Source: a virus. From it: a stretch of DNA of 34,591 nt. A model generated the notes under the pieces. It had not been told where the DNA came from. It did no database searches and worked only from the letters and a program-made list of their open reading frames with translations. Positions 1 to 34,591 of the stretch are shown here, in pieces; position 1 is the stretch's first letter; the number at the start of each line of letters is the position of its first letter. The position numbers and the translations under genes were made by a program. The stretch spans positions 1 to 34,591 of IMG/VR virus record IMGVR_UViG_3300031963_000513, one strand, 5' to 3'.

Positions 1-182
1 TTTTGCAGCTCGGACAACCGACCACCTTTGGTTTTCAATTCGACAAACCATGTGCTGCCATCAGGCATACAAGCGATGCGGTCACTCACTCCACGCTGGC
101 TGACCGACCTAAACTTGTACGTCTTGCCGCCAGCACGTTCGACTGCCCAGACAAAATAATTTTCGATTTCACTTTCACGCAT
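1..182 (-). CDS. VRR-NUC domain nuclease (N-terminal part, runs off the left edge)
   Basis: Read on the minus strand from ATG at 182, 60 codons are open to the window edge. The peptide begins MRESEIENYFVWAVERAGG and continues through SVSQRGVSDRIACMP and TWFVELKTKGGRLSELQ. That order (an N-terminal E-x-x-I/L-x-x-x helix, then G-V-S-D-R, then V-E-L-K, then G-R-L-S-x-x-Q) is the hallmark of VRR-NUC, a PD-(D/E)XK-type nuclease domain common in phage replication modules. The Asp of SDR and the Glu/Lys of ELK are the expected metal-binding and catalytic residues. VRR-NUC genes often sit beside DUF2800, polymerase A and primase-helicase genes, as here, but this one is transcribed divergently. No Shine-Dalgarno sequence is visible before the ATG. 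The C-terminus and true length are unknown. Confidence 0.88.
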   Translation of the reverse strand, partial: MRESEIENYFVWAVERAGGKTYKFRSVSQRGVSDRIACMPDGSTWFVELKTKGGRLSELQ

Positions 183-188
183 GGCCGA

Positions 189-218
189 AATATAACACCC
201 TAAAAAAGTATTTGACAA
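189..218 (-). promoter_or_regulatory. Candidate leftward promoter for the VRR-NUC gene, possibly leaderless
   Basis: On the minus strand TTGTCA (complement of 213-218) and TATATT (complement of 189-194) are separated by 18 bases. The -10 ends only six bases before the ATG at 182, so the predicted transcript would start at or next to the start codon. There is no ribosome binding site, which fits a leaderless message. The -35 overlaps back to back with the rightward -35 at 212-217. Confidence 0.45.
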
Positions 219-240
219 GGATTATTTTGTCCGGCATAGT
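212..240 (+). promoter_or_regulatory. Rightward sigma70-type promoter of the replication operon
   Basis: A perfect TTGACA at 212-217 is followed after 17 bases by CATAGT at 235-240 (4 of 6 to TATAAT). It lies 34 bases ahead of the first rightward gene at 274. The bases 216-229 (CAAGGATTATTTTG) recur with one change at 9808-9821 beside the other strong promoter in this window. Confidence 0.6.
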
Positions 241-273
241 CGGGGCTCAAATACTAAACGGGAGTACAGTCAA

Positions 274-438
274 ATGAACGAAAACTCAATTAAAGTTACG
301 CCAAACAACGTAAAAACTGTTAGCGTCCGCGAAGTTGAAATTCAATTCTTGCAATGGATGCACCCCACTATTGGTGTTGTACCTGTCGATCCTAAAACCC
401 CGTTAATTTTAAAAGCTCAAATACGGGAGGAAGTGTGA
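274..438 (+). CDS. Small protein of unknown function, first gene of the replication operon
   Basis: This 54-residue frame starts at ATG 274 after GGGAG (260-264) and ends at TGA 436-438. The protein begins MNENSIKVTPNNVKTV and ends KAQIREEV. I recognise no domain. It is mildly charged with one aromatic cluster (FLQWMHP) and has no signal peptide or membrane segment. Its stop overlaps the GTG start of the DUF2800 gene by four bases (GTGTGA), so the two are translationally coupled. Being directly behind the promoter, it is likely made early. The clear ribosome binding site and the coupled junction support it as a real gene; the function is open. Confidence 0.7.
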   Translation: MNENSIKVTPNNVKTVSVREVEIQFLQWMHPTIGVVPVDPKTPLILKAQIREEV

Positions 439-1556
439 ACCATTCTAATATCGTCGGTGGCTCGACCGCCAAGCGCGTCATCAACTGCCCAGCATCCGTT
501 GCGCTCTGCGCCAAGATGCCACCCAAACCCTCGAGTGAACACGCAGACCGTGGCACACTACTGCACAACGTGATTGCCGAGCTGCTCGAGTTCGACAAGC
601 CACCCGCGCAGTGCATTGGCGCAACTTACAAAGATCAGGTTCTGACACAGGAGCTAATTGATGAGAAGATTATTCCCGCTCTTGAAGCACTCGACGAAGT
701 CGATCCCGACAAGACGATGGAGTACATGGTGGAGACCCGAGTTGGGTTTGGCGATTATCTGCCTGGTGTCTTTGGTAGCACTGATCTACTTGGGCGTAAA
801 GGTAAACGCGCAATCGTTCTGGATTGGAAATTTGGCGATGGTGTATCTGTGGATGCTGTGGAAAACCCTCAGCTACTATTTTACGCAGCTGCGGCAATGC
901 GAACCCCCGCAGCCCAATGGATCTTCGAAGGTGTAGAAGAGATCGAGTGCATCATCGTGCAGCCGCCTGCAGTGCGGCGCTGGGTGACAACACCAGAGCG
1001 CGTTAAGCAGTTCGAGGCCGAGTTGGCAGCTGCTGTGCGTGAGTCGTCGTGGCCCGAGCCCACCATGAAAACAGGTGAGCACTGCCGCTGGTGCGCAGCC
1101 AAACCGATCTGCCCGCAGATGACTGGCGAAGTCGAGCGTGCGTTGCGCGTGCAGCTGGCGAACCTGCCGGCAGAACAGATCGCGATGCAGTTAGAGCAAG
1201 CCGACCGGCTGGAAGACTACATCAAAGACCTGCGCGCGTTGGCGTTTCAGATGCTGGAGAACGAACGCCCAGTGCCAGGTTACAAGTTAGTCGCTAAACA
1301 AGCACGTCGGCAGTGGGTGGACGAGACCAAAGCGAAAGATTTTCTGTTAAAGTCACTCGTCGAGCCGTACAAAGAACTTGAAGTTATTTCTCCCGCGCAG
1401 GCGGAGAAACTCCTAAAAAAGATTAAAGTCGAATTACCGTCGGATCTGGTCGTATCGGTTTCGTCGGGTAGTACGTTGGCTACCGAAGATGATGCACGGC
1501 CAGCGGTGTTGCAAATCGGCAAACAATTATTGCAGGCGTTAAATAAACTCATATGA
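435..1556 (+). CDS. DUF2800 family PD-(D/E)XK nuclease, Cas4/RecB-like, with probable Fe-S cysteines
   Basis: The 373-residue protein starts at GTG 435, with GGGAGG at 425-430. It matches DUF2800: an N-terminal GGSTAKRVINCPASVALC, then GTLLH (His44), GVFGSTD (Asp117), VLDWKFG (Asp130, Lys132) and NPQLLFYA (Gln146, Tyr150). These are the ordered active-site motifs of RecB/Cas4-type nucleases. Cys18 together with Cys217, Cys220 and Cys226 is arranged like the four ligands of the 4Fe-4S cluster in AddB and Cas4. The family is found in phage replication/recombination modules beside a polymerase A gene and is presumed to process DNA ends. The C-terminal 140 residues are helical and charged. The last bases overlap the HNH gene start (ATGA). 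The exact substrate is not known. Confidence 0.85.
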   Translation: MNHSNIVGGSTAKRVINCPASVALCAKMPPKPSSEHADRGTLLHNVIAELLEFDKPPAQCIGATYKDQVLTQELIDEKIIPALEALDEVDPDKTMEYMVETRVGFGDYLPGVFGSTDLLGRKGKRAIVLDWKFGDGVSVDAVENPQLLFYAAAAMRTPAAQWIFEGVEEIECIIVQPPAVRRWVTTPERVKQFEAELAAAVRESSWPEPTMKTGEHCRWCAAKPICPQMTGEVERALRVQLANLPAEQIAMQLEQADRLEDYIKDLRALAFQMLENERPVPGYKLVAKQARRQWVDETKAKDFLLKSLVEPYKELEVISPAQAEKLLKKIKVELPSDLVVSVSSGSTLATEDDARPAVLQIGKQLLQALNKLI

Positions 1557-2080
1557 ACACAATACCAATTAACATGTTGAGACAGATATTTGATTGTGAT
1601 CCAACAACAGGCGTCGTTTACTGGAAAATACCGCGTAGAGGCGTTGTAGCCGGAGATACTGCAGGTCATCTATGTAAATCAACTGGGTATGAAAAGATTA
1701 CTTTTGGTCGTCGTGGTTTTAGAACGCATAGGGTGATTTGGGCTTTGGTGCATGGGGTGTGGCCAGAAGTCGATGTAGACCACATCAACGGCAATCGAAG
1801 TGACAACCGTATCTGTAATTTACGTTTGGCGTCCAGAGCAGAAAACATACGTAGTATGAAAACGCGTAAGAATAAGAAGTGCGCCTTAAAAGGCGCTACG
1901 CCGTACAAAGGTAGAACAGACAAGTTTGTAGCCCAAATAAGAATTGACGGAGAACAGCGAAAAATAGGCGTGTTTTCGACTGAACAAGAAGCGCACGATG
2001 CGTATTGCGATGCTGCAGTAAAAGCGTTCGGGCGTTTCTTCAACCCTGATTGTTCTTGCCACCAATCAGGGGTTATGTAA
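1553..2080 (+). CDS. HNH endonuclease with C-terminal AP2 domain (free-standing homing type)
   Basis: The 175-residue protein has the HNH_3 layout: THRVIWALVHG (His59-Arg60), then VDHINGNRSDNRICNLR (Asp76-His77, Asn80, Asn85, Asn89), which forms the beta-beta-alpha metal site. Residues about 115-160 (TPYKG, KFVAQIRIDG, IGVFSTEQEAHDAY) are an AP2-type DNA-binding fold. Such HNH-AP2 genes are mobile, nick or cut one specific site and move between phages. The start at 1553 overlaps the DUF2800 stop as ATGA and has no good ribosome binding site, so translation probably depends on coupling. It sits in the replication operon without an intron or intein, as a stand-alone intruder. Confidence 0.9.
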   Translation: MNTIPINMLRQIFDCDPTTGVVYWKIPRRGVVAGDTAGHLCKSTGYEKITFGRRGFRTHRVIWALVHGVWPEVDVDHINGNRSDNRICNLRLASRAENIRSMKTRKNKKCALKGATPYKGRTDKFVAQIRIDGEQRKIGVFSTEQEAHDAYCDAAVKAFGRFFNPDCSCHQSGVM

Positions 2081-2119
2081 GTAGTGGCAAACAATAAACT
2101 TTAAGTAAAGGAAACTACA

Positions 2120-2746
2120 ATGTCATTCGCTATAGCAAACCTGCCAAACGTATCCGCGCTCACGACTGCGCTTCGTTCATTGGAACAAGATGTCGGCGCC
2201 GTTGGCTCCGTCATTCTGAAGATGGACAAGGGCGGCCACTGGGTCTACGGTGCGAACCAAAGCGAAGTCGAAGACGGCACTACATGGGCAGTCAATCCTA
2301 TGTCGTTCGTTCACGGCTTCATCGCATGGGGTGAGGGTGAAGTGCTGGCCGAGAAGATGGTGCCAGTCACTGAGCCGCGTCCTGAAGTCGGTGTTGCGCC
2401 GCCTGATGCGAAGAAGGGCTGGGAAGTGCAGGTTGGAATGGGGCTGAAATGCCTCTCCGGTCAGGACAAGGACTTGGAGGTGCGTTATACCGTCACGTCT
2501 GTGGGTGGTAAGCGCGCTGTCCAGCAGTTGGGCGTTGCGATTGCTGCACAAGTCGAAGCCGATCAAAGCAAGCCTGTGCCGGTTGTGCGTCTTAAAAAAG
2601 ACCACTATCAGCACAAGTCGTACGGCAAGATCTACACACCGGTCTTTGAGATCGTTGAGTGGATCAGCATGGATGGCAAGTCGACCGACGCAGTTGAAGA
2701 GACTGCTGACGCCGAAGCAGCACCTGCCCGCCGCCGTCGCGGCTAA
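2120..2746 (+). CDS. Putative single-stranded DNA-binding protein
   Basis: The 208-residue protein starts at ATG 2120 after AAAGGA. It has no signal peptide or membrane segment. The middle is beta-rich with recurring aromatic residues (GHWVYGANQ, FVHGFIAWGEG, KDHYQHKSYGKIYTP, FEIVEWISM), as in OB-fold proteins. The tail runs from an acidic stretch (DAVEETADAEA) into a basic end (RRRRG), which is unlike the acidic tail of classic SSBs. The SSB assignment rests on position: DUF2800 nuclease, SSB and polymerase A genes commonly stand together in phages, with a DUF2815-type SSB in the middle slot. I cannot see a convincing DUF2815 motif. It may be a different SSB or polymerase accessory protein. 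Confidence 0.5.
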   Translation: MSFAIANLPNVSALTTALRSLEQDVGAVGSVILKMDKGGHWVYGANQSEVEDGTTWAVNPMSFVHGFIAWGEGEVLAEKMVPVTEPRPEVGVAPPDAKKGWEVQVGMGLKCLSGQDKDLEVRYTVTSVGGKRAVQQLGVAIAAQVEADQSKPVPVVRLKKDHYQHKSYGKIYTPVFEIVEWISMDGKSTDAVEETADAEAAPARRRRG

Positions 2747-2821
2747 GTAGCATGGGGGAAAGCGGATGCTGACCAGTTAGCTGAAATGCAAAGGCAGTGC
2801 AGCGAGTACCCCACCTTTTCT

Positions 2822-2896
2822 ATGACCCCGGTCATCTAATCATCAGGCTCTTCCTTGGTCGGTTCGGCCTGATGCTGGCAAGATGACAGGGGTCAC
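2822..2896. promoter_or_regulatory. Dyad sites and hairpin in the leader of the polymerase gene
   Basis: The gap 2747-2904 holds three dyads. ATGACC-CC-GGTCAT lies at 2822-2835. An 8-bp perfect stem, CATCAGGC (2841-2848) with GCCTGATG (2867-2874), has an 18-base loop. ATGACAGGGGTCAC lies at 2883-2896 and equals the reverse complement of 2822-2835 at 12 of 14 positions. The last dyad covers the only ribosome-binding-like bases (AGGGG) before the polymerase ATG at 2905. An mRNA structure or a bound protein here could limit polymerase synthesis. Confidence 0.4.
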
Positions 2897-2904
2897 CCTC
2901 TACC

Positions 2905-4896
2905 ATGACCGTATTGTTTGCAGATTTCGAGACCCGCAGTCGTTGCGACCTTCCGTCGCGCGGCGGGTACAACTACAGCTTAGACGCAAGCACATCCATT
3001 CTGTGCTTTTCCTATGCTTTTGGAGACGACGATGTACAAACGTGGACGCCAGATCAACCATTCCCTGAATCAGTATCAGAACACATTCGCGCTGGTAAAC
3101 AACTGCGGTTTCATAACGCCGGTTTTGATCGTCAGATCTTTTGGAATGTCTTATGCCAAGATTTTGGCGTACCGAAGCCTGCGCTTGAACAATTCTACTG
3201 CACCGCTGCACAAGCGCGTGCGAACTGCTTACCTGGCAGCCTCGAAGACGTCGGACGAGCCATCAGCAGCAATATGCGAAAAGACCACCGAGGAAGCCAG
3301 CTTATCCGACTACTTTCCATCCCTCGCGCTGATGGATCGTTTAACAATTCGCCAGAACTAATGGCCGAGATGATCCGCTATTGCGAACAAGACGTCCGTG
3401 CCATGCGCGCGATTTCCAAGGCCATGCGGCCACTATCCGAGCAGGAGCTGGCCGACTACCACACCAACGAGCGCATCAACGACCGTGGCGTGCTGCTGGA
3501 TCTACCACTGGCACAAGCGGCCATTCGCTACGCATCGGTCGAACTCGAAGAGATCGAGACGTTAGTCGCTGAGCTGACCGAAGGTGAGATCGCGTCGGTG
3601 CGCAGTCCGCGCATGAAGTCGTGGGTCATGGCCCGCGTCGGACCGCAAGCGTTAAAGATGATGGAGACGTACAAGGACGGCGAACTAAAGTACAGTATCG
3701 ACAAGTCTGTACGCGCTAATTTGCTGGCTTTTGCCGAGGAGAACCCTGATGAGATTCCGACCACTGTTGCGGACGTCATTCAATGCGCAGATGACCTCTG
3801 GGCGTCGTCGGTTGCGAAGTTCAGCCGCCTTGCGAGCCTGGCAGATGAAGACGATCAACGAGTACGAGGTGCTTTCGTATTTGCAGGAGGATCTGCCACA
3901 GGACGTGCTTCAAGCTATGGCGCGCAAGTTCACAACTTTACGCGCAAGTGCGCCGCAGCCCCAGATGACGTTAGGCACGCTATGGTCAGAGGCCACAGCA
4001 TCGTCCCAGGATTTGGAAAACGCGTTACTGATGTTCTCAAGGGAATGCTCCGGCCCGCACTGATCCCCGCACCCGGTAAACAGTTCGTTGTCGCCGATTG
4101 GTCAGCGGTCGAAGCACGGGTGACCGCTTGGGCATCAGCCGACCCGCAGGCCGAGGAGGTGCTAGACACCTTCCGCGCAGGCAAAGACATTTACATCCGC
4201 GAAGCCGCCGGCATCTATCGTGTGCCGTATGAGGAGATCGCCGAAGAATACGAAGCCACCGATCAATCCGAGCGGCGCCAGATCGGCAAGGTCGCGATCC
4301 TTTCGTTAGGGTTTGGCGGCTCGATCGGCGCCTTCTCGGCGATGGGCCGCAATTACGGTGTCTTCATGCCCGAGTCGGATTCGCGCCGCATTGTAGACGC
4401 ATGGCGTCGCGCGAACCCGTGGGCGGTGCGTTACTGGGGCAAGCTCGAAGAGGCGTACACAAGGGCGCTGCGCAATCCTGGACGGGAGTTCACCGCTGGG
4501 CGGGTGACGTACCTGTTCCAAGGTCAGCATCTTTGGTACGCATTACCGTCAGGTCGCATTCTGTGCTACCCGTTCGCACGGTTCGAGGGCGACGAGATCA
4601 CGTACGTCAAGGCAGCCTGGAAGCCGGCAGCAGACGCCAAAGAATGGCCACGGGCACGCTTGTGGCGCGGGCTCGCCTGTGAGAATATAACGCAGGCGGT
4701 CGCCAACGATCTGCTACGGCACGCTTTACGCCAATTAGATGACGTAGTGCTGCACGTGCATGATGAGATCGTTCTGGAGACGGCAGACCCTGATGCACCC
4801 AATACCCTAAAGCAAGTGATGTGCACTGCGCCCGATTGGGCTGCAGGGCTCCCTTTGAACGCCGGTGTCAAAACTATGACGCGCTACGGCAAATAA
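2905..4896 (+). CDS. polA: Family A DNA polymerase with 3'-5' proofreading domain, Leu at the 762-equivalent position
   Basis: This 663-residue replicative polymerase lacks the 5'-3' nuclease domain of cellular Pol I. Proofreading motifs are present: Exo I DFE (Asp7, Glu9), Exo II HNAGFD (Asp75) and Exo III YCEQD (Tyr159, Asp163). Polymerase motif A is VVADWSAVEARV (Asp398), motif B is RRQIGKVAILSLGFGG (Arg458, Lys462) and motif C is HVHDEIV (His619, Asp620). Aligning motif B to E. coli Pol I puts Leu466 at Phe762 and Phe470 at Tyr766. The length is typical of T7-like and related phage enzymes. It lies between the SSB candidate and the primase-helicase. The start at 2905 has only a weak AGGGG ribosome binding site inside a dyad. 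Confidence 0.95.
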   Translation: MTVLFADFETRSRCDLPSRGGYNYSLDASTSILCFSYAFGDDDVQTWTPDQPFPESVSEHIRAGKQLRFHNAGFDRQIFWNVLCQDFGVPKPALEQFYCTAAQARANCLPGSLEDVGRAISSNMRKDHRGSQLIRLLSIPRADGSFNNSPELMAEMIRYCEQDVRAMRAISKAMRPLSEQELADYHTNERINDRGVLLDLPLAQAAIRYASVELEEIETLVAELTEGEIASVRSPRMKSWVMARVGPQALKMMETYKDGELKYSIDKSVRANLLAFAEENPDEIPTTVADVIQCADDLWASSVAKFSRLASLADEDDQRVRGAFVFAGGSATGRASSYGAQVHNFTRKCAAAPDDVRHAMVRGHSIVPGFGKRVTDVLKGMLRPALIPAPGKQFVVADWSAVEARVTAWASADPQAEEVLDTFRAGKDIYIREAAGIYRVPYEEIAEEYEATDQSERRQIGKVAILSLGFGGSIGAFSAMGRNYGVFMPESDSRRIVDAWRRANPWAVRYWGKLEEAYTRALRNPGREFTAGRVTYLFQGQHLWYALPSGRILCYPFARFEGDEITYVKAAWKPAADAKEWPRARLWRGLACENITQAVANDLLRHALRQLDDVVLHVHDEIVLETADPDAPNTLKQVMCTAPDWAAGLPLNAGVKTMTRYGK

Positions 4897-4899
4897 AAA

Positions 4900-4919
4900 A
4901 GCCGCCTGGCAGGGCGGCT
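4900..4919. terminator. Hairpin terminator or attenuator between polymerase and primase-helicase
   Basis: AGCCGCC (4900-4906) and GGCGGCT (4913-4919) form a 7-bp GC-rich stem with a 6-base loop. On the plus strand only CTTTC follows, so it would terminate weakly. On the minus strand the complement of the A run at 4895-4900 gives a good U tract. It probably attenuates rightward transcription or blocks leftward transcription. Confidence 0.55.
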
Positions 4920-4941
4920 CTTTCAACTACCGGAGACTACG

Positions 4942-7248
4942 TTGGAATTCCTTGATTATATACAGAATCTCGCGCCCGAGGGCGAAACAGCCTTAATCGT
5001 TCGTCAAAAACCTATCCTATCCGACGGCAAGCTACAGTTCCACGCGGACGGCGCCGTCAAATGCACATGGCCCGCCTACCTGCCCACACATAAGCGCAAA
5101 GACGGCGAGAGCTGGTACGGCAACACGGCGTCGTTCATCAAAGACCGCTTCAAGGATGGGCGCCCCAGCGCGTCAGCCGCTAATTGCGAGTACATCCTGG
5201 TGATGATGTTAGACGACATCGGCACCAAATCGAAGACACCGCCGCTAGAACCCACCTGGATCATGGAGACGTCGCCCGGCTCATTCCAATGGGGTTACGC
5301 ATTCTCAGAGCAGCCGACTAAGGCCGATTTCGCAGCAGCGATCCGCGCGATTGCAGACGCTGGCTACACGGACCCCGGCGCTTGCAATCCGGTGCGCAAC
5401 TTCCGCCTGCCCGGCTCGGTCAACCTAAAACCAGGCCGCGAGAGCTTCAAGGCGCAACTGGCTCGCTTTAATCCCGAGCGCGAGTACACACTGGAGCAAA
5501 TCTGCGCAGCGCTCGATGTGACGCCGGTCGCCGGTGTCGGTCTTGGACCGGTGCCGATCCGGCTGCAGGATGACGGCAGCGACGACGTCATGGCGTGGCT
5601 CTCCGAGCAGGGGCTGTTCCTGCGGCATCCGAACCCTGAAGGCTGGGCTGGCGTCATCTGCCCGAACCATGCCGAACATACCGACGGTAACCCTGAAGGG
5701 CGCTACCACCCAGCAAACCGGGCGTACTGCTGCCTGCACTCGCACTGCATCGAACTCGGCTCGGCGGCTTTTCTGGAGTGGGTCGCAGCCAATGGCGGCC
5801 CAAAACACTCGCCCGGCCCGCGTGAGGAACTATTGGCTGCAGTGATGACGACTGCCTTGTCGAAAATCCCCGGCGCTGGCATATTCGAAGACACGGCGGC
5901 GCAGATCGTGCAGGATATGGCCGCCAAGGACGAGCAGCGCCAGAACGCGCGCGGGCAGAAGGAAGATTGGTACAAGAGGTTTGCGTATGTACAAGAGGAT
6001 GAAAGCTATTTTGATCTGCGCGACCGTCGGGAAATTTCTCGATCTACTTTTAACGCACTTTTCCGACATATCCCCTGCCGGTCCATACATAACGGCGCCA
6101 AAATTGAGGCGGCTACGTGTTTCGACGAGAACCGCGAATCGAAGGATGCTTATGCGCTGGTCGGCATAACGTACGCGGCGGGCGACGATATTATCGTCCA
6201 CCGTAACGGCCATCAGTACGGCAACCGCTGGCGCGACGCCCGGCCTGCAGGCGTCCCAGGCGACGTGACACCGTGGCTGGACCATGTCATGCGCATGATT
6301 CCGACTGATTTTGAGCGTGAGCATTTCTTGAACGCGCTGGCCTTCAAGGTCCAGCACCCTGACCGCAAGATCAACCACGCTATTTTAGTCGGCGGCCATC
6401 CTGGCAGCGGCAAAGACACCATGCTGGCGCCGTTTTTCTGGGCGATCGGCGGGTTGACTAAACAGAACTGCAGCCTGGTTAAGAACGAAGACTTAAACAG
6501 CCAGTGGGGCTACGCGCTCGAATGCGAGGTGATGGAAATCGCCGAGCTGCGCCAGAGCGAGGCACGCGATAGGCGAGCGCTTGAAAACGCTTTGAAACCT
6601 ATCATTGCAGCGCCGCCTGAGCTGTTGCAGGTGAACCGCAAGGGCTTGCACCCCTACATGGCGCTAAACCGTGTGTTTGTCGTCGCCTTTTCGAACGAGC
6701 GCGCAGCGATTTCAATCCCATCGAACGACCGCCGCTGGTTTTGCCTGTGGGCGGAAGCAGGCCGCCTACCTGAAGCAGACGCGTCGCGCTTGTGGCGCTG
6801 GTACCAGACCGGCGGCGGCTTTGAGGCGATCGCGTCCTGGCTGCACCAGCGTGATGTGACGGCGTTTAACCCTTCAGCGGCTCCACCGATGACCGAAGCG
6901 AAGGCCATCATGATCGACCAGGGCCGCAGTACCGCAGAGTCATACCTGATCGAGCAGATCACTGGCCGGCTGGGCGAGTTTGCCGGCGGCGTCATTGCGT
7001 CGCCCTTTTTCGCGCTTTGCGACCGACTAGCGGGCGCCGCGCCTTCAGGCGTGAAAGTCCCACAAGTAGCACTGCTACACGCGCTCAGTGAGGCTGGCTG
7101 GGTCGACATGGGGCGCATACACTCGGCCGAGCATCAAACCAGGAAGCAAATCTACTGCGCGCCGGAGCTGGCGACCCTGTCGAAAGCAGAACTGCGCCGC
7201 ATGGCGGAGGATGTACCAGCGCCTGCAGCCGTTCGGCTGGTCAAATAA
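4942..7248 (+). CDS. Primase-helicase: RepB-type primase, zinc site, DUF5906-like superfamily 3 helicase
   Basis: The 768-residue protein uses TTG at 4942, five bases after GGAGA. Residues 1-170 resemble the RepB/archaeo-eukaryotic primase fold: MLDDIGTK (Asp91-Asp92), SPGSFQWGYA, then NPVRNFRLPGSVNLKPG. Cys240, His243, Cys263, Cys264, His266 and Cys269 form a probable zinc site (VICPNHAEH, CCLHSHC). The C-terminal part is an AAA/SF3-like helicase: Walker A VGGHPGSGKDT (484-493), Walker B-like ECEVMEIAEL (527-536), sensor VAFSNE (Asn585) and arginine finger NDRRWF. Such proteins prime and unwind at the phage origin. It follows the polymerase gene and closes the operon. No separate initiator protein is seen in this operon. 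Confidence 0.88.
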   Translation: MEFLDYIQNLAPEGETALIVRQKPILSDGKLQFHADGAVKCTWPAYLPTHKRKDGESWYGNTASFIKDRFKDGRPSASAANCEYILVMMLDDIGTKSKTPPLEPTWIMETSPGSFQWGYAFSEQPTKADFAAAIRAIADAGYTDPGACNPVRNFRLPGSVNLKPGRESFKAQLARFNPEREYTLEQICAALDVTPVAGVGLGPVPIRLQDDGSDDVMAWLSEQGLFLRHPNPEGWAGVICPNHAEHTDGNPEGRYHPANRAYCCLHSHCIELGSAAFLEWVAANGGPKHSPGPREELLAAVMTTALSKIPGAGIFEDTAAQIVQDMAAKDEQRQNARGQKEDWYKRFAYVQEDESYFDLRDRREISRSTFNALFRHIPCRSIHNGAKIEAATCFDENRESKDAYALVGITYAAGDDIIVHRNGHQYGNRWRDARPAGVPGDVTPWLDHVMRMIPTDFEREHFLNALAFKVQHPDRKINHAILVGGHPGSGKDTMLAPFFWAIGGLTKQNCSLVKNEDLNSQWGYALECEVMEIAELRQSEARDRRALENALKPIIAAPPELLQVNRKGLHPYMALNRVFVVAFSNERAAISIPSNDRRWFCLWAEAGRLPEADASRLWRWYQTGGGFEAIASWLHQRDVTAFNPSAAPPMTEAKAIMIDQGRSTAESYLIEQITGRLGEFAGGVIASPFFALCDRLAGAAPSGVKVPQVALLHALSEAGWVDMGRIHSAEHQTRKQIYCAPELATLSKAELRRMAEDVPAPAAVRLVK

Positions 7249-7252
7249 AAAA

Positions 7253-7331
7253 GCCCGCGCAGCCTTCAGGCTGGCGGGCAAAGCCCGTCGGAGGGATTGA
7301 CGGGCGACTCAAGCGCGTGGAGATGACGCGC
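7253..7331. terminator. Three stacked hairpins between convergent operons
   Basis: The first is GCCCGC (7253-7258) plus CAGCC (7260-7264), loop TTCA, then GGCTG-GCGGGC (7269-7279), an 11-bp stem with one bulged base. The second is GCCCGTC (7283-7289) with GACGGGC (7299-7305). The third is GCGCGT (7313-7318) with ACGCGC (7326-7331). The A run at 7247-7252 supplies a U tract for leftward transcripts; the plus strand has none. The rightward replication operon and the leftward operon ending at 7386 meet here. Confidence 0.7.
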
Positions 7332-7385
7332 GCTACAATCGTCGCACAAGAACCCATAGTCCGACAATCACTTTAAACACAAGCG

Positions 7386-7643
7386 CTAACATGTTGGGCC
7401 TTCCTGCAGCGCTTCAGCGGCTTCGCGTTCGATATCTTTGACAATCTGATCCTTCAGTAGATCGACGATATCCACACCGCCGGCGTACGCGTGGATCAAC
7501 CAGGCATTACCAGCAAACCCGACTGACCGGTCAGCGGGTTCCCAGTCGACAAAGCAGAGCAGTTCAGTGTCGCCGTGGTGATATGTGTATGGCCAGAGGT
7601 GCGCCGGATACCACGGCGCGCTGGTATCAATTTGCGTTTTCAT
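7386..7643 (-). CDS. Hypothetical protein, last gene of the leftward operon
   Basis: The 85-residue protein is rich in Trp, Tyr and His near its start (APWYPAHLWPYTYHHGD) and ends in an acidic helix (DIVDLLKDQIVKDIEREAAEAL). It has no signal peptide or membrane segment, and I recognise no family. Its ATG at 7643 overlaps the end of the preceding gene by 17 bases, so it is probably translationally coupled. It is the last gene before the hairpin cluster. Confidence 0.65.
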   Translation of the reverse strand: MKTQIDTSAPWYPAHLWPYTYHHGDTELLCFVDWEPADRSVGFAGNAWLIHAYAGGVDIVDLLKDQIVKDIEREAAEALQEGPTC

Positions 7644-7911
7644 CTATCACCTCGAATAGTGGCATGGTGTAATCGTATTGTGCAGCGCTTTCGGTACTGG
7701 CACCGGTATAGTCGACCGATTGCAAAAAATTCAACGCGTCAAACCGGCGAATGTAATCGGCCGTCGACACTGTCGGTGTCCAGGTAGGAAACTTGCGCAG
7801 ATCCTTAGGCTTTTTCGGTTTCCAGGCTTTGCGCGCCGTTTTGGCTAGCTCGACCGGGTCCCGGTCGAATTTCACTTTATAGGTCGTTCCGTCAATTTTT
7901 ATCGTTTGCAT
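7627..7911 (-). CDS. Hypothetical protein
   Basis: The 94-residue protein begins MQTIKIDGTTYKVKFDRDP, a short beta hairpin, followed by a very basic Lys/Pro/Trp segment (ARKAWKPKKPKDLRKFP) that could bind nucleic acid. The C-terminal half is acidic. The start at 7911 lies inside the preceding 59-residue gene (13-base overlap), with TGGAG about ten bases upstream. The family is not recognised. Confidence 0.65.
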   Translation of the reverse strand: MQTIKIDGTTYKVKFDRDPVELAKTARKAWKPKKPKDLRKFPTWTPTVSTADYIRRFDALNFLQSVDYTGASTESAAQYDYTMPLFEVIDENAN

Positions 7912-8078
7912 AGCTCAGACTCCATTAAGTAAGTATTGATTAAATGCAGCGCTTTTTCGGCACTTTCGGCGTTTGCATTCTCGAGCAAGGCGCGCGCTTG
8001 CCAAAGTAGTGATTCATTCGAGCCGGTCATTTCGGCGGTTTCTTGCGCGCGCAGAATCGCGGTTTTGAGTTTTGCCAT
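7899..8078 (-). CDS. Small helical hypothetical protein
   Basis: A 59-residue frame runs from ATG 8078 to TAA at 7899-7901, with AGAGGG eight bases upstream. The protein is all helix: MAKLKTAILRAQETAEM, then ESLLWQARALLENANAESA and EKALHLINTYLM. The spacing of hydrophobic residues suggests a two-helix hairpin that could dimerise. It overlaps the next gene by 13 bases. The function is unknown. The clear ribosome binding site, the Ala/Leu-rich helical composition and its place in a gap-free operon support it. Confidence 0.65.
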   Translation of the reverse strand: MAKLKTAILRAQETAEMTGSNESLLWQARALLENANAESAEKALHLINTYLMESELCKR

Positions 8079-8080
8079 AA

Positions 8081-8233
8081 TTAACCCTCTAATAATAATT
8101 TTTTGAGATACGGCACGGCAAAACCCGTCAAATTAGACAATTCCTTCAATGTCATATTCGGGTTTTGATCATAAATTCGTTTGATATCATCATGCGTAAG
8201 CCCGTTAATCGAGCGTTTTAGTGTGTATGCCAT
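8081..8233 (-). CDS. Small helix-turn-helix-like protein
   Basis: A 50-residue frame runs from ATG 8233 (GGAGAG upstream) to TAA 8081-8083. After a short N-terminus, HDDIKRIYDQNPN and MTLKELSNLTGFAVPYLKKL form helix-turn-helix pattern blocks: a helix, the L-x-x-L-T-G-x turn, then a recognition-like helix. It could be a transcription regulator or a small DNA-binding partner. It lacks any added domain, so autoregulation or a Cro-like role is only a guess. It sits mid-operon between 8251 and 8078 with two-base gaps on the downstream side. Confidence 0.65.
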   Translation of the reverse strand: MAYTLKRSINGLTHDDIKRIYDQNPNMTLKELSNLTGFAVPYLKKLLLEG

Positions 8234-8250
8234 TGTTTTACTCTCCAGGT

Positions 8251-8415
8251 TTACCACAGCGCACGGCCGTGGCTTTCGATTGTCGGAACAGCGCGCGCCG
8301 GTATAGGCACGCGCCGCGTGATATACCGGCCATTAGCCGGCGGATAGTCAAGCCACTGAATAACCGTATCAAAACAGTCTAAGCGGCCGTATTGCAGCCG
8401 GTAACGGCCGCTCAT
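8251..8415 (-). CDS. Hypothetical basic protein
   Basis: The 54-residue protein starts MSGRYRLQYGRLDCF. I chose ATG 8415 over the GTG at 8436 because it overlaps the TGA of the upstream gene as ATGA. It is rich in Arg, Tyr and Pro (ITRRVPIPARAVP), with a predicted pI well above neutral. The family is not recognised. Its DNA carries three GCCGGTA boxes (8297, 8324, 8397). Confidence 0.55.
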   Translation of the reverse strand: MSGRYRLQYGRLDCFDTVIQWLDYPPANGRYITRRVPIPARAVPTIESHGRALW

Positions 8416-8639
8416 AGGGTGCAACACCCGCAACACGGCGCGTCAATACACCGGCCGCGCGCGTTTTGGTAGTACGTGTGCGCGCCGTTCTCGCCGTAAA
8501 GCGTGATCGTATCCACGGCCGTGCGGCGCCGCTCGAGCAAAACCGTGCGACCCTTAGACCATTGGATCAGGTCGCCGGCCAGTATGCGCGCGCCGGTAGC
8601 GGCGCATGTGCCGGTATATTTTGCGGTTATGGTTTTCAT
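8412..8639 (-). CDS. Hypothetical Cys-containing protein, possible zinc site
   Basis: The 75-residue protein starts at ATG 8639, right after the TAA of the Gp88-like gene, with the strong site GGGGAGGG 11 bases upstream. A longer in-frame start at 8705 would lie inside that gene and is unlikely. Sequence blocks: MKTITAKYTGTCAATGARIL, then GDLIQWSKGR and ENGAHTYYQNARGR, ending CIDAPCCGCCTL. The first block resembles small beta proteins that bind DNA or zinc (one Cys near GTC, five Cys at the end), but no complete zinc motif is clear. Confidence 0.6.
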   Translation of the reverse strand: MKTITAKYTGTCAATGARILAGDLIQWSKGRTVLLERRRTAVDTITLYGENGAHTYYQNARGRCIDAPCCGCCTL

Positions 8640-8640
8640 T

Positions 8641-9393
8641 TTAATAATCCCTCCCCTTAATTTGGACAAAACCGCCGGTGTCGCGTTTTGCCTTGCCTTT
8701 GGCATATAAGGCCACTACCACGCCGGCCGGTTCAATGTGACGTACATCAGTGTCATCGCCGTCAACGACCGGCCATCCGCGAAATTCGGCCGGTATATCG
8801 GCTTGCTTTTGGAATACCACGGCCGTGCGTTTATTTGCCGGATTAATCAGGCCTTTAATTGAGATCGGTTTTGGCGTGATAGCGCTGAATGAATAGGTTA
8901 AATCGTAATTGCCGGCCGTTTTGCCGTCTAACTTGCGGCTTGGGTGCTTTGTGTAATCGTAGAATTGAACGTCCGCGAACAGCTGGAAAATCGTTTTTCC
9001 GTCAATTTGGATGTTTTCAAACGGGATATCGGACGTTCCATTCGGCCGTACCAGTGGAATCAGGCCAAGCTTTTCGGCACGGCGAGCGTGCGACCATATA
9101 TCGGCGGCCATTGAGAGCATAAACGCGCGCTGATTCTCGCGGAAAAACGCCGTTTTAGCGGCGCGTGCCTTTTGCGTACTGTTAAACGCGCCACGGCCGG
9201 ATGATTTCAGGCACGGCTCGAAACAACCGGCCATAATCGCGAACGGGCAGAGCTTTTCATCCGGTACCAAATAGCAGATAGCGGTTAGATAACCGATTTT
9301 TTGGCCTTTGATCGTTTTGGCGCTGGATTCGCCCAATATTGGCCGGTAAGGTAGGTTTTCGCGTTTGAGCTGGAGTTTGAACGGGTTTTGCAT
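8641..9393 (-). CDS. Gp88-like (DUF7227-type) phage protein of unknown function
   Basis: The 250-residue protein starts MQNPFKLQLKRENLP at 9393, with AGGGA upstream; a longer start at 9480 would overlap the 29-residue gene and lacks a site. Key features are GYLTAICYLVPDEKLCPFAI, then AGCFEPCLKSSGRGAF with a cluster of three Cys, ARAAKTAFFRENQRAFM, and FADVQFYDYTKHPSRK. This order (small C-P-x-A, G-C-x-x-x-C-L, a basic helix with R-x-x-F-M, then FYDYTK-R) is what I associate with the mycobacteriophage Gp88/DUF7227 family, which has no proven function. It is the largest gene of the leftward operon. Its Cys cluster suggests metal or Fe-S binding. Confidence 0.65.
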   Translation of the reverse strand: MQNPFKLQLKRENLPYRPILGESSAKTIKGQKIGYLTAICYLVPDEKLCPFAIMAGCFEPCLKSSGRGAFNSTQKARAAKTAFFRENQRAFMLSMAADIWSHARRAEKLGLIPLVRPNGTSDIPFENIQIDGKTIFQLFADVQFYDYTKHPSRKLDGKTAGNYDLTYSFSAITPKPISIKGLINPANKRTAVVFQKQADIPAEFRGWPVVDGDDTDVRHIEPAGVVVALYAKGKAKRDTGGFVQIKGRDY

Positions 9394-9416
9394 GGTCGGT
9401 TCCCTGGAAAGTGAAA

Positions 9417-9506
9417 TTAATAAGCCAGGCACATAAAGACGAATAACGCCAGCGCCGCGAATGCGCCGATCGCGCCGCAAATTTCAGCAAGTGTCGGTTT
9501 TTGCAT
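9417..9506 (-). CDS. 29-residue single-pass membrane peptide
   Basis: The frame runs from ATG 9506 to TAA 9417-9419 with GGAG nine bases upstream. The peptide is MQKPTLAEICGAIG followed by a hydrophobic stretch (AFAALALFVFMCLA), enough for one inner-membrane span. Phages encode many such peptides, some of which inhibit host processes or regulate holins. The function here is unknown. The good site and the position in a tight operon argue that it is translated. Confidence 0.55.
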   Translation of the reverse strand: MQKPTLAEICGAIGAFAALALFVFMCLAY

Positions 9507-9524
9507 TTTCTTTTCTCCGATAGT

Positions 9525-9542
9525 GGCCGGCTTTCGCCGGCC
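9525..9542. other. Perfect 7-bp hairpin in the leftward operon leader
   Basis: GGCCGGC (9525-9531), loop TTTC, GCCGGCC (9536-9542) lies between the first and second genes of the leftward operon. Neither strand has a following T tract, so mRNA processing or attenuation is as likely as termination. Confidence 0.5.
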
Positions 9543-9549
9543 GTTTGAT

Positions 9550-9735
9550 TTAGATTCTGAATTCAGGATGGCCGGCTAACCGAAGGCCTTCAGCCAGAGC
9601 GATCAGATCGCGCCGGCTTTTCTCCGTGCGTGATACGCGAATCAATGATGACAATATGCGCGCTGCTGATACATCATTACCAGCGAAAACGTGTGATTCG
9701 ACAATCGCCGCTTGTTTAGTTTCGAATTTAGTCAT
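9550..9735 (-). CDS. Hypothetical protein, first gene of the leftward operon
   Basis: The 61-residue protein starts at ATG 9735 with GGAGA upstream, about 40 bases after the predicted transcription start. It is helical and charged: MTKFETKQAAIVESHVFAG, then SAARILSSLIRVSRTEKSRR and LIALAEGLRLAGHPEFRI. There is no membrane segment and no known family. As the first gene behind a strong promoter it is likely an early protein. Confidence 0.65.
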   Translation of the reverse strand: MTKFETKQAAIVESHVFAGNDVSAARILSSLIRVSRTEKSRRDLIALAEGLRLAGHPEFRI

Positions 9736-9782
9736 GATTTTTTCTCCGCTTGAGTGAATAAATTATTGTGTTGCTGAAACCT

Positions 9783-9810
9783 AGTATAAGACTTTTCTTT
9801 GCAATGTCAA
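9783..9810 (-). promoter_or_regulatory. Leftward sigma70-type promoter
   Basis: On the minus strand TTGACA (complement of 9805-9810) is followed after 16 bases by TATACT (complement of 9783-9788), both close to consensus. It drives the leftward operon starting at 9735. Nine ATGGTCA boxes begin 37 bases upstream of the -35. Confidence 0.75.
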
Positions 9811-9846
9811 GGATTGTTTTGCATTTATTTGCGATTCGCGGTTCCA

Positions 9847-10106
9847 ATGGTCATTTAGGGGGTGAAATGGTCATAAAATGGTCATTTGGCACGGGCAAAT
9901 GACCATGACAAAACCCGCATGGATACTAGCTTTTGGCCAATAATGGTCAAATGGTCATTTATTTTTAGATGTTAGTAGTAGTAGTAGGTAATATAGGGAA
10001 TCCCGTGCCGTGCACGCCAGAATCCCGTGTCGTCACGCAAAAATTTTGATTTTGCTTTGGGGTTAGCAGCGATTAAAATTGCATGACCATTTGACCATTT
10101 GACCAT
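9847..10106. repeat. Array of nine ATGGTCA boxes in both orientations (iteron- or operator-like)
   Basis: ATGGTCA occurs at 9847, 9867, 9878, 9943 and 9951, and as TGACCAT at 9900, 10084, 10092 and 10100. The last three form a tandem 8-bp repeat (TGACCATT TGACCATT TGACCATG). Bases 9942-9958 and 10083-10099 are a perfect 17-bp inverted repeat flanking 124 bases that contain (TAG)5 at 9973-9987 and GAATCCCGTG twice (9998 and 10020). The array lies between a strong leftward promoter and the rightward gene at 10123. It could be operators, a replication origin or a partition site. Confidence 0.85.
10052..10079 (+). promoter_or_regulatory. Weak candidate rightward promoter upstream of the RHH-like gene
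   Basis: TTGCTT (10052-10057), 16 bases, TAAAAT (10074-10079). The predicted start would fall on the three tandem TGACCATT boxes (10084-10106), so a protein bound there would block it. Only the -10 is close to consensus. Confidence 0.35.
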
Positions 10107-10122
10107 GTCAGAGTGATAACAT

Positions 10123-10332
10123 ATGCCAGCAGGTAGACCCGCATCAATTCGCACGCGCAATTTCCTGCGTCATTTAACGGATACCGAAGCCGCGATTTTG
10201 GCTCATGCCGGCGACGGCGATATCAGCGCCGGCTTCAAAAATCTACTCGACTGGTATCAGCAAATGCATTGTCAATCGGACAATGCTAACGATTTTGTTA
10301 TATCTGATTGTGAGCCAAAGGGTAATAGTTGA
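10123..10332 (+). CDS. Small ribbon-helix-helix-like protein, candidate regulator
   Basis: The 69-residue protein begins MPAGRPASIRTRNFLRHLTD, then TEAAILAHAGDGDISAGFKN and LLDWYQQMH, followed by a polar, unstructured tail. The order of a short strand, L-T-D-x-E, a helix, a glycine-containing turn and SAGFKNLL is what many small Arc/MetJ/CopG-type proteins show. The match is by pattern only. The start at 10123 has a poor ribosome binding site (CAGAG). Directly upstream are three tandem 8-bp boxes; MetJ-family proteins bind tandem 8-bp boxes, so it could repress itself and the region. It could also be an unrelated small protein. Confidence 0.55.
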   Translation: MPAGRPASIRTRNFLRHLTDTEAAILAHAGDGDISAGFKNLLDWYQQMHCQSDNANDFVISDCEPKGNS

Positions 10333-10698
10333 CGACTGTCAGGTACCGGCAAAATGCACCCGCTTCCTCTCACCCTCACCCCATAGCCCTACCCTATCGA
10401 ATCCTGGCTATCGATAGTCGACCCTCTCGCTCATAGCCGGCTGCTATCGCCGCCGATTATGCGCACATATAACGTACGTTATGTAAAACGCGGCTGATAG
10501 CCGCTTGCTATGGATATCGACCGCTTGCTGGCAGTTTGTTGCCATTTTGATAGGGGGGGGAGGGGTCTGGCTGGCTAGTAAAATTTGCGGGAGCCTCCAA
10601 CCCTCTGAAAAAAGGAAAACAGCCAATCTGGCCAAAGTAGCCAATCCCACCAGAAAGCAGCTACAATCTGCGCAGCTTCCCCACACAGGAAAAAAGCC
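10333..10698. other. 366-bp gene-free region ahead of the terminase genes, rich in palindromes
   Basis: I see no convincing gene on either strand. It contains CTATCGATAG (10408-10417), ATAACGTACGTTAT (10469-10482, a perfect 14-bp palindrome), GCGGCT-GAT-AGCCGC (10490-10504), a direct repeat CCGCTTGCT (10501 and 10521), CTATCG words at 10393, 10408 and 10443, and a G8-A-G4 tract at 10553-10565. Headful or cos packaging sites often lie beside or in the small terminase gene, so a pac or cos function and late-promoter elements are both plausible. Confidence 0.5.
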
Positions 10699-11007
10699 AT
10701 GCCAGCCCCGATTAAAGACCCACCGTACGTGCCGCCAGCGACGCTGCCAAAGACCGACACGCAGCGCATCAAAGAGTTGAAGCAAATGCTCATTGAAGGC
10801 AAGGGCGCTGACGTCGTGCAGAAGGTCATCACGATCGCGTTAGACGACGGCCACCCAGGCCAGATGGCCGCCTTAAAGATGTGTATGGACCGCGCACTAC
10901 CGGCGAGCCTGTTTGAGAAGACCGCCGCCCAGCGCAGCGCGATCAACATCACCATTACCGGCATCGGCCAGCCGGAGATCAAGGACATCACGGATGTCGG
11001 ACCTTAA
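10699..11007 (+). CDS. terS: Putative terminase small subunit
   Basis: The 102-residue protein starts at ATG 10699 after AGGAAA. It has a Pro-rich N-terminus, a helical core (TQRIKELKQMLIEGKGADVV, then QKVITIALDDGHPGQMAALK) and MCMDRALPASLFEK, ending in a short beta tail (INITITGIG). The core pattern is common in short podoviral terminase small subunits encoded just before terL. Its role would be to recognise the packaging site and load the large subunit. Assignment is mainly by position and pattern. It overlaps terL by 14 bases. Confidence 0.65.
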   Translation: MPAPIKDPPYVPPATLPKTDTQRIKELKQMLIEGKGADVVQKVITIALDDGHPGQMAALKMCMDRALPASLFEKTAAQRSAINITITGIGQPEIKDITDVGP

Positions 11008-12253
11008 CTTCCAGCTGCTGCCGTGGCAGCAAGAGGTCTTCAACGACAAGACGCGCTTCAAGGTCGTCGCAGCCGGTCGCCGTTGCGGCAAGTCCAGACT
11101 AGCCGCCACCACCTTGCTAATCGAAGGACTGCGCTGCCCGTCAGGATCTGCGGTCTTATATGTCGCACCCACGAACGGTCAGGCGCGGCAGATTATCTGG
11201 AACGTCCTCTTGGATCTGGGACGGGACGTGATCGCCGGCAGTCATGTGAACAACCAGGACATCACGCTAGTCAACGGTGCGGTGATTTACGTCAGGGGCG
11301 CCGACCGCCCCGACACGCTGCGGGGTGTTAGCTTGACCTACGCCGTGCTGGACGAGGTGGCGGACATTAAGCCAGAAGCGTGGGAGCAGGTCATCCGCGC
11401 GTCTCTGTCAGACAAGAAGGGACGAGGGCTCTTCATCGGAACGCCCAAGGGGCGCAACTGGTTCAACGACCTGTACAAGTTAGGCCAGACGGGTGAGGAC
11501 GAGGATTGGAAGAGCTGGCACTTCACGACGAAAGACAACCCGCTGATCGACCCGAAGGAAATCGAGTCAGCGAAAAAGACGTTATCGACCTTTGCATTTA
11601 AGCAAGAGTACATGGCGAGCTTCGACAATGCGGGCTCGGACATCTTCAAGGATGAGTGGATCAAGTACGGCGAGGAGCCCGAGTACGGCAGTTACTTTGT
11701 GGCCGTGGACTTGGCTGGGTTTGAGGAAGTGGCCAAGCAGGCGGCGAACTCGAAAAAGCGGTTAGACGAGACGGCGATCGCGATTGTCAAAGTGACGGAC
11801 GACGGCAAGTGGTTTGTCAAAGACATCCAGCACGGGCGCTGGGACATCCGCGAGACGGCAGCGAAGATTCTAATGGCCATGCGCGACTACCGGCCCCTGT
11901 CGGTCGGGATTGAGCGAGGGGCGCTAAAAAACGCAGTTTTGCCGTATTTGAGTGATTTAATGCGCAAAAATAATGTATATTCGCACATAGTTGATCTCAC
12001 GCATGGCAACCGGAAAAAGGCTGACCGGATCATCTGGAGCCTCCAGGGTCGGTTCGAGCACGGCAGGATCGTGCTGAACCAAGAAGGTGATTTTGAGACC
12101 TTTCTTGACCAGCTGTTGATGTTTCCGGCGCAAGGCGTCCACGATGACCTACCCGATGCGCTCTCTTACATTGACCAGCTGGCGGTGACTTCCTACTTCG
12201 AAGGCGACGCTGACGATGATTGGGAGCCGATAGACGTAATTTCTGGGGTGTAG
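10994..12253 (+). CDS. terL: Terminase large subunit
   Basis: The 419-residue packaging motor starts MSDLNFQLLPWQQEVF at ATG 10994. A longer frame to 10913 would lie inside terS and gives a low-complexity Ser/Arg extension, so I reject it. ATPase motifs: Walker A AGRRCGKS (27-34), Walker B YAVLDE (116-121, Glu121 catalytic) and coupling motif GTPKG (149-153). RNase H-like nuclease: YFVAVDLAG (Asp239), IERGALKN and DDLPDALSYI at the C-terminus. It pumps DNA into the prohead through the portal and cuts the concatemer. The portal gene follows one base later. Confidence 0.95.
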   Translation: MSDLNFQLLPWQQEVFNDKTRFKVVAAGRRCGKSRLAATTLLIEGLRCPSGSAVLYVAPTNGQARQIIWNVLLDLGRDVIAGSHVNNQDITLVNGAVIYVRGADRPDTLRGVSLTYAVLDEVADIKPEAWEQVIRASLSDKKGRGLFIGTPKGRNWFNDLYKLGQTGEDEDWKSWHFTTKDNPLIDPKEIESAKKTLSTFAFKQEYMASFDNAGSDIFKDEWIKYGEEPEYGSYFVAVDLAGFEEVAKQAANSKKRLDETAIAIVKVTDDGKWFVKDIQHGRWDIRETAAKILMAMRDYRPLSVGIERGALKNAVLPYLSDLMRKNNVYSHIVDLTHGNRKKADRIIWSLQGRFEHGRIVLNQEGDFETFLDQLLMFPAQGVHDDLPDALSYIDQLAVTSYFEGDADDDWEPIDVISGV

Positions 12254-12254
12254 G

Positions 12255-14303
12255 ATGGACCAAAACGATTTTGACCAGCCCACTGAGAACGATAAAGAGC
12301 TTATCGCTTTCGTGGTAGAACACTGCGACCGCTGGCGCGACTACCGCAACGTCAACTTTCTCCCGCTTTGGGAAGAATATGAGCGCATCTTCCGTGGCGA
12401 ATGGGCCATTGAAGACAAAACGCGCGACTCTGAACGCTCCCGCATCGTAACCCCCATGACCCAGCAGGCTGTTGAGACACGCCACGCTGAGATCATGGAG
12501 GCGATCTTTGGCTCGGGTGAGTTCTTCGACATCAAGGACGACGTCAAGGACATCGACGGCAACCCGATGGATGTCGAGATGATCAAGATCCAGATGATGG
12601 AGGATCTGAAAAAGGACAAGTTCAGGAAGTACGTTGATCAGATTGAGTTGTTGGCCGAGATTTACGGCACGGGTATCGCCGAGATCACCGTCACAATGGA
12701 GAAGGAATACATCCCGGCGACCCAGCCGATTCCTGGCATGCAAGGCCAAGCGGCTATTGGTGTCAAGGAAGTAGACCGCGTCTCGGTCAAGCCCATACCG
12801 GTGAACCCGAAAAACTTCCTGTGGGATCCCAACGGCACGTCGGTGGACGACTGCATGGGCGTGGCAATTGAGAAGTACGTGTCGATCCACAAGGTGGTGG
12901 CCAACATTGAGAAGGGCGTCTACCGCAAGGTCAACATCGTGCCGACCTACGACGACACGGACTTGGAGCCCACGCAAGAGGTCAGCCAGTACCAGAACGA
13001 AAAGGTCAAACTGCTGACCTACTATGGTCTGGTGCCCAAGGAATATCTGGAGAAGTTGGACAGCGAAGACGAGGAGATGGTTGAGCTCTTCCCCGACGAC
13101 TCGCCTGCTGAAGACTACTCCGACATGGTCGAAGCCATCATCGTGATTGGTAACGACGGCATGCTGCTGAAGGCCGAAGCGAACCCGTACATGATGAAGG
13201 ATCGTCCGGTGTTGACGTACCAGGACGACACGGTGCCTAACCGCCTGCCTGGCCGTGGCACGGTGGAAAAAGCGTACAACATGCAAAAGGCGATCGATGC
13301 ACAGGTGCGCACGCACTTGGACTCGCTGGCACTGACTGCGGTGCCGATGGTGGCAATGGATGCAACCCGTCTGCCACGGGGTGCCAAGTTCGAGGTGCGG
13401 CCGGGCAAGGCGTTCATGACCAACGGCAACCCGTCGGAGATTCTGTATCCGTTCAAGTTCGGTCAGACTGATGGCAGTAGCCTGACGACTGCGCAGGCAT
13501 TCGAGCGCATGCTCTTGCAAGCCACAGGCACCTTGGATAGCCAAGGCATGGTCAGCCAAGTGGCCAGAGATGGTGGCAACGCAGGTATGTCGATGGCGGT
13601 GGCTACCATCATCAAGAAGTACAAGCGTACGCTGGTGAACTTCCAGGAAGACTTCCTGATTCCGTTTATCAAAAAAGCGGCGTTTCGGTACATGCAGTTT
13701 GACCCCGAGCGCTATCCTTCGGTTGATCTGAACTTCGTACCAACTGCGACACTGGGCATCATCGCTCGCGAGTACGAGCAGGCGCAGTTCATCGCCTTGC
13801 TGCAGACCCTTGGCCCCGACACACCGGTGCTGCCATTGATTCTGAAAGGTATTGTGGCCAACAGCTCGCTGTCGAACCGCATGGAGTTGATGGAATCCCT
13901 GACTCAGATGGCCCAGCCGAACCCAGAAGCGCAGCAAGCCGCCATGATGCAGCAGCAGCTGGCCATGCAGGCAGCGCAAGCGCAGATTGCGGTCAATCAG
14001 ACGCAGGCCGAACGCAACCGGGCAGAGGCTATCAACACCACAATCGAGACGAAATTAAAGCCCATTGAGGTGCAGAGCAAGATTATGGCGGCCAATACGC
14101 AAAATCTGCCGACTAACGACGAGATGGCGTCTAGAGAGTTTGACAAACGGGTGAAGATCGCCGAATTGATGCTCAAAGAAGCCGACATCAAGAACAAATC
14201 GAAGATTGTCGAGATGCAAATGGCGGAAAAGCAGAACAAAATCAGCGGCATGGAAGAAGATTTCTTGGAAGAACTGACCAAGGAGCTCTCTGGTGGACGT
14301 TGA
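12255..14303 (+). CDS. Portal protein (P22/T7-like)
   Basis: The 682-residue protein has the podoviral portal pattern: RDYRNVNFLPLWEEYERIFR, SRIVTPMTQQAVETRHAEIM, FFDIKDD, NPKNFLWDPNG and LPGRGTVEKAYNMQKAIDAQ. The C-terminal 130 residues are a long Gln/Ala-rich coiled coil (QQAAMMQQQLAMQAAQAQIA) that fits the barrel extending into the capsid. It forms the dodecameric ring at the packaging vertex. The start lies one base after the terL stop. It overlaps the following fibre gene by 11 bases. The strong codon bias of this gene creates a 649-residue antisense frame that is not real. Confidence 0.92.
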   Translation: MDQNDFDQPTENDKELIAFVVEHCDRWRDYRNVNFLPLWEEYERIFRGEWAIEDKTRDSERSRIVTPMTQQAVETRHAEIMEAIFGSGEFFDIKDDVKDIDGNPMDVEMIKIQMMEDLKKDKFRKYVDQIELLAEIYGTGIAEITVTMEKEYIPATQPIPGMQGQAAIGVKEVDRVSVKPIPVNPKNFLWDPNGTSVDDCMGVAIEKYVSIHKVVANIEKGVYRKVNIVPTYDDTDLEPTQEVSQYQNEKVKLLTYYGLVPKEYLEKLDSEDEEMVELFPDDSPAEDYSDMVEAIIVIGNDGMLLKAEANPYMMKDRPVLTYQDDTVPNRLPGRGTVEKAYNMQKAIDAQVRTHLDSLALTAVPMVAMDATRLPRGAKFEVRPGKAFMTNGNPSEILYPFKFGQTDGSSLTTAQAFERMLLQATGTLDSQGMVSQVARDGGNAGMSMAVATIIKKYKRTLVNFQEDFLIPFIKKAAFRYMQFDPERYPSVDLNFVPTATLGIIAREYEQAQFIALLQTLGPDTPVLPLILKGIVANSSLSNRMELMESLTQMAQPNPEAQQAAMMQQQLAMQAAQAQIAVNQTQAERNRAEAINTTIETKLKPIEVQSKIMAANTQNLPTNDEMASREFDKRVKIAELMLKEADIKNKSKIVEMQMAEKQNKISGMEEDFLEELTKELSGGR

Positions 14304-16584
14304 AAGCCTCGCTAAACAGCTGATTCTTCAAAATATGACGCCAGAGCAGCAAAAAGCTGTTCTGGAGTCGGTTCGTGCCACCCTGCAAGAGGCTCGCGGC
14401 AAGCAAAAACAGCGTGTGAGCGAGAATGTGGGCATGGTGGTAGACGCCTTGAAGAAGATCGAGGCTGATATTCGTGCCAAGTACGATGATTTAGGCAACA
14501 AAATCACCGCTCGGGTCAATTCGATCCGCGATGGCCGGGATGGCACCAATGGATCGGACGGTCGTGATGGCCAAGATGGCCGTCCTGGGCGTGATGGTGC
14601 ACCGGGACCCGCAGGTCCAGCTGGTCGGGACGGTGCCAACGGCATCGATGGCAAGGATGGGGTATCTGTCACCGACGCCAAGATTGATTTTGATGGTTCG
14701 CTCATCATTAGTCTGTCGAATGGCCGTGAAATCAACGTTGGTGAGGTGGTGGCTCCCGACTTAGCGGAGAAAATCAAGGTCATCACCAACGGTGGTGGCA
14801 CGTCGCAGTATGTCTTGGACACACTGGCGTCACTCCAGACGCAGATCAATAACCTGATCCCCAGCCAGACGGGCAATGCAGGTAAGTTCTTGACCACCAA
14901 TGGGTCGGTATTGTCATGGGCGGACGTGGCTGGCGGCTTGGACTACCAAGGCACATGGAATGCGTCTACTAACACGCCAACTTTGGCCTCCGGCGTAGGC
15001 ACCAACGGCTACTACTACGTGGTATCGGTCGATGGTACGACTACCTTGGACGGTATCAGCGACTGGAAAGCGGGTGATTGGCTGCTGTTTAACGGCACCG
15101 TGTGGCAAAAGATTGACCAGAGTTGGGCGATTGCCGGTGCCAACGACAACATCACGTCGATGACGGGCATCACGGGCGGCATTTCATCGCCGGACTTCGT
15201 CCAGTTCGACACAGGCGCCACAGTCACCAACGCAGCAGGCCGTCTGTACTGGGATTCGACGCAACAGACGTTGACAGTAGGTTTGAACGCCAACATCGCG
15301 GCGGATATTGGCCAAACGCTGTACGCCTACGCGACGAATGACGAGGCCGTGACGATCACCAAGGGCCAGCCGGTGTACATGTACGCTGCGCAAGGCGACC
15401 GGGTGTCAGTCAAGCTGGCGTACAACACGGGTGACGCGACTTCAGCCAAAACGCTGGGTATTTGCGCGGAAAATATTGCTGCAGGCCAAGCAGGCATGAT
15501 CTTGTGCCAGGGTGTGCAAGATGGCCTCGATCTGAGTGCCTACACAGCCGGTGATACGCTCTATTTGGGCGCAACTGCCGGCACTTTAACCAGTACGAAG
15601 CCTTACGCACCTAACCATCTGGTCTATATCGGCGTGGTTGAGCGGGCTAATGCGGGCAATGGTCGTCTGTACGTGCGCGTGCAGAATGGCTATGAGATGG
15701 ACGAGCTGCACAATGTGTCAGCGCAGAGTCCATCTAATGGTCAGGTATTGATTTACAACGCATCAACCAGTCTGTGGGAAAAGAATACGCTGACTGATGG
15801 CACGGGCATCACAATTACTGAGGGTGCGGGGTCAATTACGATCACTAATGCAGCGCCTGACCAAACGGTCGCCTTGACGGGCGCTGGTACAACGGCTATC
15901 ACAGGCACCTACCCCAACTTTACGATTACCTCGAACGATCAGTACACAGGCACGGTCACAAGCGTTGGCGGCACCGGTACGGTCAACGGCATTAGCTTGT
16001 CGGGCACGGTCACATCCAGTGGCAGTCTGACCTTGGGCGGCACGCTTTCTGGTGTGGATCTGACTACCCAAGTTACTGGCACGCTGCCGATTGCTAATGG
16101 TGGTACAGGACAGACGACACAGACTGCAGCGTTTGACGCACTAGCGCCGACGACGACTAAGGGTGATTTGATTGTCAATGACGGGTCGGATAATGTCCGC
16201 CTGGCAGTTGGTACCAACAACTATGTATTGACAGCTGACTCTGCACAGGCAACGGGTGTGAAATGGGCAGCTGTGGCAGCCGGCACCACGGTGTCTGACG
16301 ACACCTCGACCAACGCAACGTACTACCCAACGTTCTCAACAGCGACTTCAGGAACGTTCTCAACGGCTACGGTATCGAGTACCAAACTGACCTATAACCC
16401 ATCGCTGGGCGGCTTGACAGCTACACAACTAGGCGCGTCGAATGGTATTTTGTTCACCAACCAGACGATCAATACGTCGGTGACATTTCCAACAGGCTAT
16501 GAAGGCATCAGCGGTAAGAATACAACCGTCGCTAGTGGTGTGACAGTGACTGTCCCCTCTGGCGCTAACTGGACGATAGTGTGA
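14293..16584 (+). CDS. Collagen-like head or tail fibre protein
   Basis: The 763-residue protein starts at GTG 14293. Residues 1-78 form a charged coiled coil. Residues 81-122 are 14 perfect Gly-X-Y triplets (GRDGTNGSDGRDG, then GPAGPAGRDG), a collagen-like triple-helix segment. After a short link comes a beta-rich repeat region: YQGTWNASTNTPTLASG and DWKAGDWLLFNGTVWQKID (a wrapped-strand motif seen in phage fibres), LPIANGGTGQTT, then a C-terminal GTFSTATVSSTKLTYNPS domain that fits a trimeric tip. It lies directly behind the portal, unusual for a fibre, so it may be a head-associated or neck-attached fibre. The host receptor is unknown. Confidence 0.8.
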   Translation: MDVESLAKQLILQNMTPEQQKAVLESVRATLQEARGKQKQRVSENVGMVVDALKKIEADIRAKYDDLGNKITARVNSIRDGRDGTNGSDGRDGQDGRPGRDGAPGPAGPAGRDGANGIDGKDGVSVTDAKIDFDGSLIISLSNGREINVGEVVAPDLAEKIKVITNGGGTSQYVLDTLASLQTQINNLIPSQTGNAGKFLTTNGSVLSWADVAGGLDYQGTWNASTNTPTLASGVGTNGYYYVVSVDGTTTLDGISDWKAGDWLLFNGTVWQKIDQSWAIAGANDNITSMTGITGGISSPDFVQFDTGATVTNAAGRLYWDSTQQTLTVGLNANIAADIGQTLYAYATNDEAVTITKGQPVYMYAAQGDRVSVKLAYNTGDATSAKTLGICAENIAAGQAGMILCQGVQDGLDLSAYTAGDTLYLGATAGTLTSTKPYAPNHLVYIGVVERANAGNGRLYVRVQNGYEMDELHNVSAQSPSNGQVLIYNASTSLWEKNTLTDGTGITITEGAGSITITNAAPDQTVALTGAGTTAITGTYPNFTITSNDQYTGTVTSVGGTGTVNGISLSGTVTSSGSLTLGGTLSGVDLTTQVTGTLPIANGGTGQTTQTAAFDALAPTTTKGDLIVNDGSDNVRLAVGTNNYVLTADSAQATGVKWAAVAAGTTVSDDTSTNATYYPTFSTATSGTFSTATVSSTKLTYNPSLGGLTATQLGASNGILFTNQTINTSVTFPTGYEGISGKNTTVASGVTVTVPSGANWTIV

Positions 16585-16585
16585 T

Positions 16586-17053
16586 ATGCCAATAACAATT
16601 GACGGTAGCGGCACGATTACAGGTTTATCCGCAGGTGGATTGCCTGATAGTTCAATTGTGACTGCTGATATTGCTGATGCAAACATTACTGCGGCTAAGT
16701 TAGATGGCGCTCAGAGTGGATCAGCCCCTATCTATGCTGCTAGAGCATGGGTCAACTTCAACGGCACAGGTACAGTAGCTATCAGAGCTAGTGGTAATGT
16801 GTCGAGTATTACGGATAACGGTACGGGTAACTATACGGTCAACTTTACGACGGCGATGCCGGATGCGAATTATTCCCTTGTTCAGGGCGGCGGCGAAGTA
16901 AATACCTCTACTTTGTATTCTGGATCAACAGCAGCTAGGATTATGCAGCCGGGAGTTTTGTCTGCAAGTAATGCTCAATTTTTTACTGGGTATCAATATT
17001 CAAGTAGCGCGTTGCAAGATGCTGCGTACATATATTTAGCAGTCTTCCGCTAA
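16586..17053 (+). CDS. Tail fibre-like protein A (paralogue of the gene at 17483)
   Basis: The 155-residue protein starts MPITIDGSGTITGL. Residues 31-40 hold the fibre-type word DANITAAKLD. Residues 45-96 carry a WVNFNGTGTVAIRASGNVSS block followed by DNGTG-YTVNF, a unit found in many phage fibres. The C-terminus (QDAAYIYLAVFR) is variable. No chaperone domain is visible. The same block occurs in the gene at 17483 with synonymous changes. It ends 12 bases before the next start. Confidence 0.75.
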   Translation: MPITIDGSGTITGLSAGGLPDSSIVTADIADANITAAKLDGAQSGSAPIYAARAWVNFNGTGTVAIRASGNVSSITDNGTGNYTVNFTTAMPDANYSLVQGGGEVNTSTLYSGSTAARIMQPGVLSASNAQFFTGYQYSSSALQDAAYIYLAVFR

Positions 17054-17065
17054 CAAGGAGATTTT

Positions 17066-17257
17066 ATGAACCAGAGAATTATTTACCCAACAGATGACGG
17101 CGGTGTCGCTGTCATTATCCCAGCCGCTGAGTGTGGCTTAACCATTGAAGAGATCGCCGCTAAAGATGTGCCAGCAGGTAAGCCTTACGAGATCGTAGAC
17201 GTAGCGGATATTCCTTCAGAACGTACATTTCGTGGAGCATGGTCATGGGTCTCGTAA
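17066..17257 (+). CDS. Small fibre-associated protein
   Basis: The 63-residue protein starts after a strong AAGGAG. It contains MNQRIIYPTDDGGVAVIIPA, a Glu-rich helix (LTIEEIAAKDVPAGKP) and the end FRGAWSWVS. Proteins of this style usually stand next to phage fibre genes and are sometimes called tail fibre assembly proteins, but I cannot show a chaperone domain. Coupled to the next gene by a 13-base overlap. Confidence 0.6.
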   Translation: MNQRIIYPTDDGGVAVIIPAAECGLTIEEIAAKDVPAGKPYEIVDVADIPSERTFRGAWSWVS

Positions 17258-17481
17258 TTGACTTAACTAAAGCTAAGAACATTGGTCACGATATGCGTCG
17301 TGCTGCTAGAGCTGAAGAATTCGCTCCGCATGATGCTGTAATTGCTAAAGCTATTCCCGGTGCTGATGCTGTAGCTGCTGAGACTGCTCGTCAGGCTATC
17401 CGTGAGAAGTACGCAACGATACAAGCCCAGATTGACGCAGCCACAACACCTGACGAGATTAAAGTAGCACTAGGGATTTGA
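17245..17481 (+). CDS. Small helical fibre-associated protein
   Basis: I choose ATG 17245 (MGLVIDLTKAKNIGHDMRR) over the ATG at 17239: GGAG at 17234-17237 is only one base from 17239 but seven from 17245. The 78-residue protein is helical with AAETARQAIREKYATIQAQI and a C-terminal TTPDEIKVALGI. Such short helical proteins accompany fibre genes in many phages and may aid folding. The function is not proven. Confidence 0.6.
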   Translation: MGLVIDLTKAKNIGHDMRRAARAEEFAPHDAVIAKAIPGADAVAAETARQAIREKYATIQAQIDAATTPDEIKVALGI

Positions 17482-17482
17482 T

Positions 17483-18007
17483 ATGCCAATCAAGTTAAAC
17501 ACAGCTTCTGGTGGTGGAGTAATACTAACTGGTGCTAATACAGCGACGGACAAGACAATTACGGTTCCTGCTGCTGATACAACTATGGTTGGGACAGATT
17601 CAACACAGACGCTAAGTAATAAGACGTTTTCTGGAGCGCAGACGTTTGGTACTGCTTCTCTTGCAGAGCCTAGCGGTTCAGCGCCTTTGTATATGTGCCG
17701 AGCTTGGGTGAACTTTAACGGTACAGGTACGGTTGCGATCAGGGCTTCTGGGAACGTGAGTTCGATTACGGATAATGGTACTGGTGATTACACGGTGAAT
17801 TTTACTTCTGCTATGACGGATACAAATTATTGTGTTGTTTTGCCGTCAATGATGACTGGCGGAAATACATCTCAATATTTTGGTGTGAGCACACCATCCA
17901 ATAATTCTTACGCAACAAAAACAACATCGGCTGTTCGTGTTGCTGTTTACAACACCTTAATTAGTAACCAAGATGTTTTTGACGCAAACGTGGCGGTATT
18001 CCGATGA
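17483..18007 (+). CDS. Tail fibre-like protein B (paralogue of the gene at 16586)
   Basis: The 174-residue protein has an N-terminal beta part (LNTASGGGVILTGAN, TITVPAADTTMVGTDSTQTL, SNKTFSGAQTFG), a common fibre stem motif. Residues 65-116 repeat the WVNFNGTGTVAIRASGNVSS unit of the gene at 16586, nearly identical in protein. The C-terminal 55 residues differ completely and are Ser/Asn-rich. It looks like a fibre tip variant assembled by domain exchange. Its stop overlaps the tiny frame at 18004. Confidence 0.75.
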   Translation: MPIKLNTASGGGVILTGANTATDKTITVPAADTTMVGTDSTQTLSNKTFSGAQTFGTASLAEPSGSAPLYMCRAWVNFNGTGTVAIRASGNVSSITDNGTGDYTVNFTSAMTDTNYCVVLPSMMTGGNTSQYFGVSTPSNNSYATKTTSAVRVAVYNTLISNQDVFDANVAVFR

Positions 18008-18072
18008 GCACACTACGCCTAACCACCATATCAAACCAGTCGGGGTCATCTTCCGCTAAAGGTCAATTATGA
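18004..18072 (+). CDS. 22-codon orphan fibre N-terminus, possible coupling frame
   Basis: ATG 18004 overlaps the preceding stop (ATGA), and its own TGA (18070-18072) overlaps the next ATG at 18069. The peptide begins MSTLRLTTISNQSGSSSAKG. It resembles the N-terminus of many phage fibre proteins (an MSTLKVTTIQ-type start), which normally continue into the WVNFNGTGTV unit. It is probably a leftover start of a fibre gene whose body moved elsewhere, kept because it couples translation. Confidence 0.5.
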   Translation: MSTLRLTTISNQSGSSSAKGQL

Positions 18073-19115
18073 GCGTCACCATTAACGGCACTAACGGCCT
18101 TACGTTTAACGATGCCAGCACTCAGAATACTAGCCCATTTACTGGTGGATTAGGATTTCGCAACCGCATCATCAACGGTGCGATGGTGATCGACCAGCGC
18201 AATGCTGGGGCGAGTCTTTCTGTGCCTAACGCAACCCTTGTTTATGGTGTAGATCGCACTCTTGTGTATGAAGACACGGGTGCTTCTAGTTGCACTGTTC
18301 AACAGGTAACGGATGCTCCATCTGGATTTGTTAATTCACTTAAATTCACTGTCGGAACTGGCAGCACTGCAACGGCTGCTCAACTGGCTGTAGCAGAACA
18401 CAGAGTTGAAGGTTTTAACTTTGCTGATTCTGCTTACGGAACGGCTTCGGCACAAACCTTCACGCTTTCGTTTTGGGTAAAGTCCTCGCTAACAGGAGCG
18501 TATTGTGTCGGTCTGCGTAATGCCTCTGATAACAGATCGTATGTAGCAACATACACAATCAACTCAGCAAACACATGGGAATTCAAAACCATTACGATTG
18601 CTGGTGATACTTCAGGAACATGGGGTACTGGAAACGGTATTGGGATTAACGTTCGTTTTGACCTTGGCTCGGGTTCAAACTACCGGACATCGACGCTGAA
18701 TTCATGGCAAGCCGGTCTACTGTTTTCAAATTCATCGCAAGCAAATCTCATTGGGACAAGCAGCGCTACTTGGCAGATCACCGGCGTACAACTAGAAAAA
18801 GGCAGCACAGCCACATCGTTTGATTACAGGCCGTATGGTACGGAGTTGGCGTTGTGTCAGAGGTATTACAGATTTGCTAACTGCGCGAACAGAGATAACG
18901 GGGCAGCAGCTAATACAAAAGCCTACGCAAATTCTGTTAATTTCCAAAATATGAGAGCCGCGCCAACTGTGTCGTTTACTGCGGTGACATCGACAAACGT
19001 GTCAAGTAGATCGGCTAGTAACATTACCGAATACGGCTTTACATACAACACCGTCGCTTCTGCCTCTGCGAGTATGTTTGACGAATCAATTGCCACCTGC
19101 GCGATAGAGCTATGA
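18069..19115 (+). CDS. Tail fibre with carbohydrate-binding-like domain
   Basis: The 348-residue protein begins MSVTINGTNGLTFNDAST, then FRNRIINGAMVIDQRNAGAS, the entry motif of a family of receptor-binding fibre tips. A lectin-like beta sandwich follows (QTFTLSFWVKSSLTGAYCVG, NTWEFKTITIAGDTSGTW), and the end carries TGVQLEKGSTATSFDYRPYG and LALCQRYYRF, also typical of such tips. It probably binds surface glycans. The domain assignment is by pattern. It overlaps the next gene by four bases. Confidence 0.75.
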   Translation: MSVTINGTNGLTFNDASTQNTSPFTGGLGFRNRIINGAMVIDQRNAGASLSVPNATLVYGVDRTLVYEDTGASSCTVQQVTDAPSGFVNSLKFTVGTGSTATAAQLAVAEHRVEGFNFADSAYGTASAQTFTLSFWVKSSLTGAYCVGLRNASDNRSYVATYTINSANTWEFKTITIAGDTSGTWGTGNGIGINVRFDLGSGSNYRTSTLNSWQAGLLFSNSSQANLIGTSSATWQITGVQLEKGSTATSFDYRPYGTELALCQRYYRFANCANRDNGAAANTKAYANSVNFQNMRAAPTVSFTAVTSTNVSSRSASNITEYGFTYNTVASASASMFDESIATCAIEL

Positions 19116-19270
19116 CAATGGAAAACTACAAACTAACACCGTCTGCTACCACCGTTCAGCGTACAACAGACAACGCATACATCCCCTTCGACCCAGCCAA
19201 CACCGACTATCAGGCTTACCTGAAGTGGCTTGAAGAAGGAAACCAACCTTTACCAGCAGAGGAAGCATGA
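19112..19270 (+). CDS. Small fibre-linked protein
   Basis: A 52-residue frame runs from ATG 19112 (overlapping the previous stop as ATGA) to TGA 19268-19270 (overlapping the next ATG). It reads MTMENYKLTPSATTVQRTTD, then AYIPFDPANTDYQAYLKWLE and EGNQPLPAEEA. The motif IPFDPANTDYQAYLKWL recurs in small proteins next to phage fibre genes. The role is unknown; a folding helper or small tail component is plausible. Confidence 0.65.
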   Translation: MTMENYKLTPSATTVQRTTDNAYIPFDPANTDYQAYLKWLEEGNQPLPAEEA

Positions 19271-19506
19271 CGCCTGAACTGCAACGCTATTACGAAGATC
19301 GGTTCGCCATGATGACCCACCAGGGCTGGCGTGATCTGCTTGAAGATATTGACGGAATGATAACGTCCTTGAACAATGTATCCACTATCCAGGACGAAAA
19401 GGATTTACAATTTAAGAAGGGTGAGTTATCTATCCTAAATTGGCTGAAAACCTTGAAACAGGTCAGCGAAGAGGCATACGAGGCACTCAATGAGAAAGAT
19501 ATTTGA
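19267..19506 (+). CDS. Small helical hypothetical protein
   Basis: The 79-residue protein is helical and acidic (MTPELQRYYEDRFAMMTHQG, ISQ-free middle, then LSILNWLKTLKQVSEEAYEA). It starts in a four-base overlap with the preceding gene and ends in a 17-base overlap with the zinc-ribbon-like gene. Proteins of this type recur before the scaffold gene in related podoviruses. A virion or assembly role is inferred only from position. Confidence 0.6.
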   Translation: MTPELQRYYEDRFAMMTHQGWRDLLEDIDGMITSLNNVSTIQDEKDLQFKKGELSILNWLKTLKQVSEEAYEALNEKDI

Positions 19507-19717
19507 ATTTCTCTGCGAAAGCGGAGAGCGCATCGAACGATTTGTCGAGTATGAAGACAAGGTAGTTCGTTGCAATTGCGGCAAGACGGCCAGCCGCACC
19601 ATATCTGCGCCGGCGTTTAAATTGGAAGGGTGGTCGGGAGCGTTTCCTACAGCTCACGCAAAGTTTGATAAAAGCCACCGAGACAAGCTAAAATCCGAGC
19701 AGAAGGCGAACAGATAA
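19490..19717 (+). CDS. Small zinc-ribbon-like protein
   Basis: The 75-residue protein has MRKIFEFLCESGERIERFV, then VVRCNCGKTASRTISAPAFK. Cys9 with the C-N-C pair gives only three Cys in total, fewer than a full four-Cys ribbon, but the G-x-x-x-E-R-F-V, then C-x-C-G pattern is like truncated FmdB-type regulatory proteins often found in aquatic phages. The rest is charged and basic. The function is unknown. Confidence 0.6.
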   Translation: MRKIFEFLCESGERIERFVEYEDKVVRCNCGKTASRTISAPAFKLEGWSGAFPTAHAKFDKSHRDKLKSEQKANR

Positions 19718-19781
19718 GCAGAAATGCCCTGTTCATGTTTAATCCTGAGAACCAAAAGATGGCAGGAAAAGGAACTTCGAC

Positions 19782-20540
19782 ATGTTGATTGATAAAGAAC
19801 CAGAGATGCCTAGTGAGTTAGAGGCAGAGGAAGCGAAACTACCCGAGTACGCAGCGCCAGAAGTCCCAGAATTGCCCGACCGCTATCGCGGAAAGTCGAT
19901 TGAGGACATCGTCAAGATGCACCAAGAGGCCGAAAAGGTCATTGGTCGTCAGGCCCAAGAAGTCGGGGAAGTGCGGAAACTAGCCGATGAGCTGATTAAG
20001 CAGAATCTCTCGTCAAAATCGCAACCTGTTGAACAGGTAGAGCCTGAAGTAGACTTTTTTGAGAATCCCCAGAAGGCGATTCAAAAAACCGTTGAGACAC
20101 ATCCCGATGTTGTCGCTGCCCGTCAAGCGGGTATCGAGTTCAAACGGATGCAAACGCAGCAGCGCCTGGCGCAAGAGCACCCTGATTTCATGGAAATCAG
20201 CGCCGACAAGGACTTTGAGACGTGGATTAAATCGTCTCAGGTGCGACTCGAGCTCTATACCCGAGCGGATGCGCAGTTTGATTTCGATGCGGCGAATGAG
20301 TTGTTGTCAACCTATAAACAGTTGCGGGGCATTAAGCAAAAGCAGGTGGAGCAATCCGGTAAGGAAGCCCGCCAGCAGACGCTCAAAGCCGCGCAAGTGG
20401 ATACAGGGGGTACCGGGGAGAGTTCAAAACGTGTCTACCGCAGAGCTGACCTTATTCGGCTGAAAATGACCGACCCAGCTCGCTACGATGCGCTGTCAGA
20501 TGAGATTATGGCGGCCTACGCAGAAGGACGGGTCAAGTAA
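19782..20540 (+). CDS. Scaffolding protein
   Basis: The 252-residue protein begins MLIDKEPEMPSELEAEEAKL, a highly acidic stretch, then GKSIEDIVKMHQEAEKVIGR and a coiled coil, and ends with VYRRADLIRLKMTDPARYDA followed by LSDEIMAAYAEGRVK, a basic C-terminal helix pair. That layout (acidic, helical, no Cys, C-terminal capsid-binding hairpin) and the place just upstream of the major capsid gene fit a procapsid scaffold that is lost at maturation. The 64-base gap ahead of the gene holds GGCAGGAAAAGGAAC and no other feature. Confidence 0.82.
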   Translation: MLIDKEPEMPSELEAEEAKLPEYAAPEVPELPDRYRGKSIEDIVKMHQEAEKVIGRQAQEVGEVRKLADELIKQNLSSKSQPVEQVEPEVDFFENPQKAIQKTVETHPDVVAARQAGIEFKRMQTQQRLAQEHPDFMEISADKDFETWIKSSQVRLELYTRADAQFDFDAANELLSTYKQLRGIKQKQVEQSGKEARQQTLKAAQVDTGGTGESSKRVYRRADLIRLKMTDPARYDALSDEIMAAYAEGRVK

Positions 20541-20568
20541 ATTTTACTTTTGACTTTAGGAGTTAGAC

Positions 20569-21540
20569 ATGGCAACCGCATTTAACCCAGCAAATAGTGT
20601 AACAACGACAACAGCAGCAACCTTTATTCCAGAGATTTGGAGTGATGAGATTGTTGCGGCCTACAAAAAGAACCTGGTTCTGGCCAACGTTGTTATGAAG
20701 ATGAACTTCAAGGGCAAGAAAGGTGACACCGTTCACGTTCCTGCACCAACCCGTGGCAATGCCTCGGCCAAGACTGCCACCAACGCAGTCACGCTGATCG
20801 CTGCAACTGAGTCCGAAGTTCAGATCCTGATCAACAAGCACTACGAATACAGCCGCCTGATCGAAGACATCGTCGAAGCCCAGGCTCTGAACTCGCTGCG
20901 TCAGTTCTACACAAGCGACGCCGGCTATGCGCTGGCCCGCCAAGTGGACACCGATCTGGTTCAGCTCGGTCGTGCTTTCAACGGCGCAACCGTCGGTACC
21001 GACGACTACGCTACCAGCAACACCACCACCAAAGCCTACATTGGCTCGGACGGCACCACCGCGTACAACAGCACCAGCTCGAACGCTGCTGCCCTGACCG
21101 ATGCTGCGATCCGTCGCACCATCCAGCGTCTGGACGACAACGACACCCCAATGGATGGTCGTTTCTTCATCATCCCTCCATCAAGCCGCAACACCTTGAT
21201 GGGTCTGGCTCGCTACACTGAGCAGGCATTCGTGGGTGATGGCAGCGCCATCCGCAACGGCGAAATCGGCAACCTGTACGGTATCCCTGTGTTCGTGACC
21301 TCCAACGCTGACTTCGGCGCTGGTAACTCGGGCGCTGACCGTATCTGCCTGATGGGCCACAAGGAGTCGATGGTTCTGGTTGAGCAGATGGGCGTTCGTT
21401 CGCAGACCCAGTACAAGCAGGAATACCTGGGCACGCTCTTCACATCCGACATGCTGTATGGCGTCAAAGCCATGCGTACTGCCGCGACTGTGGGTGCTGC
21501 AACTTCGTCGTCCGCATTCGCTCTGGCTGTTCCAGCCTAA
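20569..21540 (+). CDS. Major capsid protein (HK97 fold expected)
   Basis: The 323-residue protein starts after TTAGGAG and begins MATAFNPANSVTTTTAATFI. Blocks such as PEIWSDEIVAAYKKNLVLAN, FKGKKGDTVHVPAPTRGNAS and GNLYGIPVFVTSNADFGAGN are typical of podoviral capsid proteins of the HK97 fold (an N-arm, an E-loop with a GDTVHVP strand, then the P and A domains). Codon use is very even, as for an abundant protein. It lies between the scaffold and a strong terminator at 21547-21571. No maturation protease or long N-terminal prodomain is evident. Confidence 0.93.
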   Translation: MATAFNPANSVTTTTAATFIPEIWSDEIVAAYKKNLVLANVVMKMNFKGKKGDTVHVPAPTRGNASAKTATNAVTLIAATESEVQILINKHYEYSRLIEDIVEAQALNSLRQFYTSDAGYALARQVDTDLVQLGRAFNGATVGTDDYATSNTTTKAYIGSDGTTAYNSTSSNAAALTDAAIRRTIQRLDDNDTPMDGRFFIIPPSSRNTLMGLARYTEQAFVGDGSAIRNGEIGNLYGIPVFVTSNADFGAGNSGADRICLMGHKESMVLVEQMGVRSQTQYKQEYLGTLFTSDMLYGVKAMRTAATVGAATSSSAFALAVPA

Positions 21541-21546
21541 TTAAAC

Positions 21547-21571
21547 TCCCCGGCTTCGGCCGGGGATTTTT
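21547..21571 (+). terminator. Rho-independent terminator after the major capsid gene
   Basis: TCCCCGGC (21547-21554), loop TTCG, GCCGGGGA (21559-21566), then TTTTT (21567-21571). An 8-bp GC-rich stem with a stable TTCG loop and a T tract; the best terminator in the window. Confidence 0.9.
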
Positions 21572-21591
21572 AACCTAATTAGGAGAACCTC

Positions 21592-21918
21592 ATGGCAAAT
21601 GCAACTTCCGTTGTGGTCCGAGCTGGCAATGACCAGTTCCGTGGCCTCTATACCAACACTTTCTTGGTTCGCGCGACGCTGGATGCTGATACTTTGGCTG
21701 ATGGCGCAGGCGACACCGATACCGTTGCTGTCCCCGGCGTAGCACTCGGTGACATGGTGCTGTCGGCTTCACTGGCCGTTGATGTGGCGGGTCTGATTGT
21801 GACCGCTTACGTCAGCGCAGCTAATGTTGTCAGCATTCGTTTCCAAAACGAGACAGGCGCCGAAGTCAATTTGGCTTCAGCCACGCTTCGTTTGGTCGTA
21901 GTACGTTCACTGGCGTAA
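21592..21918 (+). CDS. Probable capsid decoration or minor head protein
   Basis: The 108-residue protein is almost wholly beta-rich and Ala/Val-rich (MANATSVVVRAGNDQFRGLY, LVRATLDADTLADGAGDTDT, VAVPGVALGDMVLSASLAVD, AYVSAANVVSIRFQNETGAE) with one helix-poor core, and no Cys. It sits between two hairpins (21547-21571 and 21919-21944) right after the capsid gene, with TAGGAG as ribosome binding site. Position and composition fit a head decoration protein. I know of no motif that proves this. Confidence 0.6.
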   Translation: MANATSVVVRAGNDQFRGLYTNTFLVRATLDADTLADGAGDTDTVAVPGVALGDMVLSASLAVDVAGLIVTAYVSAANVVSIRFQNETGAEVNLASATLRLVVVRSLA

Positions 21919-21944
21919 AAATTGGGGGCTTGCGCCCCCAATTT
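21919..21944. terminator. Perfect 11-bp hairpin after the decoration gene
   Basis: AAATTGGGGGC (21919-21929), loop TTGC, GCCCCCAATTT (21934-21944). It starts just after the preceding stop. The A and T ends let it work as a terminator in either direction, although the U tract is short. It may also protect the highly made upstream mRNAs. Confidence 0.7.
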
Positions 21945-21960
21945 GCCGTTCGGAGGTTTT

Positions 21961-22164
21961 ATGGCGACATTCAAGTGTTTGGTCAGTGGCCAGACGGTCA
22001 CGTTTATCCATCAGCACGACATTGACAGCATGAAAGGCCATCAAGGCTACGTGCGGGTTGATGTACCTGAGATGATGCCTGAACGAATGTCAACAGAAAT
22101 AATGCTTTCACCACCCGTCAAACGGATGGGCCGTCCAAGGAAACCAGAAAATGTCGGAAATTGA
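21961..22164 (+). CDS. Small protein of unknown function
   Basis: The 67-residue protein starts at ATG 21961 after GGAGG (a longer TTG start at 21922 would lie in the hairpin). It contains MATFKCLVSGQTVTFIHQHD, then MKGHQGYVRVDVPE and a basic end (PVKRMGRPRKPENVGN), the last like an AT-hook (GRPRK). Small proteins with the first motif recur next to phage capsid genes. The role is unknown. It overlaps the next gene by 14 bases. Confidence 0.65.
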   Translation: MATFKCLVSGQTVTFIHQHDIDSMKGHQGYVRVDVPEMMPERMSTEIMLSPPVKRMGRPRKPENVGN

Positions 22165-22360
22165 CCCTCGCGAGTTTGGAAAGCTCGAAGCACAAGTGGA
22201 AGCATTGAACGTGGAAGTCCACGCCTTGCGTAACGACGTCAAAACCTTGCTGGAGTTGGCCAACAAATCCAAAGGCGGCTTCTGGATGGGGATGACGATC
22301 GCCTCAACGCTTGGCGGGATACTGACTTTTGTAGCCGATCGGCTATTTTTTAAGGGGTAA
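22151..22360 (+). CDS. Small membrane protein with N-terminal coiled coil
   Basis: The 69-residue protein has a heptad coiled coil (MSEIDPREFGKLEAQVEALN, then VEVHALRNDVKTLLELANKS) followed by one membrane segment (FWMGMTIASTLGGILTFVAD) and a short tail. The layout resembles hemolysin XhlA-type and other phage accessory lysis or membrane proteins. Its place among virion genes rather than lysis genes argues against a classical holin. Topology is N-terminus in the cytoplasm, or with the coil outside, undecided. Confidence 0.65.
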   Translation: MSEIDPREFGKLEAQVEALNVEVHALRNDVKTLLELANKSKGGFWMGMTIASTLGGILTFVADRLFFKG

Positions 22361-22364
22361 GATC

Positions 22365-22529
22365 ATGCCAATGGTTGATGGTAAGAAGTATCCGTACACG
22401 AAAAAGGGCAAGCAGGAAGCTGCTTCGGCCAAGATTAGTAAGCTGCGTAAAGAAGGTTATCCGCAGAAACAAGCCGTGGCTATTGGCTTAAGCATGGCAG
22501 GGATGGCCAAGAAAAAGGCCAAGAAATGA
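22365..22529 (+). CDS. Small Lys-rich protein 1 (DUF6496-like)
   Basis: A 54-residue frame runs from ATG 22365 to TGA 22527-22529, with AAGGGG upstream. The protein begins MPMVDGKKYPYTKKGKQEAA, then SKLRKEGYPQKQAVAIGLSM and ends MAKKKAKK. The EGYPQKQAVAIGLS motif is shared by DUF6496-type proteins in many phages and bacteria. Very basic, so nucleic-acid binding in the virion or the host is a reasonable guess. First of three coupled Lys-rich genes. Confidence 0.7.
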   Translation: MPMVDGKKYPYTKKGKQEAASAKISKLRKEGYPQKQAVAIGLSMAGMAKKKAKK

Positions 22530-22672
22530 AACCCGGCCTGTACGCCAATATTGCCGCTAAACGTAAGCGCATTGCCGAGGGTTCTGGCGAGAAGATGAGA
22601 AAGCCGGGAACCAAGGGGGCGCCGACGAAAGCTGACTTTAAACAAGCTGCTAAAACCGCTAAGAAAAAATGA
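22526..22672 (+). CDS. Small Lys-rich protein 2
   Basis: A 48-residue frame starts in the ATGA overlap with the preceding stop and ends TGA 22670-22672. It reads MKPGLYANIAAKRKRIAEGS, then GEKMRKPGTKGAPTKADFKQ and AAKTAKKK. Small basic proteins with the GLYANI-AKRKRI-GSGE pattern are frequent in aquatic phage genomes. Probably DNA-bound or virion-packaged; no proof. Confidence 0.65.
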   Translation: MKPGLYANIAAKRKRIAEGSGEKMRKPGTKGAPTKADFKQAAKTAKKK

Positions 22673-22971
22673 AAACTCCCGCTTGGCAAAGAAAAGCCGG
22701 TCAAAACCCCAAGGGCGGCTTGAATGCCAAGGGTCGTGCGTCTTATAATGCAGCAACTGGGGGCGACCTCAAAACGCCGGTGAAAACTGGCGACAACCCG
22801 CGACGAGCTTCTTTTCTCGCCAGGATGGGCAACATGCCCGGTCCCGAGCGCAAAGACGGCGAGCCCACCCGGCTCTTGCTCTCTTTGAACGCTTGGGGCG
22901 CATCATCCAAGGCAGACGCAAAGGCAAAAGCTAAAGCTATATCCGCAAGGAATAAGGCGAAAAGCAAATGA
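22669..22971 (+). CDS. Small basic protein 3 (DUF6321-like)
   Basis: The 100-residue protein begins MKTPAWQRKAGQNPKGGLNA, then KGRASYNAATGGDLKTPVKT, GDNPRRASFLARMGN and EPTRLLLSLNAWGASS, which fit the DUF6321 pattern, and ends in a Lys/Ala helix (ADAKAKAKAISARNKAKSK) like histone H1 tails. It overlaps both neighbours by four bases. A virion DNA-packing or assembly role is possible. Confidence 0.7.
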   Translation: MKTPAWQRKAGQNPKGGLNAKGRASYNAATGGDLKTPVKTGDNPRRASFLARMGNMPGPERKDGEPTRLLLSLNAWGASSKADAKAKAKAISARNKAKSK

Positions 22972-23618
22972 CCTATTTAGAACTCGTCAATGATGTCTTG
23001 GCCCGCCTGCGAGAAACGCAGGTGACGACTGTCGGCCTGACTACCTATTCCTCTCTGATCGGCAAGTTTGTCAATGATGCCAAGCGTCAGATCGAGGACG
23101 CCTACGACTGGAACGCGCTAGGCCAAGAGATTACGGTCACTACGTCGGGCAGCGTCTACGAATACTCCATGACCGGTGCCGGTCAGAAATTCCGCGTCAC
23201 CAGCGACCCATTAAACATCACCAGCAACGTCGTTATGCAGGTAATTACGGTTAGCGACATGCGCCGCAAGCAGTACCTGCAACCCACAATTACGGCCGTG
23301 CCTTCCGAGTATTGCTTTGAAGGTGTGGACGGCAACGGCGACGCCAAGGTGCAGCTGTGGGGGCGCCCTAACGGCGTCTACACAATCAAGTTTTTCTTGG
23401 CCGTCCCACAAGCCACGCTGTCGTCGGATTCAACTTCGGTCTTGGTGCCGGATGTCTTGGTGACCCAGAATGCTTACGCTAGAGCGCTGGTTGAGCGCGG
23501 CGAGGACGGCGGCTTGAATTCCTCCGAAGCCTATGCGCTGTACAAGGCCATGCTGTCGGATTACATCGCTTTGGAAGCGACTCGATTCCCTGAAATGCAG
23601 GAGTTTCTCGCCACATGA
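22968..23618 (+). CDS. Head-tail adaptor (tail tubular A-like)
   Basis: The 216-residue protein begins MTYLELVNDVLARLRET, then IGKFVNDAKRQIEDAYDWNA, a helical start typical of phage head-to-tail adaptors (T7 gp11-like, P22 gp4-like). A beta core (GSVYEYSMTGAGQKF, VQLWGRPNGVYTIKFFLA) and a C-terminal helix (YALYKAMLSDYIALEATRFP) complete the family layout. It would form the ring under the portal. It is coupled at both ends by four-base overlaps. Confidence 0.82.
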   Translation: MTYLELVNDVLARLRETQVTTVGLTTYSSLIGKFVNDAKRQIEDAYDWNALGQEITVTTSGSVYEYSMTGAGQKFRVTSDPLNITSNVVMQVITVSDMRRKQYLQPTITAVPSEYCFEGVDGNGDAKVQLWGRPNGVYTIKFFLAVPQATLSSDSTSVLVPDVLVTQNAYARALVERGEDGGLNSSEAYALYKAMLSDYIALEATRFPEMQEFLAT

Positions 23619-25174
23619 GCCAAGCACTGCGCATCGATACGATCTCGGCACCAGGCTTTTATGGCCTGAACACCCAAGATTCGCCGCTCGATTTGAACGC
23701 TGGTTTCGCGCTGGTCGCAACCAACTGCGTCATCGATCAGTACGGCCGTGTCGGTGCTCGCGAAGGCTGGTCGAAAGTCAACAGCAGCTCGGGCAACTTG
23801 GGCGCTAATGACCCCGGCGTCATCCATGAGCTGGTGGTCGCTGACGGTACGTACACGATCCTGTTCGCCGGCAACAACAAGATTTTCAAGCTCGATGGCA
23901 GCAACGCCGTTGTCGAATTGACCTACGGGGGAGGGGGTACTGCCCCAACCATCACAGCCAACAACTGGCAGTGCGCCTCGCTTAATGGCATCACGTATTT
24001 TTTCCAGACCGGGCACGACCCGCTAATTTACGACCCGGCAGTCAGCACCACGACCTATCGTCGTGTGAGCGAAAAGACGGGTTATGCTGGCACGGTGCCC
24101 TCTGGCAATATTGTTATTTCGGCTTATGGCCGTCTGTGGATTGCCAATACGGCCTCTGACAAGCAAACGCTGACGTTCTCAGACTTGCTGTCTGGCCACA
24201 TCTATACCGGCGGCACGTCTGGCACATTGAATGTTAACAACGTCTGGCCTGCTGGGCCGGATGAGATCGTTGGCCTGGCTGCGCACAACAATTTCCTGAT
24301 CATCTTCGGCAAGCGCCAGATTCTTGTGTATCAGGGCGCAACGGCACCAGCCACCATGTCGTTGAACGACACGGTGGTGGGTATTGGCTGCATCGCGCGC
24401 GACTCGATACAGCCTACCGCGACTGACGTCTTCTTCCTGTCCAACAGTGGTGTGCGGTCGTTGATGCGAACGATCCAAGAGAAGTCAGCGCCGTTTCGCG
24501 ACATCAGCAAGAACGTGCGTAACGACTTGATGGGCATTGTGGCGGGCGAGACGCTCGCTAACGTTAAGGCCGTGTACTCCGAAGTCAACGCGTTTTATTT
24601 GCTCACGCTGCCGACCAACCAGTCGGTGTACGTGTTTGATACCCGTGGGTATTTACCGGATGATTCTTGCCGTGTGACACTATGGACATCGATTACGCCA
24701 TCAGCTTTGCTGGCTCGACGTAATGGCGACTTGCTATTAGGCCAGACAGGTTACATCGGCAAGTACGGCACGTATTTGGACGACACTGCTGAGTATCGCT
24801 TTCAGTATTTTACAAATCACAGCGACTTGGGCAACCAGAGCGTCACATCCATATTAAAGCGCATTGGTGTTGTTGTGATTGGCGGCACGAATCAGTTTGT
24901 GACCATCAAGTGGGGTTTTGATTTTAACGAAAACTATTTGTCGCAGAACACGCAGATTCCGACGCAAAGCGTATCTGAGTACGGAATAGCGGAGTACGGC
25001 GCCAATGGAGTTCCTGTTGCACAATACGCCGATGGTCTTGCATTGCAAACGCTTTACGCGCAGGGTACGGGTTCTGGCCGTATTGTTCAGACGGGCTACG
25101 AAGCTGACATCAATTCTTCGCCGCTGTCGATTCAAAAAATTGAAATTCTGTCGAAAAACGGAAGGGTGACATGA
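23615..25174 (+). CDS. Tail nozzle (tail tubular B-like) protein
   Basis: The 519-residue protein begins MSQALRIDTISAPGFYGLNT. The beta-propeller-like repeats (GTYTILFAGNNKIFKLDGSN, LNGITYFFQTGHDPLIYDPA, NNFLIIFGKRQILVYQGATA, ATDVFFLSNSGVRSLMRTIQ) are the pattern of podoviral nozzle proteins such as T7 gp12 and P22 gp10. It lies after the adaptor, which it would bind. No enzyme motif is visible. Confidence 0.85.
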   Translation: MSQALRIDTISAPGFYGLNTQDSPLDLNAGFALVATNCVIDQYGRVGAREGWSKVNSSSGNLGANDPGVIHELVVADGTYTILFAGNNKIFKLDGSNAVVELTYGGGGTAPTITANNWQCASLNGITYFFQTGHDPLIYDPAVSTTTYRRVSEKTGYAGTVPSGNIVISAYGRLWIANTASDKQTLTFSDLLSGHIYTGGTSGTLNVNNVWPAGPDEIVGLAAHNNFLIIFGKRQILVYQGATAPATMSLNDTVVGIGCIARDSIQPTATDVFFLSNSGVRSLMRTIQEKSAPFRDISKNVRNDLMGIVAGETLANVKAVYSEVNAFYLLTLPTNQSVYVFDTRGYLPDDSCRVTLWTSITPSALLARRNGDLLLGQTGYIGKYGTYLDDTAEYRFQYFTNHSDLGNQSVTSILKRIGVVVIGGTNQFVTIKWGFDFNENYLSQNTQIPTQSVSEYGIAEYGANGVPVAQYADGLALQTLYAQGTGSGRIVQTGYEADINSSPLSIQKIEILSKNGRVT

Positions 25175-25854
25175 GTAACTACACAAAGAGCACGGATTTC
25201 GCCGCCAAAGATGCGCTGGCGTCCGGCAATGCGGCCAAGATCGTCAAGGGCACGGAGATTGACACCGAGTTCAATAATATCGCGACAGCTGTCGCGACCA
25301 AAGCTGATTTGGCCAGCCCCACGTTTACTGGTACACCTGCACTGCCTACAGGTACGACAGCGGTTACGCAATCAACGAGCGACAACAGCACGAAGTTGGC
25401 GACTACTGCTTTTGTGCAAGCCGTAACTTCAGCGATTAAAAATGAACTGTATCCAGTCGGCTCTATCTACACCAATGCAACCAGCAGCACTAACCCCGGT
25501 ACGCTGTTGGGGTTTGGCACATGGACAGCATTCGGTGCTGGCCGCGTCATGGTGGGCTTTGATTCAGGTAACTCACTGTTTGATACGGCAGAAGAGACGG
25601 GCGGTTCGGCTAATGCCATTGTTGTTAGCCACACGCACACAGTAAATGACCCTGGCCACACGCACAGCTACAACAGAGACACTTTAGATAACTTGGACGG
25701 TGGCCCATTTTCTCGTCGTTCTGGCACGGGCGCTGATGCCAATACAACGTCATCGGCAACTACCGGCATAACACTTAGCACTGAGGGCTCGTCCGGCACC
25801 AACGCCAATTACCAGCCGTACATCACGGTCTACATGTGGAAGCGGACAGCATGA
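25171..25854 (+). CDS. Short tail fibre with HxH metal-site motif
   Basis: The 227-residue protein has a shaft of fibre repeats (LASPTFTGTPALPTGTTAVT, STKLATTAFVQAV), then a collar-like start YPVGSIYTNATSSTNPG, and a Gly-rich tip with SHTHTVNDPGHTHSY, two HxH pairs like the iron-binding tips of T4-type fibres. The end QPYITVYMWKRTA is a common C-terminus of such tips. It is likely the virion's receptor-binding tip encoded in the tail module, separate from the cassette after portal. Confidence 0.82.
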   Translation: MSNYTKSTDFAAKDALASGNAAKIVKGTEIDTEFNNIATAVATKADLASPTFTGTPALPTGTTAVTQSTSDNSTKLATTAFVQAVTSAIKNELYPVGSIYTNATSSTNPGTLLGFGTWTAFGAGRVMVGFDSGNSLFDTAEETGGSANAIVVSHTHTVNDPGHTHSYNRDTLDNLDGGPFSRRSGTGADANTTSSATTGITLSTEGSSGTNANYQPYITVYMWKRTA

Positions 25855-26174
25855 TTACGGACACATTTCCCGAGCATCAAATTACGCATCATTTCAGTGA
25901 TGGCCTATACGCTAAAGAGATGCGTGTTGAAGCAGGTCAAGCGATTTTGAAGCACACGCATGACTTTAGCCACCTGTCGATTCTGGCTCGAGGCCGTGTT
26001 GCCGTACTGATGGGCGACGAAATAGAAGTGATTGAAGCACCGGCTTGTTTGAACATCAAAGCGGGTTTGGTACATGGCGTTAAAGCCATTGAAGATTGTG
26101 TTTGGTATTGCATCCACGCCACGGACGAGAAAGATCCGTCGAAGGTGGATAAAGACATCATAAAGGGGTACTGA
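25851..26174 (+). CDS. Cupin-fold protein
   Basis: I choose ATG 25851 (MITDTFPEHQITHHF), which overlaps the previous stop as ATGA, over the ATG at 25836. The 107-residue protein has cupin motif 1 (HTHDFSHLSILARGRVAVLM, with HxHx-x-x-H) and a motif 2-like LVHGVKAIEDCVWYCIHAT. That is a single-domain, probably metal-binding cupin of the cupin_2 type. The substrate is unknown. Phages carry such genes next to fibres; it could modify a sugar, a virion protein or a host small molecule. Confidence 0.75.
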   Translation: MITDTFPEHQITHHFSDGLYAKEMRVEAGQAILKHTHDFSHLSILARGRVAVLMGDEIEVIEAPACLNIKAGLVHGVKAIEDCVWYCIHATDEKDPSKVDKDIIKGY

Positions 26175-26175
26175 C

Positions 26176-27222
26176 ATGCCAGTAACGGCAGCTCTTATCG
26201 GCGGCGGCGCAAGCCTTCTAGGCGGCCTATTAGGCGGCAGCTCGCAAAAGAAAGCCGCACAAATTTCCGCTGATGCGCAACTAAAGGCCGCGCAACTTGC
26301 TGCTGAAGAGCAGCGATTCCGTCCTGTTGGGGTAACTACCCGGTTCGGAAGCAGTCAGTTCCAGTTTGATCCTAGCGGCCGCCTATCAGGCGCTGGCTAC
26401 CAGATCGACCCGCGACTGCGCGCCTACCAGGATCGTTTGCAATCGCTGGCTGAACAGCGGCTTGGTGAAGCTGAGATGGCAGGCGAAGCCTACGCGCCAT
26501 TGCGAGGTGCCGGCGCCAGTCTGATGCAATTGGGCGGTCAGTATCTGGCTGAGACACCGGAGCAAGTCGCGCAAAAATACATGCAGCGTCAGCTTGACTT
26601 GCTCTCACCATCTCGCGAACGTCAGTACGCCCAACTGCAGAATCAGCTGTTCCAGACAGGCCGTGGTGGTCTATCTGTGGGTGGTACTGGCATGCGTCCA
26701 GGCGGCGGCGCTGGCCTTGCAGCAGCCAATCCTGAGATGGAGGCGTACTACAACGCCTTGGCGCAGCAAGACGCGGCGCTGGCAGCGCAAGCCCAGCAGG
26801 AAGGCCAACGTCAGTTGGCATTCGGCACAGGTCTGTTTGGTCAGGGCGCTGGGCTCTTGGGTGGTTACGAGTCAGGCGTTGTTGGCGCGCTGAATCCGTT
26901 TACCACCGCGTTGGGTGGTGTCTCGACGCTTGAGAGCTTGGGTCAGCAGCCGCTGGACCTTGGCTCTACATTGGGCGCGCGCGCATCAACTGCCGGCGCT
27001 AATTCGGGTCAATCGCTACTACTGGGAGGTATGGGCGCGGCTAAGACAACGCAAGCCGCCGCGTTTGATCCGTGGGCTGTTGCGTTGTCAGGTTTGGGTA
27101 GCAATCCTGTATTTGGCCAAGGTGTAGCTAAACTATTTGGTGGGGGCACGCCTACGCCGCTTGCAGACACCGAATACCCGAACGCTTTTCAACAGGCGGG
27201 CCCTACTACTTATTGGCGCTAA
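26176..27222 (+). CDS. Internal virion (ejection) protein 1, Gly/Ala-rich
   Basis: The 348-residue protein begins MPVTAALIGGGASLLGGLLG, a glycine-zipper-like hydrophobic start, then SQKKAAQISADAQLKAAQLA, a helical coil, and long Gln/Gly/Ala-rich low-complexity stretches (YNALAQQDAALAAQAQQEG, FGQGAGLLGGYESGV). The pattern fits the smallest of the three ejection proteins of podoviruses (T7 gp14/P22 gp7-type), which enter the host envelope. The N-terminus may insert in membranes. Assignment by position and composition. Confidence 0.72.
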   Translation: MPVTAALIGGGASLLGGLLGGSSQKKAAQISADAQLKAAQLAAEEQRFRPVGVTTRFGSSQFQFDPSGRLSGAGYQIDPRLRAYQDRLQSLAEQRLGEAEMAGEAYAPLRGAGASLMQLGGQYLAETPEQVAQKYMQRQLDLLSPSRERQYAQLQNQLFQTGRGGLSVGGTGMRPGGGAGLAAANPEMEAYYNALAQQDAALAAQAQQEGQRQLAFGTGLFGQGAGLLGGYESGVVGALNPFTTALGGVSTLESLGQQPLDLGSTLGARASTAGANSGQSLLLGGMGAAKTTQAAAFDPWAVALSGLGSNPVFGQGVAKLFGGGTPTPLADTEYPNAFQQAGPTTYWR

Positions 27223-27264
27223 TTTTTGTTTTGACAGCCGGCACAAACGCAAGGAATTAAAGTT

Positions 27265-29175
27265 ATGGCTACCAGTGATATCTTAGGTCTGTTCATGTCG
27301 CCTGAACAATATCAGGCGCAGCAAATGGCGCAACAGCAAGCCGCTGAACAGCAGCGCGCGTTTAACTTTGCTCAGTTAAGCCCTCGCGATCAGGCCGTCT
27401 ACGGCACGTTCTTGGGTGCGCAGCAGTTAGGCCGTGGGTTTGGCGGCCTCTTGGGTGTACAAGACCCCCAGCTGCAGCGCATTCGCCAGCGCCAGGAGAT
27501 CATGCAGTCGATCAATCCAGCGGATATGGCGTCGTTGGAACAGGGTATCTTGCGTGCATCGCAAGCAGGCGATACTGAATTATCGTTGACGCTGACCGAC
27601 TTTATGAGAAAACAAGGTAGCGAGATAGAGTTGGCTCGCCAGCGCAAGGCTGCGGCTGAAAAATCGCGCGCCCCATCAGTCGCAGGTCCGGTTCAAGCAG
27701 CAGCTCGCATCAACGCTATCACTTTGCAGTTAGAGGGCCTCAATGTTGATGACCCAGAAGATATACCGACAATTAACGCTTTAGTGGCTGAACGTACGCA
27801 GCTACAAAAAAACGTTGATGAAAAAATGACTACGGCTGAACGCAATGCAACGATAGTGGCGAGGAACTCCGGATTTGCGCCAGGCACGCCTGAATATCAA
27901 GAAGCGTTTAACGAAGCGTTTAATCGCTTTGTCACGCCTCAAGATAGGCAGCCTACTACGGTCGAACAACTTGAGAACTTGTACGTTCGCTTGGATAAAG
28001 CAAAAGAAAGAGCCAGAGACATAAACCCTGATCCTGAAGCTGTGGCTAACAATTCAGAAGTGGTTAGAGTAGAAAAGTTGATAAAACAGTTGGAAAAAAC
28101 AGATAAACCAACTTTAAGCCCCGAAGCGCAGCTTGTAATTGATAGAGGTTTTGTGTACGGCACAGATTCTTACTATAGGGCGCTAGACGAATTGTTAGCT
28201 GAGAAAAACCGACCTCCAGCTGAGCCCGAGCGCGTTCGCATTAACGCGGAAGTACGCAAGCGTAAAGACGAGCAGAAAAAACTAAATCCAAACTCTGAGG
28301 AATACAAAGCAATTCAAGAAGATATTGATTACTTAGAGAATAGAAGAGAAGGAAAACAGCCTAATGTCAGCGCTGCGGTGGATGAAATTGCGCTGGCAGA
28401 TTTTAATAAATCTTATTTTGAGTTAACTCCTGCGCAACGAAAACAAGTTCTCAATAAGCAGAAAGAGGACGCAAAGAAAGAAAAAGAAATTTCTTACGGC
28501 GTTGATCGTGAAGCTACGGCTAAAGCTGAATTTGGGAAAAACTTTGATGATTTAGATCAAAACCAGCAAAAAGCTGTTAATAAGCTTGTTGAAGCGGAAC
28601 GACGTATAAACGCGCCTAAGATTGAGGTTAAAAACGTATTACCTAAAGAACCTATTGACATTGCTAAAACCGAGAAGGCTATACGAGAAACGGTTGAGCC
28701 GCAGCTAAAAACAGTAACATCAGTGAATTCCGCGTTGGCTACATTAGATTTGGCTAAACGCGAAAATAATCCGTCAGCCTTTAACGCCACAAAAGTTCAA
28801 CTTGCTAAATCTTTAGGTGACTCTACGATAAGCGCTGCCGACATTAAAAATGCTGGCGGGGATCCGTCAATATTTGGATCACTTAGAGATGCAGCCAGCA
28901 CTGCGGTTTTTGGTACGCCAGGTAACCCTACGTTAGATGACGTCAGAAAAACTTTGTTGGCTTTGCGTAAAGTAGCTAGAAAACAGGCTACTGATACGCT
29001 AGACAGGCAAAAGCGTTTAGCCCAAAGTGCTATTTACAATGACCGCACTAAAATATATACAGACCAGCAGATAAAAGATTTGTTTAATTTCCCAGATTTA
29101 AATCCTGAAGCAGCGCCTGCTGGCGGCAACAAAGCGCTTTCGTGGAAAGATTTAAAAGCTAACACTAAAAAGTAA
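27265..29175 (+). CDS. Internal virion (ejection) protein 2, helical
   Basis: The 636-residue protein begins MATSDILGLFMSPEQYQAQQ. It is almost entirely helical and charged, with Gln-rich N-terminal heptads and long Lys/Glu/Asn-rich stretches. No transglycosylase or protease motif is visible. The first ~145 codons have GC-rich third positions, while roughly 27720-29175 is clearly AT-rich, suggesting the two parts have different origins. It lies between the other two ejection proteins. It would be injected with the DNA. A poor AAGGA precedes the start. Confidence 0.7.
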   Translation: MATSDILGLFMSPEQYQAQQMAQQQAAEQQRAFNFAQLSPRDQAVYGTFLGAQQLGRGFGGLLGVQDPQLQRIRQRQEIMQSINPADMASLEQGILRASQAGDTELSLTLTDFMRKQGSEIELARQRKAAAEKSRAPSVAGPVQAAARINAITLQLEGLNVDDPEDIPTINALVAERTQLQKNVDEKMTTAERNATIVARNSGFAPGTPEYQEAFNEAFNRFVTPQDRQPTTVEQLENLYVRLDKAKERARDINPDPEAVANNSEVVRVEKLIKQLEKTDKPTLSPEAQLVIDRGFVYGTDSYYRALDELLAEKNRPPAEPERVRINAEVRKRKDEQKKLNPNSEEYKAIQEDIDYLENRREGKQPNVSAAVDEIALADFNKSYFELTPAQRKQVLNKQKEDAKKEKEISYGVDREATAKAEFGKNFDDLDQNQQKAVNKLVEAERRINAPKIEVKNVLPKEPIDIAKTEKAIRETVEPQLKTVTSVNSALATLDLAKRENNPSAFNATKVQLAKSLGDSTISAADIKNAGGDPSIFGSLRDAASTAVFGTPGNPTLDDVRKTLLALRKVARKQATDTLDRQKRLAQSAIYNDRTKIYTDQQIKDLFNFPDLNPEAAPAGGNKALSWKDLKANTKK

Positions 29176-29184
29176 GGAAAAGCG

Positions 29185-31908
29185 ATGGCAGAGACTAGAC
29201 CTGTAACCTTACCTAACGGCGTAGTCATACCGGATGTACCGGTAGACACGCCGCAAGAGGAACTTTTTAGCGTTGCTATTGCAAATGGGCTAATCACGCA
29301 AAAAGAAGTCGCTAACGCGCTGGCAGAATCACGTCGCCAAGTTGCCCAACCATCTACAGGTGAGATAGCTCTCCGAAGCGCTGCGCGTGGTGTGTCCAAC
29401 GTTCCTGCGCTATTAAGCGGCTTGCTCTCCAGCACGGGTTTTGTTCCTGGGGCTGAAGCTAATGTTGCGGCTGCAGGTGGTAGACCAACTTATGAACCAC
29501 AGACATTTGCAACAGGCGAGGCGCGCATCCGTGAACCTGTTTTGCGGGCTGCGGGTGTTACTAACGTAGCGCCTGCAACAAGGGGGCAATCCATTTTTGG
29601 CAGTGGCGTAGAAGCTGTGTTCGACCCGTCAAGCTATCTGTTGGGCGGCACAGGGTTATTCCGTGGCCCTGTATCGCGTGTTCTTGGCGCGCCTTACGAG
29701 CAGTTTGCCATTGGCGCAGGCGCTGAATCTGGCTCGCAACTAGGCCGCACGACAAATCTCCCAGGCGCTGAAATTGTAGGTGGTTTGTTGGGTGGCGCGG
29801 GTACTAGCTATCTGACCGGACAAAGCCGCCGGGTAGCTGATCTAACAGGCAAAGGCTTATCTGCTGCCAATAAAAAAGTCAGAGATTTGACTGGCACCGT
29901 GCCGCAAGACGAAATGCTGCGCGACGTCAATACGCGCATCAATAACATCTTCGCAGCTGCGGCTGCGGCTGACCCTAACTTCATGACTATCTTGGAGAAG
30001 GCGGCTAAAGCACAGCAAAGCGTGTCGCTGAAAGCCCCTGGCGCGCCACAAGTGCAGCTGCCATTAAACGCGTTGCTGGCTGACAACCCGGTCATTAACA
30101 GTTTCATCCAGAACTTGTCTTCGCGCGACCCTAAGTTCCAGGCGCTGTACGGATCGCAGTTTGAGGCCGCTAAAAACGCCCTGCGTGAAAACCAGATTCG
30201 TTTGTTTGGCGACCCCAGTCAAGTTAGTTTGACTGGCATAAGCCGCGCAGACGCTGCGGCACAAGCCAGAGCTACCGAAAAATCCTTACAGCGTCAGGTG
30301 CGCAGCCTAGACCAGCAAATTGCTGATGCGTACTCGGGCCAATCTATTGACCCGACGACCTTTGGTACCCGCGTTGAAAACTTGCTGGAAACTAAAGCCA
30401 AGGCCGCGCGCAAATCAACCGAGCCGCTGTACAAAGAGGCGTTTACCATCGCAGCGAATAAAGGTGTTGTGTTGCCCGCCGCAGCGGTGGACGATATCTA
30501 CGGCTTTGTCACCAGCGAAACCAACCGCGACATCTTCAATAAATTCCCTGTGCTGTATGGTCTGGTTGAGAAGCGCTTCCGTCCAAAGACCACGGAGCCC
30601 AGCGCCATTCTGACCGCTCAAGGTGTGCCTGCTACGCCAGGCGGCGTGCAGTTCTCCGACGTCAGCCCCGAAGCGTTGGATTCATTGAAGCGTCGCATCA
30701 ACGCGGATCTGCGCAGCACGAACAATACGGATCAGATTCGATTCCTGACTATGCTCAAGGAAAAGGTGTCAGGCCACATCGACAACCTTGACCCTGACTT
30801 TGTCAACGCTTACCGCAACGCAGATAACACGTACCTGCAGCGTGTGGGTCTGCCGTATAGCAGCGAGACGATTAAAAACGTCGATCGCAAGCGGTTTGTG
30901 GAGCAGATCGCGCCAGCGCTTATCGGCAACCGCACAAACGTAGACGACTTAATCCGCGCAACTGGCGCTGAAGGTGAACGTTTAGCGCGCGATGCGTTCT
31001 ACGACAGCTTCACTACCGCTGCGCTTAAAGACGGCGTTATTGACCCTCGAGCCGCCAACAAGTGGCTGTCCAAGAACGCATCCAAGATGTCGTCCATTCC
31101 CGGTTTGGAAGCCGAGATGCGTGGTACGGTCAATAACGTGCAGGAGTTGGTCAACCGTAAAATTGCTTTGGAATCCAACTTCCGCCGTGTAACCGGCGAC
31201 CAAGTGGTGCGCGAAGGTGGATTCGCCAACGCGAATGATCTGGTGGCCAAACTGTACGGTGATGTCGATTTCACCAACCGGTTTATGAAACAGTACGGCG
31301 GAAATAAAGACGCTGTCAACGCCGTGCGGTCGTTCATGCTGGATGATCTACTCAAAGCCAGCGATCCCAAAGCCCTGTTCGCCGATCGCACAAAGGCCGC
31401 TGTATTTAACCGTGTCTTTGGCCCGACCTACGCGCAGAAAGTCGCTGATTTTGTGGAAGTATCAGCGCGGTTGAATCGCGATCCATCTCAAGTGGCTTTC
31501 CGTGGCGAAACCATACCAAAGACGCCGATTGAAGAGGCGACTGGCATCCCGCCCGAGATGATCCTGTCACGCTTTAACAACCCAGTATCCGGTAAGTTCT
31601 ACGCCATGACGTCGCTGATCAGTAAATGGTGGGCGGGTAGCGTGGCTAGATCCACTGAAGAAAAACTCAAAAACCTCCTGTTAAACCCGGTAGACGCGCA
31701 GCGCGTATTCGCGGCAATACCTGACAAACAAGGCGCGTTTGATACCAAGAAAATCAACGCAGCGGTTGAAGCCGGTAAGAAATACGGCCTTGATTGGGTC
31801 AGCGAAGCAACGGCTAATATCATGTCCGGCGCAACCAAAGGCGCGTATCGCGGCGCTATGTCCGAGCCCCCTGTTCCGGTAGTAGAGCCAGACTACATGG
31901 AGGAATAA
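29185..31908 (+). CDS. Internal virion (ejection) protein 3, large helical
   Basis: The 907-residue protein begins MAETRPVTLPNGVVIPDVPV, then DTPQEELFSVAIANG, a pattern (a folded beta start, then a helix) common to large internal virion proteins. The rest is helical with hydrophobic islands (GGLLGGAGTSYLTGQS, MTSLISKWWAGSVARS) that could insert in membranes. No lysozyme-like or peptidase motif is recognised. It is the largest gene in the window, in the place of T7 gp16-like ejection proteins. The ribosome binding site of the next gene is inside its last codons. Confidence 0.7.
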   Translation: MAETRPVTLPNGVVIPDVPVDTPQEELFSVAIANGLITQKEVANALAESRRQVAQPSTGEIALRSAARGVSNVPALLSGLLSSTGFVPGAEANVAAAGGRPTYEPQTFATGEARIREPVLRAAGVTNVAPATRGQSIFGSGVEAVFDPSSYLLGGTGLFRGPVSRVLGAPYEQFAIGAGAESGSQLGRTTNLPGAEIVGGLLGGAGTSYLTGQSRRVADLTGKGLSAANKKVRDLTGTVPQDEMLRDVNTRINNIFAAAAAADPNFMTILEKAAKAQQSVSLKAPGAPQVQLPLNALLADNPVINSFIQNLSSRDPKFQALYGSQFEAAKNALRENQIRLFGDPSQVSLTGISRADAAAQARATEKSLQRQVRSLDQQIADAYSGQSIDPTTFGTRVENLLETKAKAARKSTEPLYKEAFTIAANKGVVLPAAAVDDIYGFVTSETNRDIFNKFPVLYGLVEKRFRPKTTEPSAILTAQGVPATPGGVQFSDVSPEALDSLKRRINADLRSTNNTDQIRFLTMLKEKVSGHIDNLDPDFVNAYRNADNTYLQRVGLPYSSETIKNVDRKRFVEQIAPALIGNRTNVDDLIRATGAEGERLARDAFYDSFTTAALKDGVIDPRAANKWLSKNASKMSSIPGLEAEMRGTVNNVQELVNRKIALESNFRRVTGDQVVREGGFANANDLVAKLYGDVDFTNRFMKQYGGNKDAVNAVRSFMLDDLLKASDPKALFADRTKAAVFNRVFGPTYAQKVADFVEVSARLNRDPSQVAFRGETIPKTPIEEATGIPPEMILSRFNNPVSGKFYAMTSLISKWWAGSVARSTEEKLKNLLLNPVDAQRVFAAIPDKQGAFDTKKINAAVEAGKKYGLDWVSEATANIMSGATKGAYRGAMSEPPVPVVEPDYMEE

Positions 31909-31909
31909 A

Positions 31910-32620
31910 ATTGATCCGCTCACCCTACTTGCTGCTGCGAATGCTGCGGTTGCAGCAGTCAAGAAGGGATGCCAGCTCTACAAGGACATCAAGGGTGCCG
32001 CTGGCGAGGTTAAGGATGTACTGGATGATCTGAAGTCGCAGTTTCAGAAGATACCGAATCCGACGAACGCGCAGAAGATTCAGTACAACGAAGAAGTACA
32101 GCGGGTGCAGGAGATTGCCAAGGCCGACCCGAACGACGTTTTTCTGCAGATCGGCAACGATCTGGGCTCTTTGATGGACGCGTATGACGACATCGGCAAG
32201 GCCTTCATTATGGCGGAAGCGGAAGCCAAAGAAGTCTACACCGGCAACCAGTCCGTCGGGAAACGGGCGTTAAACCGTGTCATCATCCGGGCACGTTTGG
32301 ACGCTATGCTGGCAGAACTGCGCGAAACAATGGTCTACAAAGCCCCGCCTGAACTGGGCGACTTGTGGACCAAGTACGAGAAGATGTGGAAGCAGATTAT
32401 TGTTGAGCAGGACGAGGCGCATAGGCGTGAGACGGCAAGGTTGCAGAAAGAAGCCATACAACAGCGCAGGTTGAGAAGAAAACGCAAGGAAGAAGCGGTA
32501 TGGGTTGGAGCAATCCTTTTCGTCGTGGCGTGGTACGTCGGAGTTCTCCTCCTCCTCAGAACGAGCCAGACGTACCGTGGGCTTTACTCGTCGCCGTTTT
32601 GGTCTTGTGTCTTGTGCTAG
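31910..32620 (+). CDS. Helical protein with C-terminal membrane segment, apparent ATT start
   Basis: From ATT 31910 the frame is open for 236 residues: (I)DPLTLLAAANAAVAAVKKGC, then QLYKDIKGAAGEVKDVLDDL. GGAGG at 31899-31903 lies six bases upstream, ideal spacing. No ATG, GTG, TTG or CTG precedes the frame after the TAG at 31883, and the next canonical start (GTG 32105) would cut the coherent N-terminal helix. The middle is helical and charged, then VWVGAILFVVAWYVGVLLLL spans the membrane and a short tail follows. Role unknown; candidates are an ejection-associated or lysis-associated membrane protein. The last 121 bases overlap the next gene. Confidence 0.65.
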   Translation: MDPLTLLAAANAAVAAVKKGCQLYKDIKGAAGEVKDVLDDLKSQFQKIPNPTNAQKIQYNEEVQRVQEIAKADPNDVFLQIGNDLGSLMDAYDDIGKAFIMAEAEAKEVYTGNQSVGKRALNRVIIRARLDAMLAELRETMVYKAPPELGDLWTKYEKMWKQIIVEQDEAHRRETARLQKEAIQQRRLRRKRKEEAVWVGAILFVVAWYVGVLLLLRTSQTYRGLYSSPFWSCVLC

Positions 32621-32751
32621 TCATAGCGCTGCCGGTCATGGGGGTGATGTACATGGATATGAACAACGCGCTATATCGAGCGGCGGAGGAAACCCGCAAG
32701 ATGAAGGAACTACGGCTAAAGATTATTCGAGAACTACGAGGTGAAGAATGA
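32500..32751 (+). CDS. Small membrane protein overlapping the preceding gene
   Basis: The 83-residue protein starts at ATG 32500 after AAGGAAG. A Pro/Arg-rich start (MGWSNPFRRGVVRR) leads to a membrane span (WALLVAVLVLCLVLVIALPV) and a charged C-terminal helix (RAAEETRKMKELRLKIIREL). Type II or holin-like topology is possible. It shares 121 bases with the preceding gene in another frame. It ends in a four-base overlap with the endolysin start, which places it in the lysis cassette. A third frame, 32505-32744, is a shadow. Confidence 0.65.
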   Translation: MGWSNPFRRGVVRRSSPPPQNEPDVPWALLVAVLVLCLVLVIALPVMGVMYMDMNNALYRAAEETRKMKELRLKIIRELRGEE

Positions 32752-33386
32752 TTACGCTCCAGCAATTTCGGCAGTTAGTGCCCAACACCAAGTACCCCCA
32801 GCAGTGGTACGACACCCTGTTTGGCAAGCAGACTGAGCTTGGCGGCAAGACTTTGCTGGACGAGTACGAGATCAATACCCCCAAGCGTATTGCGGCGTTC
32901 ATGGCCCAGTGCGGTCATGAGTCGGGCGGTTTTGTCTGGCTGACGGAGAACCTGAACTACAGCGCTCAAGGCTTGATGAAAACCTTCGCCAAGTACTTCC
33001 CTGACCAGTCTACCGCGATGGCTTATGCCCGCCAGCCAGACAAGATCGCCAACCGCGTGTACGCCAACCGCATGGGCAATGGCAATGAGGCGTCGGGTGA
33101 CGGCGCTCGCTACAAGGGCAGGGGTTTAATTCAAGTCACGGGCAAGGACAACTATTTTTGGTTTGCCTCGTCGCTGAACATTACGCCGGAAGAGGCGTCT
33201 GAATACATGCAGACCTTCGAGGGCGCAGCGCAGAGCGCCTGTTGGTACTGGGAGAATACGAGCTTGAACAAGCTGGCAGACGCTGGCGACATCCTGACTA
33301 TGACAAAGCGTATTAACGGAGGAACCATTGGACTCGAAGACCGTAAGAAACATTACGAGCACGCTCTTCATGTGCTTGGCGCTTAG
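32748..33386 (+). CDS. Endolysin, glycoside hydrolase family 19
   Basis: The 212-residue protein has the GH19 (chitinase/lysozyme-type) layout: FMAQCGHESGGFVWLTENLN, with Glu58 (general acid) in GHES and Glu67 in TENLNYSAQ, then YKGRGLIQVTGKDNYFW and the C-terminal TKRINGGTIGLEDRKKHYEH. Members of this family in phages cleave peptidoglycan. There is no signal peptide, so export needs a holin. The last 59 bases overlap the lipoprotein gene and contain its ribosome binding site. Confidence 0.92.
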   Translation: MITLQQFRQLVPNTKYPQQWYDTLFGKQTELGGKTLLDEYEINTPKRIAAFMAQCGHESGGFVWLTENLNYSAQGLMKTFAKYFPDQSTAMAYARQPDKIANRVYANRMGNGNEASGDGARYKGRGLIQVTGKDNYFWFASSLNITPEEASEYMQTFEGAAQSACWYWENTSLNKLADAGDILTMTKRINGGTIGLEDRKKHYEHALHVLGA

Positions 33387-33582
33387 TGCGTGCGACCGTT
33401 ACCGATACCCGTGCCAGGACCCTGAGAACTGGGAAACCAAACAATGCAAGAAGCCCTATTGCACCGCGACCGGCACCTGCCCAGACCAATTGATGAAACC
33501 GGAGGACATGAAAGATGAACCCCCTAAAGCTGATAAGCCAGTTTCTTGCAATGACGCAGGAGCAACACGATGCAGTAATTAA
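33328..33582 (+). CDS. Small Cys-rich lipoprotein
   Basis: The 84-residue protein uses TTG 33328, four bases after GGAGGA. The signal peptide MDSKTVRNITSTLFMCLALS ends in the lipobox LSAC (Cys22). The mature part has seven further Cys (YPCQDPENW, KQCKKPYCTATGTCPDQ, then SCNDAG and TRCSN) and is mostly hydrophilic. It is likely lipidated and disulfide-bonded in the outer membrane or periplasm. It lies in the lysis cassette, but it is not the o-spanin of the pair at 34140, since a nested Rz1-like frame exists. A role in lysis or superinfection exclusion is open. Confidence 0.7.
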   Translation: MDSKTVRNITSTLFMCLALSACDRYRYPCQDPENWETKQCKKPYCTATGTCPDQLMKPEDMKDEPPKADKPVSCNDAGATRCSN

Positions 33583-33976
33583 GTTCTGTATCGCAGTGAC
33601 CTTCTGCTGCACCGTGATCATCATGGTGGGCATCAGCCTGTATTCCGTGGTGTTCGTCACGCAGCCCATGAACGGCATGGCGCCAGCAGACAAGCAGTTC
33701 TTCCTGATCCTATCCGACATGTCCAAGTACATCCTGGGCTCATTGGCCACGCTGTTGGCGGTCAAGGGTAAGGATGCCCTGCCAATGTTTACGCCACCCG
33801 GCTTGTCTACCGACAAAGAACGCAACGACGCGCCGCCCAGCCGCCCAACGCCTGCTGCAGCGCCGGTAGCCGCCGCGCCTGCTGCAGCGCCAGCAACAAG
33901 CCCTGATGTTGCAACCGCTGCCGGCTACGGCGGCAAGCCAGCCCCTGTCCAACCACCCCATCCGGAGATCAACTGA
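33515..33976 (+). CDS. Holin-like two-span membrane protein with Pro/Ala-rich tail
   Basis: The 153-residue protein starts at ATG 33515, after AAAG, 68 bases before the lipoprotein stop. Two membrane spans are seen (FCIAVTFCCTVIIMVGISLY and SKYILGSLATLLAVKG, the second weaker), with a periplasmic loop between. Residues 100-153 form a disordered Pro/Ala-rich tail (APVAAAPAAAPATSP). Two-span topology and position between endolysin and spanins fit a class II holin, but no sequence family match is evident. The lipoprotein frame is read in another phase over the first 22 codons. Confidence 0.6.
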   Translation: MNPLKLISQFLAMTQEQHDAVIKFCIAVTFCCTVIIMVGISLYSVVFVTQPMNGMAPADKQFFLILSDMSKYILGSLATLLAVKGKDALPMFTPPGLSTDKERNDAPPSRPTPAAAPVAAAPAAAPATSPDVATAAGYGGKPAPVQPPHPEIN

Positions 33977-34143
33977 TGAAGACGCTATTGATAACTTTAC
34001 TGGCCTTGACTGTTAACTTATCGTTGGCTGCTGAAACCAAGAAGGTTTGCCACAAAGAGAAACAGAAAGGCAAAGAGGTGGAGGTTTGCAAGATGGTCAA
34101 GGTCCATAAGAAGCTGGACGGCACGAAACTGCCGCCCAAATGA
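33976..34143 (+). CDS. Small secreted periplasmic protein
   Basis: A 55-residue frame starts ATG 33976 in the ATGA overlap with the previous stop. The signal peptide MKTLLITLLALTVNLSLAAE has a type I cleavage site (LSLAA). The mature part is basic with two Cys (KKVCHKEKQKGKEVEVCKM, then VKVHKKLDGTKLPPK), likely one disulfide. Role in lysis unknown. Confidence 0.65.
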   Translation: MKTLLITLLALTVNLSLAAETKKVCHKEKQKGKEVEVCKMVKVHKKLDGTKLPPK

Positions 34144-34591
34144 ATCCCTGGTTCCTTCTGGGTGCCGCGCTGGCAGTAGCTGCTGCTGGCGCAGGTGGCC
34201 TGTACAAGGGCCGTGACCTTGGCATGGCCGAGGTCCAGCAGGCATGGGACAAGGAAAAGACCGAGCAGTACGCAGCCCATGCCGCCGCGCAAGAAGCCGC
34301 ACGGCAGAAAGAGCAGACGCTGCGCTCCAGCGCGGACAAGTTACGAAAGGAAAAAGACCGTGAGATCCGTGACCTCAACGCTCGCGCCACTGCTCTTGCT
34401 AACAGCGTGCGCGAGCGCCCCAGTCGCGCCGCCGCCGAAGCCAGTGCCGTGCCCAGTACCGCCAGCGCTGGATGCGCCCCCACCAGCGTTACTGGAGCAG
34501 GACTTTCTCGAGAGGATGCGCAATTTCTTGCAGGGGAGGCTGCCAGAGCAGACGAGCTCCGCGCCAGCCTCAAACAGTGTCACGCCCAGTA
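34140..34591 (+). CDS. i-spanin (Rz-like), runs off the right edge
   Basis: The frame starts ATG 34140, overlapping the previous stop, and is open to the edge (150 codons). MNPWFLLGAALAVAAAGAGG is an N-terminal signal anchor, followed by a long charged coiled coil (MAEVQQAWDKEKTEQYAAHA, AAQEAARQKEQTLRSSADKL) and an end GAGLSREDAQFLAGEAARAD with Cys, typical of Rz and DUF2514-like spanins. It spans the periplasm from the inner membrane. The nested lipoprotein frame at 34360 confirms a classical Rz/Rz1 arrangement. The true stop is outside the window. Confidence 0.85.
   Translation, partial: MNPWFLLGAALAVAAAGAGGLYKGRDLGMAEVQQAWDKEKTEQYAAHAAAQEAARQKEQTLRSSADKLRKEKDREIRDLNARATALANSVRERPSRAAAEASAVPSTASAGCAPTSVTGAGLSREDAQFLAGEAARADELRASLKQCHAQ
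34360..34591 (+). CDS. Nested o-spanin (Rz1-like lipoprotein), runs off the right edge
   Basis: In the +1 frame of the Rz gene, GTG 34360 follows AAAGGA (34346-34351) by eight bases. The product MRSVTSTLAPLLLLTAC is a short lipoprotein signal with lipobox LTAC, then a Pro-rich mature part (ASAPVAPPPKPVPCPVPPAL, DAPPPALLEQ). 77 codons are open to the window edge, where the Rz frame also continues. A Pro-rich outer-membrane lipoprotein embedded in the coiled-coil gene is the classical o-spanin arrangement. Confidence 0.8.
   Translation, partial: MRSVTSTLAPLLLLTACASAPVAPPPKPVPCPVPPALDAPPPALLEQDFLERMRNFLQGRLPEQTSSAPASNSVTPS

Follow-up and report, generated by a model that had tools for sequence, protein, structure and literature searches.

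Among related lambdoid phages, the O proteins match initiator to iterons in a type-specific manner. In phage P4, the alpha protein uses a winged helix to bind the repeats of the origin (PMC4234260). In SaPIs, the C-terminal domain of Rep acts on iterons, and Cch2 needs direct repeats, its isolated C-terminal domain binding the putative origin (PMC7581432). Mapped origins of E. coli PICIs have two iteron sets around an AT-rich region (PMC6092414). In PLE, the DNA-binding domain of RepA covaries with the origin while the rest of the protein is conserved, the modules being swapped, and an origin-directed nuclease (Odn of ICP1) may drive this switching (PMC8263062). The Tail of NrS-1 polymerase has been described as a novel fold that is needed for hexamers and DNA binding (PMC7102993), and as unlike the winged-helix Tail of C962R (PMC10516667).

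Here we describe a repeat array in an uncultured bacteriophage, represented by a 34,591-base IMG/VR virus record, the whole of which we call the window. The array is conserved, occurs in many spellings and covaries specifically with the predicted wing of one phage protein. By analogy with the systems above, the region is very probably the iteron replication origin of a podovirus-like phage, read by the phage's own primase-helicase and switched together with its wing in relatives.

Results

A box array between two divergent gene blocks

The window carries genes for exonuclease, polymerase, primase-helicase, terminase, portal, capsid, tail and lysis proteins. Its main gene blocks run rightward (435-7248), leftward (7386-9735) and rightward again (from 10123), and the box array sits between the second and the third, about 2.6 kb downstream of the primase-helicase gene and across oppositely directed genes. 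The first leftward gene differs between relatives while the array persists. A GP88-family protein (PF17338; 8641-9390, minus strand) lies in the leftward block; it was found in some relatives but not in others with the same boxes, such as G009. No clear switch of GC skew was seen at the array, and a blastn comparison of 9000-16600 with 50,697 phage records gave no match. Four relatives (L221, L222, L223 and L224) are contigs in bacterial genome bins, with primases 52-62% identical; the bins are Rhodoferax, two betaproteobacteria and one Rhizobium sp. (partial match), which gives a weak hint at the host group. The features discussed below are as follows.

4942-7248, plus strand: primase-helicase, 768 aa, the proposed origin-binding initiator, with DUF5906/primase matches
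6931-7212, plus strand: predicted winged-helix domain (residues 664-757), from the model
7120-7146, plus strand: predicted wing tip, residues 727-735 (HSAEHQTRK), with x1 = H727, x2 = S728 and x3 = A729; tracks the box letters
9783-9810, minus strand: candidate leftward sigma-70-type promoter, TTGACA-16-TATACT, 11/12 matches
9847-9884, plus strand: boxes 1-3, left set, exact ATGGTCA (9847-9853, 9867-9873, 9878-9884)
9900-9906, minus strand: box 4, inverted, in an 11-bp inverted repeat with box 3 (9878-9888 / 9896-9906)
9910-9934, no strand: 25-bp AAAA...TTTT core between boxes 4 and 5
9943-9957, plus strand: boxes 5-6, ATGGTCA tandem with 8-bp spacing
9958-10000, no strand: AT-rich stretch, GC 0.26, candidate melting region
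10069-10078, plus strand: GCGATTAAAA element directly before the right boxes
10084-10106, minus strand: boxes 7-9, inverted tandem, right set
10123-10332, plus strand: 69-residue protein, first rightward gene; does not track the box letters

The original prediction had counted nine exact ATGGTCA/TGACCAT boxes in 260 bp, and this was confirmed, with starts at 9847, 9867 and 9878 (plus), 9900 (minus), 9943 and 9951 (plus) and 10084, 10092 and 10100 (minus). The whole window holds 15 copies against 3.2 expected, a number reached in 0 of 100 shuffles. Within 265 bp the window has a cluster of nine copies of a 7-mer, whereas the best such cluster in 60 simulated first-order Markov genomes had 3 (43 genomes) or at most 4 (17 genomes). 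Also present are the inverted repeat of 17 bp (9942-9958 / 10083-10099), the tandem of 8-bp spacing (10084-10106), the duplication of GAATCCCGTG and the (TAG)5 tract; relatives as close as G009 and L147 keep (TAG)5 only in part. Of the two promoters proposed, the strong leftward one is there (9810-9783); a scan of 9500-10800 gave 4 promoter-like sites, none of them the weak rightward one at 10052-10079.

Shared layout and varied spelling in relatives

Relatives were collected in three ways: the small 69-residue protein gave 23 loci, and the best 80 matches were taken from at least 600 for TerL and from 553 for the primase. The counted set comprised 50 distinct upstream regions with the small gene and enough sequence, the window included, and boxes were counted with a hand-made list of 20 box cores, which was also applied to 1,873 control segments from the same records. 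At least six boxes were present in 42 of the 50 regions versus 4 of the 1,873 controls. The usual layout was +++ - ++ [AT-rich] ---; exactly +++-++--- was found in 12 of 50 regions, and many others were one or two boxes off. The eight regions with fewer than six boxes were varied. Degenerate boxes are visible in L020, the array lies ~300 bp further upstream in L152 and L153, an AGGGTCA array is laid out differently in G019 and L087, and in L088 and L102 the small gene is present but not preceded by an array. In the eighth, L161, the array stops after two GTGGGTCA boxes and joins the interior of the small gene, ~2,890 bases downstream of the primase gene; the junction looks like a deletion or an assembly error.

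Box density was also counted in ten records, the window and nine relatives, each with its own spelling. In 10 of 10, the density in the 360 bp before the small gene (5 to 9 own-box copies) was far above that in the rest of the record. Elsewhere, own-box counts were near or moderately above expectation (6 observed versus 3.9 expected in the window, 25 versus 21.5 in G002 and, at the maximum, 11 versus 5.7 in G007).

Among the spellings read were ATGGTCA, GTGGGTCAT, GTGGGCAAT, TTGGGTCAT, GTAGGCAAT, GTAGGTCAT, GTCGGCAAT, GTTAGTCAT, GAGGGCAAT, GCGGGCAAT, GCACGTCAT and GACAGTCAT, and GTGGACAAT and ATGGACAAT occurred in loci where the small gene was not found. One spelling can recur in distant clades, and close relatives can differ in spelling. 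The tandem spacing of 8 bp is not universal, several relatives having 9 bp. The segment from the left to the right set had a mean length of 108 bp, with a GC of 0.29 in the first 45 bp after the last plus box (38 regions). The element before the right boxes is strongly conserved: within 110 bp upstream of the small gene, a looser pattern like GCGATTAAAA occurs in 38 of 50 regions versus 10 of 1,873 controls. By eye and uncounted, an element similar to the 25-bp core stands in the same place in many of 37 printed relative regions.

Some further peculiarities of the arrays were seen. The two halves of the 25-bp core (GCGGG-type and CTAGC-type) are unlike and stand in either order among relatives, as if inverted, and the core is duplicated in L048 and L049. 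In L012, L019 and L030, boxes 6 and 7 are unlike the rest of the array and mutually reverse-complementary (e.g. TGTAGTCAT / ATGACTACA). Another repeat family, GTTAGTG / CACTAAC, reaches 7-9 copies of one 7-mer within 330 bp downstream of the primase gene in seven loci from which the small gene is absent (L175, L178, L182, L206, L207, L209 and L213), directly after the array where this was read (L206, L207 and L209).

Box spelling tracks the predicted wing of the primase-helicase

An alignment of primase-helicases gave the lead. Three complete proteins close to that of the window that go with GAGGGCAAT boxes (G005, L072 and L025) were 95-100% identical in each 48-residue block except the last, where they were only 81-85% identical to the window. 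G009 and L015, which have ATGGTCA boxes, showed 93-95% identity in the last 48 residues and 54% in another 48-residue block. In the distant ATGGTCA phages G004 and G006, the last block was 70% and 66% identical, with mainly the tip letters in common. The differences concentrate in GR-[IVL]-x1-x2-x3-E. L144, at 99% identity to the window across 650 backbone columns, differs from it in both wing and box (HSAEHQ with ATGGTCA in the window, ATRELT with GAGGGCAAT in L144); the two are sisters in a tree of the backbone (residues 1-655). Since wings are scattered over this tree, the matching of wing and box goes beyond descent alone.

In a scan without clade control, the wing scored high but was not singled out (partial r 0.45 at primase 627, 0.42 at polymerase 379 and 0.40 at wing 728); it alone covered the capsid, scaffold, tail and lysis proteins, and l3 and GP88 were dropped from it because of too few genomes (9 and 10). 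A within-clade scan covered 3,484 8-residue segments of 11 proteins, with labels permuted inside clades (2,000 permutations); it was devised after the lead and the first scan were known, and box types and clades were assigned by hand and not blind. The primase was tested in 51 genomes, giving 266 pairs, of which 87 had the same box. Primase segments starting at 720-730 reached z values of 7.2-11.2 (family-wise p within the protein < 1/2000). Other primase segments rose too, at 743-747 (z 5.0-6.7), 389 (z 4.9) and 353 (z 4.7). Outside the primase, the best z values were 3.6 for portal (p 0.084) and 3.4 for polymerase, where p is family-wise within the protein; TerS reached 3.0 with a family-wise p of 0.049 within the protein, before correction for 11 proteins. 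TerS, TerL, portal, polymerase, exonuclease and the ssb-like protein, considered as readers of the boxes, thus showed no comparable within-clade association. The genes between the primase and the array (l1, l2 and l5) had best z values of 2.1, 3.0 (p 0.072) and 2.6. They track far less than the wing, so mere linkage is not easily the explanation. Box spelling therefore tracks the C-terminal domain of the primase-helicase, specifically its predicted wing, and this covariation points to an initiator specificity matched to the repeats.

The primase-helicase is related to the C-terminal region of the NrS-1 primase-polymerase, the relation of the helicase to 6k9c being clear. The sequences match over the helicase part (profile positions 458-660, E 1.4e-6), and the structures match over 338-741 (Z 13.2, 8.5 A, 322 residues). 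The AlphaFold2 model is poor overall (pLDDT 58), including the N-terminal 120 residues, and 10-residue blocks in 661-760 have a pLDDT of 61-89. The modelled C-terminus has helices at 664-674, 689-699 and 708-717, strands at 721-726 and 735-739, and a helix at 748-757. Residues 654-758 matched the extended winged helix 5aim (Z 6.5, 3.8 A, 90 aligned), and PriRep1 with dsDNA (7pds) was matched with the helicase included (Z 5.3, 7.4 A, 228 aligned). In the model, residues 664-757 look like a winged helix, and the tracking residues 727-735 lie at the tip of the hairpin, the wing, outside the helices. The predicted model and middling Z scores support the fold but do not prove it, and a ready winged-helix label is weakened because the Tail of NrS-1, the best structural relative, has been described as a novel fold.

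Wing letters and a candidate code

We distinguished 39 wings in 129 loci, many of which are repeats of one contig, and the array was callable for 36 of them; GSREFP and HSRDFH were left out because their loci end too early, and ASRDHP because it is mixed (GTAGG/GTTGG). Arg at x3 went with G at base 1 in 30 of 30 wings (MSREFT being readable with T at base 1), whereas a non-Arg x3 went with G in 0 of 6 and with A or T in 6 of 6, in at least 4 separate places of the tree. Ser at x2 went with T at base 2 in 30 of 30, and Thr with T in 1 of 6 and A or C in 5 of 6, the exception being STREFA with GTGGGCAAT. At x1, His or Lys went with G at base 3 in 16 of 16, Ala with A in 8 of 11 and Asn with A in 2 of 2; Gly, Ser and Met vary. 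Fisher tests (5e-7 and 2e-5) are descriptive, as wings are non-independent and arrays were called by hand. Mixed arrays also exist: GTGGGTCAT and GTGGGCAAT stand under the same HSREFA wing, GTAGGTCAT and GTAGGCAAT under GSREFL in G001, and GTA and GTG under some ASR wings. The GGTCAT/GGCAAT end of the box is therefore not determined by the x1-x2-x3 triple.

Spellings for new wings were predicted, and the prediction was fixed, before the loci of a new primase search were read. They were right in 3 of 3 unseen contigs with a full array (L147, L155 and L156), L155 having three GAGGGCAAT among its GCGGGCAAT boxes. L161 (HSRDFK), also covered by the prediction, has two boxes only, both of the predicted spelling; L145 and L158 end before the array and stand outside the count. 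Two wings fell outside the wording of the prediction and were unlike the nearest predicted spelling, namely MSREFT with TGTAGTCAT (L152 and L153) and STREHQ with GAGGGCAAT (L160, L162 and L163). ASR wings with a fourth residue other than E go mostly with GTAGG, and the commonest spelling is GTGGG in L168, L173, L175 and L206. The Rhodoferax bin contig L221 is a miss, with ASREFQ and GTTGG-type boxes where the code expects GTAGG. MW202483.1, described as Podoviridae sp., has a primase 52% identical, with a different tip (CFAPEL), and at least 10 GTTTACA boxes; it follows the same principle, and it is no test of the code.

Alternative readers and functions of the boxes

The original prediction proposed the 69-residue protein as a ribbon-helix-helix (RHH) repressor that binds the boxes and controls both divergent operons, a reading to be given up if relatives had the gene without these boxes or the boxes without the gene. 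Its gene adjoins the array, the boxes lie between two divergent genes, and the two helices predicted after an extended stretch (20-30 and 34-50, in a weak model with pLDDT 63) would be compatible with an RHH fold. However, the refuting outcome was obtained, since box spelling changes without the protein. The small proteins of L041 and L042, each of 67 residues, are identical, and the arrays next to them are spelled GTGGGTCAT and GAGGGCAAT, respectively; L011 has a small protein 97% identical to that of the window, yet its boxes are GTAGGTCAT/GTAGGCAA. Conversely, in L034/G009 ATGGTCA boxes stand beside a small protein of another class (67% identical). Among plus-strand ORFs with E up to 0.01, the small gene was not found in seven loci with arrays (L183, L186, L203, L205, L208, L215 and L216) and was found in 28 of 77 loci of the new primase search, some of the others ending early. 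In the within-clade scan, the small protein showed no association with box type (best z 1.5, 24 genomes). Nor was there a convincing family or structure match: structure comparison from the weak model was uninformative, a search of 50,697 phage records gave no match, and pfam and PDB gave weak scattered matches only (best E 0.0076, in 1 of 35 members). The L041/L042 pair and the low z led us to reject the small RHH protein as the reader on grounds of covariation; the RHH repressor is very unlikely, and the protein would be a neighbour of the origin and not its reader.

Covariation tells who binds, not to what purpose, and the primase-helicase domain could bind the boxes mainly as a transcriptional operator of the divergent promoters. 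The array indeed lies upstream of the strong leftward promoter and right before the first rightward gene. This reading is unlikely, as the binder would be a primase-helicase, two sets of boxes with AT-rich DNA between them are also what has been described for E. coli PICI origins (PMC6092414), and the array stays when the first leftward gene changes. The boxes could also mark the places on the template at which the N-terminal primase domain makes primers, like the 8-base site of NrS-1 polymerase; that enzyme starts primers at TTTGGTTA and GTG motifs (PMC8718748). Here covariation is strongest at the C-terminal wing rather than within the primase part, and the boxes stand in both orientations and in fixed sets, making primer sites very improbable. 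A pure base-paired RNA or DNA structure was considered from the inverted repeat of boxes 5-6/7-8 and the matching of boxes 6 and 7. It is opposed by L011, where boxes 3 and 4 and boxes 6 and 7 are mismatched, and by the wing covariation, which points to a protein as the reader of the boxes. Integrase arm sites were set aside since no integrase was named among the 30 window proteins scanned.

Discussion

Short non-coding repeats in two sets flank an AT-rich stretch in the window, as in an iteron origin, and we read the boxes as an origin because of the precedents of P4 alpha, SaPI Rep and the E. coli PICI origins. Of the functions first proposed for this region, the RHH operator finds no support, and the alternative of a replication origin is favoured by the wing covariation and by the position of the boxes around the AT-rich stretch. 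Judging from known relatives, binding, melting and origin activity would proceed as follows. The primase-helicase would bind each box via its C-terminal winged-helix domain, with the beta-hairpin wing reading the variable letters. Copies bound to boxes 1-6 (left set) and boxes 7-9 (right set) would load the helicase onto the intervening AT-rich stretch, where melting and priming would follow. Boxes and wing would have been switched together many times in related phages.

The chances are about evenly balanced that the wing obeys a near one-residue-to-one-base code, in which x3 reads base 1, x2 reads base 2 and x1 reads base 3. On this reading, a few substitutions in the wing, or a small recombination there, would suffice to switch origin specificity, and around a dozen compatible wing/box alleles would serve to keep or change replication identity, perhaps under pressure from origin-directed nucleases or satellites. 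By analogy with PLE, antagonism of the Odn type is a possible driver of the switching. Among the titles listed in literature searches, with most subscription journals outside their coverage, none dealt with this phage group or with such a wing code. These phages offer a large natural set of matched origin/initiator alleles within otherwise near-identical genomes. A change of initiator specificity without loss of function is thereby directly testable with a short domain and short oligonucleotides. The array may also be useful for finding the origins of similar uncultured phages.

The lambdoid O initiator is unrelated and is not known to carry a helicase or primase, and the box letters of P4 differ from those of the window. 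Like P4 alpha, the window's protein would combine primase, helicase and winged-helix binding to origin repeats in one chain, here by prediction; the P4 primase is of the bacterial (Toprim) type (PMC4234260), whereas the best relative of the window's protein is the NrS-1 primase-polymerase. NrS-1 is also the best solved relative, akin in sequence and fold over the helicase region, and the available text of PMC7102993 reports neither an iteron array nor co-switching. The NrS-1 polymerase test oligonucleotide in that text ends in TTTGACCATT, which resembles the right boxes at 10090-10107, probably by coincidence.

PICIs and SaPIs are satellites with the origin directly downstream of rep. The window does not belong among them: its array is ~2.6 kb from the primase gene, it has terminase, portal, capsid and tail genes and no named integrase among 30 proteins, and its array differs in having one inverted box, a 25-bp core and many spellings. 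The PLE initiator is of the RepA_N type, with three ~30 bp repeats and two covarying groups (PMC8263062), whereas the boxes of the window family are 7-9 bp long, come in about a dozen spellings and go with a predicted winged helix. Taken together, these comparisons point to a machine of a known kind, in which an iteron origin is served by its cognate primase-helicase. The setting is new, the number of switched alleles is unusually high, and the candidate code is simple.
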